Assembly: GCF_000687475.1 (NCBI RefSeq)
Contig: NC_057316.1
Coordinates: 744,001-808,000, forward strand
Reading direction: 5' to 3'
Source: Ustilaginoidea virens
Taxonomy: Eukaryota > Ascomycota > Sordariomycetes > Hypocreales > Clavicipitaceae
DNA length: 64,000 nt
Positions 1-64,000 of this stretch are shown here, piece by piece. Position 1 is the stretch's first letter. Each line of letters starts with the position of its first letter. The notes below the pieces were generated by a model. That model saw only the letters and a list, made by a program, of their open reading frames with translations, had not been told where the DNA came from and did not search any database. A program made the translations under genes and the position numbers.

Positions 1-1
1 G

Positions 2-1063
2 AGTCACAGTGCCTCTCGGGCTCCCCGGAAGGGGCAAGTTTTTGCTGTGAAGAAGAGTCGGCACTCGTATCAAGGACCAAAAGATCGAGAGTCAAAACTT
101 CGCGAAGTCCAAATCTTGCAAGCATTGACACATGCCGAGCATGTCCTTCAGTATGTTGATAGCTGGGAGCACAATTTCCACCTCTACATACAGACTGAGT
201 TCTGTGAGGAAGGCACATTGGATAAGTTTCTTGGAAATGTTGGTCGAGGTGGAAGGCTGGATGACTTTCGTATTTTTAAGATCCTGCAAGATCTATGCTT
301 GGTATGTAGCGCAAGCTAGCCCTGGCTGGACCTCTGGAGTTGGTCGCTAACTATGATGTAGGGATTGAAAGAAATTCACCAGGCAGGGTACATGCACTTG
401 GATATGAAACCAGCGAACATTCTCATCAACTTTGAAGGGGCCCTGAAAATTGGCGACTTTGGACTCGCCCAACCATGTACCTCGACCGAAGGCGTAGATG
501 TTGAGGGCGACCGTGAGTACATGGCTCCTGAAATGCTTAAAGGCAAGGCCGGCCAGTCAGCCGATGTCTTTTCGCTGGGCCTCATAACCCTAGAAGCGGC
601 TGCCAATGTCGTACTTCCGGATAATGGGCCTACCTGGATCGCTCTCAGATCTGGGGATCTTTCGGATGTTCCCAGCCTCACTTGGACGCCCTCGCTGGAG
701 ACTCAGCGAGACGCCGCAGGCAATGAGATTGAGTCTGCCCACAGCGATGAGCTGCATGGTGGGAGAACTCACAGTGCCGGGAACCTCTTCGGGTCACTTA
801 AGCGATCAGAGTTGCACGGGCCGCCCAAGTTTATGATTCAGGCATTTCATCCCAGCTCATTGGATTCGATCGTTCGGTGGATGACGGCGCAAGAACCAGC
901 TGACCGACCTCTGATTGACCAAATACTTGAGCTTGAAGGCCTGCGCTGGGTGGCTGAGCGTCGTACCGCCCCAGCAACTGTTTACGAAGGCAACTGGGGC
1001 CTTGCTGAGATGTTCCCCGTCTCCATTGCCGGAGATAGCGATACGGAAATGACCGATGTTTGA
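2..1063 (+). CDS. wee1: Wee1-like protein kinase, C-terminal part (5' truncated by window edge)
   Basis: Probable Wee1/Swe1-type inhibitory kinase, which phosphorylates the conserved tyrosine of Cdk1 and delays mitotic entry. The frame is open from base 2. Exon 1 (2-301) starts just before a VFAVKKSR segment, the ATP-binding lysine strand, followed by a Wee1-like stretch (LQYVDSWEHNFHLYIQTEFC). An intron at 302-361 (GTATGT donor, CTAAC branch at about 347-351, TAG acceptor) joins phase 0 to exon 2 (362-1063). Exon 2 has the catalytic loop HLDMKPANILI, DFGLA, and a YMAPEML motif. Wee1 kinases typically have HLDxKP where most kinases have HRDxKP, which supports the family call. The visible protein is 333 residues ending in an acidic tail; the regulatory N-terminus and glycine loop lie off the window. 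PKMYT1-like kinases are the main alternative. Confidence 0.88.
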
Positions 1064-2268
1064 AACAAGAGACGGGGGAAAAAAAAATCCCATGTCGCTT
1101 TAGACATGTGGTGGCAGATATTTGAGTACCTTTCAAATTAACGAACGCATATACCGACCCTTTACGATGATTACTCTTTATATACCCCCAACGCACCTGT
1201 TAGACGATTAGTGGACACCAGCGAATCTTGTGCTGGAATATGTACAAGTAGATTTTCTCGGAGGATGACGTTTTGAAAACAAACTCCACAAGGGCTACCA
1301 CTGGATGGCGAAAGCCAGGTAGGTTTATGGAAAGGAAATGCGTCCCTGAGGACCAGTCGAGTTCGGGGCCGCTTGGGGCTGTTTCACGTCCGCAGCCACC
1401 TGACCTGCCCTCTTTTTCATTTCCTCTATTCTTTGTTCTCTTTTTTGCCTGTGTACCTTTTGTTGCCGGAACTCTTTTCTCCTTTTTTTTTTTTTTTTCT
1501 TTTTTTTCCCTTCTTCCTCACTGCCCAGCGAGTCTTCGAAGAAACGACGATACGAATTGTGCTGGTTTGAAAATAAAAAGCACGGCAGCTGGAGACGATA
1601 TCACGAGTTTTGCGAGGGTGGCCGTTTACGGGTGGTATATCGAGTGCTGGTGAGAAAGAACAATAGCCCTAACTTGACTCTTCCTTCCTATGGGGTGCAC
1701 GGGGCGTCTGGGAAGTCGCATGAATCATGTAGACAGAGATATAGATGAACTTGGTGAGGCGGTAGTATTCGGTTTTACTACTAGTTGCCTTGCACTCTTG
1801 GTTGGTTGGAATGGAATGGAATGGAGTCTCGGGCTTCGGGCTGCCTGTCAGGTAGTCACGTTTGTATGACGAATGGTATGAAAATTGTTACGAACAAAGC
1901 CATGTGCGCAAGTAAGAGGCAGAGTGTTACGAAAAAAAAAATGGTGCTACGTAGAGTACATCATGGCAAGCTACCTACCTCCTACCATGCTGCTTGGATA
2001 ATCGGCGGCTGGTGGTGGACGTTGATAAGAGGTAGGTACCAGACTCTTTTTTAGGAGGGGGGAAGCTGAGCGTGGGTGTGGCACGAGGGGGTGTGATTGG
2101 GGGGAACAGGGGGTGTGGTTATCTTGATGGATAAACGCCAGGCACCAACTTCAAACCAACCAGTTTCCCATACCAGTCCAGACTGTAAAAGACGTGCGGA
2201 GTATGTTGAGCTTAGCGACTCGCCTTTTGCTCTTGTTGATTCCGGGAGCCAGGCTGTGGCACATCACC
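1064..2268. other. Intergenic region between wee1 and the oxidoreductase
   Basis: No supported gene. It holds the 3' flank of the kinase gene, a long T-rich tract at about 1475-1510 and the promoter side of the next gene. Open frames here (for example 1273-1653) are low-complexity Phe/Leu translations of the T tract. An A-rich run lies at about 1930-1940. Confidence 0.6.
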
Positions 2269-3798
2269 ATGGCCGGTACAAAGCTACAAGAGGGTCAGTC
2301 CGGACCGCCAACTTTGCAGAGTACTCATTCGTATTGGCACAAAAACCCATCGACGGTTCTCCAAGGTCACCGAACCACGAGCAAGCTCCCTCCCGCTGCT
2401 GATGTCGTCGTGATTGGGACCGGAATCACGGGTGCCTTTGCCGCACGGGAGTTGATGACTGGTGGCAGAAGCGTCTTGCATCTGGAGGCGAGGGAGGCAT
2501 GCTGGGGAGCTACTGGAAGGGTGAGCCAACGTTCTCCTGACCAACCAGACCCTCCCTTCCCGACGCTTCTCTTCTTCTCCATGGGCAAGCTGATTCTCAT
2601 GCCCAAACGCCTGCGTCTCTAGAATGGCGGCCACTGCCAGCCAATGGTGTACTCTTCCAAGCCCAGTGTTGCACGATTCGAACTGGGGACGTATCACTTC
2701 CTCAAGGCCTTTGTGGCCAAGAACAATATTTCATGTGACTGGCACACCGTTGGAGGCGTTCATGCCTTGTTCGACGACAAGGCCTTCGGCCTCGTTGAAA
2801 AGGTCATCCAGCGCTTGAAGCTGGAACATCCAGATCTTGCCCAGCATGCCATTCTCGTGAAAGGCGAGAAGGAGCGTGGCGTGCTTAGGATACCCGCAGC
2901 GGTCGGTGCCGTCTATCAACCCAATGCTGCCAAGCTGTGGCCGTATAAGCTGGTCGCCTGGGTGCTAGAGAAGCTGCTCCAAGAATACCCGGCCAGTCGC
3001 TACAATCTACAGACAAATACAGCCGTGGAGCATTTACAACACACCGGCGACGGCGGCTGGGTAGTCCACACCCCTCGCGGTCAAGTCGTTGCCAAGCATG
3101 TCCTTCTCGCCTCCAATGCATACACGTCGTACCTTTTGCCACAGTTTACGGGCATCATCACACCCGTCAGGGGGCAGGTTGCTGGGCTGACACCGCCGAC
3201 AGGCGACATTCCTCTGGAGCACACCCACGTATGGGTCCAGGGCAACGGCACTGACGATTACTTGATCCAGAGGGACGACGACGGGTTTCTCATCCTTGGA
3301 GGAGAGCGGTTCAGCACCGCCGGCGCAGAAGAAGGCATATGGGATGACGGCCAGGTAAATGACGAGATTGGCGCAAAGCTTCGCAGCCAGCTGCAGCACA
3401 GTGTTAAGCTCCGCGGGCCCGACTGCGCGGAAGAGGAGGAACTCGACGCGCAGTATGAGTGGACGGGGATAATGGGGTATGCCAAAGACCATTATCCCTG
3501 GGTGGGCCGCGTGCCTCCCTCCCTCGGCGGTACGCGCGACGACGGCGACGACGACGACGAGGACGAGGAGGGAGCTCGGAGCCACTTGTGGATCAGTGCC
3601 GGGTATACGGGCCATGGTATGCCGACCGCCGCAAGGTGTGGCATACGAGTTGCGGAGATGATATTGGGAAGGGAACCGACCTTTGACATGCCCGTGGAGT
3701 TTTTGGCGAGCGAAGAGAGGGCCAGGAGAACAAAGGACGCCAAGACGACGATTCGCCGGAGCCTGATGGACGAGCTGAATGCACTGTTGGATGACTAG
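2269..3798 (+). CDS. FAD-dependent oxidoreductase (DAO family)
   Basis: Flavoenzyme of the DAO superfamily (glycine/D-amino-acid oxidase type), expected to oxidise an amine or amino acid with FAD; the substrate cannot be told. Two exons: 2269-2520 and 2623-3798, with intron 2521-2622 (GTGAGC donor, CTCTAG acceptor). The join reads GATGRNGGHCQP, the conserved GR(N/S)GG stretch of the family, which confirms the splice. The dinucleotide-binding motif VVVIGTGITG is at residues 46-55 and the C-terminal FAD motif is LWISAGYTGHGMPTAA. Predicted length is 475 residues, normal for fungal members. The ATG at 2269 lies in a good CACCATGG context; an in-frame ATG at 2194 would add 25 residues resembling a hydrophobic leader and remains possible. 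A short acidic Asp/Glu run near residues 365-375 is low complexity. Confidence 0.85.
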
Positions 3799-4197
3799 GC
3801 GTGGTTGTTGCGTGCTCGCGATGTAGATCAGCTTGGTGAATATTGTTCGGACGATGTAAATGTTGGAAATTTTGGCGTCTGGTGTTTTTTTTTTTCCTTT
3901 TACTCAGATTGGAGAATTTTACAGCTTTCGGAGAGCTTGCTCATGCAAAACATGGCAGGCTGCAACAAGTAAGGAGACTTTTGAAAAAGGCCCGCCCGGG
4001 CTATCCGATCATCAGCCGCGTCCGCCAATCACAGCCACTCATTTTGCAAGCAGCTTGACCTGCCTCAGCCTCAGCCATTGCAGACAAGAACAGCAACTTC
4101 GCATCGTCTGCAAGTTGCAACCTCGGACCCTCGACCCGCCGCCATTGACATCACACAAAGGCCAAACTGCCGTTGACGCAGGGCCAGACCACCCGCA
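3799..4197. other. Intergenic spacer and nuo-24 promoter
   Basis: About 400 bases between stop and next start. It contains a T-run near 3883-3898 and a pyrimidine/CA-rich stretch leading to the ATG at 4198. No gene is supported. Confidence 0.55.
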
Positions 4198-4381
4198 ATG
4201 GCGAGCAAGATGACGCCCTTTCTCTTTCGCTCATGCGCCCGCGCGTCCTCTCGCCTGGCGCGGCTGCCCGCCCGCCACTTTTCCGCCTCGTCCCGCCGAC
4301 CGAGCGATACCCTCATGGTTGTACGTATGCCATGCTGTCACTTTATCTTTTCTAGGCCCGGAGACGCGGAAGACGCGGAAG

Positions 4382-4412
<31 letters not shown>

Positions 4413-5245
4413 GGAAGAGTCGACTAACAGGCTCTTGCAGCACCGCAACTCCCGGGACAACAACCCCGACATCCCGTTCAGGTTCAACCAGGAGAACGAG
4501 GCCGTCATTGCCGAGATCCTCAAGCGATACCCCGAGCAGTACAAAAAGGCCGCCGTGATGCCCCTGCTCGACCTGGGCCAGCGCCAGCACGGCTTCACCA
4601 GCATCAGCGTCATGAACGAGGTCGCCCGCCTGCTGGAGATGCCCCCCATGCGCGTGTACGAAGTGGCCTCCTTCTACACCATGTACAACCGCGACCCGGT
4701 CGGCAAGTTCTTCGTCCAGGCCTGCACGACGGTACGGCGGATTCCCCCCCCCCCCCCCCCCCCCCCTTTCCAAACATCCCTTTGCCCTTGTTCCCCCCCC
4801 CCCTCCCCCTCCCCCAGCACGCTCTCTGCCGGATGCTGACGCGGTCTTTGTCCCCTCTCTCTTGTTTTCGTCGCCACAGACCCCCTGCCAATTGGGCGGG
4901 TGCGGCTCCGATGTCATTGTCCAAGCCATCAAGGACCACCTCGGCATCAAGCAGGGCCAGACCACCCCCGACGGGCTGTTCACATTCATCGAGGTCGAGT
5001 GCCTGGGCGCGTGTGTCAATGCGCCCATGATCCAAATCAACGACGACTACTACGAGGACTTGACGCCCGAGACGGTCGTCGACCTGCTCAAGAAGCTGAG
5101 GGCTAGCGCCGGCGACGCCAAGGCCGCTGCTCTCGTCCCCAAGCCTGGGCCCCTGTCGGGGAGGGATACTTGCGAGAACAGCAAGGGGCAGACGAACCTG
5201 TTGGACGAGCCGTGGGGAGCCGAGAAGACGAGGTCCGACTTGTAG
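4198..5245 (+). CDS. nuo-24: NADH:ubiquinone oxidoreductase 24-kDa subunit (NDUFV2/NuoE homologue), mitochondrial
   Basis: Peripheral-arm subunit of mitochondrial complex I that binds the [2Fe-2S] cluster N1a. Three exons: 4198-4320, 4441-4731 and 4880-5245, giving 259 residues. Intron 1 is 120 nt (GTACGT donor, CTAAC near 4423, GCAG acceptor); intron 2 is 148 nt (GTACGG donor, ACAG acceptor) and full of C-runs. Splicing restores CTTTPC and the cluster ligands Cys136, Cys141, Cys179 and Cys183 ([11 protein letters not shown]). The N-terminus is Arg/Ser/Ala-rich ([20 protein letters not shown]), a typical mitochondrial presequence. The C-terminus carries the conserved PKPGPLSGR. Family assignment is secure. 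Oddity: intron 1 contains a long GAA repeat and is open in frame, so retention would insert a poly-Glu segment. Confidence 0.95.
4376..4412 (+). repeat. GAA microsatellite inside nuo-24 intron 1
   Basis: Nearly pure GAA triplets on the + strand within the first intron, just upstream of the branch point. The tract keeps the intron free of stops in the coding frame. Confidence 0.9.
4745..4816 (+). repeat. Poly-C tracts inside nuo-24 intron 2
   Basis: Two runs of cytosine (about 4745-4767 and 4793-4803) with C/T-rich flanks lie between donor 4732 and acceptor 4879. They could be misread in length by sequencing. Confidence 0.85.
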
Positions 5246-5708
5246 ACTTGGTGCTTTTGTATCGATCCATCTTTTTTGGGGGGGCTCGTCTTGTAAGCTC
5301 AGGGGGAAGATTGGCGTGGGGAAGGGAGAGGGAGGGGGGAGGGTTGCGTCTGGTCCTCGGGACATTTCCGTGGGAGGATTGACCCGGGGCGAAGAACAAA
5401 ATACTGTATATAAAAAGTCATGTTCCCAATGCCAAGTAGCGGTATAGACAGGGTTGAATTTCTCCCATTTTTCACGACAATGCTGTGTGGTTTCAAGTGG
5501 TGAATGCTTCATTCTAGCATGAAATCAGAGTGGAAATTCACGAAGAAAAAAAAAAAAAAAAGAGACAAAGAACAAGAAAGAAAGGAAGAAAGCACAAAGG
5601 CAGGTTTTCCACACACATGAAACAAAATCCCAAGATGTTCGTTTTTTTTTTTTGGAACCCCAGCTTTATCTCAACAACCTTTTTGCTCTTGAGATTCATC
5701 ACGGCGGC
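5246..5708. other. Convergent 3' intergenic region, nuo-24 / kelch gene
   Basis: The nuo-24 and kelch genes point at each other across this 463-base spacer. It contains A-runs (about 5545-5561), a T-run (about 5642-5654) and no supported gene. Both 3' UTRs and poly(A) sites should lie here. Confidence 0.6.
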
Positions 5709-7376
5709 TCACTCTCCCAGGCGTAATATCCATCCGTCGCCAATGCGCTTGTTATCCGCCCCCAACCCGCCCCAGATGACGACGGCGCTCTCAACATCTG
5801 TCATGGGCGCACTTGCCAGCCATCCTCTCGGCGTCGGCACTTCACCGCCGCTCTCGTGGTCGTGGGGTCCGGTGCGCAGCTTTTGCCATTTTCCTTCCCC
5901 AGTCTTTCGGCCCACGGCCTGATACACGGCCGCGGCTAGGCTTGCCGCGGTCATGCCCAAGGGCGGGACCTGGAAGGTCCAGACGTCGTTGCAAAGGGTA
6001 CCTGCTCCTTCATGCCCGTCCGCACTGGGGGCTCGTTCGCCCATACACAGGACGAGGACTTCTTTGCCGCCTCCGACCGTCAGTGCTTGCAGCGAGGCGA
6101 CGCTTCGGGGGGGAGGCCACTCCTGGTGCAGCTCAGCGTGGATCTCGGTTGACGATGCATCCGCGTCTCCTTGGCGGATGGTTTGCCAGCCTCCTCGGGC
6201 GTGGATGGCAACCTCGGCTTTGGTGTGGCCGTCATCAAATGTTTCGACCTCGAGATGGAGAAAGTCGAGCTGCCCACCTGCCTCGGTTTCGCCGTCATAG
6301 CCGCCGAAGCGATACAGGCGACTTTTGCTGATGCAGATGGAAGAGCCGCCACGGGAGGGGCCAGGAGCAGCTGGCAGCTCGGTCCAAGTGCGGGCGCGGA
6401 CGTCAAAAGCCCAGAGATCGCCCGTACGGTCGCCGCTAGCGAGACAGCCTGCGTGTATGAGCAAGGTCCCGTAGCCGTCGGACTCTTGGTCGACGGCTTC
6501 TTCGGCGACGTAGCCCACCACGGGTTTTTGGGGAATGCCAGTCTTTGCTGCATCGCCCAGGGCCCACTGTCGCCATGTCTGAGGCTTCTTGAAACCGGCA
6601 GGGTGAGGGGTATCATGGGGTCGGTTTGTAGCCGTGGCGCAGTGATAGCTTCGAGGAGCAGGGTGAGGCACGATGGCGCCACCTTTGACGGCTGGGGCGG
6701 GATCGAGATAGGACCACGTATGGGAGCGCGTGTCGTACACCCAGACTCTTCCGGCTTCCTGGAGGGGCTGCATATCGGGGCCGCCTCGTCCCCCGAACAA
6801 GAAGATGCGTGATCCGATGACGGCGGTGGCGTGGCCGACTCGCGGACCGGGAACCTGGCCCATGCCCGAGGCTTCATCTTTGGCGATTTCTTTTCCTTTG
6901 CCACTTGACGTCTCTTGCAGAGCGACGTCGTCCAAGCTGCTCTGCGCTTGGTGGGCAGTGGGGGATTCGCTCAAAGCAGGAGGACTGTGCTGTTGCTGAG
7001 ATTGCTCTGGCAGAGCCGTCGCTTTTGCCCTGACCTTGTGGTAGTCTGCGCCGGCGCTGCTGAACGGTAGCCGGATGATGTGCATATCGTTGTCAACTGG
7101 TTGCCGAGGTTCGACCTCCCCGCCAAAGACGTAGGCGCATCCGGATACAACGTTGAGAGTGTGTGACGAGCGGGGCAGGGACGGGATGTCGATGCGCTCC
7201 CAGGTGGCTTGGACGTCGTTGGCGGGACGGGTCTTTTTCTGGCGAAAGTGAGGCAAGGAGGGGAGTCTGCCTTGAATCTCGGACAGGTTGGGCATATCGA
7301 CCTTGGTGTGCAGATTCTCCTGGGCTTGCTTGAGCAAGTCGGTGGAGCGACGCTTGAGCCGGTTGAGCGGCTCCAT
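5709..7376 (-). CDS. Kelch-repeat (galactose-oxidase-like beta-propeller) protein
   Basis: A 555-residue single-exon protein predicted to fold as a kelch beta-propeller, a protein-interaction scaffold; its partner is unknown. Visible repeat signatures include SHTLNVVSGCAYVFGGE, GHATAVIGSRIFLFGGRGG followed by a VYDTRSHTW strand, and a later SRLYRFGGYDG repeat. The N-terminus (MEPLNRLKRRSTDLLKQAQ) is basic and helical. The start is the ATG at 7376 with CCGCCATGG context; the frame continues upstream to 7430 but only through a TTG. There is no signal peptide or membrane segment, so a cytosolic role is likely. The gene is divergent from CCZ1 and convergent with nuo-24. I do not recognise a specific named ortholog. 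Confidence 0.8.
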   Translation of the reverse strand: MEPLNRLKRRSTDLLKQAQENLHTKVDMPNLSEIQGRLPSLPHFRQKKTRPANDVQATWERIDIPSLPRSSHTLNVVSGCAYVFGGEVEPRQPVDNDMHIIRLPFSSAGADYHKVRAKATALPEQSQQQHSPPALSESPTAHQAQSSLDDVALQETSSGKGKEIAKDEASGMGQVPGPRVGHATAVIGSRIFLFGGRGGPDMQPLQEAGRVWVYDTRSHTWSYLDPAPAVKGGAIVPHPAPRSYHCATATNRPHDTPHPAGFKKPQTWRQWALGDAAKTGIPQKPVVGYVAEEAVDQESDGYGTLLIHAGCLASGDRTGDLWAFDVRARTWTELPAAPGPSRGGSSICISKSRLYRFGGYDGETEAGGQLDFLHLEVETFDDGHTKAEVAIHARGGWQTIRQGDADASSTEIHAELHQEWPPPRSVASLQALTVGGGKEVLVLCMGERAPSADGHEGAGTLCNDVWTFQVPPLGMTAASLAAAVYQAVGRKTGEGKWQKLRTGPHDHESGGEVPTPRGWLASAPMTDVESAVVIWGGLGADNKRIGDGWILRLGE

Positions 7377-8331
7377 GGCGGTAGACTGGTATGGTAGTCT
7401 GGCGGCGACGACAGAGTCAAGCGGGTGCAAAACCCGTTGCCTCGGATGGGTTGAGGCTGGAACAGGTGAAGAGCAGCCGATGGGGGTATGGGCGGCTTTG
7501 CGGAGCGCTCAACTAAGCAGACATGATATGTAGCAACGGTCTGAACGAGGAGATTGCTTGCCAGAAACCGGCACAGCCTTGTTGGCAGCCCGGGTGTTGT
7601 CTGGTGCCTTTTGTCGGAGAGAGCCTTGAGGGTTTCCAACAATGGCGTGTAGCTTTCAGAAGATCGCTCGTCTATTGTGGGTTGGAACGATGATGGTTCA
7701 CATGAAGCGAGGGGATCGCACGAGGGAATTGCACGAGGGAATTGCACGAGGGAGGCCGGGAAGGAACCTGTAAGCAGGCTGGGCTTGGCGGTGCATGACA
7801 GATGTTGACAGCTGCACTGCCCAGTGCGGCTATGAGCGGCCGCGGTTCGGCCCAAGCAGGGATAACCAGATTGACCCCGACTAGCACAGTAGCATGAAGC
7901 CCACTCTACACAGTGTTCTCTCCGGTCTGTTATGTAGAATGCACAGGCCAAGGTGGTTGGGTTGCTGTCATCTGTTATCTGTTACTCCGTACTTACCAGG
8001 TAGTAGTTAGGTACCTGGCACGTTACCTTGGGCACCTCTTCACCGAGCACCTACCAGAGGTATCTATGTACCTCCTAGGCAGGCACCTTGGCATTGAACT
8101 TCTCCCCCAACCCAACATATCCACCCGCGTATCCGTACATTGATTATAGATGACAGCCTTGCCATCGAACCCACCCTGCCTGCCGCCCCCCAACTTCCAA
8201 GTCGCCTGGCAGCAGCATCTTGTCACGGTCGCAAACAGATAAGCGCCAGCAGGCTCCGGAAATGCTTTATCGACTGATGTAGCCTTCACTCGTGAAGCCC
8301 GCGCCTTACCGGGATTGACCTCCGGACTATC
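7377..8331. promoter_or_regulatory. Divergent promoter region, kelch gene / CCZ1
   Basis: The 955 bases between two divergent starts must carry both promoters. It contains a short tandem repeat of a 14-base unit (gaattgcacgaggg, about 7720-7756) and a cluster of TACC/GGTA steps with a TACTCCGTAC palindrome at 7983-7992 and a GGTACC site near 8010. Minus-strand frames here are not convincing as genes. Exact promoter elements cannot be assigned. Confidence 0.45.
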
Positions 8332-8910
8332 ATGGCGTCCTCCACAACATCTGCTGCTGTGGGAGGCATAGTCCCAGCACAGCTTGGTTTCCTTGCCATC
8401 TTCAACCCGTGTCTGGGCAGTACAGACGACACAATCGACCATCAGATAGTCTACTATGCATCGGACGCTTTGCGGCAGCCCGGGGGCAAAAAGAAGAAAC
8501 GGCGCACACGTGGCCGACCAGCCGAGGACGCTCCTCCGGAGGAGCGCAACGAGCGTCTGCGCCAGATAGGGTTGGCTCAGGGCATGATCAAATTCAGCAG
8601 AGATTTTGCCGACGGCGCAGCTCTGGATGCCGTGGACACGGAGAAAACCCGGGTCATCACCCATGAACTGGAACCTGGCTGGTGGATTCTTGCTGTGAGT
8701 GTGACAGCACTGCCATGCTCTTCGCCCAGCACCCCCCCCCCCCCCCCGAAACCCCAATCCAAGAAGACTTGCTTTGGCAAAGATGAGCGAGCAAGACGAT
8801 GTTGCGGCGTTTTGGCTTACTGGCGGGGACACCCCTTTTCTAGAGCATCAATTTTGCAAAGATTCCGCTTCCGCCGCGGTTACCGGTCAAATCTTCTGCT
8901 GCTGTCGGTG

Positions 8911-8949
<39 letters not shown>

Positions 8950-10964
8950 AGCAGGAAGACAGGTTTGAATACTCCAGCAGAGAGCTAAAGCCAGCTTCTT
9001 TACTGTTACGAGACCTGCTCCGCGCGCACAGCATATTTCTGATGCACCACGATGCGTCGCTCGACGCGCTGTTTATCCGCACCAAACGTACCAGATTCGT
9101 TACCGTTCTCGGGCGATACTGGGATCTGTTCCTGTCCACATGGAACGTGATGCTCCACGGAAATCCCCTGCGCAGCATCTTTGATGGCATCAACGTTGCT
9201 GCTTCAGGCGAGTTGGGCGTCGGCGTCGGCGAAGAGGAACGCGGTAGTGGCGAGCGGGAAGTGCTGGAGGGCCTGGTCGGCAGGATAGAGGGCCTGGTCG
9301 ACCTGGTCGTCTCCAAGTTCGGCAACGAAGAAGGAGCTCAAGACCTCGCGGGAGCCAGGCACAAAAGGGAAGCCCAGTGGCTCGGAGCAGGGGAGGAGCC
9401 TGCCGCCGAGGACGGAGCCATCTTTTTCGGCGTCGGAGCCCTGAGCAGAAAGTCCGTGAGGGATGTGACGCATTGGATGGAGGATCTGTACCAGTGGGGG
9501 GAACACGCGTACGGCGTCATCAGCAGCCCGACGTCCACGCGCAAAGCCCGCACCAGAAGAGCAAACTCGCCTGTCGGGCGCGCGACGAAACCCGACCAGG
9601 CTGCCGCCACGCCCGTCGCAGGAGAAGGTGCAGAAGCGAAGACCGAGGCAGGGAAACGGGAGACCCAAGACGGCAAGCTCGACAAAATGCTCGGCTACAT
9701 GAAACTGGGCTACGGCTCATACTGGACCATCCCGGGAACAGGCGCAAACACAACCACGGCCGCAGCCGCAACCGCAACCGCACACCCTGGCGCGAGCCGC
9801 GCACCTGCCGAGACGAAAGCGAAGCCCTCCCACGACGCAGCCGCACGCTCACCACCTTCAGCGGCACGGTCGCGACCGAGCCACCCCCCCAGACGGGCCT
9901 CCACCGACGCCCACGGCCACTACCTGATCGGCCTCAGGGGCCCCATCGAGGAGGGGCGCCTCGGCTCCGGCTCGTCCGGCTCGTCCGGCTCGTCCTCCTC
10001 CGAGTCAAACTCCCGCACCGTCCTCCGCACCATCAACGTTGAGCTCCAGGGCGAGCCGTGCTCGCGGCCGGAAGCCACCGCGGCCAGGGACCTCGGCCAC
10101 CCCGGCGGCAAGCTCCCCCCATCCCAGGGAGCAGGCAGCACGCCCCTGGGCTGCACGTCGCTCCAGGGCGGCACGGCCGAGAAGGTTCGCGTGGTGGTGT
10201 ACGTCAACCGCCCCTTCATCTTCGCGTTCCTGTTCCGCCTGCACACCGACTCGCTAGCGTGGGACGCCCTGTACCGCTCCCTGCACCACCAGCTCTCCCC
10301 GCTCAAGAGACCCCTGCTCTCGTCCACGAGCTACCGCCCCGAACCGCCGGCGTCCAACGCCCCCGGAACCGGCGCCAGCAGACACCTCTCCTCTTCCCCG
10401 CCATCCATACACAGCCTCGTCTGGGACCCCTCCGCCCTCACGGTCCATTCCAGCATCCCCAACATCCCCGAGGCCTCCGCCTCGGAGACCTGGTCGCGCG
10501 CCGATGCCGTCAACACCCATCTGCACCTCCTCAACATCCACGCCGCCACGCGTCTCGCCCACGCGGACCTGGAGAGGACGCACAAGACCAACCGCGGATG
10601 GTGGATCGTCTGGACCCGTCATCTCGCGGAAAGGGCCCTCCTCCATGCCGGCGCCGCGCCACCTCACCAGTCACCACCGTCGCCTGCCGCATCCGCCACC
10701 AGCAGCAGCAGCAGCAGCAGCGGCGGCGGCGGCGGCGGCGGAGGCACAGATGAGACCGGCCAGGACGGAGGGACCGCGGCCCACGAGCAGGGGCATCCCG
10801 TGGGCAAGGAGATCTTTCTGGTCAGGCGGGCGAGCGATCACGCCGGGCTTGGAGGCCTGTCGACAGGCCCAGGGGGGGGCAGCGCAGAAGGCGCTGGTAG
10901 GTTGGTGCAGGGCATCGGGGTAGACACCCGGCGATATGTGGAGGAGCTGCTGAGTTTCCTGTAA
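8332..10964 (+). CDS. CCZ1: CCZ1-like vacuolar fusion protein (Mon1-Ccz1 GEF subunit)
   Basis: Predicted Ccz1 homologue; with Mon1 it forms the exchange factor activating Ypt7/Rab7 on late endosomes and autophagosomes. The N-terminus has the CCZ1/longin signature GFLAIFNPCLGSTDDTIDHQ followed by IVYYAS. Exon 1 is 8332-8694; intron 8695-8843 (GTGAGT donor, TCTAG acceptor, with a poly-C run); exon 2 is 8844-10964. The join WWILA/SINFAKIPLP is in frame and gives 827 residues. After it come a poly-Ala run from a GCT repeat, then EYSSRELKPASLLLRDLL and HDASLDALF, typical of the family. The middle and C-terminal parts hold low-complexity insertions (Ala/Thr, Gly-Ser, Ser and Gly runs at about 10710-10745). 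The start is the first ATG of the conserved domain. Some C-terminal introns may have been missed, but the frame is open throughout. Confidence 0.85.
8899..8951 (+). repeat. GCT trinucleotide repeat coding poly-Ala in CCZ1
   Basis: A run of about a dozen GCT codons lies near the start of CCZ1 exon 2 and encodes poly-alanine. It is a plausible length-variable site within the protein. Confidence 0.85.
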
Positions 10965-11833
10965 AAAAACCCTTTTTTGAGGACACGGAGTGCCTTGCGA
11001 ATGAGCCGGCGACATGAATACCAGCCAGAGCATAGACCTGTCATGTCTTGTTTTTCCTGGCATCGTCACACCGCCTCGCAAGGTACTCCGTACCTCGGGT
11101 TACTTACCTCTCGAGGTACCTGCCTAAGGAACCTCTTTCCCGCCTAAAGATACCATGTATGGTAGGTACCGTTCTCATGGAGGACAACACCTTCACGGCC
11201 CTCGCCAGAGGCAGGCCCGGCAGCAGCTACTTTCACAGGCGAAAACTACGGCACCAGACAAGTTTCACTTCACATCGTCTGCACGTCGAAAGCAGAGCTG
11301 GTTGGGGTCAACAGCGGGTTTTCTTGTCGCTTGGCAACGTGCCCTATACTCGACTTGTCCCGCCGACTGCTTCAGTGCAGCAAGCTCCAAGTTCCCAAGG
11401 GGGGATCAAAGACCATATATATACAACGAATGGTAGAAGAAGAAACAAATCAATTGCGCCACTGCATGGCTGGTATTCCCATCTCGGCTCAAGAGCAGAG
11501 AGAGCTGCCATGGGTTTTTTTCGCCTGGATATCTCTGGGACATGTCAAACTTGTAAATCCCGGAAATTCGTCTGTATCTCCCAAACCCGAGTCCCGTTCA
11601 GCGCCGGAAATTTAGCCCAAAGCATCGTCATTGAATACCAAAAAAATTCCCTCCCCCGAAAAAAAAAAAAAAAAAGGTCGTAAAGGTCATCATAAGAGCA
11701 AGGTGCTTTCCGGCACAAGCAGCGCTTCTTATGTTGGGCCGTCAAAAAGAAAAGGTGAGATGGGCCGACACCGTGCGCAGCACAGGCGACAAAGCCCACC
11801 ACCCCGTCTTCATCGGCAGGCCGTTGAGAGTGC
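10965..11833. other. Convergent intergenic region with palindrome cluster
   Basis: CCZ1 and the secreted barrel gene converge here. No gene is supported. The segment at 11081-11172 is dense in GGTACC/ACCTA steps and includes TACTCCGTAC at 11084-11093. A poly-A run lies at 11660-11675. Overlapping frames of 90-210 codons in this interval show no recognisable domain. Confidence 0.5.
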
Positions 11834-12841
11834 TCAGTTGTTGAAGGACCAGGTGATAGGCATGCGGCCCGAGGTGAGGCTGCCGTACAGCTCCTTGTAT
11901 ACCTTCTCGCTGACATCAATGTCCAATTTATCACAGCCCGTGCACTTGTCAGCCACAATGGCGGTGGTGGACTTTCCGTTGCCGTAGATGGTGATGGTCT
12001 TGCCGCACATTGGGTTGCCGTTGGACTGGGTGCCCATCAGGAGGTGAGAAAGAGCAACAATGTTGGCGCTGTTATCCTTGCCAGTGTCATCCTGACCACA
12101 TGCTCCCAAGCCAATGGTATAGTAGGTGATATCTCCTTGGTTAGTCCCAGAGCCAGAGCCGGAGCCGGAGCCGGAGCCGGAGCCAGACTTGTAGGAGACG
12201 CCAGAGCTTCCAGAGTTACCAGTGCTGCCGCTGCCGCTGCCGCTGGGAACAGGAACAGGTGCGGGAGCAGTACTTGAGACGACAGAACTAGAAGGAGGGG
12301 GTGGAGGAGCCACGTAGACGGAGGAGGAGCTAGGCGCAGGCGGAGGGGGAGGAGGAGCCACGTAGACGGAGGAGGAGCTAGAAGCAGGCGGAGGAGGAGG
12401 AGCCACGTAGGCAGAAGAGGTAGTAGGAGCAGGCGGAGGAGGAGCCACATAGACAGAGGAGGAGGAAGAGCTAGGCGCAGGTGGAGCCACGTAGACGGAG
12501 CTGGACGTTGAAGCAGTAGAAGCCGGAGGTGGCGCAGGAGCAGCACTTGTGAAGGACGTCTCCGCAACGGAAGACTGGGGCTCGAAGAAGTTGCCCTGAG
12601 GGTTGGAAGAAAGGGCGGCGGACACGGCGGTGCTCTCAGTAGGACCGATCCAAACAGTCGTGGTGGCATCGATGAGTTCTGTGACATACTCAATCTGCGT
12701 CACCCACTCGGTCTTGATGACGACGTCGCCTGAGGCGGCATCATCACGGATAGCATGGTGGTGACGCCCGTGGTGTCCACGGTGAGGCTGGGCGGCGGCC
12801 ACAGAGAGCAGGGCGGCAGAGGCGATAGCGGAGTACTTCAT
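11834..12841 (-). CDS. Secreted proline-rich protein with C-terminal double-psi beta-barrel (barwin/RlpA-like) domain
   Basis: A 335-residue extracellular protein resembling the fungal Asp f 7-like allergen group; such proteins bind or remodel wall polysaccharide, but activity here is unknown. Residues 1-17 form a signal peptide ([17 protein letters not shown]). Next are a His-rich stretch, a short conserved-looking region ([20 protein letters not shown]), then several imperfect [12 protein letters not shown] repeats (about residues 110-185) and a Gly-Ser linker. The barrel occupies about residues 236-335, with Cys248, Cys279, Cys300 and Cys303 and the motifs [20 protein letters not shown] and VADKCTGC. 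It ends MPITWSFNN. The repeat region is likely O-glycosylated and cell-wall associated (inference). The gene is intronless, with its ATG at 12841. Confidence 0.85.
12285..12510 (-). repeat. Coding tandem repeats ([10 protein letters not shown] units) in the secreted barrel protein
   Basis: Five or so imperfect copies of a unit of about 48-60 bases, each with the core gccacgtagacggaggagg on the + strand. They encode Ser-rich plus Val-Tyr-Val-Ala-Pro-rich blocks. Copy number probably varies between strains. Confidence 0.8.
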
Positions 12842-15800
12842 GGCGGTAAATGGCCGGAAACTCTAGTTTTTCTGACAGTTCGGAGGTGTCCCAATGCAGT
12901 TGACTTGTGTTGAATGAACGTGGGAAAGAATGGCCGATCCCGGGGGGGTGTATGACTGTCTCAGTTTGTGTTTTCGTTAAGCTCGCTGGCAGCAAATGAG
13001 TTTGACAGAGCACGTCGAGTGCCGAAGTGAAGGAGTGTGTAAAACTGGGTGGGAGACCGGCCCGTGGAATTGTTTGTTGAAGGAAGGGTACGACCTCTGG
13101 TCTTTTTTTCAGATGAAGGAATGTGGATGTTTGAGGAATGAAGAGAAGAACAGAAAGGCAAGTTGAAGGAGAGTCTAGAGGGGGGAGGGGGGCTTAAAAG
13201 CGGCATGAATCAATGTCCAAAAAACAAAGTCGTTTGGGTGGGGGCACAGATGTACTCCGCAGAGGGGCGGCAGGTTCTTCCGAAGGAGTGGTTACATTGA
13301 GCAGCCCAATAAACACTTTGACACAGCTGACACAACTGACAAGTCTGACACGACTGACACGACTGACACGACTGACACGACTGACACGACTGACACAAAA
13401 TTGTCGGGGAAAAAAAAAAAGAGGCCTTGTCGGGTGGATTCATTTGTCGTCCCAGCCCAGTCGACCCACGGGAGGGGGCCCTGGTAGAGGCGGACCACCA
13501 GGAACAGGCGGACCAGGATTGGCCAGCTTGCAGTCAAGTCAGTCAGGCAGCTCGCCCTGCCCAAGCCCCCGTCGCCCAGGGGCTCGCCAGGAAACAAACC
13601 AGTGACCAGCCCAGCCCGTAAGAGGCTAGCTGGCACCCTGGCGCCATCACCTGGGAGGCAGCCACGGCGACACGGCATTCCATTGGCACCCCCCTGACTG
13701 CAAGGGCCCCGTCTGGTCATCTCTCTAGGTACCTAAGGTACCTTACCTACTGTCTGGTAGGCCAGGTCCCTACACGTACCATCCCGCCAAGTTCAAGTAC
13801 CTAACCAGTCGTGTTGGCTGTGTGGGGATGAGCGACGTGTTGGCGGTCAACTGAGTAATGGACGAGAAGCAGGTGTGGGCGGGGGCGGGGCTTTTCCGGG
13901 CCCTTGGACCAGACACTGACAGGACGAAACAGGGGGAAACAGTGGCGGCTGGGCCTCTACGAGGTACCTAACCTAGGTACCTAGGAGGTAGGTATGTACG
14001 GAATGGAGTCAATACCTTTCCAGACTGCATGTGGTCTGGTCGCCCCACCCACGAGCCCCCAAGCTACCAGCCAGACCCAAGAGTAGCGGCACCGACGCTG
14101 CGCACGCCAATTGGCCAGTGTCGGGTTCCGCTACCCAGCTGGCCCCCCTCCTCTTCCTTGCCCAATTCTTGCCCCTTATTATGTACGTACCGACGACGGT
14201 CGTGAACTCGTGAACTCGTGAACTCGAATCAAGTTCAATTGCTCCCATCCGTTCGTTCTAGTTCGTAGGGGCTGGTGTACTCCGTAGCCAAGAATATTAC
14301 CAGGCAAGGCAGAGCTTCGGCTGGTTTTTTTGTTTTTTTTTTTTTTTTTTTTTTGCAAAGAAATCGGAAGGCAACCAGGGAAAAGGGCGCAGCTCTTTCC
14401 CGCATTCCCTCTGTCAACTTCAGTGAGGCCGTCGTATAGGAGACATATAAATCGCCTCCTGCGAAAGAGTCAACGTTCTTGATTATTTAGCCAACAAAAA
14501 GAACAAAAAGTATCGCGACACTTTACTCTGGCGAGTTGTAGGACTAAGAAATATTCACGCACGAAAAAAAAAAAGGCGTTGAGATTGTTCGGTGCTGCTA
14601 CCAGACGCTTTTTGGCAGAAGCACGCCGCAGGCCTCCCGGAAGTGGCTACATAGTAAGGACAGAGGAAAAGGATCAACACATTCAGAAGCTACAGTCGAG
14701 AAGATACGTATATCAGCACTTGGTGAACAGTGGTGCGCGGCGTTGATATTACTGTGCAAGCACACACAGCATAAGCCCAAGGCGGGATATTTACCCGTCC
14801 TGCTGCCTCTGCTTTCCCCCCTCGCGGGTCGACCGGTCGTTTCGATAGACTTCGTGTCCCGACTAAAAATATATTCTCGGGATAGTAGATATCTGTCCAC
14901 CTGGTCGAGATGGGCCCGTATCTTTCGTGATGGGTTGCCACCTGAGCAACCCCGATGGCGCTTGTACGCAAAATCATGACAGCACCCAGGTGAGACCGCC
15001 AGCGCGCGGGCAATCATCAATCGCAAGAAAAGAAGAAGCAGACGGGACCCGAGTGTTGTCTACAAATCCTGCTTCTTGCTTCTTGCAGGGAAGGTTCAGT
15101 AGGCTGGCGAATGGCAGCGGACAGGGGGGGCAGGCATCAAGTCACAGGGGCTGAAGCCCTTTGGATTTGATATTTGATCAATGCCTACAGTACCATCTGT
15201 CCTCCTTTGTTATGTGGTCTCCTCTGAGCCACACAACTTGTTCAGCGGCCGGCGACTAAACGGCGACCTCTCGCGCATACGTTTCCATGACGCGGGGCAG
15301 CAGCGGCTAGAGTCCTCGTGGTGGGTGTCAATATTAGTAGTCATACTCTGGGGCTAACTGGGCTACTGTCTGGTAGGTGGCGCTTAGACGGGTCCAGACT
15401 GCAGCGTCCAGACCTGGTGCTGGTGCTGTATTCCGTTTCCGCCGTAGCAACTTGGCAAGGCTGGCGAGGCTGGCGATGGCATGGGCCATTATCACCGCCG
15501 CCAGTCGGGATCCGGCATCGGGATGTCCGGATACATGCAAGCAAGGCGTCGGTTATCTATCATCTGCCGTCCTGCTGTAGTAATATTTCGCAGCCATCGT
15601 CGAGTCCCTGGTTTATCTGTAGCTTCCCCGCGGGGTATAATAGAAAGAAAAAACCAAATAACTATAAGAAAGGGCCCCCTAGGTTCCCGGTCCAGGCAGC
15701 CAAGAAGAGCCAGGTCGAACTCCCTCCTAAAGGAACCAGACGTAAAAAGACAGACACACCAGATAAGCTGGGCGGCAAATAGACGCTACTTTTCCCAACG

Positions 15801-15846
15801 TGGAACGTGAACCATACAGCATCTTCCCCCTTGCCCAGTCGTCGAC
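12842..15846. other. Long intergenic region between two divergent secreted-protein genes
   Basis: About 3 kb with no convincing gene on either strand. It holds the barrel-gene promoter, a 9-base tandem repeat (13319-13397), two clusters of GGTACC/CCTAGG palindromes (13725-13801 and 13961-14000), an 8-base tandem repeat gtgaactc (about 14203-14227), a T-run (about 14321-14355) and upstream sequence of the cysteine-rich gene. Frames such as 14598-15026 (-) and 15318-15782 (+) show no domain or codon pattern I trust. Confidence 0.5.
13319..13397. repeat. 9-base tandem repeat (actgacacg)
   Basis: Roughly nine near-perfect copies of actgacacg lie about 480-560 bases upstream of the secreted barrel gene. 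The outer copies are degenerate (ctgacacaa, ctgacaagt) and the inner five are identical. The frames that cross it, on either strand, are artefacts of the repeat. Confidence 0.9.
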
Positions 15847-16332
15847 ATGCGGTACACCGTCACATCTACCACAAGTATGGTCCTGATGCTGGCCTCGCTG
15901 GCCTCGCTGGCCACCGCTACCCCGCCCTTGGCGCCTTTCGCTGGGAGCTGCACTGAACTGGGCCAGGCATGCCGTTTTGACTCGCATTGCTGTGGAAACA
16001 CCGTTCGCCATATCGGCTGCGTAAATGGCCTATGCGCTTGGACGCAGCTTCCCTGCAAAGGGGCGAACCAGCAGTGCGTTGTCAACACGAGGTCTCCCTG
16101 GAACATGTGCTGCGGCGGCAACACCTGCAACCCACTGACCAACCGGTGCGAACCAAAACCCGTCGCTCAGCAGGTCCAGGCGCAGGCGCAGGCGCAGACG
16201 CAGGCGCAGCGTTCTCGCTGGTATTCAAACTTGTTTAGAAGACCTCAAGGAAACCGACGTGACCTAGCCTCGGGCCCGGAAGCCAACATTGCGGCACGCT
16301 CGGATGATGATGAAGCGGGCTATGACGAGTAG
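15847..16332 (+). CDS. Small secreted cysteine-rich protein with two tandem cystine-knot-like modules
   Basis: A 161-residue predicted secreted protein of unknown function; candidate effector-like or surface protein (inference). Residues 1 to about 25 are a signal peptide (hydrophobic MVLMLASLASLATA, cut near ATA-TPP). Twelve cysteines form two six-cysteine sets: 35, 42, 48, 49, 58, 63 and 70, 77, 88, 89, 94, 101. Each follows C-x6-C-xn-CC-xn-C-xn-C, the spacing of inhibitor-cystine-knot (knottin) folds. The C-terminal third is unlike this: a QAQAQAQTQAQ repeat, a basic patch (RSRWYSNLFRRPQGNRR) and an acidic tail. The RR and KR-like basic sites might be processed (inference). Single exon, start at the first ATG of the frame. 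I do not recognise a named family; the knot pattern also occurs in non-toxic binding proteins. Confidence 0.7.
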   Translation: MRYTVTSTTSMVLMLASLASLATATPPLAPFAGSCTELGQACRFDSHCCGNTVRHIGCVNGLCAWTQLPCKGANQQCVVNTRSPWNMCCGGNTCNPLTNRCEPKPVAQQVQAQAQAQTQAQRSRWYSNLFRRPQGNRRDLASGPEANIAARSDDDEAGYDE

Positions 16333-18593
16333 ACGGGCTGCTTAGCGACTCTGTTTGGTGTAGTGGGCCACCCGGGGGAAGCTGCGGGGGGATGTTGCAG
16401 GATATGTTGATACCAAGAAATAATGGCTGGCCGGCTGGGGGTTCGTCTGGTTGGGGCTTATGTGGTGTTTTGATGCGCTTCAAATGACCATGGTCGTTGA
16501 ACGATTTGATGTGCTTTTTTTTGATGCGCTGTTTAAGCGCGCTTTGTAATATCTGGTCTGGTTGGTTGGTTGGTTGCCTTTGTTGCGCTGTTCAAGTAGC
16601 CGAGCTGTTTGCTAGCCGGGGCTTTACGGAGTACAAGTCATGCATGTCATGGTGGATGGATGGATACATGTATGGATGTAACCTTGCCTCTCCTTCTTTG
16701 ACTTTCTAAATGGTCCGCAATTCATCATAATTTTTTTTTCCCTTTTCTAGCATTATTGTGCCCACTGCCTTTTCACAGCAAGTCAGCCCCGGGGTCGCGC
16801 TTTACCAGACTCATTGGCCCAGCCACGCGACGTGACTAGCGGGGGGCCAAGGGCCAATCAACAACTCCCTAATTCCTGCGAGCCTTGAACTCCAGACTTC
16901 AAATTTTACGTTTGGAGATGCATGCGCTTACAGAACCCACCGGTTCGCACCCCATGGCAGGGTGCGTCCACGGCAGAGGGCAAAAAAAAAAAAAAAAAAA
17001 AAAATAAAGGGAGAGGAAACAGGCGCCCCGCAATACTCCGTACTCCATACTTCGTACCGATATTTGGTGCGGACCCACCACGAAAAAAAAAGGGGAAAAA
17101 AAAAGAGACGAAAAAAAAATTATACTGAGTAGAGTGCAAGGGTCTGTTGTACTGGTCCCACTTTAGCTTCGTCGACGTGGAAATCTTGGGGACAGAAGAC
17201 GGACGGCGCTCATCTAACAACTCACCGTACCCGCCTTACTCGACGGATGGAAGTCCAAGAGACTGGAGTGCTGGAGAGCCGAGTATCGTCATCACCACTG
17301 TGCTCGAGGGCCGGCACCCAAAATCACTGCGGTTCCTCTCCGTCCCGACCCGGACCACACTGAATCGGTTTTACCGCCTCGGCCTTTTGCATCGGCGGCA
17401 CCTTGCCACTCACGGGCAAGGCATAGCCATCCTGCACGCCGCCCGAGCCGTTCCTCACCCGGCCTTTGCCACGCTGGCGTCGAAAACAGGTCGAAAACAG
17501 GCCGAAAACAGGCCGAAAACAGCCACGGGGAGGCGGGAAAGACGGGCTGGATCGCAGACTCCCAAGGCAAAGACGCCAAGATTTCGAACCGCCCCGCGAT
17601 GCCGTGCGCATGCATGCACCTGGCCGCGGATCGAGACACTCCCGCAGCCCGTTAGGCGCCGTCCGCTCGTAGACCTGCCGACGAGACTGGCGACTTTGCA
17701 AATGATTCGACCTACTGGCTGACACTCCGGCGCCGTTGCGCCCCGATGCACGCCTCTGTCTACTTTTTGCCCCGGCGCCTCCACGGTGATTCTCCTCTGA
17801 CGCGTCCTACAGCTGGCTTTTCTCAGCTGCTGGCCGTCGCGGGCCGGGAGCAAGCAAGCACTTTAGTTCCAAGCCCGTAAGCCGTTACCAGGTCCCTCCA
17901 GCCTTCCATCCCAAGTGCCGGCCGGATGGGAACAATCGTGCTGGGTGAAGGCAAAGGTGCGCACTGGCAAGCGTGACTCGCCCCTCGCGGACGATAGCCG
18001 CTTGCATGGTGCTCGGTTATTCCACGACAAGGGGTGGCAAGACTACCTGTTTCCCCGTCGTATATCTGGTAGCTGAACCTTTGTTTGTACAGAACCCGGG
18101 ACGTTGGGCGCCTTCGCCTACATTTTTGCCCCCCCCCCCCCCCCCCAGTGACACATATGCTAAAGGAGTTGCATGTGTATAAGTAGAGGTGGCAGTCAAA
18201 CTCATTGTCGAACCCGGAGAAGCTGCAGGTTAGGGATATACACTGCTGCTTTGGCGGCAACCTCGCATCCTGCTGGAGCAATCCAAGGAAAACTTTCCCT
18301 TGTCCAGACCGTCGCCAATTCGTGCCCATGCCATGGCGTATACCAAGGACTTGCGGACACACCAAGTTGCTATCCATGTCTTTTTCAAAGCGCCTTGCCA
18401 TGACCGCATGGGCACCAGATGTCTGGGTACCACCTGCTCGAGCAAACATGCATCGGTGCTGCGCCCCTGCGGCAGCAAACGGTTTCTCTTTTTTTTTTTT
18501 TTTCCCCCTCCTTTCACTGCTGCAAACGTGAATCCTGCTCAAGCCATTTCCAGGTTTCATGGTAAGATCCTCGCACTACCAGACTCGTGCCCA
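16333..18593. other. Intergenic region with short repeats and homopolymers
   Basis: No supported gene. Seen: a TACGGAGTAC palindrome (16625-16634), TACTCCGTACTCC (from 17034), poly-A/T runs (16982-17004, 18490-18503), a poly-C run (18130-18147) and four copies of an 11-base unit (gtcgaaaacag / gccgaaaacag, about 17479-17522). Frames of 100-245 codons on both strands overlap each other and show no domain. Confidence 0.5.
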
Positions 18594-18861
18594 GACAGTC
18601 TAAGCCTCAGGCGCAAATCGCTGGCGGGCCGACAACGGGCCCTGGGCATTGAGAGACGGTGAGAAATTGTCACGCATCGCCAAAGGCACTAGCTGATTCC
18701 TGTGCAGAGACTATATTCGAAACCTTTCCCGCGAGCCGTCGCTGTTCATGGACCTGACGCGGCCCAAGCCTCTGGTGCTGTGTCTGGCCGATGGAAGTGA
18801 ACCGATTCAGGATCTTGGGTTTCCCTACCTGATGAAACAAACCGTTGCCTGCCACGCCTGA
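18594..18861 (+). pseudogene. Possible gene remnant, F-box-like segment with one intron (doubtful)
   Basis: A short stretch reads like the end of a spliced gene. Sequence up to 18658 can be joined across a 49-base intron at 18659-18707 (GTGAGA donor, CTGAT branch, GTGCAG acceptor) to a frame ending at TGA 18859-18861. The joined segment has GIERRDYIRNLSREPSLFMD and then LTRPKPLVL, which resembles the helix of fungal F-box proteins that precedes the LRR part (SWRxxI..LPSLWxxLDL). No start or upstream domain is visible and the frame stops early, so it is at best a truncated relic. The 5' boundary is arbitrary. It could also be chance. Confidence 0.25.
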
Positions 18862-19673
18862 TATCGCTGCTTGATTACGGCTGGCTTTTGTGATAGATGC
18901 GGGCATTGCCTTGCCCTGCTGTAATGACTGTACGTAAAGCGACGTCTGCTATCGCTGCCTCGAAGTCTGCCGAGCTAGATATCCTATCATACCTATTGGT
19001 ATGTGCCGCCATGCACTATTGTTAGCAGCGGCTGTGTGGCTATAGATGATGCTATTGATAGAAGCGGCTATGTGGCTATGTGGTATATCCTACGTAATGA
19101 CTGTGAGATATTTGGCTGTATGCCACGGGATGTAAAGACCGTGTGTTGCGCAGCAATTGCCGTGTTGAAGGCAGGGCGCAGGTACAAAAGAAAGAAAGGA
19201 AAAACGGCTTTCTTTTGATATTATAACGATAATGTATATTTTTTACTCAACTTCATTTTTATTTCTATTTCAATGTCGATGAAATCTTAAATACACTTCT
19301 AAATAAAGGTAGGATAGGCAGTAGCTTTCTGCGGCATTCTAGTAGAGGCTATTTAAGAAGATATAGATACATAGGAAAACCGGGCCTACGTTATTCCTCC
19401 GCATGTAATGAGCCTATCAAAATACAGCATGTCCGCCAACATTTATCGCGTCGATTACACGGCAGTTTCCTAGACGTGGCTGGTTTCGGCCAACTTGACC
19501 CGTGGTTAAATGATCGTCGCAAATTGCGAGCCACCCAGATAGTGAGAAACCTTCGGCGATCATTTTGGACGCAGTCGAGCTGGCCGCCAACAGTGGTCTA
19601 CACTCGTCGACGCATTCTGGCCAGAACTGAGAGGAAACCCACCATTCGATAGTCGGAAACTGTCAATGATTCG
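18862..19673. other. Intergenic region upstream of the apyrase gene
   Basis: No gene is supported. A diverged direct repeat (agcggctgtgtggctat / agcggctatgtggctat) lies at about 19027-19078. The stretch from 19215 to 19400 is AT-rich and resembles an eroded repeat. Confidence 0.45.
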
Positions 19674-21786
19674 ATGGGCAAGCACTGTAGGCAAACCGTT
19701 ACCACATAATAGCGTTGGCCTATTTCTCGCGCGATGCTTCGACAACCTGGCTAATGAGTTGTTTCAATCAGCGCAATATGGAGTGATCCTCGACGCGGGG
19801 TCATCAGGAACTCGCCTCTACGTCTACAAGTGGAAACATCCCGTCGTGGCCAGGAAAAATGCTTCTGCTCCGGCATTGCGAAGCCTGCCGAAATTGAAGC
19901 TGAAGAAAAGCAAGAAGATACACCCGGGCCTCGCCACGTTTGCTCACGATGCGGCACTAGTTGGTCGCGAACACCTCAAGCTTCTCATGGATGTGGCCTT
20001 GAATGAGGTACCCAGGGACAAAATCGCAGAAACTCCGATATACTTGCTGGCTACAGCAGGCGTTCGACTACTGCCAGAGCATACGCAGGCATTTCTCCTT
20101 CAGAATGCTTGTAGTTATCTGCAAACGACCAAGTTCCGCCTGCCTAACTGCCGTGAACAGGTTCGAGTGATAACGGGCGAGACGGAAGGTCTCTATGGCT
20201 GGATCGCAACAAATTATCTTCTAGGTGGATTTGATCAGCCCAAAGAGCACGCTCATGGTAAAGGCCACCATACCTACGGTTTCCTCGACATGGGTGGTGC
20301 TTCGGCCCAGATCGCTTTTGCTCCCAACACCACTGAAGCTGAACGTCACGCAAACGACCTTAGATTGATTCGCATGCGGCGGTTGGACGGGTCCCCAATG
20401 GAATACAAAGTTTTCACCGCGACGTGGCTGGGCTTTGGCGCTAACAGAGCGCGGGCACGATACATCCAAAGCCTGGTGGAAAGCTATGGCGATCTTGTTG
20501 ATGAAATACCTGACCCTTGCATGCCCAAAGGGCTGCGAAGCCTGATAGCAAAATCACACGTTGCCGAATCGCACAAAAAAGGGCAAAGTTTGATTGGCAC
20601 TGGTGCCTTTGATGAGTGTCTGAAGAAAACCTACCCGTTGCTTCGGAAGGACGCACCTTGCGAAGATCACCCCTGCCTCCTCAATGGGCAACATGTTCCT
20701 GCGATAGATTTTGAAGTTAATCATTTCGTCGGCATTTCGGAGTACTGGCATGCTACCCACGGTGTCTTTGGAAAGGCACAAACAGCGTATGATCTAGCGA
20801 CTTTTCAGCGCAAAGTCATGGAGTTCTGCAACCGAGACTGGGCAACCATAGAGGGCGACATGGTCAAACGGAAGAAGTCAATCGAACAAAAGGTCGAAGA
20901 CGCACGGAATGCGTGTTTCAAAGCATCCTGGCTGATCAACATGCTGTACGAAGGGATAGGAATTCCTCGGCTCGGCATAGAGCCGACAAATCTAGCCGGC
21001 GTCAACACAACAAACGAGGGTCATGACATTGCAAAGCAAAACTTCATGGGTCCCTTTCAGCCGGTCGATACAATCCAAGGCGTGGAAGTGAGCTGGACAC
21101 TTGGGAAAATGATTCTGTATGCTGCCGGTCAAATCATGCCGGACAAACACTCCCTGCCCGTCGGATTTGGGAGCAACGTAGCACCGGGGATTCCTTCAGA
21201 CTTTGAGAATGCTGGATCTGCCCCCCTCTCAACCACCTTTGATGCAGTTGACGATGATTCTGACTCCGACAGCATTACCTTTTTTACTGGCCATGCATTG
21301 TCTAGCATCCTGGGCGTCATTATTTTCGCCATCATAGTACTGTATTTTTGTCACAAGCCTGATCGACTACGTCGGATTCTTAGAGCCGTTCCCTGGCGAT
21401 GCCGCCATCCAAAGCGCAAATCGAAGCCGTGGTTGGGACTGACCAGGAAGGTGTTTGGTCGCTGGACTGCACACTACGACCGAATACTGGAAGAAGGAGA
21501 CGCTGACGAATATGAACTGGATGCGGCTTTTGATCTGGTGGATGGTTCAGATGGTGGCGATGGACATGGGAACGGAGGACCGAAAGTCAATGTGGAACGA
21601 GGTGATGATGTCAATCCTCCATCTGTGATGGACCGGCATGGGCTCGTGCTGCGAACAGAAAGTAGGGAACGTCTCACGACTAATCTGCAGATGTTGAATG
21701 CTGGGAAGAGGAGCAGAGCGGGCAGCCCAACTCGGTCAAAGGGCCCTCCTATGACTCCTTGGCAAGATTCTTTGAGGACAACATGA
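19674..21786 (+). CDS. YND1: GDA1/CD39-family apyrase, Golgi nucleoside diphosphatase (Ynd1-like)
   Basis: Membrane apyrase hydrolysing NDP/NTP in the Golgi lumen, which supports nucleotide-sugar exchange for glycosylation. Apyrase conserved regions are all present: ACR1 DAGSSGTRLYVY, ACR2 LLATAGVRLL, ACR3 GETEGLYGWIATNYLLGG and ACR4 LDMGGASAQIAF. A single C-terminal membrane segment (SSILGVIIFAIIVLYF, about residues 513-535) precedes a cytosolic tail, the Ynd1 layout. I prefer a two-exon model: a 13-nt exon 19674-19686 (ATGGGCAAGCACT), intron 19687-19771 (GTAGGC donor, CTAAT, TTTCAATCAG acceptor), then exon 19772-21786. This gives 675 residues beginning MGKHSQYGVILDAG, like other fungal members. 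The unspliced alternative starts at ATG 19666 and adds 31 residues of unusual N-terminus. Family certain; start less so. Confidence 0.88.
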
Positions 21787-22155
21787 AGCGACATGCCGGC
21801 TTGATATCTGATGACTGGATTTTTCTTGCCTCGTTCTGTTTGCGAGCTAGCGTGCCTATCTTTGTGCTTGGGCTTTGCGAAGAAGCGGATCAGGCGTTTG
21901 TTATTCTTTCTTTGTTCAGAAACAGCTACCTATAGGCTCCTTTGTACGGTGGTTTTTCCATGCGATGCAGGGCAGCACATGGGCTGTTTGCGATGCATGA
22001 CTGACGTGAGTGAGTGGTGGGTGAGCGAGCTGAGCGAGCTCTGGAGCGAAATGATTAGCATAGTACTTGACGCCTAGAAGTACTCTACACAGGCCGTCGC
22101 CTTGTCACCGCCAGGTTCGCGTTCTGGTGCTGTTCAAATTCGTGCTGCACTTCCT
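21787..22155. other. Convergent spacer, YND1 / OPI10
   Basis: A 369-base convergent 3' region. It holds a small direct repeat (gagcgagctgagcgagctctgg, about 22022-22043) and no gene. Confidence 0.5.
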
Positions 22156-22767
22156 TCAATCTGCCTGTCTCTCGAGAAAACTCGGGTCAGCGCGGATCCG
22201 AGATTCGAATTTGCGCCACCATTCCTCAAAAGCTTTGAGAGGAACAACTTCTACACCTCCAGGTCCGGCAGAGCCGCTGAAACTCGAAAGGAAATTGAAC
22301 GCATTACGAATTATCCGCTGGGCTAGCGCAATCGTGGATGGCTGCGAAGAGCCGGACAGCGACGCCGCGGGGCTCTTGCCCGCAGACAGCTGCTGCAGGC
22401 GTGGAGAGATGGAATCCGCAGACTCAACCGACACCCCAACGACAAGCTCGCTTGCGATTCCGTCGTCTGCGTCCGAGCCGATTTTGAACAAGGCACTCTC
22501 CTTGCCGGGTCCAATGGCGCCGAGAAACCTGAAATCCGGGCTGGCACCCGACTGGGCAGCGCTCTCCACGTCCCCGACTCTGGCTACATAGATGGCCGCA
22601 GCGGCGCCATCCGGAAGTGCGGTGTTGGGTAGCAAGAACACCATGACGTGCGAGGAGGGCTTGGCAGTCGGTAGCCTGTAGAGAAATGACCCGGGGGATG
22701 GGGTCGACGTCGGATCCGTGATGAGCGGCTGGCCGGCCGGCACTATCCCGAAGAGAGGCCCGGACAT
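22156..22767 (-). CDS. OPI10: OPI10/Hikeshi-family protein
   Basis: Hikeshi-family protein; the human member carries Hsp70 into the nucleus during heat stress and yeast Opi10 affects inositol-related regulation. The predicted protein is 203 residues, the usual size. The family N-terminus is clear: LFGIVPAGQPLITDPT, then FLYRLPTAKPSSHVMVFLLP, then FRFLGAIGPGKESALFKIG. The C-terminus ends with a helical WWRKFESRIRADPSFL segment as in homologues. The chosen start is the ATG at 22767 (MSGPLFG), matching the normal family start. The frame extends to an ATG at 22866, which would add 33 residues of low-complexity Pro/Gln sequence and is less likely. Single exon; it lies next to the compositional boundary with the transposon block and is undamaged. 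Confidence 0.9.
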   Translation of the reverse strand: MSGPLFGIVPAGQPLITDPTSTPSPGSFLYRLPTAKPSSHVMVFLLPNTALPDGAAAAIYVARVGDVESAAQSGASPDFRFLGAIGPGKESALFKIGSDADDGIASELVVGVSVESADSISPRLQQLSAGKSPAASLSGSSQPSTIALAQRIIRNAFNFLSSFSGSAGPGGVEVVPLKAFEEWWRKFESRIRADPSFLERQAD

Positions 22768-23332
22768 GGCGGAAAGCTGCCGAGGTGAGTGTTGTGTTTG
22801 CGCTTCAGGCTTGCCGGGTTGGGGTGGGCTTCCGAGGCACGCGGGCTTTGGATTCTCTGCCGTCACGAGCGCGGCATAGGCGGTTAGGTCAGAAAGTGTT
22901 TTTGGTTTCAGGCTGCCGACATGTTCCGATTTCGGTAGATCGAGCTTCGTCCCCAGTCTGATGGAATACTTACTGGGCTGGACATAAGCTTCTTCCCCCC
23001 TCGGATGACTACTCCTCTGGATTTCGACTCGACTTCCACGCGACCTACAGACGACCTACAGCAGACGCCGCTTTATTACGCCAGCAGCATATGCGATGGA
23101 GAGAGAGATGCATCGCACGACATCAGGTTGCTAGACGCTAACTAATAAGAGGCAAAAAGACCTACACTCGCTCCACCTTAGCGGAGCTTTTGCCTGCGAA
23201 TCGATAATTGGCTAAGCCAAGCAAGCAGGCTTTTCACATAATAAAAGACTCTGATTTTTTTTTATAACAAGATATAATGGTTTATTATTATAAAATAAAA
23301 CATTATTTAGTAATTAGCTTTAGAAAACTTAT
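22768..23332. other. OPI10 upstream region and euchromatin/TE boundary
   Basis: The first 450 bases have ordinary composition and include the OPI10 promoter. From about 23240 the DNA becomes strongly AT-rich (TATA/TTTA steps), and the LTR-like sequence of the first Gypsy copy begins at 23333. The change is abrupt. Confidence 0.6.
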
Positions 23333-23624
23333 TGTTACGGACTCGGGCTATGCCCGTATTATGGATTGACTAAGGCTCGGGCTGCGCCCGTGCCTAGTCC
23401 GGGACAGATGACATAAGGTAGATGCGCGGGCCTATAGGGCAACATTAGGGCTTTAGCCCGCGCTACATACGGATGTATATAAACTACGGAAGGGACCTAA
23501 TTCAGGCTCTTCTCCCTTCCTCCTTAGTTTTATCAATACATCCAATTAATACCTATTTGCAGCCGCCCTAGGGCTAGTCTATTATAATTAATAAAACTCT
23601 CTCAACCCTTATTATTATATTACA
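23333..23624 (+). repeat. Gypsy-type LTR (5' LTR of copy 1)
   Basis: Begins TGTTACGG and shares with the copies at 25941 and 27875 two GC-rich half-palindromes, a CT-rich cttcctcctt stretch and gcctatttgcagccgcccta-like sequence. The 3' limit is uncertain: the third copy ends earlier (after CTTCACA), so the last 40-50 bases may belong to the leader. Confidence 0.6.
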
Positions 23625-24055
23625 TATAACTGCCGACAATAGATAGAGGCCCCTTATAGAACGCTATAGGCCTAGATAATACCCGGCGCGCCTCCGCTTA
23701 TTAATAAGCCGCCTAATAGGAGTTAATTACTAACGCTATAGAAGTTCTTAATGCGAGGTTCTAAAAATAGCTATCCTAAAGCTAAAAGAGCGAGCATTAG
23801 ATATACGCTTAGGCTAAGCAGACTGAATATTAAATGCAGGCTCTCATTAAATAGCTATAATAATAACTATTATTAGCCCCTATATTAACCCCTAACCGGT
23901 TTTAGACCGACTCTATTTTAATCCTAGAGGAAACCTAAATAAAGCGTAAGCTAATACTAGTTAGGGAACCCTTTAATAGTAAGAAAGCTATATTCACTAT
24001 ATAGAAGACCTTTATAGAGTATAAGCTAGAGATCGACTAAAACTTTATTGGTAAT

Positions 24056-24775
24056 TATTGCAATTCTTAAGGTCACTATAAAAGTAGAGCCTTACTAGCT
24101 AGCTAGATGGCACAAGACTATCTGCGACCTGTGAACTAATCTTAGTATAAATACTAGATTTTTCACCAAGTCCTAAGACTATATAAGTGCTATAAAGGAG
24201 GGCAAGTGTAAAGGCAAGGCAAATATAAGATAACCAGAAACGCAGGGAAGGTGGAAGTTAAGAGGCATATAGTGCATTAACAGACTCGATTATGCTACCC
24301 TTCTACTATCTAGAAAGAAGGGGAAAAGCTATCCTATATATACACGAAGGAGGGGTGGGCCCAGGCATCCAAGGTAGCCAGTAAGAAAGCTCCCCGTAAT
24401 GCTCGCTATGCCACGTATATAATACGTCAGCAGCCCCACTATATCCAGCCTTTCCAACCACCCTAACCACCGCACTAGTAATTAGCCACCACGCTAGTGA
24501 CTAACTACTACGCTAGTGACTACCCACCACACTAGTAGACTAGCCACCACACTAGTAGGCCCACCACGCTAATTTAGCAATGCCACACCTTTTTTAATAA
24601 GGCCTACCTTACTTAATATACAGTAAATAATCCACTGAAAATCCTAAGGTAAAAGGCAAAGGCCTAAGGTTGGTAAGACTACCGTAAGTCTAAGAGGCGG
24701 TATAAGGACTAGAAGGTCAGTAAGCCAGTAGGGCATTAGGCCAGCAGCCTAGTAGGCTACTATAGGATTTTAATA
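24056..24775 (-). repeat. Solo LTR of Copia family A, with TSD GTAAT
   Basis: A 720-base copy of the family A LTR (TATTGCAATTC start and TTTTAATA end on the + strand, so element orientation is minus). The 5-base GTAAT lies on both sides (24051-24055 and 24776-24780). It inserted into the Gypsy copy 1 gag region, and the internal part was lost by LTR-LTR recombination. Confidence 0.88.
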
Positions 24776-25940
24776 GTAATAATAAAACCTAATAGATATT
24801 TATCTATTAGAATCTTTTGGCTATAATTTAATCTTAAATTATAGCATTCTTTAAGAACAGTATAGCCTTCTACTACCGCCCTATAGCCTTCTTTAATTAC
24901 TTATAGCAACTCTTTAAAGACCTATATTAAAAGGAATATATAATTAGTAAACTTAAGTATACCCTCTATTAGGAGCTAAAAGAATCCTTTTCTACTTTCT
25001 TTATATATTTTAAAGAAAAGTTAGTATTAGCAGGGGGGCTTAGGTAGCCTAAGTTAGTTAAGCTAAAAATACTCTAATCCGCCTTTAACCTTTATATATC
25101 GGAAAAGATTATCGGCCTAAAGGTCTCCCGTAAAGACTATAATATAGCTATCGTACGGTACTATAAGATCGCTATCGACTTAGAGATTAGCCTTACCGTA
25201 AAATACTATATAGACTCGTCCTAGAACTATAATGCTAACGACCGGGATCTATAGATAAACGCTTAGGATAAGGATAATAATACGCCTATAATAGGTATTA
25301 ATAAGCTAGGCTTAAAGGGTAAGAAGAAGTTATCTATAAAAAGGATAATATAGGTTTTAATAGATATTCTTAAGGAATACTACTAGAAGTTACTTTATCC
25401 TTAATATAGGGATACCGGCTATAAGATATTAGAATATAAGCTAAGGCCGGCCTATCCTTTATAAGCGATAATTATAGCCTTTATAGACTTTAAGGCTATA
25501 GAAACCTTATAAATCGCTAAGCTTAAAGAGAGCAATAGTAATAATACCTAAGGAAAAGATTAGCCTTTAAGCCGAATCTCATAAAAAGGCTTAAAATATA
25601 TACCTAGCCCTTAGCTAGATTATAATAAAACTACTATCAAAAGAAGATTAATAATATTAAGGAATATATAGAGAAATACCCCTTTTTAATCCCGATATTA
25701 TATAATAATTCTACCTTTATCGATACCCTAATTAATTCTAATTGTAATTACTATAATGCGATAAGCAAAAGAACTATCTAAAGGTTAGGATTTTAGCTTA
25801 TCTGCCTATTATCTTATAAAAAGCTTAAGACCGTAATAAATATAAAGAGCCAATTAGAGGAGTAATAAGCTATTACCCCCTCGATTATTTATATTATCTA
25901 TATCGATATTAATATCGATAGATAGCTATTAGCTATAATA

Positions 25941-26184
25941 TATTACGGGCTCGGGCTACGCCCGCGCTATAATGTGGCTAGGATACGGGCTGCGCCCGCG
26001 TCTAGCCTAAGAAGGGCAATAGACGGAGTCACGGGACTATACTAAGACTCTAATACGTATTATAATCGGGATATAAATAGACTAGATAGAAGGTTCTTAC
26101 TTAGATCCTTTTCCTTCCTCTTTAGTCTATTTAATATATATTATTAATACTTATTTGCAGCCGCCCTAGGGCCAGTCCTTTATA
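25941..26184 (+). repeat. Gypsy-type LTR (5' LTR of copy 2)
   Basis: Aligns by eye along its whole length with the solo LTR at 27875-28118, with many G-to-A and C-to-T differences (TATTACGGGC for TGTTACGGGC, CCTTTATA for CCTTCACA). It contains a TATA-like gggatataaatagact. Confidence 0.65.
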
Positions 26185-26326
26185 TTTAAATAGACTCTCT
26201 CAGCCTTACTATTATAACTCTATATTATAGAACTAATAATACAAGCGTTATACAACATCGAAATAAGTATGCCTAATAAAACGGGGGCAGACGGCATAGG
26301 GCAGTAGCGCCTCCGATATAATATAC

Positions 26327-27059
26327 TATTGCAATTCTCAAGGTCACTATAAAAGCAGAGCCTTACTAGCTAGCTAGATGGCACAAGACTGTCTGCGACC
26401 TGTGAACTAATCTTAGTATAAATACTAGATTTTTCACTAAGTCCTAAGACTATATAAGCGCTATAAAGCAGGGCAAGTGTAAAGGCAAGGCAAATATAAG
26501 ATAACTAGAAACGCAGGGAAGGTGGGAGTTAAGAGGCATATAGTGCATTAATAGACTTAATTGTGCTGCCCTTCAACTATCTAGAAAGAAGGGGGAAAGC
26601 TATCCTATATATACACGAAGGAGAGGTGGGCCCAGGCATTTAGGGTAGCTAGTAAGAAAGCTCCCCGTAATGCTCGCTATGCCACGTATATGATACGTCA
26701 GCAACCCCGCTATATCCGGCCTTTCCAACCACCCCAACCACCGCACTAGTAACCAACCACCACGCTAGTGACTAACCACCACGCTAGTGACTAACCACCA
26801 CACTAGTGGACTAGCCACCACGCTAGTAGGCCGCCACCACGCTAGTAGGCCACCACGCTAATTTAGCAATGCCACACCTTTTTAACAAGGCCTACCTTAC
26901 TTGATATACAGTAATAATCCACTGAAAATCCTTAAGGTAAAAGGCAAAGGCCTAAGGTAAGACTACCATAAGTCAAAGAGGCGGTATAAGGGACAGAAGG
27001 TCAGTAAGCCAGCAGAGCATTAGGCCAGCAGCCTAATAGGCTACTATAGGATTTTAACA
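26327..27059 (-). repeat. Solo LTR of Copia family A, with TSD TATAC
   Basis: A 733-base family A LTR flanked by TATAC on both sides (26322-26326 and 27060-27064). The internal CACCACGCTAGTGACTA array has a slightly different copy number from other LTRs. Confidence 0.88.
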
Positions 27060-27874
27060 TATACACACCTAAATGCAGCAACTTTCCGAGGGAATACAAT
27101 AGATTTAATCGCAAATAAATTCTTTATAAGCTTATCTCGTAGAGTAGGCGAGTAAACCCTAACTAGAATACTAATTAGTCCCAATAATATAATAGGGCGG
27201 ACCTATCCCCCCTATTACTCTCGGCTTATACCCAACCTAAGTGTAAGCCGATCCCAATAGGGGACCCTTTTAACGGTAAAAAGATAATATTTACCGCCTA
27301 GCGAACCTTTATATAATATAAGCTTAAGGTCGATAAAGACTTTATTAGGGACGAAAAGATGCAATAGATATTTATCTTTTAGAACCTATCTTCTATAGTT
27401 TAATTATAAGTCGCAGCCTTTTTTAAGAATAGCGAGGCCTATAATTATAATATAGTAAAGTTCTTTAAATACCTCTAATATCTCTTTAAGGATCTATATC
27501 AATAGGACTATATAATTACTAAATTTAAGTACTCCTTATGCTAAAGCCCTAAAGAACCTTTTACTGTTTTCTTTATCCGATTTAAAGAAAAACTAGTATT
27601 TATAGGAGGAATTAGTTAGCCTAAAGAAGCAAAACTTAAATACCTCTATTCCGCATTAAATACTAAAATAGCCGATAAGATTATCGGACTTAGGGTCTCC
27701 TATAATAACTACTATATAGCAGTCGACTGCTATCGTTAAATCACTATTAACCTTAAGATTAGCCTAATAATTAGGCACTACCTTAGTCCTTTTTACGATC
27801 GATAGAATAATAACCGAAATATAAAGGGTAATATATAAATAATAGGTATTAATTAGCTTACTTTAAAGAGTAAG

Positions 27875-28118
27875 TGTTACGGGCTCGGGCTACGCCCGCG
27901 CCACAATATGGCTAGGACGCGGGCTGCGCCCGCGTCTAGCCTAAGAAGGGCGACAGACGGAGTCACGGGACTATACTAGGACTCCGATACGTGTCACGAT
28001 TGGGATATAAATAGACTAGATAGAAGGTTCCTATTTGGATCCTTCTCCTTCCTCTTTAGTCTATTTAATACATATCATCGACGCCTATTTGCAGCCGTCC
28101 TAGGGTCAGTCCTTCACA
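27875..28118 (+). repeat. Gypsy-type solo LTR with TSD GTAAG
   Basis: A 244-base LTR with TG...CA ends (TGTTACGGGC to CCTTCACA). A perfect GTAAG lies at 27870-27874 and 28119-28123. It is the least mutated of the three Gypsy LTR copies here. It interrupts Gypsy copy 2 gag. Confidence 0.85.
28004..28020 (+). promoter_or_regulatory. Putative TATA box of the Gypsy LTR
   Basis: A gatataaataga sequence followed 30-50 bases on by a CT-rich cttctccttcctcttt tract. The same arrangement occurs in the other two LTR copies. This is the expected U3/R promoter layout but is untested. Confidence 0.4.
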
Positions 28119-28290
28119 GTAAGCAATATATAGCCGAATAGGTCTTACAAAAGGTCTTTAATAAGCAATAAAAGAAAGACCTTTACCTTTATTATAATAC
28201 TTCTACCTACTATATATAGAAATACCGTTTGCAAAGGGCCTACAGACTAGGAATAATTAAAGTAGCTATAGTAGACTCTTAGAGTGCAAA

Positions 28291-29005
28291 AAGATTTCGC
28301 CCGCACCTAGGTAGCGGCACGGAACCGCCTCTAAAATCAATTCTAATATTTCCAATCGTTTTTTCTCGTCTGTTTACCCCCCTTACCTATAGCGTATCGC
28401 GTCTAGAGAGTGGGCGCGGCAGGCGCGGATAAAGTAATAGATATCGACGGAGGGAATAGGGGCGGCATAGCATATAGCCGCTATAACCCTAACACCACGA
28501 TTGCGAATAGCATATAGTATAACCAGTCTGAGACCGAACCTGCCTAAGGGCGGAAGCGACTAGTAGCCGATATTATTATAGATTTCATAAAAGAGCTTTA
28601 GGACTATATTCCCCTAGTAGTACTAGGAAGAGTGCGAGAGGCTATAAACTTTATAGTAGAGATTGCCCGGCAAAAGGCCGACCCAGGCAATATCTATACC
28701 CCTATTGGAACCTTTATATAGACGATCGAGACCGCAGTTAATAAGGCTATATAGAATCTCCTAAAACCTACTGCAGCCCCTGCCACGTGGGTATCTATCG
28801 CCACACGAGGGCTTATAGCCGCTATACTACCCCAATATAGTCTAGCTCCCCTTGCGGTACCCTTCTATATCTACCGCGAAGTCTTTATTAAAGGAAATAC
28901 TATTAGTAAAATCCTCTAGAATTGCACCCTAATCGAAATCGTTAATACAGTCAATAGGGCTACCGCTAAGGGAGTAGCGGTTACGGCCTATAGGCTCTAT
29001 AGTAG
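28291..29005 (+). mobile_element. LINE (Tad/I-like) piece 1: ORF1 5' part
   Basis: First piece of a non-LTR element read in one frame with stops at former Gln/Trp codons; segments such as EAINFIVEIARQKADPGNIY and PAATWVS-like stretches are seen. The family A insertion at 29006, with its AGTAG duplication, interrupts the frame, and the reading resumes at 34396. The 5' boundary is approximate. Confidence 0.5.
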
Positions 29006-29724
29006 TATTGCAATTCTTAAGGTCACTATAAAGCAAAGCCTTACTAGCTAGCTAGATGGCACAAGACTGTCTGCGACCTGTGAACTAATCTTAGTATAAA
29101 TACTAGATTTTTCACCAAGTCCTAAGACTATACAAGTGCTATAAAGCAGGGCAAGTGTAAAGGCAAGGCAAATATAAGATAACCAGAAACGCAGGGAAGG
29201 TGGAAGTTAAGAGGCATATAGTGCATTAACAGACTCGATTGTGCTGCCCTTCTACTATCTAGAAAGAAGGGGAAAAGCTATCCTATATATACACGAAGGA
29301 GGGGTGGGCCCAGGCATCCAAGGTAGCCAGTAAGAAAGCTCCCCATAATGCTTGCTATGCCACATATATAATACGTCAGCAGCCCCACTATATCCAGCCT
29401 TTCCAACCACCCTAACCACCGCACTAGTAATTAGCCACCACGCTAGTGACTAACCACCACGCTAGTGACTACCCACCACACTAGTGGACTAGCCACCACA
29501 CTAGTAGGCCCACCACGCTAATTTAGCAATGCCACACCTTTTTTAATAAGGCCTACCTTACTTGATATACAGTAAATAATCCACTGAAAATCCTAAGGTA
29601 AAAGGCAAAGGCCTAAGGTTGGTAAGACTACCGTAAGTCCAAGAGGCGGTATAATGGTCAGAAGGTTAGTAGGCCAGTAGGGCATTAGGCCAGCAGCCTA
29701 GTAGGCTACTATAGGATTTTAACA
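29006..29724 (-). repeat. A1 3' LTR
   Basis: In element orientation it runs TGTTAAAATCC to TTGCAATA. It contains the 17-18-base CACCACGCTAGTGACTA array at about 29416-29520. Confidence 0.9.
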
Positions 29725-29732
29725 CCCCCTCT
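29725..29732 (-). other. A1 polypurine tract
   Basis: AGAGGGGG in element orientation directly abuts the 3' LTR, the expected primer for plus-strand DNA synthesis. The same sequence is at 39583-39590 in A2. Confidence 0.7.
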
Positions 29733-29838
29733 GATTAGCTACTGTAGTATCAAGCTAATCGTATAAAGGATAGGGAAAGAAAATGCAATAAAGGTCCTAA
29801 GGAAAAACATAGGAAAAACCTTAGTAAGTTAGTATAAG

Positions 29839-32800
29839 TTAGCAGGCCCTAAGACCTAGTAACTCGCGGAACCTAGTAAATTTAGGGCCCGGCAGTGGCT
29901 TTGTAAGACCGTCAGCAGGCATACTATTAGTAGGTAAGTAGGTAATTTTAACCAAGCCCAGCTGTGCTTGCTCCCTAATATACCGGAATTTTAATAGTGT
30001 ATGCTTAGTGCGAGCATGCTGGTTAGGGTCATTAGAATTCGAAATAGAGCCCTGATTATCGCAGTATAACGGTATAGGGCGTAAAATATCGATTTCCAGC
30101 TCCTTACAAAGGTTAGAAAGCCACTGTACCTCACGGATAGTCTCAAGTAATGCATCAGATTCAGCTTCTAAAGTAGATAATACTACTAAAGAGGCTCGCT
30201 TGGAACGCCAGCTAATAGGACCACTATTAATAGTAGTTAAGAAGCCTCCAGTAGATTTAGAGGTTTCTTTATAGCCAGCAAAATCGCTATCAGAATAAGC
30301 GGTTATAATAGGCTGTTGATTGCTTTTAGTAAAGCAAATAGCTAGGTTCTCAGTGCCTTTAAGGTAGCTAAAGCTGCCTTTCGCAGCATTTAAATGCACA
30401 TTAGTTGCCTTAGACATAAACCGAGAAAGGTATTGGGTAGGAAATGCTAGGTCGGGCCTAGTCATCATCATAAGCCACATTATAGTGCCAGTAAGGCTCT
30501 GATAAAGGCTCTGATCAGTAGGGCTAAGGTCTTTTCCACTAGATTCATTTAGAATCCCTAGTTGAAGTGGAATTAGCTGAGGTTTAGTATCCTGTAGACC
30601 GAATTTAGCTAGGACCTCTGCTATAAATTGGGCTTGGTGTAGCCATAATAGACCTTCCTTCCTATTTCGTATAATCTGTACGCTTAGGAAGAAGGAAGCC
30701 GGACCGCGGTCTTCTATAGCATAGACCTTATGGAATTTCCTTTTTAGCTGGTTAATATAAGTTATATTTGGACCAACTAATAGGCAATCGTCAATATAGG
30801 TGACGATAAAAGTGCTGGTTTGCTTATTATAAAAGACGGCAGCATCAGAAGCTAAAGGTAAAAAACCTTCACTAGAAATCAGGTCTTTTAGCCGGTGTTG
30901 CCATTTGCGGGGTGCTTGTTTTAGCCCGTATAGGGCCTTCTTTAGCAAGATAGCTTGCTTAATAGAAGGGTTAAATCCAGCTTCTTTAAGCAAAGTTAGT
31001 AGCCGTTGGCGCTGTATATTAGACCAAAGCTTGTTATCAGTTAGTAAACTTTCCGTAAATTCAAGGAATCCATCAGGAATATCCATATAAATAGTCTCAG
31101 AAAGTTCGCTATTTAGAAAGGCGCCTATAAAGTCTTCTGACTTAGGAAGGTAATCCACGGTGGCATTAGTATTAGTAATATCATCCGGGGTAGCATTAGT
31201 AATGCTAGTAAAATTAGTAGGGTCCGGCATGCTTTCTAGGTCATCCGGTATAGCATTAGTGCTAGTAATGCTAGTAAGGTTAGCAGAGTTAGTAGGGTCA
31301 GGAATGCTTTCTAGGTCATCCAGTAAAATAGCAGGTTCTTTACTGCTAAATACCCCCTCTGAACCTGTATTTTGCCCTTTGTGAAAGTCTCCTTCTAGGC
31401 CACTAGAAATAGGGCCTATACCTTCATTTTGATGGATAAAGGTAATAAAGGTTGTTTTAGTAACAACCTTCTTCTTTAGAAGGTAGACAAGGTAGGTATT
31501 AGCATAGGTCTTTTTAAGTAGCTGAATACCTATATGCCCTAGCCGTACATGCCAAATGCCGGCTAATTGTAATAGCTTCTGATATTCTGTATCAGCAGCT
31601 ATAAGGGCAGGAGTAGGGCTAGTAGCCACTACAGGATTTTCGCTAGTCGTAATAGCGGGATTTTCGCTAGTCGTAATAGCGGGATTTTCGCTAGTCGTAA
31701 TAGCGGGAGAGTTAGTAGTAGGGCTGGTAGCCTCTACAGGGTCTTCGCTAGTTGTGGTAGCGGGCTGGTTAGTAGTAGGGCTAGTAGCCTCTACAGGTTC
31801 CTTACTAGTCGCAGTAGTAGGAACGGGGGTAATAGTAGTATCCTCAGGATTACTATAATCAGCAGGGTTAGTAGGGCTAGGGACCTCTACTGATATACTA
31901 TTAGTAATAGTATAATGGCTGCAAGGTTGATGCAGTAGTGATGTGTCTATTCCTTTCTGTAGAAGGAAAAAGCCGTATTTTTCAAAATTAAAAATGCCGA
32001 TGCATTTACGGCTTGCTGACCAAAGCTGATTTCTAATTAGTACCCCTTTAGCGGCATAGTGCTTTACACCGCTAATAATGTTAATATCCAAGGTAGGAAT
32101 ATATAGTGCATTCTTGAGCTCTATAATACCCCATTTGGTGGGATTAACGCCCTGTAGCACAGTAAATCGTGCTGTGCCCCAACCAGTAGGGGAAATAGGG
32201 CTACCACCAGTAGTAATTACCGGCTTATCATCCTTCTCAAAATAGTGAAAAGTGGTGAAATACTTCTTATCATTTACAATATGATAAGTAGAGCCTATAT
32301 CGTAAAGGAGGGCATCCTTAGGGGTCCTACCGCCTGATTTAGCACTATAGCTTATATCAGTGGATATAGTGGTAGAAGAAGAGGAATAGGATATATTAGT
32401 ATCCTGGGTATTATAATTGCCTATAATAAAGGACTCAATATTTTGCTGTTTGCTGCTATTATTATAGTCCTGTTCCTTCTTCTTTTGCTGCTTCTTTTTC
32501 CTATTATTAGTAGAATTATTCTTGCTATTATTAGTAGAAGCGGCATTAATAGTAGTAGGGCTAGTAGCCTCTACAGGGTCCTTGCTAGTCGTAATAGCAG
32601 AAGGTTGGATAGTAGGGCTAGTAGCCTCTACAGGGTCCTTGCTAGTCGTAATAGCAGAAGGTTGGATAGTAGGGCTAATAGCCTCTACAGGGTCTTTACT
32701 GTTCATATTAGTAGGACCGGAGATAGTAGGGCTAGTAGCCTCTACTAGTTCCTTGCTAATTGTAATAGTAGGAACGTTACTATTTTGCCTACTAACTAAG

Positions 32801-32934
32801 CCTTGTATAAGGGTAGTTAGGGTATTCATCTGGGACTTTATATAGTCCATATCTAGCTGTAGTCGTGCAGTAAGATGAGCTTTAGAGTTGGAATCCAAAG
32901 TGGCCTTATAAGTGGAAGGCCTAGACTGTGCCAT
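29839..32934 (-). CDS. A1 gag-pol polyprotein, internally deleted but open for 1031 codons
   Basis: Copia-type polyprotein. In order: a short gag N-terminus (DMDYIKSQMNTLTTLIQGLV), ATSPT-rich tandem repeats, a basic Asn/Lys stretch, the protease-like ALLYDIGSTYHIVND, the GAG-pre-integrase HVRLGHIGIQLLKKTYANT, then directly YLVYLLKKKVV with no integrase core. RT resumes at motif A (DFIGAFLNSEL), with ALYGLKQAPRKW and the catalytic YIDDCLLVG. RNase H follows (AYSDSDFAGY, LEAESDALLETIREVQW, LYCDNQGSISNSNDPNQHART). ATG is at 32934. No stop interrupts the frame, in contrast to A2 and A3. It cannot supply integrase itself, so any mobility would need help in trans (inference). Confidence 0.85.
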   Translation of the reverse strand: MAQSRPSTYKATLDSNSKAHLTARLQLDMDYIKSQMNTLTTLIQGLVSRQNSNVPTITISKELVEATSPTISGPTNMNSKDPVEAISPTIQPSAITTSKDPVEATSPTIQPSAITTSKDPVEATSPTTINAASTNNSKNNSTNNRKKKQQKKKEQDYNNSSKQQNIESFIIGNYNTQDTNISYSSSSTTISTDISYSAKSGGRTPKDALLYDIGSTYHIVNDKKYFTTFHYFEKDDKPVITTGGSPISPTGWGTARFTVLQGVNPTKWGIIELKNALYIPTLDINIISGVKHYAAKGVLIRNQLWSASRKCIGIFNFEKYGFFLLQKGIDTSLLHQPCSHYTITNSISVEVPSPTNPADYSNPEDTTITPVPTTATSKEPVEATSPTTNQPATTTSEDPVEATSPTTNSPAITTSENPAITTSENPAITTSENPVVATSPTPALIAADTEYQKLLQLAGIWHVRLGHIGIQLLKKTYANTYLVYLLKKKVVTKTTFITFIHQNEGIGPISSGLEGDFHKGQNTGSEGVFSSKEPAILLDDLESIPDPTNSANLTSITSTNAIPDDLESMPDPTNFTSITNATPDDITNTNATVDYLPKSEDFIGAFLNSELSETIYMDIPDGFLEFTESLLTDNKLWSNIQRQRLLTLLKEAGFNPSIKQAILLKKALYGLKQAPRKWQHRLKDLISSEGFLPLASDAAVFYNKQTSTFIVTYIDDCLLVGPNITYINQLKRKFHKVYAIEDRGPASFFLSVQIIRNRKEGLLWLHQAQFIAEVLAKFGLQDTKPQLIPLQLGILNESSGKDLSPTDQSLYQSLTGTIMWLMMMTRPDLAFPTQYLSRFMSKATNVHLNAAKGSFSYLKGTENLAICFTKSNQQPIITAYSDSDFAGYKETSKSTGGFLTTINSGPISWRSKRASLVVLSTLEAESDALLETIREVQWLSNLCKELEIDILRPIPLYCDNQGSISNSNDPNQHARTKHTLLKFRYIREQAQLGLVKITYLPTNSMPADGLTKPLPGPKFTRFRELLGLRAC
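31634..31710 (-). repeat. 24-base coding tandem repeat in A1 (SENPAITT units)
   Basis: Three near-identical copies of ggattttcgctagtcgtaat plus agcg, encoding SENPAITT-type repeats between the protease and GAG-pre-integrase regions. Not seen expanded in A2. Confidence 0.85.
32554..32765 (-). repeat. 57-base coding tandem repeat in A1 replacing the gag core
   Basis: Three-plus copies with starts at about 32555, 32612 and 32669 (57-base period), encoding SKDPVEATSPTIQPSAITT. The unit resembles the SEDPIEVTNPT/EPVEATSPTT linker further down the same polyprotein. Confidence 0.85.
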
Positions 32935-33164
32935 TATAGTGGTTAAAAGTCGTTAAAAATGGTGCCAATAGCTGTAGGAACAGATGAATAACCAGCTAAA
33001 TAGCTGGCAAAATAGTCGAGCAATTAGCTGGACAGCTAGTAAATATAGTGGCTAGTAGCCTACTATAAAAGGTAACCGCAGAATATAGCGGTAGGTCTCA
33101 GTATAAAAGCACAAATGCCGTAGGCGTTGTGCAAGTCCAGAATATAGCGTTAGTATTTAAGGTG

Positions 33165-33290
33165 CTTATGTGGTGCCGTAATATAAAGGTGCCGTAAGTG
33201 CCGTAGGTGCCGTAGGTGCCGTAGGTGCCGTAGGTGACGTAGGTGCTATAGGTGCCGTAATATAAAAGGTGCCGTAAGTGCCGTACCAAA
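33165..33290 (-). repeat. 9-base tandem array (ggtgccgta) in the A1 leader
   Basis: Seven or so copies of ggtgccgta with substitutions, in the untranslated leader between the primer site and the gag start. A2 (about 44968-45075) and A3 (about 56930-57015, reverse) have equivalents with different copy number. Confidence 0.85.
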
Positions 33291-33653
33291 AGTGCTATAA
33301 GTGGAAGAGTATAACAGGTGCCGTATAGTGCAGTAGGTGTCGTGCACTAGGTGCAAAGGTGTTATACAGTGGTATAGTGTGGTAGATATCACACTATAAA
33401 ATCCGTAGGTGCCGTAGGTTACTCCGAAAATAACGTAAGGTTACGCTAAAAGTGCCGTAAGGTTACGCCGTAAGTTGCCGTAGGGGTACGCCGTTGATTG
33501 CCGCAGGGTAATGCCGTAGGTAACAAAGGGTAAGCCAAAGGTGATAAGGGTAAGCCAAGGATACCAAAGGATAGCTATATTAGTAGTACTAATAAGCAAG
33601 AGAGACTAAGGGGTGAACACAAAAGAGGTAGGGTAAAAACAAAGAAGTAAAAA

Positions 33654-33668
33654 CCCGGGCTCATAACC
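33654..33668 (-). other. A1 primer-binding site matching the initiator tRNA-Met anticodon arm
   Basis: In element orientation GGTTATGAGCCCGGG starts right after the 5' LTR. Its complement, CCCGGGCTCATAACC, has the CAT anticodon in the loop context typical of eukaryotic initiator tRNA-Met. Copia of Drosophila and yeast Ty5 use this internal half-tRNA priming. The same 15 bases flank A2 (45457-45471) and A3 (56522-56536). Confidence 0.7.
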
Positions 33669-34390
33669 TATTGCAATTCTCAAGGTCACTATAAAAGCAG
33701 AGCCTTACTAGCTAGCTAGATGGCACAAGACTATCTGCGACCTGTGAACTAATCTTAGTATAAATACTAGATTTTTCACCAAGTCCTAAGACTATACAAG
33801 TGCTATAAAGCAAGGCAAGTGTAAAGGCAAGGCAAATATAAGATAACCAGAAAACGCAGGGAAGGTAAGAAGTTAAGAGGCATATAGTGCATTAACAGAC
33901 TCGATTGTGCTGCCCTTCTACTATCTAGAAAGAAGGGGAAAAGCTATCCTATATATACACGAAGGAGGGGTGGGCCCAGGCATCCAAGGTAGCCAGTAAG
34001 AAAGCTCCCCGTAATGCTTGCTATGCCACGTATATAATACGTCAGCAGCCCCACTATATCCAGCCTTTCCAACCACCCTAACCACCGCACTAGTAATTAG
34101 CCACCACGCTAGTGACTAACCACCACGCTAGTGACTACCCACCACACTAGTGGACTAGCCACCACACTAGTAGGCCCACCACGCTAATTTAGCAATGCCA
34201 CACCTTTTTTAATAAGGCCTACCTTACTTGATATACAGTAAATAATCCACTGAAAATCCTAAGGTAAAAGGCAAAGGCCTAAGGTTGGTAAGACTACCGT
34301 AAGTCCAAGAGGCGGTATAATGGTCAGAAGGTTAGTAGGCCAGTAGGGCATTAGGCCAGCAGCCTAGTAGGCTACTATAGGATTTTAACA
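33669..34390 (-). repeat. A1 5' LTR
   Basis: A 722-base partner of the 29006-29724 LTR, followed by AGTAG, the target duplication. Confidence 0.9.
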
Positions 34391-35175
34391 AGTAGCAATA
34401 CGATCGTTACCTTTAAAAAAGAAAAAGTAAAGTATACTATAGATACGACCTAAGTATGCCCCGCCTTTAGCTAGGAGGCAGAACCTAACCGACGCTTATT
34501 TAGTATTATTATTAAAAGCTTCCCGACCTATTATACTGCGAATACTGCGATAAAAGATATTTAGTCAAATCTTACTAAAGCTAATAGAGAGGGCTTCACT
34601 AGGGTCTCCTTTCGCCGCCCTAGGGGGACCGCAATATAAACGCCCCTAATTATAGGGGTAGACTCTATCGACCTTATAAATAAGCTTTATAAAGCCGGCA
34701 TTATATACTAAGTAGAGATATTCGAAGCCGAACCTTATAATAATGCTATATACCCTCGCTAGTGCTATAATTACTTTAAATTCGGCTATATCGCTATATA
34801 TTGCATAGCGGTAGCTCACTATGGCTAATACGGCTCTAAATGCTACCTAGATAACGATTAAAGCTGCCTAGCTACTATATAGAACTAATGTAAATCCTGC
34901 CTTAACTATCTCAAACTATACCTAGCGTAGTCCTACCTCTATAAAGTAGCAAACGAATAATAAGAAAAAGCTAGAAACTCCTATAGCGATAGACTAAGGC
35001 TCTTCGCCTTATATATAGTATTAGACGCTAATGCTATCCTAATCGCGGACTAGGGCTGCCGCTATATAGCTAGTAGATCTCCTTTATACGAGCCCTCCCC
35101 CTAGAAATAAGGCCGACCGGTTAGAAGTATTAATAGGACCCTTTATATTAGGGCTAATAGTAGTATTACTGCCTT
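34391..35175 (+). mobile_element. LINE (Tad/I-like) piece 2: ORF1 3' part with zinc knuckles
   Basis: Continues the frame of 28291-29005. It reads NTIVTFKKEKVKYTI, then PNRRLFSIIIKSFP, then a cysteine region CYNYFKFGYIAIYC and YGSKCYLDN, which look like CCHC knuckles damaged by Cys-to-Tyr changes (TGC to TAC). This is the ORF1 end of Tad/I-type elements. Interrupted at 35176 by element D1 with its GCCTT duplication. Confidence 0.65.
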
Positions 35176-35518
35176 TGTTGGTGTCACATCAAGGGGTACC
35201 TAGTTATACGTAGGGTTGCGCGCGTGGTATTAAGTACCATAAGGTCACTGGTCAAAGGTATGATTACTTCTTTGATTATGACTGACTAACTAAGAGGAAA
35301 GAAAGGAAGCAAAAGAGTAATTACATAATATGGCCTTTTTGTGCGTGCTATAGTTACATGCTTCGGCGCGGTCGGGCCGGACTGCCCGTATGCCCTACCG
35401 GGCTTAGGGGCATAGGGGCAAAAGTGGCCATATCGTGCGTAATAGGTGTGCGCGGCATATTCGTCGCAATATGCCCAATTGGTGCCCAATTAGGCACCTT
35501 GCAATAGCGATTCCGATA
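35176..35518 (-). repeat. D1 3' LTR
   Basis: TGTTGGTGTCACATC start on the + strand and CCGATA end (from CCGACA). Contains a GC-rich core (gcgcggtcgggccggac). Short frames inside it recur in the other LTR only because the LTR is repeated. Confidence 0.88.
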
Positions 35519-35829
35519 TTAGCAGCTTCTCTTTTTATAGAAGTAAATATCGGAATCGCTAGGATGTAAGGCGCATATATAGAAAGAAAAAGTGCGGCGC
35601 GGTCTCGGTAGGTTGTGCCGCCGATAATGCTATCGCGCCGCGCAGCCGGCATCATACCGTATAGCCGGTATATTGAATATCGCAGCTAAAACAAAGGGGC
35701 AAAAAGGGGCGGCAGTAAATATAGGAAAAACGGCAAATGCAGCATTAAACATAAAGAAATCCACCCACTTGCCATATATACCATCACTAATACCTTCCAA
35801 ACGCAGTTAGATATTAACCGACCTCTTTA
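35519..35829. other. D1 internal 3' untranslated region
   Basis: Between the RNase H end and the 3' LTR. It holds an inverted-repeat-like pair (gcgattccgata at 35507 and tatcggaatcgc at 35552). No coding sequence seen. Confidence 0.4.
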
Positions 35830-38814
35830 CCCACCCTTCTATATATATAATAGCCTTGTTTTGGTCGACGAAGGTCTTAAGGGCTTTATTAGGCGTTCCC
35901 TTAGTTATTGCGTCAGCGAGATTATTATTCTTATTGATCTAATAGATCTTATAAATCTCCTGGCGCTCGTATGACTATCGTAGGGCTATAATATCTATTA
36001 TAAGCCTCTTTTCCTTAGTAGTGCCTAGCTTGACTAGGCATTCGTATAGCGAAAACGAATCCGTACATATAACTATAGGGATCTTTAGCAGTCCCAGCCT
36101 GCTGGTAATTATGTTAAGGGTCGTGCCTATTGTATATACGATATCGACCCCTTGCACTATGCTATACAGCTCCGAAGCGAGTGTGCTATATATTACTCGC
36201 TTGCTCTTTGTAGAGCTATAAGTAATGATATTACCGGTCAGCTGGAAGGCGTTATTCGCAGTATCTGCCTTATTCCCTAGCATAATCATATAACCAATCT
36301 GGGAGCTTAAATCTTTATTGTTGGCAAAGGATCCGTTAATAAATATAAAGATCTTAGCTGTGGTAAGGGCCAAATTGATGTACCGTAAGCTACGATCTTA
36401 GTTATCGCGCTGCTATTAAAGGCGCTTATTTAACCTCGCGATATCCTTAGGGTTAGGCTGTTAATATTGTGCCGCGATGGATAGGTCGAAAGACGCCTTA
36501 GGCTGGCAGACCGTAGCTATATAAGCACCGCGAGCGCGTTATTCGATATAATTATATTAGGCCGTAGGCGTATTCTTGTCGATAGTCGCGATCTTCTTAC
36601 TTTGACCTTTCTAGCGTAATATTATACTATTAGCATTAGCCGTTAGCATACACCCGTTAAATATTAAGGGCACGGTTGGTAATAGCTTCGTCTTAGGCTT
36701 GGCGTTAAAGCCTGCCTTAGTGAGCTCTAATTCTTCCTATTAGAAGAAGGTATTGTCACTTAGGCCGAGGGTATCATTAGTCTGCATTCCTACGATACCG
36801 AAGCATATAGTATTGCCAATACGGTTAGTATCATTAGTGCGGTTATTACCGGCGGATATCAGTAAATAGGGGTTATAGGTTGAAGTAGTTATGCCTAACT
36901 TCTTATGATGGTGCCGGAAGTATATCGCCTACTAGTGGGTGCCTGCCTTAGCTATTCCGTATAGTGGCTTTACTACTTCTATGATAGTGTTATTAGGGTA
37001 TTGGTGGGCTATTTACTTGGGTAGCTTGGCAATAATCGATCGATTAAGGGTAGTTGATGACTATATATAAGCCTGTGTGATGTCCTATATCTAAAGAAAT
37101 AGGCTGTGGGAGCGTTATAATGAAGGGGCTATTGATATAAGTAACTGTTAATTAGCCTATTAGATTGTAGGGGACTAAGTCAATATTAATCGCTTTTTAT
37201 TATTATTATACCCTTGAATAATAAGCCTAGACTTCTCGTACGGTATATCTGTGCCTTTGCCTTTAATTTCTCGTACTATACGTAAGTTAAATAGGCATTA
37301 GGCTTTATATTGATCGATATCAAAGGTAATAAATCGGAATATATTATAGGCTTATAATGCTTTAATCTCTATACGGTCCGACTGCTTAAAAGGGTCTCTA
37401 GGGGTTGTAATCTTGCCTTCCCGGCATAATTAGCTAGTAAGCTGTAGGTTAGCTTACTCTTTAGCAGTTAGGAAAGAGGCATTAATAATAGTATTAGAAG
37501 CGATAGTATTAACGAGAGCCTCTTCTTAGTCCTTATTGATTATAATATCGGATACCACCCTTACTGGTGATACTAGCCTAACTTAATCAGGGCTAGTGGC
37601 TGGCGATAGATATGTCGCGGCTGTAGGTGCGGCTGTAGCTGGTATCCTGACTTCTATCCTACCGGGACAGGCCGGGCCTTCGGCATAGACAATATCTTCG
37701 GGATCGTCTATATCGGGGTCGTGGTTATAGGGTTTGATAACCGTTAACCGGAACTTAACGGGGCTATATAGTATCTATACGATATAGGTCTCACCTTCGA
37801 GGCTGATTAGCCGGTATAGCCTATGCTATCCACCCTTTTCTCTCTATACCCATACATCGGACTATAGGGGTAGTTAGTGGATAAGCTATATATTTAGGCC
37901 GTTCTATTAGGTGAGGGCATTACGAACCTATCGCTTAGCGAGGTATTTCCTAGATTCGTTAGTAGCCTTTCGTAATATTAAGGCATATTGTGATACTAAT
38001 AGGCTAGGGGGTAAGTCATCCGTGAGTTGGGGATACACTCTAAAGACTAATAATATGGGTATGAGGCCGTTAGGCCCAGCAGAATTATTAACGGCTTTAA
38101 TAGCTAGCTATAGTTTTTATTCCCTTGTTAATAGGTCGCCTATTTCTTCATTAACGATGGTATAGGCTTTGCGTAATAGGGCGTGGTATTTCTCGACTTT
38201 ACTAATGCTATGGTGGGCTTCGACGGGGATTTTATCTATATTAATAGAGAAAAGCTGGGTATTATGACGGAATTTAGTAGAGGCGAAGTTTAGACCGGTA
38301 TTATAAATTATCCAATCCGGCGGGCTGAGGTATATATCGATCTAGTATTCCTTAAGGGTATTTTAAACGTCTCGGGCCTTCTGTCTTTATGGATTAAGGA
38401 ATCTGGCTGCCTAGAAGCTTGTCGCGGCATTTATAATGTGTAATACCGGCCGATTATTAATATAAAGGATGTCAACGATAATCTTATAGTTGAATTGGCT
38501 AGTATCGTCATCCTTAAGTGTGAATTTAAATCGGCTGGGTGCTTTTGCGTTTATTTAGCATTGATGATATATATAGGTGATCCTCTTGATGATGTTGCGG
38601 TCAATATTATTATTATATCCGGCCTATTAAAGTAATTTGGTAAGTCTATTGATAGAGGGGTGCCCGAATCGACGATAAAGCTAATAGATTTCCTATGATG
38701 AGAGGTAGAAGGTAGTAGTATCTATGGCATTGAGAGTCTACTATAGATGTCCCTATTTCCTGATAATTGGAACCTTAATATCCCCTTTAATAAGCAAGTT
38801 ATTAATATTATCTA
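35830..38814 (-). pseudogene. D1 pol remnant: integrase, RT and RNase H
   Basis: Decayed Copia polyprotein 3' half. The best preserved part is a 132-codon open stretch (35975-36373) of RNase H type: IFINGSFANNKDLSSQIGYM, then TYSSTKSKRVIYSTLASELY, then CTDSFSLYECLVKLGTTKEK. The acidic residues expected of RNase H are partly changed (Asp to Asn in FINGSF). Upstream, in the minus direction, a linker and integrase region can be matched with D2 63000-63540. Stops are dense and no protein is expected. Confidence 0.7.
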
Positions 38815-39582
38815 TATTGCAATTCTCAAGGTCATTATAAAAGCAGAGCCTTACTAGCTAGCTAGATGGCACAAAACTGTCTGCGACCTGTGAACTAATC
38901 TTAGTATAAATACTAGATTTTTCACCAAGTCCTAAGACTATACAAGTGCTATAAAGCAGGGCAAGTGTAAAGGCAAGGCAAATATAAGATAACCAGAAAA
39001 CGCAGGGAAGGTGGAAGTTAAGAGGCATGTAGTGCATTAACAGACTCGATTGTGCTACCCTTCTGCTATCTAGAAAGAAGGGGGAAAGCTATCCTATATA
39101 TACACGAAGGAGGGGTGGGCCCAGGCATCCAGGGAAGCCAGTAAGAGGGCTCCCCATAATGCTCGCTATGATACGTCAGCAACCCCGCTATATCCGACCT
39201 TTCCAACCACCCTAACCACCGCACTAGTAATTAGTCACCGCACTAGTAACTAGCCACCACGCTAGTGACTAACCACCACACTAGTGGACTAGCCACCACG
39301 CTAGTAGGCCACCACGCTAATTTAGCAATGCCACACCACGCTAGTAGGCCGCCACCACGCTAGTAGGCAACCACGCTAATTTAGCAATGCCACACTTTTT
39401 CAACAAGGCCTACCTTACTTAATATACAGTAAATAATCCACTGAAAATCCTTAAGGTAAAAGGCAAAAGCCTAAGGTTAGTAAGACTACCGTAAGTCTAA
39501 GAGGCGGTATAAGGGCCAGAAGGTCAGTAGGCCAGTAGGGCATTAGGCCAGCAGCCTAGTAGGCTACTATAGGATTTTAACA
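38815..39582 (-). repeat. A2 3' LTR
   Basis: Like the other A LTRs but with an extra duplicated block (CACGCTAATTTAGCAATGCC twice, about 39316-39392). Confidence 0.9.
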
Positions 39583-42500
39583 CCCCCTCTGATTAGCTAC
39601 TGTAGTAGCAAGCTAATCGTGTAAAGGATAGGGAAAGAAAATGCAGTAAAAGTGCTAAGGAAAAACATAGGAAAAACCTTAGTAAGTTAGTATAAGTTAG
39701 CAGGCCCTAAGGCCTAGTAACTCGCGGAACCTAGTAAATTTAGGGCCCGGCAGTGGCTTAGTAAGACCGTCAGCAGGCATACTATTAGTAGGTAAATAGG
39801 TAATTTTAACCAAGCCCAGCTGGGCTTACTCCCTAATATACCGGAATTTTAATAGCGTATGCTTAGTGCGAGCGTGCTGATTAGGGTCGTTAGAATTCGA
39901 AATGGAGCCCTAGTTATCGCAGTATAGCGGTATAGGGCGTAAAATATCAATTTCCAGCTCCTTGCAAAGGTTAGAAAGCCACTATACCTCACGGATAGTC
40001 TCAAGTAATGCATCAGATTCAGCTTCTAAAGTAGATAGCACTACTAAAGAGGCTCGCTTAGAACGCCAGCTAATAGGACCACTATTAATAGTAGTAAGGA
40101 AGCCTCCAGTAGATTTAGAGGTTTCTTTACAGCCAGCAAAATCGCTATTAGAATAAGCGGTTATAATAGGCTGTTGGTTGCTTTTAGTAGTACTAAAGCA
40201 AATAGCTAGGTTCTCAGTGCCTTTAAGGTAGCTAAAGCTGCCTTTCGCAGCATTTAGATGCACATTAGTTGCCTTAGATATAAACCGAGAAAGGTATTAG
40301 GTAGGGAATGCTAAGTCGGGTCTAGTCATCATTATAAGCCACATTATAGTGCCAGTAAGGCTCTAATAAAGGCTCTAATCAGTAGGGCTAAGGTCTTTTC
40401 CACTAGATTCATTAAGAATTCCTAATTGAAGTGGAATAAGCTGAGGTTTAGTATCCTGTAAGCCGAATTTAGCTAGGACCTCTGCTATAAATTAGGCTTG
40501 GTGTAGCTATAATAGACCTTCCTTCCTATTTCGTATAATCTATACGCCTAGGAAGAAGGAAGCCAGACCGCGGTCTTCTATAGCATAGACCTTATGAAAT
40601 TTCCTTTTTAGCTGGTTAATATAATTTATATTTAGACCAACTAATAGGCAATCGTCAACATAGGTGACGATAAAGGTGCTAGTTTGCTTATTATAAAAGA
40701 CGGCAGCATCAGAAGCTAAAGGTAAAAAACCTTCACTAGAAATCAGGTCTTTTAGCCGGTATTGCCATTCGCGGGGTGCTTATTTTAGCCCGTATAGGGC
40801 CTTCTTTAGCAAGATAGCTTACTTAACAGAAGGGTCGAATCCAGCTTCTTTAAGCAAAATTAGTAGCCATTAGCGCTATATATTAGACTAAAGCTTGCTA
40901 TCAGTTAGTAATAAGCTCTCTATAAATTCAAGGAATCCGTCAGGGATATCCATATAAATGGTCTCAGAAAGTTCGCTATTTAGGAAGGCGCCTATAAAGT
41001 CGATTTGCTCTATCTCCCAGTTATTACTAGCAGCCAAAGCTAGTATAACCCTCCAGGTAGGTAGGATAGAGGTAGAAGCATAAGTATACTGAAAGTCCTT
41101 TCCTTCGACTTGCATAAAGCCCTTGACAACTAATCTAGCCTTATATTTTATAGGCTGATTATTAGCATCCTTTTTAACCCGAAAAATAGGCTTATTGCGT
41201 ATAATTTTCCTATCAATAGGAACGCTAGACTTAGGAATAAACTGGAAAACTTTAGTATCCAAAAGCTGCTTGAATTCTTTAAATAGTGCCTTTATCTAAA
41301 GGTCTTTTTCTTTTTTAGGGCATCGTAGCACATCCTTCCAGCTATTAGGCGTACTATTAGGGGCCTTTTTAGCTAGCTTACGCTTAGCTGCATAGCAGGA
41401 ATCCCATATTAGGTGATATAAATCATAATTAGGGAATAAGTCGGTAGGGCTAGTAGGGTTAGCAGGGCTAGCAGGGCCAACAGGGCCAACAGGGCCAGTA
41501 GGGCCAACAGGGCCAGCAGGGCCAACAGGGCCAGTAGGGCTAGTAAGGTCGGCAGGAGTAAGGCTAGTAAGGATATCTATAAGGTCATCCTTTGCAGTAG
41601 CCGGGGACTGTAGTATAGTACCTTCTGACTTAGGAAGGTAATCCACGGTGGCATTAGTGTTAGTAATATCATCCGGGGTAGCATTAGTATTAGTAACGCT
41701 GGTAAAATTAGTAGGGTCCGGCATGCTTTGCAGGTCATCCGGTATAACACTAGTATTAGTAATGTTAGTAAGGTTAGTAGGGTCTGGCATGCTTTTAAGG
41801 TCATCCAATAAAATAGCAGGTTCTCTGCTAGATACCCCCTCTGAACCTGTATTTTGCCCTCTATGAAAGTCTCCTTCTAGGCCACTAGAAATAGGGCCTA
41901 TACCTTCATTTTGGTGAATAAAGGTAATAAAAGTTGTTTTAGTAACAACCTTCTTCTTTAGAAGGTAGACTAGGTAAGTATTATTACCTAGAGTAGTAAG
42001 GAGCCTACCAGGCTCGGTATGGGGCGCTAATTTGCGGCTTTTTACACGCTTTTCGTGTGGTATAAGCACTTCAATAGCTGCTCCAATGGCCCTAAGGTTA
42101 ATAAGATCAGGGTAGTGCTCCGGCGTAATATGGTCATAATCCTTTAATAGCTCCTGATAGGGGCTAGAAGGTCTATTAGTAACAGCTGTTATATTTACTA
42201 GTATAATAATGCTAGTAATTACAGTAGACCAGAGGTTAGATGGAAGCCTTGACCAGGCTATAGTAGCACGTAGCCTATCAGCTATAACCCTAATGGACCG
42301 CTCAGCTAGGCCGTTTTATTCGTGAATATAAGGGCAAGAGGTATTAAAAGCTATACCCTGTTTAATAAGCTAATCACTAAGCATTTTGTTGATTTCATTT
42401 CCACCATTATAGTGGAATTCAACAGGCGTTTTACTATATCTGACCTGTAGGCTCTGTATAAAGCTCTGTAATGCTTTAAAAACAATAGTGCCTTCCCTAT

Positions 42501-43400
42501 TAGGCAGCAAGTAAAGCCAGCGGAATCGGGATTTTCTGTCCACTAATATAAGGGCAATAGGTCGTTTGTTATATGGCATAGGTGATATAGCAAAAGTATT
42601 ACCTTCTATAATATCTAGGCATTTAGCTGGATTAGGTATCGTATCTTTAGAAGGTCTTCTAACCTTTTTAGCCTGTATATAGGCTAGATAGCGAAAATCA
42701 GCATCTTTAACCTTATTAAGGTTAGGTAGACTAGGGGTATTAGCATAGGTCTTTTTAAGCAGCTGAATACCTATATGCCCTAGCCGTACATGCCAAATGC
42801 CGGCTAATTGTAATAGCTTCTGATATTCTGTATCAGCAGCTATAGGGGCAGGAGTAGGGTTAGTAACCTCTATAGGGTCTTCGCTAGTCGTAATAGCGGA
42901 AGGTTGGGTAGTAGGGCTAGTAGCCTCTACAGGTTCCTTATTAGTCGCAGTAGTAGGAACGGGGGTAATAGTGGTTTCCTCAGGATCACTATAATCAGCA
43001 GGGTTAGTAGGGCTGGGGACCTCTACTACTATACTATTAGTATAGTGGCTGTAAGGTTGATGCAGTAGTGGTGTGTCTATTCCTTTCTGTGGAAGGAAAA
43101 AGCCGTATTTTTCGAAGTTAAAAATGCCGATGCATTTACGGCTTGCTGACCAAAGCTGATTTTTAATTAGTACCCCTTTAGCGGCATAGTGCTTTATACC
43201 GCTAATGATGTTAATATCCAAGGCAGGAATATATAGTGCATTCTTGAGCTCTATAATACCCCATTTGGTAGGATTAACGCCCTGTAGTATAGTAAATCGT
43301 GCTGTGCCCCAACCAGTAGGGGAAATAGGGCCACCACTAGTAGTAATTACCGGCTTATCATCCTTCTTAAAATGGTGAAAAGTGGTGAAATGCTTCTTAT
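39583..43400 (-). pseudogene. A2 pol remnant: protease, integrase, RT and RNase H
   Basis: Full domain order with RIP-type stops. Readable open pieces are: protease/GAG-pre-integrase/integrase (42370-43221; WHVRLGHIGIQLLKKTYANT, IALILVDRKSRFRWLYLLPN with the first catalytic Asp), linker with GPVGP repeats (41296-42069), RT fingers (40888-41262; KYKARLVVKGFMQVEGKDF, then QIDFIGAFLNSEL) and RNase H (39982-40263). An example of damage is at 40361-40379, where CAG codons present in A1 (30497-30515) are TAG. Not expected to make a functional protein. Confidence 0.8.
41455..41545 (-). repeat. Collagen-like GPVGP/GPAGP coding repeat in A2
   Basis: A 9- or 18-base periodic gggccaacagggccagcag array encoding (G-P-x)n between integrase and RT. 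Absent from A1 because of its second deletion. Confidence 0.85.
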
Positions 43401-44697
43401 CATTAACAATATGACAAGTGGAGCCTGTATTATAAAGGAGGGCATCCTTAGGGGTCCTACCGCCTGATTTAGCACTATAGCTTATATTAGTGGATGTAGT
43501 GGAAGAAGAATAAGATATATTAGTATCCTGGGTATTATAGTTGCCTATAATAAAGGCCTCAACGTCTTACTGATTGCTGCTAGAGTCCTATTTTTTTTTC
43601 TGTTGCTGCTTCTTTTTCCTATTATTAGTAGAATTATTCTTACTATTATTAGTAGAAGCGGTATTAGTAGACCCTTTATTCTTAGAGTCTTTAGAAGCCT
43701 TAAGCTGCTTAGGGTTATTATTAGTAGCTACTTTATTAGACCCTTTAGAACGCTGTTCTTCTAGTAGGTTAACTATAAAATACTAGAGGTTAAATTTGCT
43801 GCTGTTAATAATACCTTGGGCGCTATAAGCCCTAATTATAGAGCGTTGGCGTTTAGTCTAGCGGGTAAATACCCCCTCTACAGCCTAAAGATACTAGTTA
43901 ACTTAGTCGAAAGAGTCGATTTTAGAACCTAGGATTCTAAGGCGAGAAATATAGCTGTTAAATTCGCTATTAAAAGCTTCTAAAGTGCCCTTATAACTGG
44001 TAAATGTAAGGGTGTGAAAGGTAGGGTATAAGTATGCCCGCTATACTTCTAGTGAGTGGCAATACTAGGCTACTAGCAGAAGGTAGGCTTCCTCTGGGTC
44101 ATTACACCAGTCTATAGCCTCTGCAGCTTCTTTACTATAGCTATTCTTTAGCATTAGTAGTAGAAGTGCCTGCTTAGACTCATTAAAGTGCCTTGCTATA
44201 GAGGGGTCGTTAATAAAGTTAGCTATTTTAAAGGCCCTAAGTTGTATAGTAAGGGCCTGCTTCTATTGGTCGAAATTATAGGGGCTTTTTAGCTTTTGGG
44301 ATTCCTTAAAGCGGTTGGCAGTCTTCGCTAATTCTTTAATAGCCCCATCACTAATTTGGTTGGTAATAGTTGTTGTTGGTGGCGTTATATAAATAGGCTC
44401 TTTACCCTTATATTTTATAGGAGTAGAAGGTTGGTCGATTTCTATAACGTCAGCTTTACTATCATCATCTTTAGTGGTAGTCTTAGTGGAAGGTCTAGCT
44501 TTAGTGGCTTTAGTAGGCTTCTTATTAGTAGCCTAGGTAGCCTGGGTATCGTTATTTTGCCTACTAACTAGGCCCTATATAAGGTCAGTTAGTATATTCA
44601 TCTGGGATTTCATATCGTCCATATCTAGCTGTAGCTGTGCATTAGTATCAACTTCAGTATTGGATTTAGGGACCTTATAGGATCCTGACTCTGCTAT
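43401..44697 (-). pseudogene. A2 gag remnant
   Basis: Matches A3 gag (57257-58400). Features read in pieces: DMDDMKSQMNILTDLIQ-like N-terminus, a UBN2/gag-like core around FHTLTFTSYKGTLEAFNSEF, and a basic NNSKNNSTNNRKKKQQ tail. Start codon changed to ATA and multiple stops. Confidence 0.7.
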
Positions 44698-45471
44698 AGT
44701 GGGCAAAAAGGGTTTAAAAATCCATTGAAAAATGGTGCCGATAGTTGTAAAAACAGAGGAATAACTAGCTAAATAGCTAGCAAAATAGTCGAATAACTGG
44801 TAAAATAACCGAGTAACTAGCTAGACAGCTAGTAAATATAGTGGCTAGTAGCCTACTATAAAAGGTAACCGCAGAATATAGCGGCAGGTCTCAATATAAA
44901 AAAGCATAGATGCCGTAGGCGTTGTGCAAGTCTGTATTATAGCGTTGGTATTCAAGGTGCTTATATGGTGCCGTAATATAAAGGTGCCGTAAGTGCCGTA
45001 GGTGCCGTAGGTGCCGTGGGTGCTGTGGGTGCTATAGGTGCCGTAATATAAAAGGTGCCGTAAATGCCGTACCAAAAGTGCTATAAGTGGAAGAGTATAA
45101 CAGGTGCCGTACAGTACAGTAGGTATCGTACACTAGGTGCAAAGGTGTTATATAGTGGTATAATATAGTAGATATCACACTATAAAATCCGTAGGTGCCG
45201 TAGGTTACGCCGAAAATAACGTAAGGTTACGCTAAAAGTGCCGTGAGGTTACGCTGTAAGTTGCCATTAGGTACGCCGTTAATTGCCGCAAGGTAATACC
45301 GTAGGTAATAAGGGTAAGCCAAAGGTGATAATAGGTAAGCCGAAGTTAATAAGGGTAAGCCGAAGATACCAAAGGATAGCTATATTAGTAGTACTAATAA
45401 GCAAAAGAGACCAAGGGGTGAACACAAAAAGGTAGGGTTAAAACAAAGAAGTAAAACCCGGGCTCATAACC
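44698..45471 (-). other. A2 leader and primer site
   Basis: Untranslated leader with the ggtgccgta array (about 44968-45075), further taggttacgc-type repeats (45185-45260) and the 15-base initiator-tRNA primer match at 45457-45471. Confidence 0.65.
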
Positions 45472-46239
45472 TATTGCAATTCTCAAGGTCACTATAAAAG
45501 CAGAGCCTTACTAGCTAGCTAGATGGCACAAAACTGTCTGCGACCTGTGAACTAATCTTAGTATAAATACTAGATTTTTCACCAAGTCCTAAGACTATAT
45601 AAGTGCTATAAAGCAGGGCAAGTGTAAAGGCAAGGCAAATATAAGATAACCAGAAAACGCAGGGAAGGTGGAAGTTAAGAGGCATGTAGTGTATTAACAG
45701 ACTCGATTGTGCTACCCTTCTGCTATCTAAAAAGAAGGGGGAAAGCTATCCTATATATACACGAAGGAGGGGTGGGCCCAGGCATCCAGGGAAGCCAGTA
45801 AGAGGGCTCCCCGTAATGCTCGCTATGATACGTCAGCAACCCCGCTATATCCGACCTTTCCAACCACCCTAACCACCGCACTAGTAATTAGTCACCGCAC
45901 TAGTAACTAGCCACCACGCTAGTGACTAACCACCACACTAGTGGACTAGCCACCACGCTAGTAGGCCACCACGCTAATTTAGCAATGCCACACCACGCTA
46001 GTAGGCCGCCACCACGCTAGTAGGCAACCACGCTAATTTAGCAATGCCACACTTTTTCAACAAGGCCTACCTTACTTGATATACAGTAAATAATCCACTG
46101 AAAATCCTTAAGGTAAAAGGCAAAAGCCTAAGGTTAGTAAGACTACCGTAAGTCTAAGAGGCGGTATAAGGGCCAGAAGGTCAGTAGGCCAGTAGGGCAT
46201 TAGGCCAGCAGCCTAGTAGGCTACTATAGGATTTTAACA
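45472..46239 (-). repeat. A2 5' LTR
   Basis: Near-identical to 38815-39582 by eye, including the extra duplicated block, so the pair arose in one insertion. Confidence 0.9.
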
Positions 46240-49170
46240 ATCTAGCTTTACGCCTATCCTATCTATATCCGTAATAGAATAGAGAAAGGGGGTGCCGCTA
46301 TTAAGAACGTAAAAGAGGATATTACTAAATATTATTAGGATATTCAATATACTAAAAGATATGGCAGAACCTGCTCCGAAATTAATAGTATACTACTTAT
46401 CCGTTAACTTAATTATTAAAGATTTCATCAATCTTATTAGGGCTCTTGCTTGACCTATACCTACTGTAGATAGGCTGGAGGCGCTAGTATCCGGTAGGAT
46501 GCTGCGGAAGGTATGGTCACTATACTATTCTTCTTCTAGGAAGGCAGAATTATAATCCGGTAAGGGTATTCGGAAAGGGTCAATCTATAGGAAGGCATAT
46601 CGGCACGATTTATCCTATAGGGCTTATAACATCTAGATAGATAAAGAAGGTAACGGTTCTATTTGCGTAGGGGTTAAGAAGTACTAAATAGCTATAATTT
46701 GCGGTGCGATAGCATCTTCTGTTTCCCAATGTGTAACCCCTGCTATTATGACTTTAATATCTTCAGCGATATTATTAAAATCGGCATTATTAAGGTGGCT
46801 TTAGTCGGCAGTCCCTTTATATTCCTATAGGAAAATACGGAATTTCCTATCATTAGGGGCGGTACGATTAGAACAGTTCTTCAGCTATCGTGCCTTTAAT
46901 TTTTATTGTTCTTAGGCAGTATAGTTAGATGACCAACATCCTGATTTATTATAAATAAAGCATTTTCTTTGATGGGGCCTGGCTAGAAAGGCGCGATTCT
47001 ATTATTAATGCTATTAATTTGGGCTAAATCGGCGTTAAGAGGGTCCGTATCATTAGGGGCATTAATACCAGTTGTAGGATTAACTATATCTACGATCTAT
47101 GAATAACGCTATATTATTATTAATATCGTCAGTATCTTGATATTATTATTAAAGGAAATAATGCTATTGATTTATATGAATTGACTCGTAAATAGAGAGG
47201 GATCGCTATAGGTCAATAGCGAGGCCTTCAAATATAGAGGCATAACGATATATAGCCTGGCTATACTTAGGGGTATCCCTTACAGCATTAAGCATTTGCC
47301 GATGAAGCTCTATATTAGCTATAAAGGGGGGAAAAAGACTATAATGTAGGCGCTAAAGTTCCTCTAATAGGATATTAAGGTATTTTAGTTTTGATTTATC
47401 GGGATATTTCGCGATAGTTAATTGGAGCGTTATTCTATTCTAATGGTGTAAATAGAATTGCTTTATGCTCTTATTCTCGAAATAGCTCTTGATTTTGCAG
47501 ACTATATCGTCAAAAGTGAGGGTATTACGAATACGTTTGATATTATCAAAATAGTATATCTTAATATCGCCGATTAGCATAATTTAAAAAGCTCTAGCGA
47601 ATATATAATCGGGCAATCCTAGAAGGCGGTACTTACTCTTAAAGGATACTACCTTTAGTATAAGGAAGTCATCCATTTTGCCGCTATATCTATCCTCTGT
47701 ACGATAGCTGCATAAAAGGTCAGATATCTTCTTCGAAATATTATTAAACCCGGCCTCTATATAGGCTCTTTAGGTATGATCTTCTTAGTGGTATTCTAAA
47801 GGGTATTCTAGAACGGCTTATCGGTAGTCTTACGGTAGGCTAGTAGGATCTTTAGCTGGGTTATCCTATAACCTGGGTCGGTCTAGGTTTACCGGTCCTC
47901 CCGTTAAAATAGTCTATTTATCGGCCTAGGTAGGCCGATAGTGCCGGGAGGGGTCTGGTGCCGTGCCTATCTTTAGTATTATCAGGTGAGGCATTAGAGC
48001 CGGTAATTAAGGCATCCGGGCCTATAGGTTATAGCTGCGATACTATGATTCGTAATATCTAGCATTAGGGGCAGCTATTTTATCAATATTAGGGGCTTGC
48101 CTAGTGCCGCTAGTAGCGGTATATTAGGGAATATTAATATTAGTAGCTTAGAGGGTATCGCCAGTAACTTCGAGGGTATTACCGTCGGCGCTCTCTATTA
48201 ATTAAAGCATATTATTGGGGCCTATAACCTAACCTCTAGTCCTTATAGGCATACTATAATTCCGAGGGGCATTAGGATAGCCGCTTCGGCTAGCTTAGCT
48301 AGGGGTATAACCCCTAGGATAAAGTATTTAGTCGGTTAGGCTATAGTTATCATCTGTTGAATATTGCTATTGTCGGAAGCTTTCCCCTGTCTTAAATAGC
48401 GGCCTATAAATAGGCGTTTTCCTTTTCTATTATAGCGGCCGGCCCCTTTCTTCTTCGGTAGGAATAGGGGCCTTCTTTGACGTAAATAGAGGGATAAGGG
48501 GTTATTATGCCGTTAGTATTGCAAAGTCCCTAGGGGTCGAAGGGGCTTATAAAGGTCTTCGCGAGGGTAATCGTAAGGGTATTCATAATAGCAATCGCGA
48601 GGGTATCTATAAGGGCATTTATAAGGATATCCATAAGGGTATTCGAATAATTATAGTAGGGAGTGAATTCCTCGAGCTTATAATAGAGGGGGCATTCTGG
48701 TTTATTTGTATCTCCCGTTCGGTATAAGCAGTAGGGACTAATTATTCCCTATCTGGATTTAACCGGGATATAAAGGTTTTGCGTGCAAATTGGAGATCTA
48801 TTTCCTCTTAAGGCCACTCAGGCATATACTCTTATTAGAGATAGTGGGTAAGGGTTTTAACTGCTAACGATCCTGTGCTTCTAATATATACCCTACATTC
48901 CCATAGGTTTGTTCGGAATTCCTATAGAAGCCGTTTGTTAATACGGTTAAATAGCTCCTCGGTCCATTCCTTATAATTATTATGGAATTATTCCTATAGA
49001 TCATCATCCATCTTATTGCCTATTATGTAGTTATTGATAAGGTAGGCAATATAATTGTGTAATTGTTCGTCCGTGGTATTAGTAGGGTCAATCTGCCCTT
49101 TTAAATTAGCCTAGTCCTCTATGATGGTATTAGCATAAGGCCTAAGCCTTTCGGGTAGTAATCCCTCCAT
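46240..49170 (-). pseudogene. D1 gag and protease remnant
   Basis: Decayed gag-protease half of D1. It begins with an ATG at 49170 (complement; MEGLLPERLRPYANTIIED then stop), with NNYIIGNKMDDDL following. Further in are a degenerate CCHC-like region near 46940-46975 and a protease region before the A2 insertion. Stops are frequent. Confidence 0.6.
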
Positions 49171-49662
49171 CGTGATATTAATAGGGGTAGGCGTATATAT
49201 TAGAAGGAAGTAATTAATAAAAGAAAAAAGGAAGTAATTAATAAAAAGAAGGAAGGAAGGAAGTAAGGAAGAAGGTCAAAAAGGAAGTAAAGAAGGAAGC
49301 AATAGTTGGGCAGGATATTATAGGCATTCCGGTTGCTTATTTGACTATTAAATATAACGGTAAATAGGCTCTTTACTGTAGATATTATTGCGGTTTAGGG
49401 TTGCTTGCGTAAGAACCCGCATTTTGGCCTGCTAATTGTATTCACTGGCTGTTATACTATTAGTGTGATATTTAGCGATTGTTCCTTATGATAGACGAGT
49501 AGGGAAGGTTAGATATAATCAGTTTATCCCTTAGTTCGTAATATCTGTAGCCGTTCCTCTGAATAGGCTAGATCACGTTCTTTATTAGCACGATTTGATC
49601 AAACCGTTTCTTTTTGCTGGTCCTAGCTAATTTATAAAGTGAACTTTAACTTTACTAATCAG

Positions 49663-50005
49663 TATTAGTATTACATCAAGGGGTACCTAGTTATACGTAG
49701 GGTTGCGCGTGTGGTATTAAATACTGTAAGGTCACCGGTTAAAGGTATGATTACTTCTTTAATTATGACTGACTAACTAAAAGGAAAGAAAGGAAGCAAA
49801 AGAGTAATTATATGATATGGCCTTTTTGTGCGTGCCGTAGTCACGTGCTTCGGCGCGGTCGGGCCGGACTGCCCGCGTGCCCTACCGGGCTTAGGGGCAT
49901 AGGGGCAAAAGTGGCCATATCGTGCGTAACGGGTGTGCGCGGCACATTCGTCGCAATGTGCCCAATTGGTGCCCAATTAGGCAACTTGCGACAGCGATTC
50001 CGACA
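49663..50005 (-). repeat. D1 5' LTR
   Basis: Starts TATTAGTATTACATC (+ strand), the G-to-A version of the 35176 LTR start, and ends TTCCGACA. Same length, 343 bases. Followed by GCCTT. Confidence 0.88.
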
Positions 50006-53000
50006 GCCTTCCTCTGAGCTACCCCTGTATAAGATTATAGTGCGACCGCGCCTGCCCTAAATGCCTAACCTATAGCCACCTCTAATATACCGCCGCTATT
50101 AACCCCCTCGCGATTATCTATATAATAATAGTCCTCTACTGGAATATATAGAAGAAAACCACCTTTGTAAGATTAGCACTCTATTACTAACGCGAGCCTA
50201 ATATTATAGCGATCTAAAAACCTACTATACCTAGATAGACCCTATTAAGCCCCAGCCTTAGAAGATATATATTAGTAGTATATAGTAGGAGAATAGCAAT
50301 ATATATCTATAAGCGGTATAGGCCCGGCATATAGTCTAGCAATAAAGGAACCAATTAGTATAAGATTTCCCTACTATATACTAATATCTACTCTATCTAC
50401 TCCTTAGGCTATAAGCTAAATTGGATAACCCCCTTTACCGCACTCGTTAAGCTCCTACCCCGCCCCTATAGTACTTTTATTAGGGACTTTAATATATACT
50501 ACCCTCTCTAGGATAGCCTAGACTAGACCTTACCTAGTATTAATACTCTCTTTAAACTTATAATATAATAGCGGCTTAAGCTAATTACTCTTTATAGCAA
50601 AGTAATAAAGAAGGCCTTAGGAAAAAGAAGTAGTACTATCGACTATATATAGGTTATACCGGATATTATAATTAAATATCTTAGAAATACTAACCTTATC
50701 GGGTCTGACTATATCCCTTAGCTTATATATATTAAGACTAATAACTATTGCGTAAAAGCCCCCCCTTAAAGAACGGCTAGAAGTCCCTTAACTAATACTT
50801 TACTTAAGTCAAAGCAAAAAACCGATTTACCACCTATTATGCTAAGGCCCCGCTCCGCTCCCCTACTAAGATAAATATATATACTAAATAGCTTACCGGC
50901 TAATTCTAGAGTATCGCTAATATCGCAGCACTAAAGAGGGCACCTAAAGCTCCTAGTATAGAGCCCTAGTGGAACTCTTACGCTAAGATGGCCTAAATAG
51001 CAATAAAAAAGGCCTACTAAAAATAGGTAGTATGCTATACCCTAGAGAACCTTAGTGCTACTTAAGAAGTAGGAGCGACTTAATCCTATATTATCTAAGA
51101 GGAATAGCGCTAGTTATAGCGAGAGGCCCTTAATAAAGTAACTATATAAAATACCGACCTATAATCTCTAGAGAAATAGGCTTGCCTATATAGCGGCCTC
51201 CCGCCTAAATTAAGAGAGATCCCCCTACTAAAATAAAGTAGTCTAGGCCCGAAGGCAATAACGCACGAAGAAAAAGCATAAGTACTCGCCTAATAGTTCT
51301 TCCTTACCTCTTAGGCTATTTATAACGATATCCCCGACCTAATATTCCCCTAACTTATTACCGCTGCATTCCCCTTTATAGACTCCTTTACCTATAAATA
51401 GGTATATACTATATTATGCAATATAGCAGGCTAGAAAGCATTAGGCCTCGATAGGCTCCTAATAGGATTCCTTAAAGTATATAGCCCTTTACTTATTTAA
51501 ACCCTAATATACCTCCTTAACGAAATATACTATATTAGGTACTACCCGGCCTAGTTCTAAGAGGCTAGAGTAGTAATACTATAGAAGCTTAGAAAAAGGC
51601 CTAAGGAATACTTAAAGGTAGGAGGATAGAGACTAATATCGTTATTTAACCTAATAGGGAAGGTTATAAAAGCCGCGGTTATAAGGCGGCTTACTACCGC
51701 ACTTGAGGAGGGTAACCTCCTTCTAGATCTTTAAATAGGTAATAAAGTAAACTAATTAACCGATATAGTATTAAGCATACTAGTAGAGATTATTTATATA
51801 ACCTGACACTATAGTGGGATCGCCTTACTCTTTTAATTAGATATATTAGTAGCATTTGATATAGTTAATTATACCCGCCTTATCTACCTACTCTTTAATA
51901 AAAGGCTTCTACTATAGCTCGCAGTATAGGTATATAGCTTTACTGATTCGTAAACGGTATAAATTTACTTTAAGGGATAGCTTATAGAGAAATTGCTAAT
52001 TATTATTGGGGTACTATAAGGGTCCCCCCTCTCTTTTATCCTCTTTTTTATCTATATTATACCACTCTATAAGAGGCTATAAAAGGTAGCCTTAACTATT
52101 ATATTAGGCTTTGCTGATAATATAAATATTATAGCCTATAGGAGAGATATAGGGGAGATAAGGGTGCTACTTAAGAAAGTATAGCTTATTTGCGATAGCT
52201 AGTCTAAATAAGCCGGACTTAACTTTAATTTTAGTAAAAGCGAGCTTATCTACTTTACTTATGCATATAAGGCAGATAAGATTATAATACGGCTTAAGAC
52301 TGTAATAATCTAGCTAAAGCAATATACTAGATTCTTAGGAGTTGAAATCTACTATAAGCTAAAATAAAGGGAATACCGTATTAAGATTGCAAAGAAATTT
52401 AAGTAATAGCAATTCGCGCTTATAGTAATAGCGGCCTTAACCTAGGGCTGCTAATACCGGGAAGTATGCTTAGTCTATACGCAGGTTATCCGGACCTCTA
52501 TTGCCTTCGGCATAGGGGTATAGTATACCCCTACCGCCCCTAAAGGGGTAGCAAAAGGTATTATAAAATCCCTAGCTATAAAATAGTTAGCCTGCCTCTA
52601 TATAGTTACTAAGGCCTTTAAAGCTATACCGCTAAATACCCTCGAGATTAAGGCAGCTATACCCCTAATTGACCTCTATCTTAACTATATCTACTAGCGG
52701 TTCTTTAAAAAAATAGAAAAGATAGGTATAACCGATAGGATTAACTATATATTAGTAGCAGTAGCGGTAATACTCTAATACTATTAAAGGAAGGGTTACT
52801 AAAGACCTTTAGCCTATATATTATTCCTTAATCCTAACCTTAGCTAGCTCCCGGCCGAAAAGCAATTAATAAAAAATTAGTATAACCGATAGCAGAATAA
52901 TTAGGTAATAATAAAAGCGAGATACTTCTAATATAGGACCCTAGCGGCCGAAAGAATATTAGACTTTTAATCTATAGCGAAAATAACCTAACTATATAAA

Positions 53001-53420
53001 AGTCTATAGAAGTATAAATCGGCGATATTTACCTAACTCTATATAGAAAAAATCGGCCTTAACTCTTTCCTCTACCTCTAATAAATTCCCTTAATACTAT
53101 TACCTCTCTATTACTATAGGGAAGGCCTAGAAGACCTCTACTATATTATCCTCTCCTATTTAAAGTACTATAGATAAAGGTATATACTCTTTAGGCCTAG
53201 TCCTAGCTTTAGCTTACTTTATAATCGATATAGTATATCTATTATACTTAATAAACCGCACTTTATATAAACGATTGCTCGCTAGATGCTTAATATTAAC
53301 TAATTTAATTAATTCTGGCTCGCTTAATCCCTCTAATATAGTATAGCTAAAGGCACTACTAAATACCTCTATATAGCCCCTATATAATATTCATAATAAT
53401 CCCGCAGTAGGAACGAGGTG
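50006..53420 (+). mobile_element. LINE (Tad/I-like) piece 3: ORF2 endonuclease and reverse transcriptase
   Basis: ORF2 remnant on the + strand. An endonuclease-type RDFNIYYPL*DSLD segment is near 50482, followed by SDYIPLLTYIKT near 50707. RT landmarks are RKRPKEYLKVGG and LISLFNLIG (about 51592-51660) and GFADNINIIAYRRD (about 52108-52150), matching FADD-type catalytic sequence with Asp changed to Asn. A long C-terminal domain continues to about 53400. Stops at former Gln/Trp/Arg codons throughout. Its 3' end is approximate and no poly-A tail is evident. It is the oldest layer in the stack. Confidence 0.75.
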
Positions 53421-54840
53421 CACTAAGAATAAGTAAATCTTTTAGGCCCTATAGGCCGAAACTAGTTAATAGTTATTATATTAGTAATAGGGGCATTCTC
53501 CCCCCCCTCCCCCCCTTTGCCCTCCTTATTACTCTCCCCCCTTTTATCCTTAGTTTATTCTCCTTCTAAAGCCCCCTCCCTTTCTTCTTAGGCTAGAAAA
53601 ACCTATAATAATATAGTAATATCCTTTTAAGTGTAGGCTTATCGTTCTAAGGTAAAAACCTTCCTCTTTTTAAGGTCTAATATCTCTTAGATTACCCTAG
53701 GAGTGCTAAGGCCCCCTACTATTACTGCTGCTGCTATTACCGCCGCCCGACTATGCCCCTAAGAGGTAGACGCCTATTTAGCCCTCTATTAAAGGGCCTT
53801 ATAGTCGTCTACCTAAAGCTAAAGATAGTTAGCTGGTAGCCCGCATTATATATAAATCGAAAACGCACTTCTATCCCCCTAGTAATAATCTCTTATATAT
53901 CTAGGAGCTTTTATACTAGGATTTAGTTCCTAAGGGTCCTCTCTAGGGGTATATATATCTTGCCTATAAGGGCATAAGGATAGTAGGCCGCACTAATCCC
54001 TGCCTATATTAGCTTCGCTAGAGAGTAGGTACAACCTAATTTATACCTTATTGATTGCGGTATTAATACTTAGGATCCTTTAAGCGCATTAGATATAGCC
54101 CGCAAGGCTATACGTATAATTCTCTAGGCTATATCATAAGGGTTAGCTGTAGTCCTGCCGCGCATAAGACCTATACTTACCCCCTTATCTAGTATCGCCG
54201 ACCGCTTAGGCATTTTCGCTACTATTGTTTTTATTATTACTAATATTATTATTATTGCTGTTGTCGCTGCTGCTGCTGCCGTACTGCTAATAGGGTTAGT
54301 ATTGGCCCTATACCGCGATAGAGGGGTTATTATATACTTTAAAATTGGCGCTATAAAGGAAAAGAAGAAAAGAAGAAAAGGCACTAAATTAAGGGGCATT
54401 ACTGACCTATATACTGATATAGTGCCTAAGGCCGCCCGCTTCAACCTTTAGAATTAGCTTACTTCCTCTTCCGACCCAAAAATTAATATATACTAAGAAG
54501 CGCCTGGGCTACTATAGATATACGCCCGGCGAGAATACGCCCGCCGTAAGCGTGATATTAGCCCTACCCCCCCGGCTTTACCCTCTTCTTACTTCTCACC
54601 CAATAGGATTACTAATCCGGACCCGATATTCTAGGACTTCTCGCTCGCACTCTTCCTATACAATACCGCTAGATATAGTCCTAAGCGGTTGCGCACCTTA
54701 TTCTCTTACGCACTAGATACCCGCCGCCCCTAATGCGGGGCGATAAAAAGCAGAAATTAAGAAAGTAGGAAGGGTTTTCCTCCTAGCTACTAGGTTTTTC
54801 CCTTTCCGAATTATCTATATAGAAGTACTAGATAGGTTAT
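53421..54840 (-). other. Unassigned RIP-degraded repeat segment
   Basis: AT-rich, TpA-rich sequence not recognised as any of the families above. The minus strand gives the longest readable stretch, a 106-codon frame at 54124-54444 (Ala-run, Ile-rich) whose reading continues past a stop toward 53750 with few stops for this region. Pyrimidine runs lie at 53499-53520 and 53546-53560. Probably part of another transposon; function unknown. Confidence 0.4.
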
Positions 54841-55776
54841 TTAGCTTTAAATAGCCTCTAGCGTAATTTAATAATAATAATAAAAATAGTAGACTTTTAG
54901 GCCGCTAAGGATAATAGTAGTAACGACTCTTAAGGAAAAGACTAGCTTTTAAGCTTAATCTCGCGAAAGGGCTTAAAGTATATACCTAAAACCCTAATTA
55001 ATTACGAAAAAGACCCTATACAAAAAAGATAAAAGAGATTATAAAATATATAGATAAGCACCCCTTTTTAGTACCGATATTATATAAATCTTATACTTTT
55101 ATTAATACCTTAATCGACTCGGGTTATAATTACTATAGCGTTATAAGCGAAAAAATAGTGTAATAGTTAGGTCTCTAACCTATCCGCCTACTATAATATA
55201 AGAAAATCGGAATAGCAGTAGAGATTTAGAGCTATTTAGGGGAATATAAGGAAGCGATTTCCTCTATTACGTATATTATTTATATAGATATTAATATTGA
55301 TAGCTAGCCTTCTATAGTTATACTTTATATAATCTTAGGCTTTACCTATAATATTATCTTAGGTCTCCCTTAGATAGAATACCGCAATATTATATTGTAA
55401 GCGAAACAATATCGGATATAGATTAGAGTAGTAAGTAATCTTATCGTCTAGGAATTAGTAGTATAATACTCTAGCCCCGCTATAGTTAATATTCTTAGTT
55501 TAGTCTTCTATAGTATACTTCGGCAAATAAAGTATTCTAAAGACTAATCGACCTTTTTTATTACTATAAGCCTATAAGAGATAATATATATCCTCCGTAT
55601 TACGCTTCTACTATATTAGGACCCTATACTATCTCTATAGAAGCTATAGATTCTACACCTAGAGTTATAAGAATTTAGCGACCTATTTAATAAGGAAAAG
55701 GCCTCTAGCCTTCCTCTATACTAAGGTATATTAGACTATTATATTCGGCTTAAGAAGGCCCTAGATAGAAGCATAT
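54841..55776 (+). mobile_element. Gypsy-type fragment, copy 3 (protease region)
   Basis: Matches 25540-25940 of Gypsy copy 1. The protease motif LIDSGYNYYSVISEK (about 55114-55158) and LGLPWIEYRNIIL-like sequence (about 55360-55398, Trp as stop) identify a Ty3/Gypsy pol. It is cut at 55776 by element A3. Confidence 0.65.
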
Positions 55777-56521
55777 TGTTAAAATCCTATAGTAGCCTAT
55801 TAGGCTGCTGGCCTAATGCCCTACTGGCCTACTAACCTTCTGGCCCTTATACCGCCTCTTGGACTTATGGTAGTCTTACCTTAGGCCTTTGCCTTTTACC
55901 TTAAGGATTTTCAGTGGATTATTTACTGTATATCAAGTAAGGTAGGCCTTAAGGTAGGTCTTGTTAAAAAGGTGTGGCATTGCTAAATTAGCGTGGTGGG
56001 CCTACTAGTGTGGTAGCGGCCTACTAGTGTGGTGGCTAGTCTACTAGTGTGGTGGGTAGTCACTAGCGTGGTGGCTAGTTACTAGTGCGGTGACTAGTTA
56101 CTAGTGCGGTGGTTAGGGTGGTTGAAAAGGCCCGATATAGTTGGGCTGCTGACGTATTGTATACATGGCAAGTGAGTATTACGGGGAGCTTTCTTACTGG
56201 CTACCTTGGATGCCTAGGCCCACCCTTCTTCGTATATATATAGGATAGCTTTCCCCCTTCTTTCTAGATAGTAGAAGGGTAGCACAATCGAACCTGTTAA
56301 TGCACTACATGCCTCTTAACTTCTTACCTTCCCTGCGTTTTCTGGTTATCTTATATTTGCCTTGCCTTTACACTTGCCCTGTTTTATAGCACTTGTATAG
56401 TCTTAGGACTTAGTGAAAAATCTAGTATTATACTAAGATTAGTTCACAGGTCGCAGACAGTCTTGTGCCATCTAGCTAGCTAGTAAGGCTTTGCCTTATA
56501 GTGACCTTTAGAATCGTAATA
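55777..56521 (+). repeat. A3 5' LTR
   Basis: TGTTAAAATCC start and CGTAATA end; 745 bases. Its internal array is longer than in A1 (GTGGTGGCTAGT-type units at about 55995-56120). Confidence 0.9.
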
Positions 56522-57256
56522 GGTTATGAGCCCGGGTTTTTACTTTTTTGTTCTTACCCTACCTTTTTGTGTTCACCCCTTGGTCTCTTTTGCTTATTAG
56601 TACTATTAATATAGCTATCCTTTAGTATCTTCGGCTTACCCTTATTAACTTCGGCTTACCTATTATCACCTTTGGCTTACCTTTTGTTACCTACGGCATT
56701 ACCCTGCGGCAATTAACGGCGTACCTAACGGCAACTTAAGGCGTAACCTTACGGAACTTTTAGCGTAACCTTACGTTATTTTCGGCGTAACCTACGGCAC
56801 CTACGGATTTTATAGTGTGATATCTATCATACTATACCACTGTATAACACTTTTGCACCTAGTGTACGACACCCACTGCACTATACGGTACCTGTTATAC
56901 TCTCCCACTTATAGCACCTTTGGTACGGCACTTACGGCACCTTTTATATTACGGCACCTATAGCACCCACGGCACCTACGGCACCTACGGCACCTTTATA
57001 TTACGGCACCATATAAGCACCTTGAATACTAATGCTATAATACGGACTTGCACAACGCCTACGGCATCTGTGCTTTTATATTGAGACCTACCGCTATATT
57101 CTGCGGCTAATTTTATAGTAGGCTACTAGCCACTATATATACTGGCTACTTAGCTAGTTATTCGACTATTTTGCTAGCTATTTAGGTAGTTATTCTTCTG
57201 TTCTTACAACTATCGGCACCATTTTTTAACGGATTTTTAAGCCCTTTTTGCCCACT
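56522..57256 (+). other. A3 leader with tandem arrays and primer site
   Basis: Begins GGTTATGAGCCCGGG (primer site), then repeated cttcggcttacc (about 56625-56700) and taccttacggc-type units, and a tacggcacc array (about 56930-57015). No coding sequence. Confidence 0.65.
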
Positions 57257-58400
57257 ATGGCAGAGTCAGGATCCTATAAGGTCCCTGAATCCGATACTGA
57301 AGTTGATACTAATGCATAACTACAGCTGGATATGGACGATATGAAGTCCCAGATGAATATACTAACTGACCTTATACAGGGCCTAGTTAGTAGGCAAAAT
57401 AACGATTCCCAGGCTACTCAGGCTACCCAGGCTACTAATAAGAAGCCTACTAAAGCCACTGAAGCTGGACCTTCCACTAAGACTACCACTAAGGATGATG
57501 ATGAAGCTCATATTATGGAAATCGACCAACCTTCTACCCCTATAAAATATAAGGGTAAAGAGCCTCTTTATACTACAACGGCACCAATAACTATTACCAA
57601 CTAAATTAGTGATGGGGCTATTAAAGAATTAGCTAAGACTGCCAACCGCTTTAAAGAGTCTCAAAAGCTAAAAAGCCCCTATAATTTCGACTAGTGGAAG
57701 TAGGCCCTTATAATACAACTCAGAGCCTTTAAAATAGCTAATTTTGTTAATGACCCATCTATAGTAAGGCACTTTGATGAGTCTGAGCAGGCACTTCTAC
57801 TACTAATACTAAAGAATAGCTGTGGTGAAGAAGCTGTAGAGGCTATAGACTGGTGTAATGACTTAGAGGAAGCTTACCTTTTACTAGTGGCCCAGTACTG
57901 CCACTCACCAGAAGTACAGCGGGCACACCTTTACCCTACCTTTCACACCCTTACATTTACCGGTTATAAAGGCACTTTAGAGGCTTTTAATAGCGAATTT
58001 AACAGCTATATATCTCGCCTTAGAATTCTAGGTTCTAAGATTGACTCTTTCGACCAAGTTAACCAGTACCTTTGGGCTATAGAGGGGGTATTTACCTGCT
58101 GGACGGAACGCCAACGCTCTATGATTAGGGCTTATAGCGCCTAAGGTGTTATTAGCAGCAGTAAATTTAACCTCTAGTATTTTATGGTTGACCTATTAGA
58201 AGAACAGCGTTCTAAGGGGTCTTCTAAGATGGCTGCTAATAACCCTAAGCAGCTTAAGGCTTCTAAGGACCCTAAGAAAGGGTCTGCTAATGCCGCTTCT
58301 ACTAATAATAGCAAGAATAATTCTACTAATAATAGGAAAAAGAAGTAGCAATAGAAGAAGAAATAAGACTCCAGCAATAATCAGCAAGATGTCGAGGCCT
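57257..58400 (+). pseudogene. A3 gag remnant
   Basis: ATG at 57257 (MAESGSYKVPESDTEVDTNA), then a TAA at a former Gln codon; the frame goes on DMDDMKSQMNILTDLIQGLV to 57604 and includes a poly-(ATQ) stretch. After further stops, the best-preserved gag core is at 57887-58144 (FHTLTFTGYKGTLEAFNSEF, SYISRLRILGSKIDSFDQVN, ending ERQRSMIRAYSA), a UBN2-like Copia gag. A basic Asn/Lys tail follows to about 58400. This copy is the best guide to what A1 lost. Confidence 0.75.
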
Positions 58401-59083
58401 TTATTATAGGCAATTATAATACTTAGGATACTAATATATCCTATTCCTCTTCTTCTACTACTATATCTACTAATAACCAGCCCTTAGCTATAAGCTATAA
58501 TGCTAAATCAGGCGGTAGGACCCTAAAGGATGCCCTCCTTTACGATATAGGCTCCACTTGTTATATTGTTAATGATAAGAAGCATTTCACCACTTTTCAC
58601 CACTTTAAGAAGGATGATAAGCCTATAATTACTATTAGTGGTAGTCCTATTTCCCCTACTGGTTGGGGCACAGTACGATTTACTGTGCTATAGGGCGTTA
58701 ATCCAACCAAATGGGGTATTATAGAGCTCAAAAATGCACTATATATTCATACCTTAGATATTAACATTATTAGCGGTGTAAAGCACTATGCCGCTAAAGG
58801 GGTACTAATTAAAAATCAGCTTTAGTCAGCAAGCCGTAAATACATCGGCATTTTTAACTTTAAAAAATACGGCTTTTTCCTTCCACAGAAAGGAATAGAC
58901 ACACCACTGCTGCATTAACCTTGCAGCCATTATACTGTTACTAATAGTATAAAAGTAGAGGTCCCTAGCCCTATTAACCCTGCTGATTATAGTGATCCTA
59001 AGGATACTACTATTACCCCTGTTCCTACTACTGCGACTAGTAAGGAACCTATAGAGGCTACTAGCCCTACTACTAACTCTCCC
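58401..59083 (+). pseudogene. A3 protease region remnant
   Basis: Reads IIGNYNT, GGRTLKDALLYDIGSTCYI (protease-like DIGS), WGIIELKNALYIHTLDINII and KHYAAKGVLIKNQL, then the ATSPTT linker. Truncated at 59083 by D2. Confidence 0.7.
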
Positions 59084-59422
59084 TATCGGAATCGCTGTCG
59101 CAAGGTGCCCAATTAGGCACTAATTGGGCACATTGCGACGAATATGCCGCGCACACCCGTTACGCACGATGTGGCCACTTTTGCCCCTATGCCTATAAGC
59201 CCGGTAGGGCACGCGGGCAGTCCGGCCCGACCGCGCCGATACACGTGACTACGGCACGCACAAAAAGGCCACATCGTATAATTACTCTTTTGCTTCTTTT
59301 CTTTCCTCTTAGATAGTCAGTCATTAGTAAAGCAATCAAATCCTTTACTTAGTGACCTCACGGTATATAATACCACGCGCGCAACCCTACGTACAACTGG
59401 GTACCCCGAGTTTATATCAATA
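59084..59422 (+). repeat. D2 5' LTR
   Basis: Reverse complement of the D1 LTR with scattered transitions and a changed 3' end (CCCCGAGTTTATATCAATA). Starts TATCGGAATCGC. About 339 bases. Confidence 0.85.
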
Positions 59423-59800
59423 CTGATCAGTAGTGATAACCACCACTTACAGGATAATTACATCCCGCAAAGAACGGTGCATTACAGATCAGCAAGATAT
59501 TGATTTCGAAGAGGCAGTTGAGCTTTCTTAGCTGTACTAACTAGAGGGAGAACGATTTATAACCTCTCCTTCCCCTTATCTATTACGAGGAAGAAACTTA
59601 TGCTGAATATTACGATCTTTAAAGATATCCTCAGCATTTAGGAAGAACGATTTATAACCTCTTCCTATTCTTTCTTTCTTTTACTACTACGGTAAAAGCC
59701 CTCTCGAATCTTGCACTCCTTGCAACACATCCCCCCCCCCCCCCTCTCTTTAAACCCTCATCTTAATACTATAGCCTCATCACAATAATTACGAGAGCTA
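59423..59800 (+). other. D2 leader
   Basis: CTGATCAGTAGTGATAACC directly follows the LTR (D1 has CTGATTAGTA), so this is the likely primer site; the matching tRNA is not recognised. The rest is leader with a C-run (59731-59744). Confidence 0.45.
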
Positions 59801-62250
59801 CCTAAGAGGATATAATGATTTGCCTCACTCTTTAACGATAATTGGACTAACGCTATAGAGCCCGTCGACCCTAATAATGCTACGAATATATAGCTATACA
59901 ACCGTATCGCATTCCTTATAGATACCTATGAGGAAAATACCTACCTGGATGATGATCTCTGGGAATAATTCTACAAGGATTATAGCGAGTGGAATAAGGC
60001 CCTATTCTGCCGTATTAATGCTTAGGTTTTACGGCAATTCCGCTTAATATTACGGGAACGCGGCGTATATATTGGAGTATCGGGTTCCCTAATAATACCA
60101 ACCCTATTTGAATGCCTTTAACAATAACAGAATCTATAATGGCCTTAAGAGGAAGTAACCCGGTAATTTGCTCGTAGTGTATTCCTATCCCGGCTTAACC
60201 CTACTAGGGAAGCCTCACTACCTATTGGTAATACCGAGCAAAAGATGCAAAGGCTTTAAAATACGCCCTTATACACACGCATAAGGTCCTTATCATCATC
60301 ATTACGAGCCCCTATAACAGTTGTGCGAATACCCTCGCCAAGGCTCTTGCTACGGCACTCACAAGCCCTATTAACGCCAAGGGAATTCGCAATACTAATG
60401 GCACGATTATAGTCATAATAACCTATCGTCCCCCCCTCTATATCGAAGAAGCCTTACGCCCCTACCGAACAAGAAAGGGGCCGGTCCCTATAACTAAAAG
60501 GGAAGACGCCTATTTATAATAGGCCGCTATTCGAAACAGGGGAAAGCTCCCATTATTAACAATATGCAACGGCCGATGATTACAGCCTATAAGACCGACC
60601 CGATTAATTATATCAACCTAGGGATTATACCCCTAGCTAAGGCGGCTATTTTAATGCCCCTCGAGGTCATAGCATACCCAACAGAGCTCGGGTTATAGGC
60701 CCCGATAATATGCTTCCTTCTATAGAGGACCCTAATGATACCCTCCAAGCCAATGCCGCCACCGCCCATGATACCAGATATCGGGCCTAAACGCCTCATC
60801 CGATAATACCAAAATTAGGCACGGCACCTAGCCCTTCCCGTTAATATCGCTTTACCCAAGCCGATAAACGGACCGTCTTAACAGGAGGACCGGTAAACCT
60901 AGACCGACCCGGGTTATAGGATAACCCAGCCAGAGCTCCCGCCAGCCTACCGTAAGGCTACCGATAAGCCGTTCTAGAATACCCTCTGGAATAATAACAC
61001 CACTAAGAAGATCATACCCGAAGAGCCTATATAGAGGCCGGGTTTAATAATATATCGAAGAAGATATCTAACCTCTTGCGCAGCTATCGCATAGAGGATA
61101 GATATAGCGGCAAAATAGATGACTTTATTATACTAAAAGTTATCTCTTTCAAGAGTAAATGCCGCCTATTAGGATTACCCGACAATATATTAGCCAGAGC
61201 CTTCTAAATTATACTTATTAGCGATACTGAGACCTATTACTTTGATAATATTGAATGTATTCGCGATACCCTTACTTTTAACGATATAGTCCGCAAAATC
61301 AAAAGCTATTTCGAAAATGAGAGTACGGAGCAATTCTATTTGCACTATTGGAATAGAATAACACTCTAATTAACCATTACGAAACACCCTGATAAATTAA
61401 AGTTAGAATGCCTTAATATCTTACTAGAGGAACTTTAACGCCTATATCGTGGTCTTTTTCCCCCCTTTATAGCTGATATAGAGCTTCACCGATAAGTCCT
61501 TAATGCTGTAAGGGATACCCCTAAGTATAGCCAGGCGCTATATCGATATGCCCCTATATTCGAAGGCCTCGCTGCTAACCTACAGCGATCCCTTTCTATT
61601 TACGAGTCGGTCTATATAAATCAACAGTATCATTTCCTTCAATAGCAATAATATTACGATACTGACGATATTAATAACAATATAGCGCTGTTCACAGACT
61701 GTAGATATAGTCAATCCAACGATCGGCACTAACGCCCTCAACGCCGATTCGGCCTACAGCAGCAGTATCAACGGCAATAATAAAATCGCGCCTTTCTAGC
61801 CAGGCCCCGTTAAAGACGTTGCTTTGTTTGTAATAAATTAGGATGTTGGTCATCCAACTATACTAACAAAGAGCAACAAGAATTAAAGGCACGATAGCTA
61901 AAGAACCGTTCTAACTGTACCGCCCCTAATGATAAGAAATTCTGTATTTTCCTATAGGAATACAAAGGGACTGCCAACCAAGCCCTTAAAGATGCCGATT
62001 TTAATGATATCGTTGAAGATATTGAAGTTATAATGGCAGGGGTCACATATTGGGATATAGAGGACGCTGTCGCACTATAAATTACAGCCACTCAGTATTT
62101 CTAAGCCCCCCTGCAAATAGAGGCATTACCAATTGAGACGTTGCAAGCCTTATAAGATGAATTATGCCGATATGCCTTCCTATAAATTAACCCCTTCCGA
62201 ATGCCCTTATTAGACCGTAATTCTGCCTTTCTAAAAGAAGAACGCTATAG
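59801..62250 (+). pseudogene. D2 gag remnant
   Basis: Gag-like sequence in pieces: TYLDDDLWE then stop, FYKDYSEWNKALF near 59960, and later LTFNDIVRKIKSYFENEST-like (about 61275-61325). A CCHC-like CFVCNKLGCWSS knuckle lies near 61818. Stops at former Gln codons. Confidence 0.6.
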
Positions 62251-63540
62251 TGACTACACCTTCCGCGGAATCCTACTGGATACTAGCGCTTCCGGCCTAT
62301 CTATAGCAGGCCTAAGTCAAGTAAAGGCCCTGATGAGATTGATGAAGACCCTGACTATCGAGACGACTGATAAAAAGCATACGGTGAACTTCGGCGCTAG
62401 CTCTGCTATATCTTCCGGCATACTGAATATCCCCACAATATTTAGGAACATCCCCTTCTACATCCTTAATAGCGGCACCCCCTTCCTTTATTCTATTACG
62501 GATATAGATAGGATGGGCGTAAAGCTTAATAATATTGATAACCTATTAATCCAAGGGGATATTAAGGTCCCTATTATCAGGAAATAGGGATATCTATAGT
62601 GGACTCTTAATGCCACGGATACTGCTGCCTTCTACCTCTTATCATAGGAAATCCGTTAGCTTTATCGTCGATTTGGGCATCCCTCCATTAATAGGCTTAC
62701 TAAATTGCTTCAGCGGGCTAGTTATAATGATATTGATCGCAATATCATCGAAAGCATTACCTATATGTGCTATTAATGCCAAATGAACGTAAAGGCACCT
62801 AGCTGATTTAAATTCACACTAAAGGATAACCGCTAATTTAATTACAAGATAATCGTAGATATCCTTTATATTGATAATCGGCCGGTATTATATATTATGG
62901 ATGCTGCGATAAGCTTCTAGGCAGCCAGATTTCTTGATCCATAAAGGCAGAAGGCTTATGATGTTTAGAATGCCCTTAAGGAATGCTAGATCGATACTTA
63001 CTTTAGCCCGCCGGATTGGATAGTTTACAATACCAGACCCAACTTCGCCTCTGCCGAATTCCGCCATAATGTCCGGCTTCTATCTATTAATGTGGATGAA
63101 ATTCCTGTAGAAGCCTATAATAGCATTGGCAAAGTCGAAAGATATTATGCCCCGTTACGCAGAGCCTATACCATCGTTAGTGATAAAGTAGGCGATCTAA
63201 TAATAAAGGAATAGAAATTATAGCTTACTGTAAAGGCTATTAATAACTTGGCTGGACCTAATGGTCTAGTGCCTATATTATTAGTCTTTAGAGCGTATCC
63301 TCGACTTATAGATAACTTACCGCCTAGCCTATTAGTATTACAATGTGCCTTAACGTTACGAAAGGCTACTGACGAAGCTAGAAAATGCCTTACTAGACGC
63401 CAGGTTCGCGATGCCCTCACCTAATGGAACGGCCTGGATACGTGGCCTATCCACCGACTACCCCTATAGTCCGATGTATGGGTATAGAGAGAAAAGGGTG
63501 GATGGTATGGACCGTACCGGCTAATCAGCCTCGAGGGTGA
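62251..63540 (+). pseudogene. D2 protease and integrase remnant
   Basis: Protease DTSASGLS at 62270-62293, inside a 128-codon open stretch 62201-62587. Then LYRRFGHPSINRLTKLLQRA (GAG-pre-integrase His motif, about 62658-62715), integrase core IVDILYIDNRPVLYIMDAA (about 62849-62905) and YNSIGKVERYYAPLRRAYTI, which holds the third catalytic Glu (about 63114-63174). The integrase frame is broken by stops at former Gln/Trp codons. Family-typical of fungal Copia elements. Confidence 0.75.
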
Positions 63541-64000
63541 GACCTATATCGTGCAAATGCCTTATGGCCCCGTTAAGTTCTGGTCGATAGTCGTTAAACC
63601 CTATAATGACCCTGCTGCTAATGATCCTGAAGATATCGTCTATGCCGAAGGCCCGGCCCGCCCCGGCAGGCTAGAAGTTAGGATACCGGCTGTAGCCGCA
63701 CCTCTAGCCGCGATGATACCTGCAGCCGAGATATTATCGTCGCCAACCCCTAACCCAGCTAGGATACCGGCGTTACGGCCAGTATTACTGTCACCATCAC
63801 TAGTAAGGGTAGTATCTGACGTCATGATTAATGAGGACTAAGAAGAGGCTCTCGTTAATGCTATCGCTTCTAATACCGTTATCGATGCCTCTTTCCTAAC
63901 CGCGAAAGAGCAAGCCGACCTGTAGCTTGCTAGTTAATTATGTTGGGAAGGGAAGATAATAACCCTAGGAGCCCCCTTCGAATAGTCTAACTATATAGAG
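63541..64000 (+). pseudogene. D2 linker and beginning of RT region (window edge)
   Basis: A 96-codon open stretch, 63551-63841 (YGPVKFWSIVVKPYNDP, then a Pro/Ala-rich linker RIPAVAAPLAAMIP), between integrase and RT. The equivalent in D1 is at about 37560-37760. The element runs off the edge. Confidence 0.65.

Follow-up and report, generated by a model that had tools for sequence, protein, structure and literature searches.

The LARD and TRIM classes are without coding capacity. BARE-2 was reportedly characterized by Tanskanen in 2007 as a parasite of BARE-1 in barley. Published work describes BARE-2 as a copia element that cannot make Gag and whose RNA occurs in particles of the autonomous BARE-1 (PMC3735527), non-autonomous Athila families of Arabidopsis as having gag or env frames under purifying selection (PMC2410132), RLG_Quinta of wheat, considered with RLG_Cereba, as retaining gag and possibly supplying Gag (PMC11302176), and non-autonomous RLC_Angela subfamilies of wheat as having degenerate frames with many stops (PMC9744471).

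The window analyzed here, 64,000 nucleotides of Ustilaginoidea virens (contig NC_057316.1, positions 744,001 to 808,000), contains A1, which is likely a recently amplified, trans-mobilized member of a non-autonomous Ty1/copia subfamily derived from an autonomous family of the same genome. Like BARE-2, A1 is a copia element without Gag capacity, and its RNA would enter particles of a relative; unlike BARE-2, it also has its integrase and RT cut, and a minisatellite occupies the place of its gag core. The absence of the integrase core and RT fingers rules out a BARE-2-like gag-less parasite with a complete pol frame, to which two other copies with a 1413-codon frame (L029/L030) are closer. A1 resembles Athila in its non-autonomous copies with intact frames and recombination with relatives, and differs in that its own changes look neutral and its constraint looks imported. 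It resembles RLG_Quinta as a non-autonomous partner sharing LTR ends and PBS, unlike which it has lost the gag core, and RLC_Angela in the pairing of autonomous and non-autonomous groups that cluster by LTR, unlike which its frame is open. Assignment to LARD or TRIM is excluded by the 1031-codon open frame. No A1-type element is described in the titles or abstract openings among the literature matches listed.

Table 1. Coordinates of A1 features and of the comparison element A2 within the window
Feature	Position	Strand	Details
A1 element, Ty1/copia type	29006..34390	minus	5385 bp; two LTRs and 5-bp target duplication
A1 5' LTR	33669..34390	minus	722 bp; 98.6% to 3' LTR
A1 3' LTR	29006..29724	minus	719 bp
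Target-site duplication CTACT, 5' side	34391..34395	minus	
Target-site duplication CTACT, 3' side	29001..29005	minus	
Primer-binding-site (PBS) region, directly inside 5' LTR	33639..33668	minus	30/30 bases identical to nested full-length copy
Polypurine-tract (PPT) region before 3' LTR	29725..29758	minus	34/34 bases identical to nested full-length copy
A1 open frame, 1031 codons	29839..32934	minus	identical in L009 and L010
57-bp coding minisatellite at gag-core site	32542..32787	minus	
Second block of the same 57-bp coding minisatellite	31600..31836	minus	
Pol_BBD match (protease region)	32062..32304	minus	DIGS motif 32290-32301
RVT_2, C-terminal part	30565..30960	minus	profile 111-242 of 244; YIDD present
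Integrase-deletion junction, TAATACC repeat	31495..31501	minus	present in 35/35 fetched copies
RT-fingers deletion junction	31134..31135	minus	present in 33/35 fetched copies
A2, relative retaining gag, integrase and RT blocks	38815..46240	minus	RIP-type stops; comparison

The Ty1/copia assignment combines two LTRs with a short target duplication, an RVT_2-type RT in A1, an integrase block upstream of the RT fingers in A2, and rve matches in fuller relatives. All 14 copies with two complete LTR matches are flanked by 5-bp target duplications, which all differ, and four of the 14 have identical LTR pairs. These counts use 14 of 20 loci of 8.2 kb; L017, L022, L024, L027, and L028 are without two complete matches to the A1 LTR, and L026 is omitted because its pair mixes a nested copy with the outer one. 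The sites at which the two A1 LTRs differ separate the LTR pair of L010 as well and, in part, that of L021.

The initial annotation described A1 as missing most of the gag core, the core of integrase, and the RT fingers with all junctions in frame, and comparison with A2 bears this out. In A2 coordinates, the absent blocks span about 43670-44553 (gag), about 41983-42724 (integrase), and 41001-41622 (RT fingers). The losses comprise 759 nt for integrase (measured in L037), 621 nt for the RT fingers (measured in A2), and a net 654 nt for gag, each a multiple of three, and the 1031-codon frame is open. The gag core is absent, but not by plain deletion: ~230 nt of the 57-bp coding minisatellite stand in its place. 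An origin of the RT-finger junction by RNA splicing was rejected: it reads AAG|GTACT on its 5' side, yet its 3' side ends in TCG or TTG, not AG, and GT is missing from the integrase junction. With no integrase core, gag core, or full RT profile, A1 is missing enzymes for its own movement and has probably lost enzymatic activity.

The motifs attributed to the A1 protein hold in part. YIDD and the C-terminal RVT_2 part were found; RNase H, for which the Pfam profile search of the protein reported no family, is presumably present, judging from known motifs. The GAG-pre-integrase match falls below the Pfam cut-off (13.6 vs 28.4 bits). DIGS is present, but whether it marks a functional protease is doubtful, since DIGS, DTGS, NTGS, and NIGS are all found among relatives. 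Eight relatives with integrase or gag comprise three with DTGS (L033, L035, and L037F, which belongs to an open 1660-codon copy), three with DIGS (L029, A3, and L036), one with NTGS (A2), and one with NIGS (L034); eight further A1-type copies have four DIGS, three DTGS, and one NTGS. A protein search with A1 (7992 candidates scored) returned mostly Phyllachora maydis among the best 120 of 547 matches, the top one showing 47% identity over 40% of A1.

A search of the 37-Mb genome with a query spanning both pol junctions revealed at least 33 copies, a lower bound obtained by scoring 40 of 794 candidates. Both junctions are carried by 33 of the 35 fetched copies, which disposes of assembly error as their source. 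Four copies (L009, L010, L012, and L013) match A1 end to end at 99.2-99.8%. The 1031-codon frame is intact in five of the 35 copies, at different sites, with ORFs identical in three and 99.7-99.8% in two. Junctions, copies, and target duplications together define an amplified lineage with a common structure, in agreement with the earlier suggestion of a recently amplified non-autonomous derivative.

Open, integrase-bearing 1660-codon frames are present at three places in the genome. One such full-length copy is nested inside an A1-type copy, with LTRs identical over 720/720 positions and CTACT on both sides. It could serve as an autonomous partner, as its LTR, PBS, and PPT match those of A1; its 3' UTR matches that of A1 at 113/114 positions, and its identical LTRs suggest that it is active. 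Another 1660-codon copy has a presumed RT-C/RNase H stretch identical to that of the nested copy over 1298 bp. L029/L030 have integrase and RT-finger matches and no gag-core match, and L051, with a 1212-codon frame, keeps the RT fingers without integrase or gag core. These forms, open over 1413 and 1212 codons, suggest that the losses came one after another. L051, which equals A1 in the protease region and falls among RT-deleted copies in a tree, may instead be a recombinant with regained RT fingers. The tree of all copies failed as a history because the 3' half is mosaic.

Over the A1 frame, the 35 fetched copies contain 169 TAG, 103 TAA, and 2 TGA stops, and 260 of the 274 stops in the 30 broken copies lie at the RIP-type codons CAG, CAA, and TGG. 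C-to-T changes before A amount to 499 events over 125 sites, and those before T to 127 over 247. The codon pattern and C-to-T context point to RIP rather than to a reassigned TAG codon, considered since stops in the integrase stretch are nearly all TAG. The neighbors with fuller domains are broken by stops, as originally noted: 17/17 in A2 (950 codons aligned) and 5/7 in A3 (285 codons aligned) fall at A1 codons CAA, CAG, or TGG, the pattern expected of RIP. Dinucleotide RIP indices give no separation of open from broken copies. The best explanation for the open copies is youth, RIP having not yet reached them.

Selection on the frame was evaluated in 32 of the 35 fetched copies, with L050 excluded (coverage under 70%) and L051 and L052, gag- and integrase-deleted copies retaining RT fingers, serving only as outgroup or panel. 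The counts leave out minisatellite codons (ORF 148-393 and 1099-1335), stretches of poor alignment, codons in which a base was masked for RIP, and those with differences at more than one base. Removal of six further copies with four or more shared singletons leaves a 26-copy set, 17 copies of which carry the A1 3' haplotype and form the A1 subgroup. Non-RIP changes in this subgroup, with no panel filter, are near-neutral (N67 S33 vs 68.3:30.5 expected; omega 0.91, P 0.36), and changes in two or more of its copies give N14 S4 (expected 12.1:5.7). Private changes of A1-type copies (N117 S50 vs 113.8:52.7 expected) differ from variants shared with more complete copies (N30 S81 overall), in a split biased to N in the private class by chance silent repeats scored as shared. 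Median panel depth is 8 for the 5' half and 5 for the 3' half. Omega is 0.69 for unfiltered singletons over 32 copies and 0.82 (P 0.17) for singletons over 26 copies, with 0.61 (P 0.04) in their 5' half, values that mild constraint would also give.

Family-wide variants in four or more copies (n=65) give N18 S47 and an omega of 0.19. Most lie 3' of the RT junction (51/65), and 48/65 also occur in full-length copies or L051/L052; the constraint in these deep variants, mainly of the 3' half, was therefore most likely imported from more complete copies. A1 and L046 differ by a dS of 0 in the protease region and 0.22 in RT-C. With full-length copies alone as the panel, private 3'-half variants in four or more copies give N6 S14 (P 0.001), a signal that fades to N6 S5 only when L051 and L052 are added, which places such variants outside RT-deleted copies without proving a full-length origin. 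Selection on the A1 product is not detectable. The proposal that the product was selected is not supported: private changes sit at omega ~1, and the apparent constraint travels with variants that more complete copies also carry.

The idea that A1 is one isolated copy in decay, or an artefact of assembly, whose frame is open by chance is refuted by the same junctions in dozens of copies on several contigs and by their own target duplications in 14/14 two-LTR copies. It is very improbable that the 1031-residue fusion protein has a function in trans or cis, for example as an interfering or RNA-binding product, under purifying selection. The low family-wide omega and the 5'-half singletons argue for such a function, and Athila offers a precedent (PMC2410132). 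Against it stand the 3' location and sharing of the deep variants, the shared-private contrast, the subgroup's counts for changes in two or more copies, the incomplete RT and integrase, and the DIG protease motif; omega ~1 already weakens it.

A rather unlikely alternative, overlapping with trans mobilization, is that selection in cis maintained the open frame rather than its product, any RNA with an early stop being degraded or left unpackaged. The lineage would have been whittled from 1660 to 1413, 1212, and 1031 codons, a course we doubt to the same degree, with RNA translatable throughout, residues drifting, and only frame-keeping deletions amplifying. Coexisting open frames of these four lengths fit, as does omega ~1, which is compatible with a frame kept without a product. 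Lineage-private deletions common to three or more copies preserve the frame in 3/3 cases (integrase 759, RT 621, and an RNase H part of 111 nt in L028, L039, and L043), the gag replacement nets 654 nt, and shared small indels outside minisatellites (3, 3, 9, and 6 nt) are in frame too. However, 3/3 has a chance probability of 1/27 and itself prompted the idea, minisatellites with 57- and 24-bp units preserve frame on their own, and two or more of these small indels are also in L051 and possibly imported. Single copies hold frame-breaking indels (+2 in L022, +1 in L046, +1 in L047), with more, uncounted, in badly aligned copies. Non-RIP stops number 2 vs 2.5 expected; with only ~1-3 expected over the counts, there is little power and avoidance is not visible. 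The initial suggestion of selection on the open frame itself thus retains the in-frame deletions and gains nothing from stop avoidance.

We favor the trans-mobilized subfamily, which would have arisen through in-frame losses from the autonomous family. The simplest order would be gag core, then integrase core, then RT fingers, because gag-less 1413-codon and RT-finger-bearing 1212-codon forms exist. Since LTRs, PBS, and PPT are kept, Gag and Pol from full-length copies would package A1 RNA and copy it. Co-packaging would permit recombination with these copies by template switching, which probably exchanged 3' halves as well as the gag region of L016 and so imported sequence that selection had shaped elsewhere. 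Most likely the fused protein is only a by-product, and the open frame would reflect youth and recombination.

A non-autonomous frame can acquire constraint from working relatives through recombination, so a dN/dS computed across copies is not in itself evidence of a working product. The analysis places what had been one suggestive copy within a family that has longer and shorter members and a likely partner, all in one fungal genome.

A1, a Ty1/copia-type element flanked by a 5-bp target duplication (CTACT), carries an open 1031-codon frame, as the initial annotation had described, and its losses relative to A2, a fuller relative in the window, are borne out in kind and position: the gag core, the integrase core and the RT fingers. 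A 57-bp coding minisatellite replaces the gag block (net 654 nt), and another block of it sits between the protease region and the integrase junction; repeat number differs among copies by 57 and 114 nt. The integrase junction coincides with a TAATACC repeat, spaced 759 nt in L037, a full-length copy nested in the A1-type copy L026, and the RT junction corresponds to the loss of 621 nt of A2. Template switching could produce junctions like these two. The domain content first attributed to A1 stands for the RT part, with RVT_2 covering profile positions 111-242 of 244 in Pfam, where Pol_BBD is also matched; GAG-pre-integrase falls below the Pfam cut-off, and the same search reports no RNase H family for the frame. 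A1 has DIGS, as does the open 1413-codon copy L029, versus DTGS in L037F, which belongs to a copy with an open 1660-codon frame; DTG is presumably the active-site triad of copia proteases.

Features of A1, its surroundings and related copies (window coordinates, except where a G000 contig is named)
Feature	Position	Strand	Remarks
A1 element	29006-34390	-	5385 bp; two LTRs and target duplication
A1 open frame	29839-32934	-	1031 codons
A1 LTRs	29006-29724 and 33669-34390	-	719 and 722 bp; pair 98.6% alike
57-bp minisatellite	31600-31836 and 32542-32787		coding, in frame
Further family LTR matches near A1	24056-24773 and 26324-27059		97% and 91% alike
Neighbour gene	19666-21786		apyrase match
L037 nested in L026	G000 C2, about 4157726-4164940		inserted in minisatellite region; identical LTRs
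L029 and L030	G000 C2, about 4127297-4136436		same strand; perhaps tandem with common LTRs
L051	G000 C5, 3406900-3411500		without gag and integrase cores
Same match pattern as L051	G000 C2, 253211-254014		

The genome searched, to which the window belongs, comprises 37.16 Mb in 8 contigs. The protein of the neighbour gene best matches a Golgi apyrase of Conoideocrella luteorostrata (Clavicipitaceae, Hypocreales; 68% over 94%), followed by matches from Metarhizium, Tolypocladium and Claviceps, likewise Hypocreales; the host is accordingly taken as hypocrealean.

A 1001-bp query spanning both pol junctions (those of the integrase and RT-finger deletions) gave 67 matches from the best 40 of 794 candidates. 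At least 33 copies match along the query, 32 of them over 1-1001 and the other over 4-1001, with 88-100% identity; beyond these, the 40 scored include one copy at 85% over 1-1001 and six partial ones. Among the 35 of 40 copies fetched, the 33 and two partial ones, the integrase junction is present in all and the RT junction in 33, so both recur in 33 of 35; L051 and L052 retain the RT fingers. Only L016 has a gag core within the element, the gag matches of L022 and L024 falling outside the aligned body. The 1031-codon frame is intact in five of the 35: A1, L009 and L010 (identical ORFs), L012 (99.74%) and L013 (99.81%). L051 has its own open frame of 1212 codons, and L028, L039 and L043 have in common a 111-nt in-frame deletion within the RNase H part.

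Twenty copies were fetched at 8.2 kb, and in 14 of these both LTRs belonging to the copy itself are matched completely. All 14 show 5-bp target duplications, every one different, and four (L009, L012, L013 and L016) have identical LTR pairs; A1-type copies are therefore real, independent insertions, some of them recent, in keeping with the recently amplified derivative that the initial annotation had raised as an alternative. The two LTRs of one element come out alike in normal reverse transcription. Six sites, two of them indels, separate the 5' from the 3' LTR alike in A1 and L010, and four of these do so in L021, with distinct target duplications; these common differences could reflect transfer of the second strand from one co-packaged template to another, or conversion at a later time.

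Broken copies of the family are damaged by repeat-induced point mutation (RIP), because, of 274 stops that fetched copies show within the A1 frame (two, both in L051, being alignment artefacts), 260 lie at A1 codons CAG, CAA and TGG, with a strong excess of C-to-T changes before A. The open copies are those without RIP-type changes to stops.

Selection on the product was assessed in 32 copies with RIP-type sites masked. Singleton variants give N100 S67 (nonsynonymous and synonymous; omega 0.69), variants in 2-3 copies N29 S17 (0.80), and deep variants, in 4 or more copies, N18 S47 (0.19), a figure that by itself would point to a functional protein. The deep variants are concentrated 3' of the RT junction, however: 51 of the 65 fall there, including 14 within ORF 1800-1950, against 14 in the whole of ORF 1-1800 (bins summed). 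A1 and L046 differ by dS 0 in the protease region versus 0.22 in RT-C, as large a difference as between the full-length copies L053 and L054 (RT-C dS 0.20), so one 5' half has become joined to 3' halves of differing origin. Variants with both alleles present in full-length copies or L051/L052 (shared) give N30 S81 (omega 0.18); the remaining, private variants give N117 S50 against 113.8:52.7 expected (omega 1.08; 2 stops against 2.5), in a split biased towards N in the private class. With full-length copies alone as the panel, private variants are N125 S65 (omega 0.89, P 0.25), and those in 4 or more copies in the 3' half N6 S14 (P 0.001). Because the split leans to N, an unsplit count was made in the 17 copies with A1's 3' haplotype: N67 S33 stop 0 against 68.3:30.5:1.3 expected (omega 0.91, P 0.36), and N14 S4 against 12.1:5.7 for changes in 2 or more copies. 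Pointing the other way, omega for variants seen once among 26 copies is 0.82 (P 0.17), and 0.61 (P 0.04) for those in the 5' half. Constraint is detectable where present, since RT-C of more complete copy pairs gives omega 0 to 0.08 (pairwise counts, same masking). On balance, the A1 product shows no detectable selection; the proposal that it was under selection is not supported by the overall private and 17-copy counts, which are near neutral, with the 5'-half singletons departing from them.

Cis-acting selection for openness of the frame as such is an unlikely but live explanation of the intact frames. All three lineage-private deletions found in 3 or more copies (integrase 759, RT 621 and RNase H part 111 nt) are in frame (chance 1/27), and these, together with the net length of the gag replacement, speak for it; the frame-breaking small indels carried singly by L022, L046 and L047, in a tally of well-aligned copies (badly aligned ones have more), speak against it. 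Shared small indels (3, 3, 9 and 6 nt) are also all in frame, but two occur in L051 as well and may be imported.

Fuller relatives abound. The gag, integrase and RT-finger blocks missing from A1 each occur at at least 40 places in the genome, and open 1660-codon frames with integrase at three. One such copy is nested in an A1-type copy, with CTACT at both flanks and LTRs identical across 720 bp, and its RT-C to RNase H stretch is identical over 1298 bp to one at the place expected for a second 1660-codon copy. L029 and L030, 5.9 kb apart on one contig, have 1413-codon frames with an A1-like start and integrase and RT-finger matches; a gag core has no match within the 3.3 kb examined. With L051 lacking the gag and integrase cores and keeping the RT fingers, the simplest order of loss is gag, integrase, RT fingers. 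L051 may be an intermediate, or a recombinant that regained RT fingers, since its protease region equals that of A1 yet its RT-C differs by dS 0.21.

A1 matches the nested full-length copy in the PBS (30/30), PPT (34/34), 3' UTR (113/114) and leader (667 of 713 aligned bases). With gag, integrase and RT broken, it should move solely with proteins from other elements. L016 has the body of an A1-type copy, contains a gag core and is bounded by identical LTRs and a target duplication of its own; together with the mosaic 3' halves, it shows recombination between A1-type templates and fuller ones. Given this recombination, the matching PBS, PPT and 3' UTR and the broken genes, A1 is best read, provisionally, as trans-mobilised by fuller relatives.

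A1 would stand as a further case alongside those described in earlier reports: gag-less parasitism by BARE-2 (PMC3735527), paired non-autonomous elements in wheat (PMC9744471, PMC11302176), Athila, with non-autonomous frames under selection plus recombination (PMC2410132), and successful fungal elements with incomplete pol genes (PMC3248453). The main lesson of A1 is that a signal of constraint can be imported.
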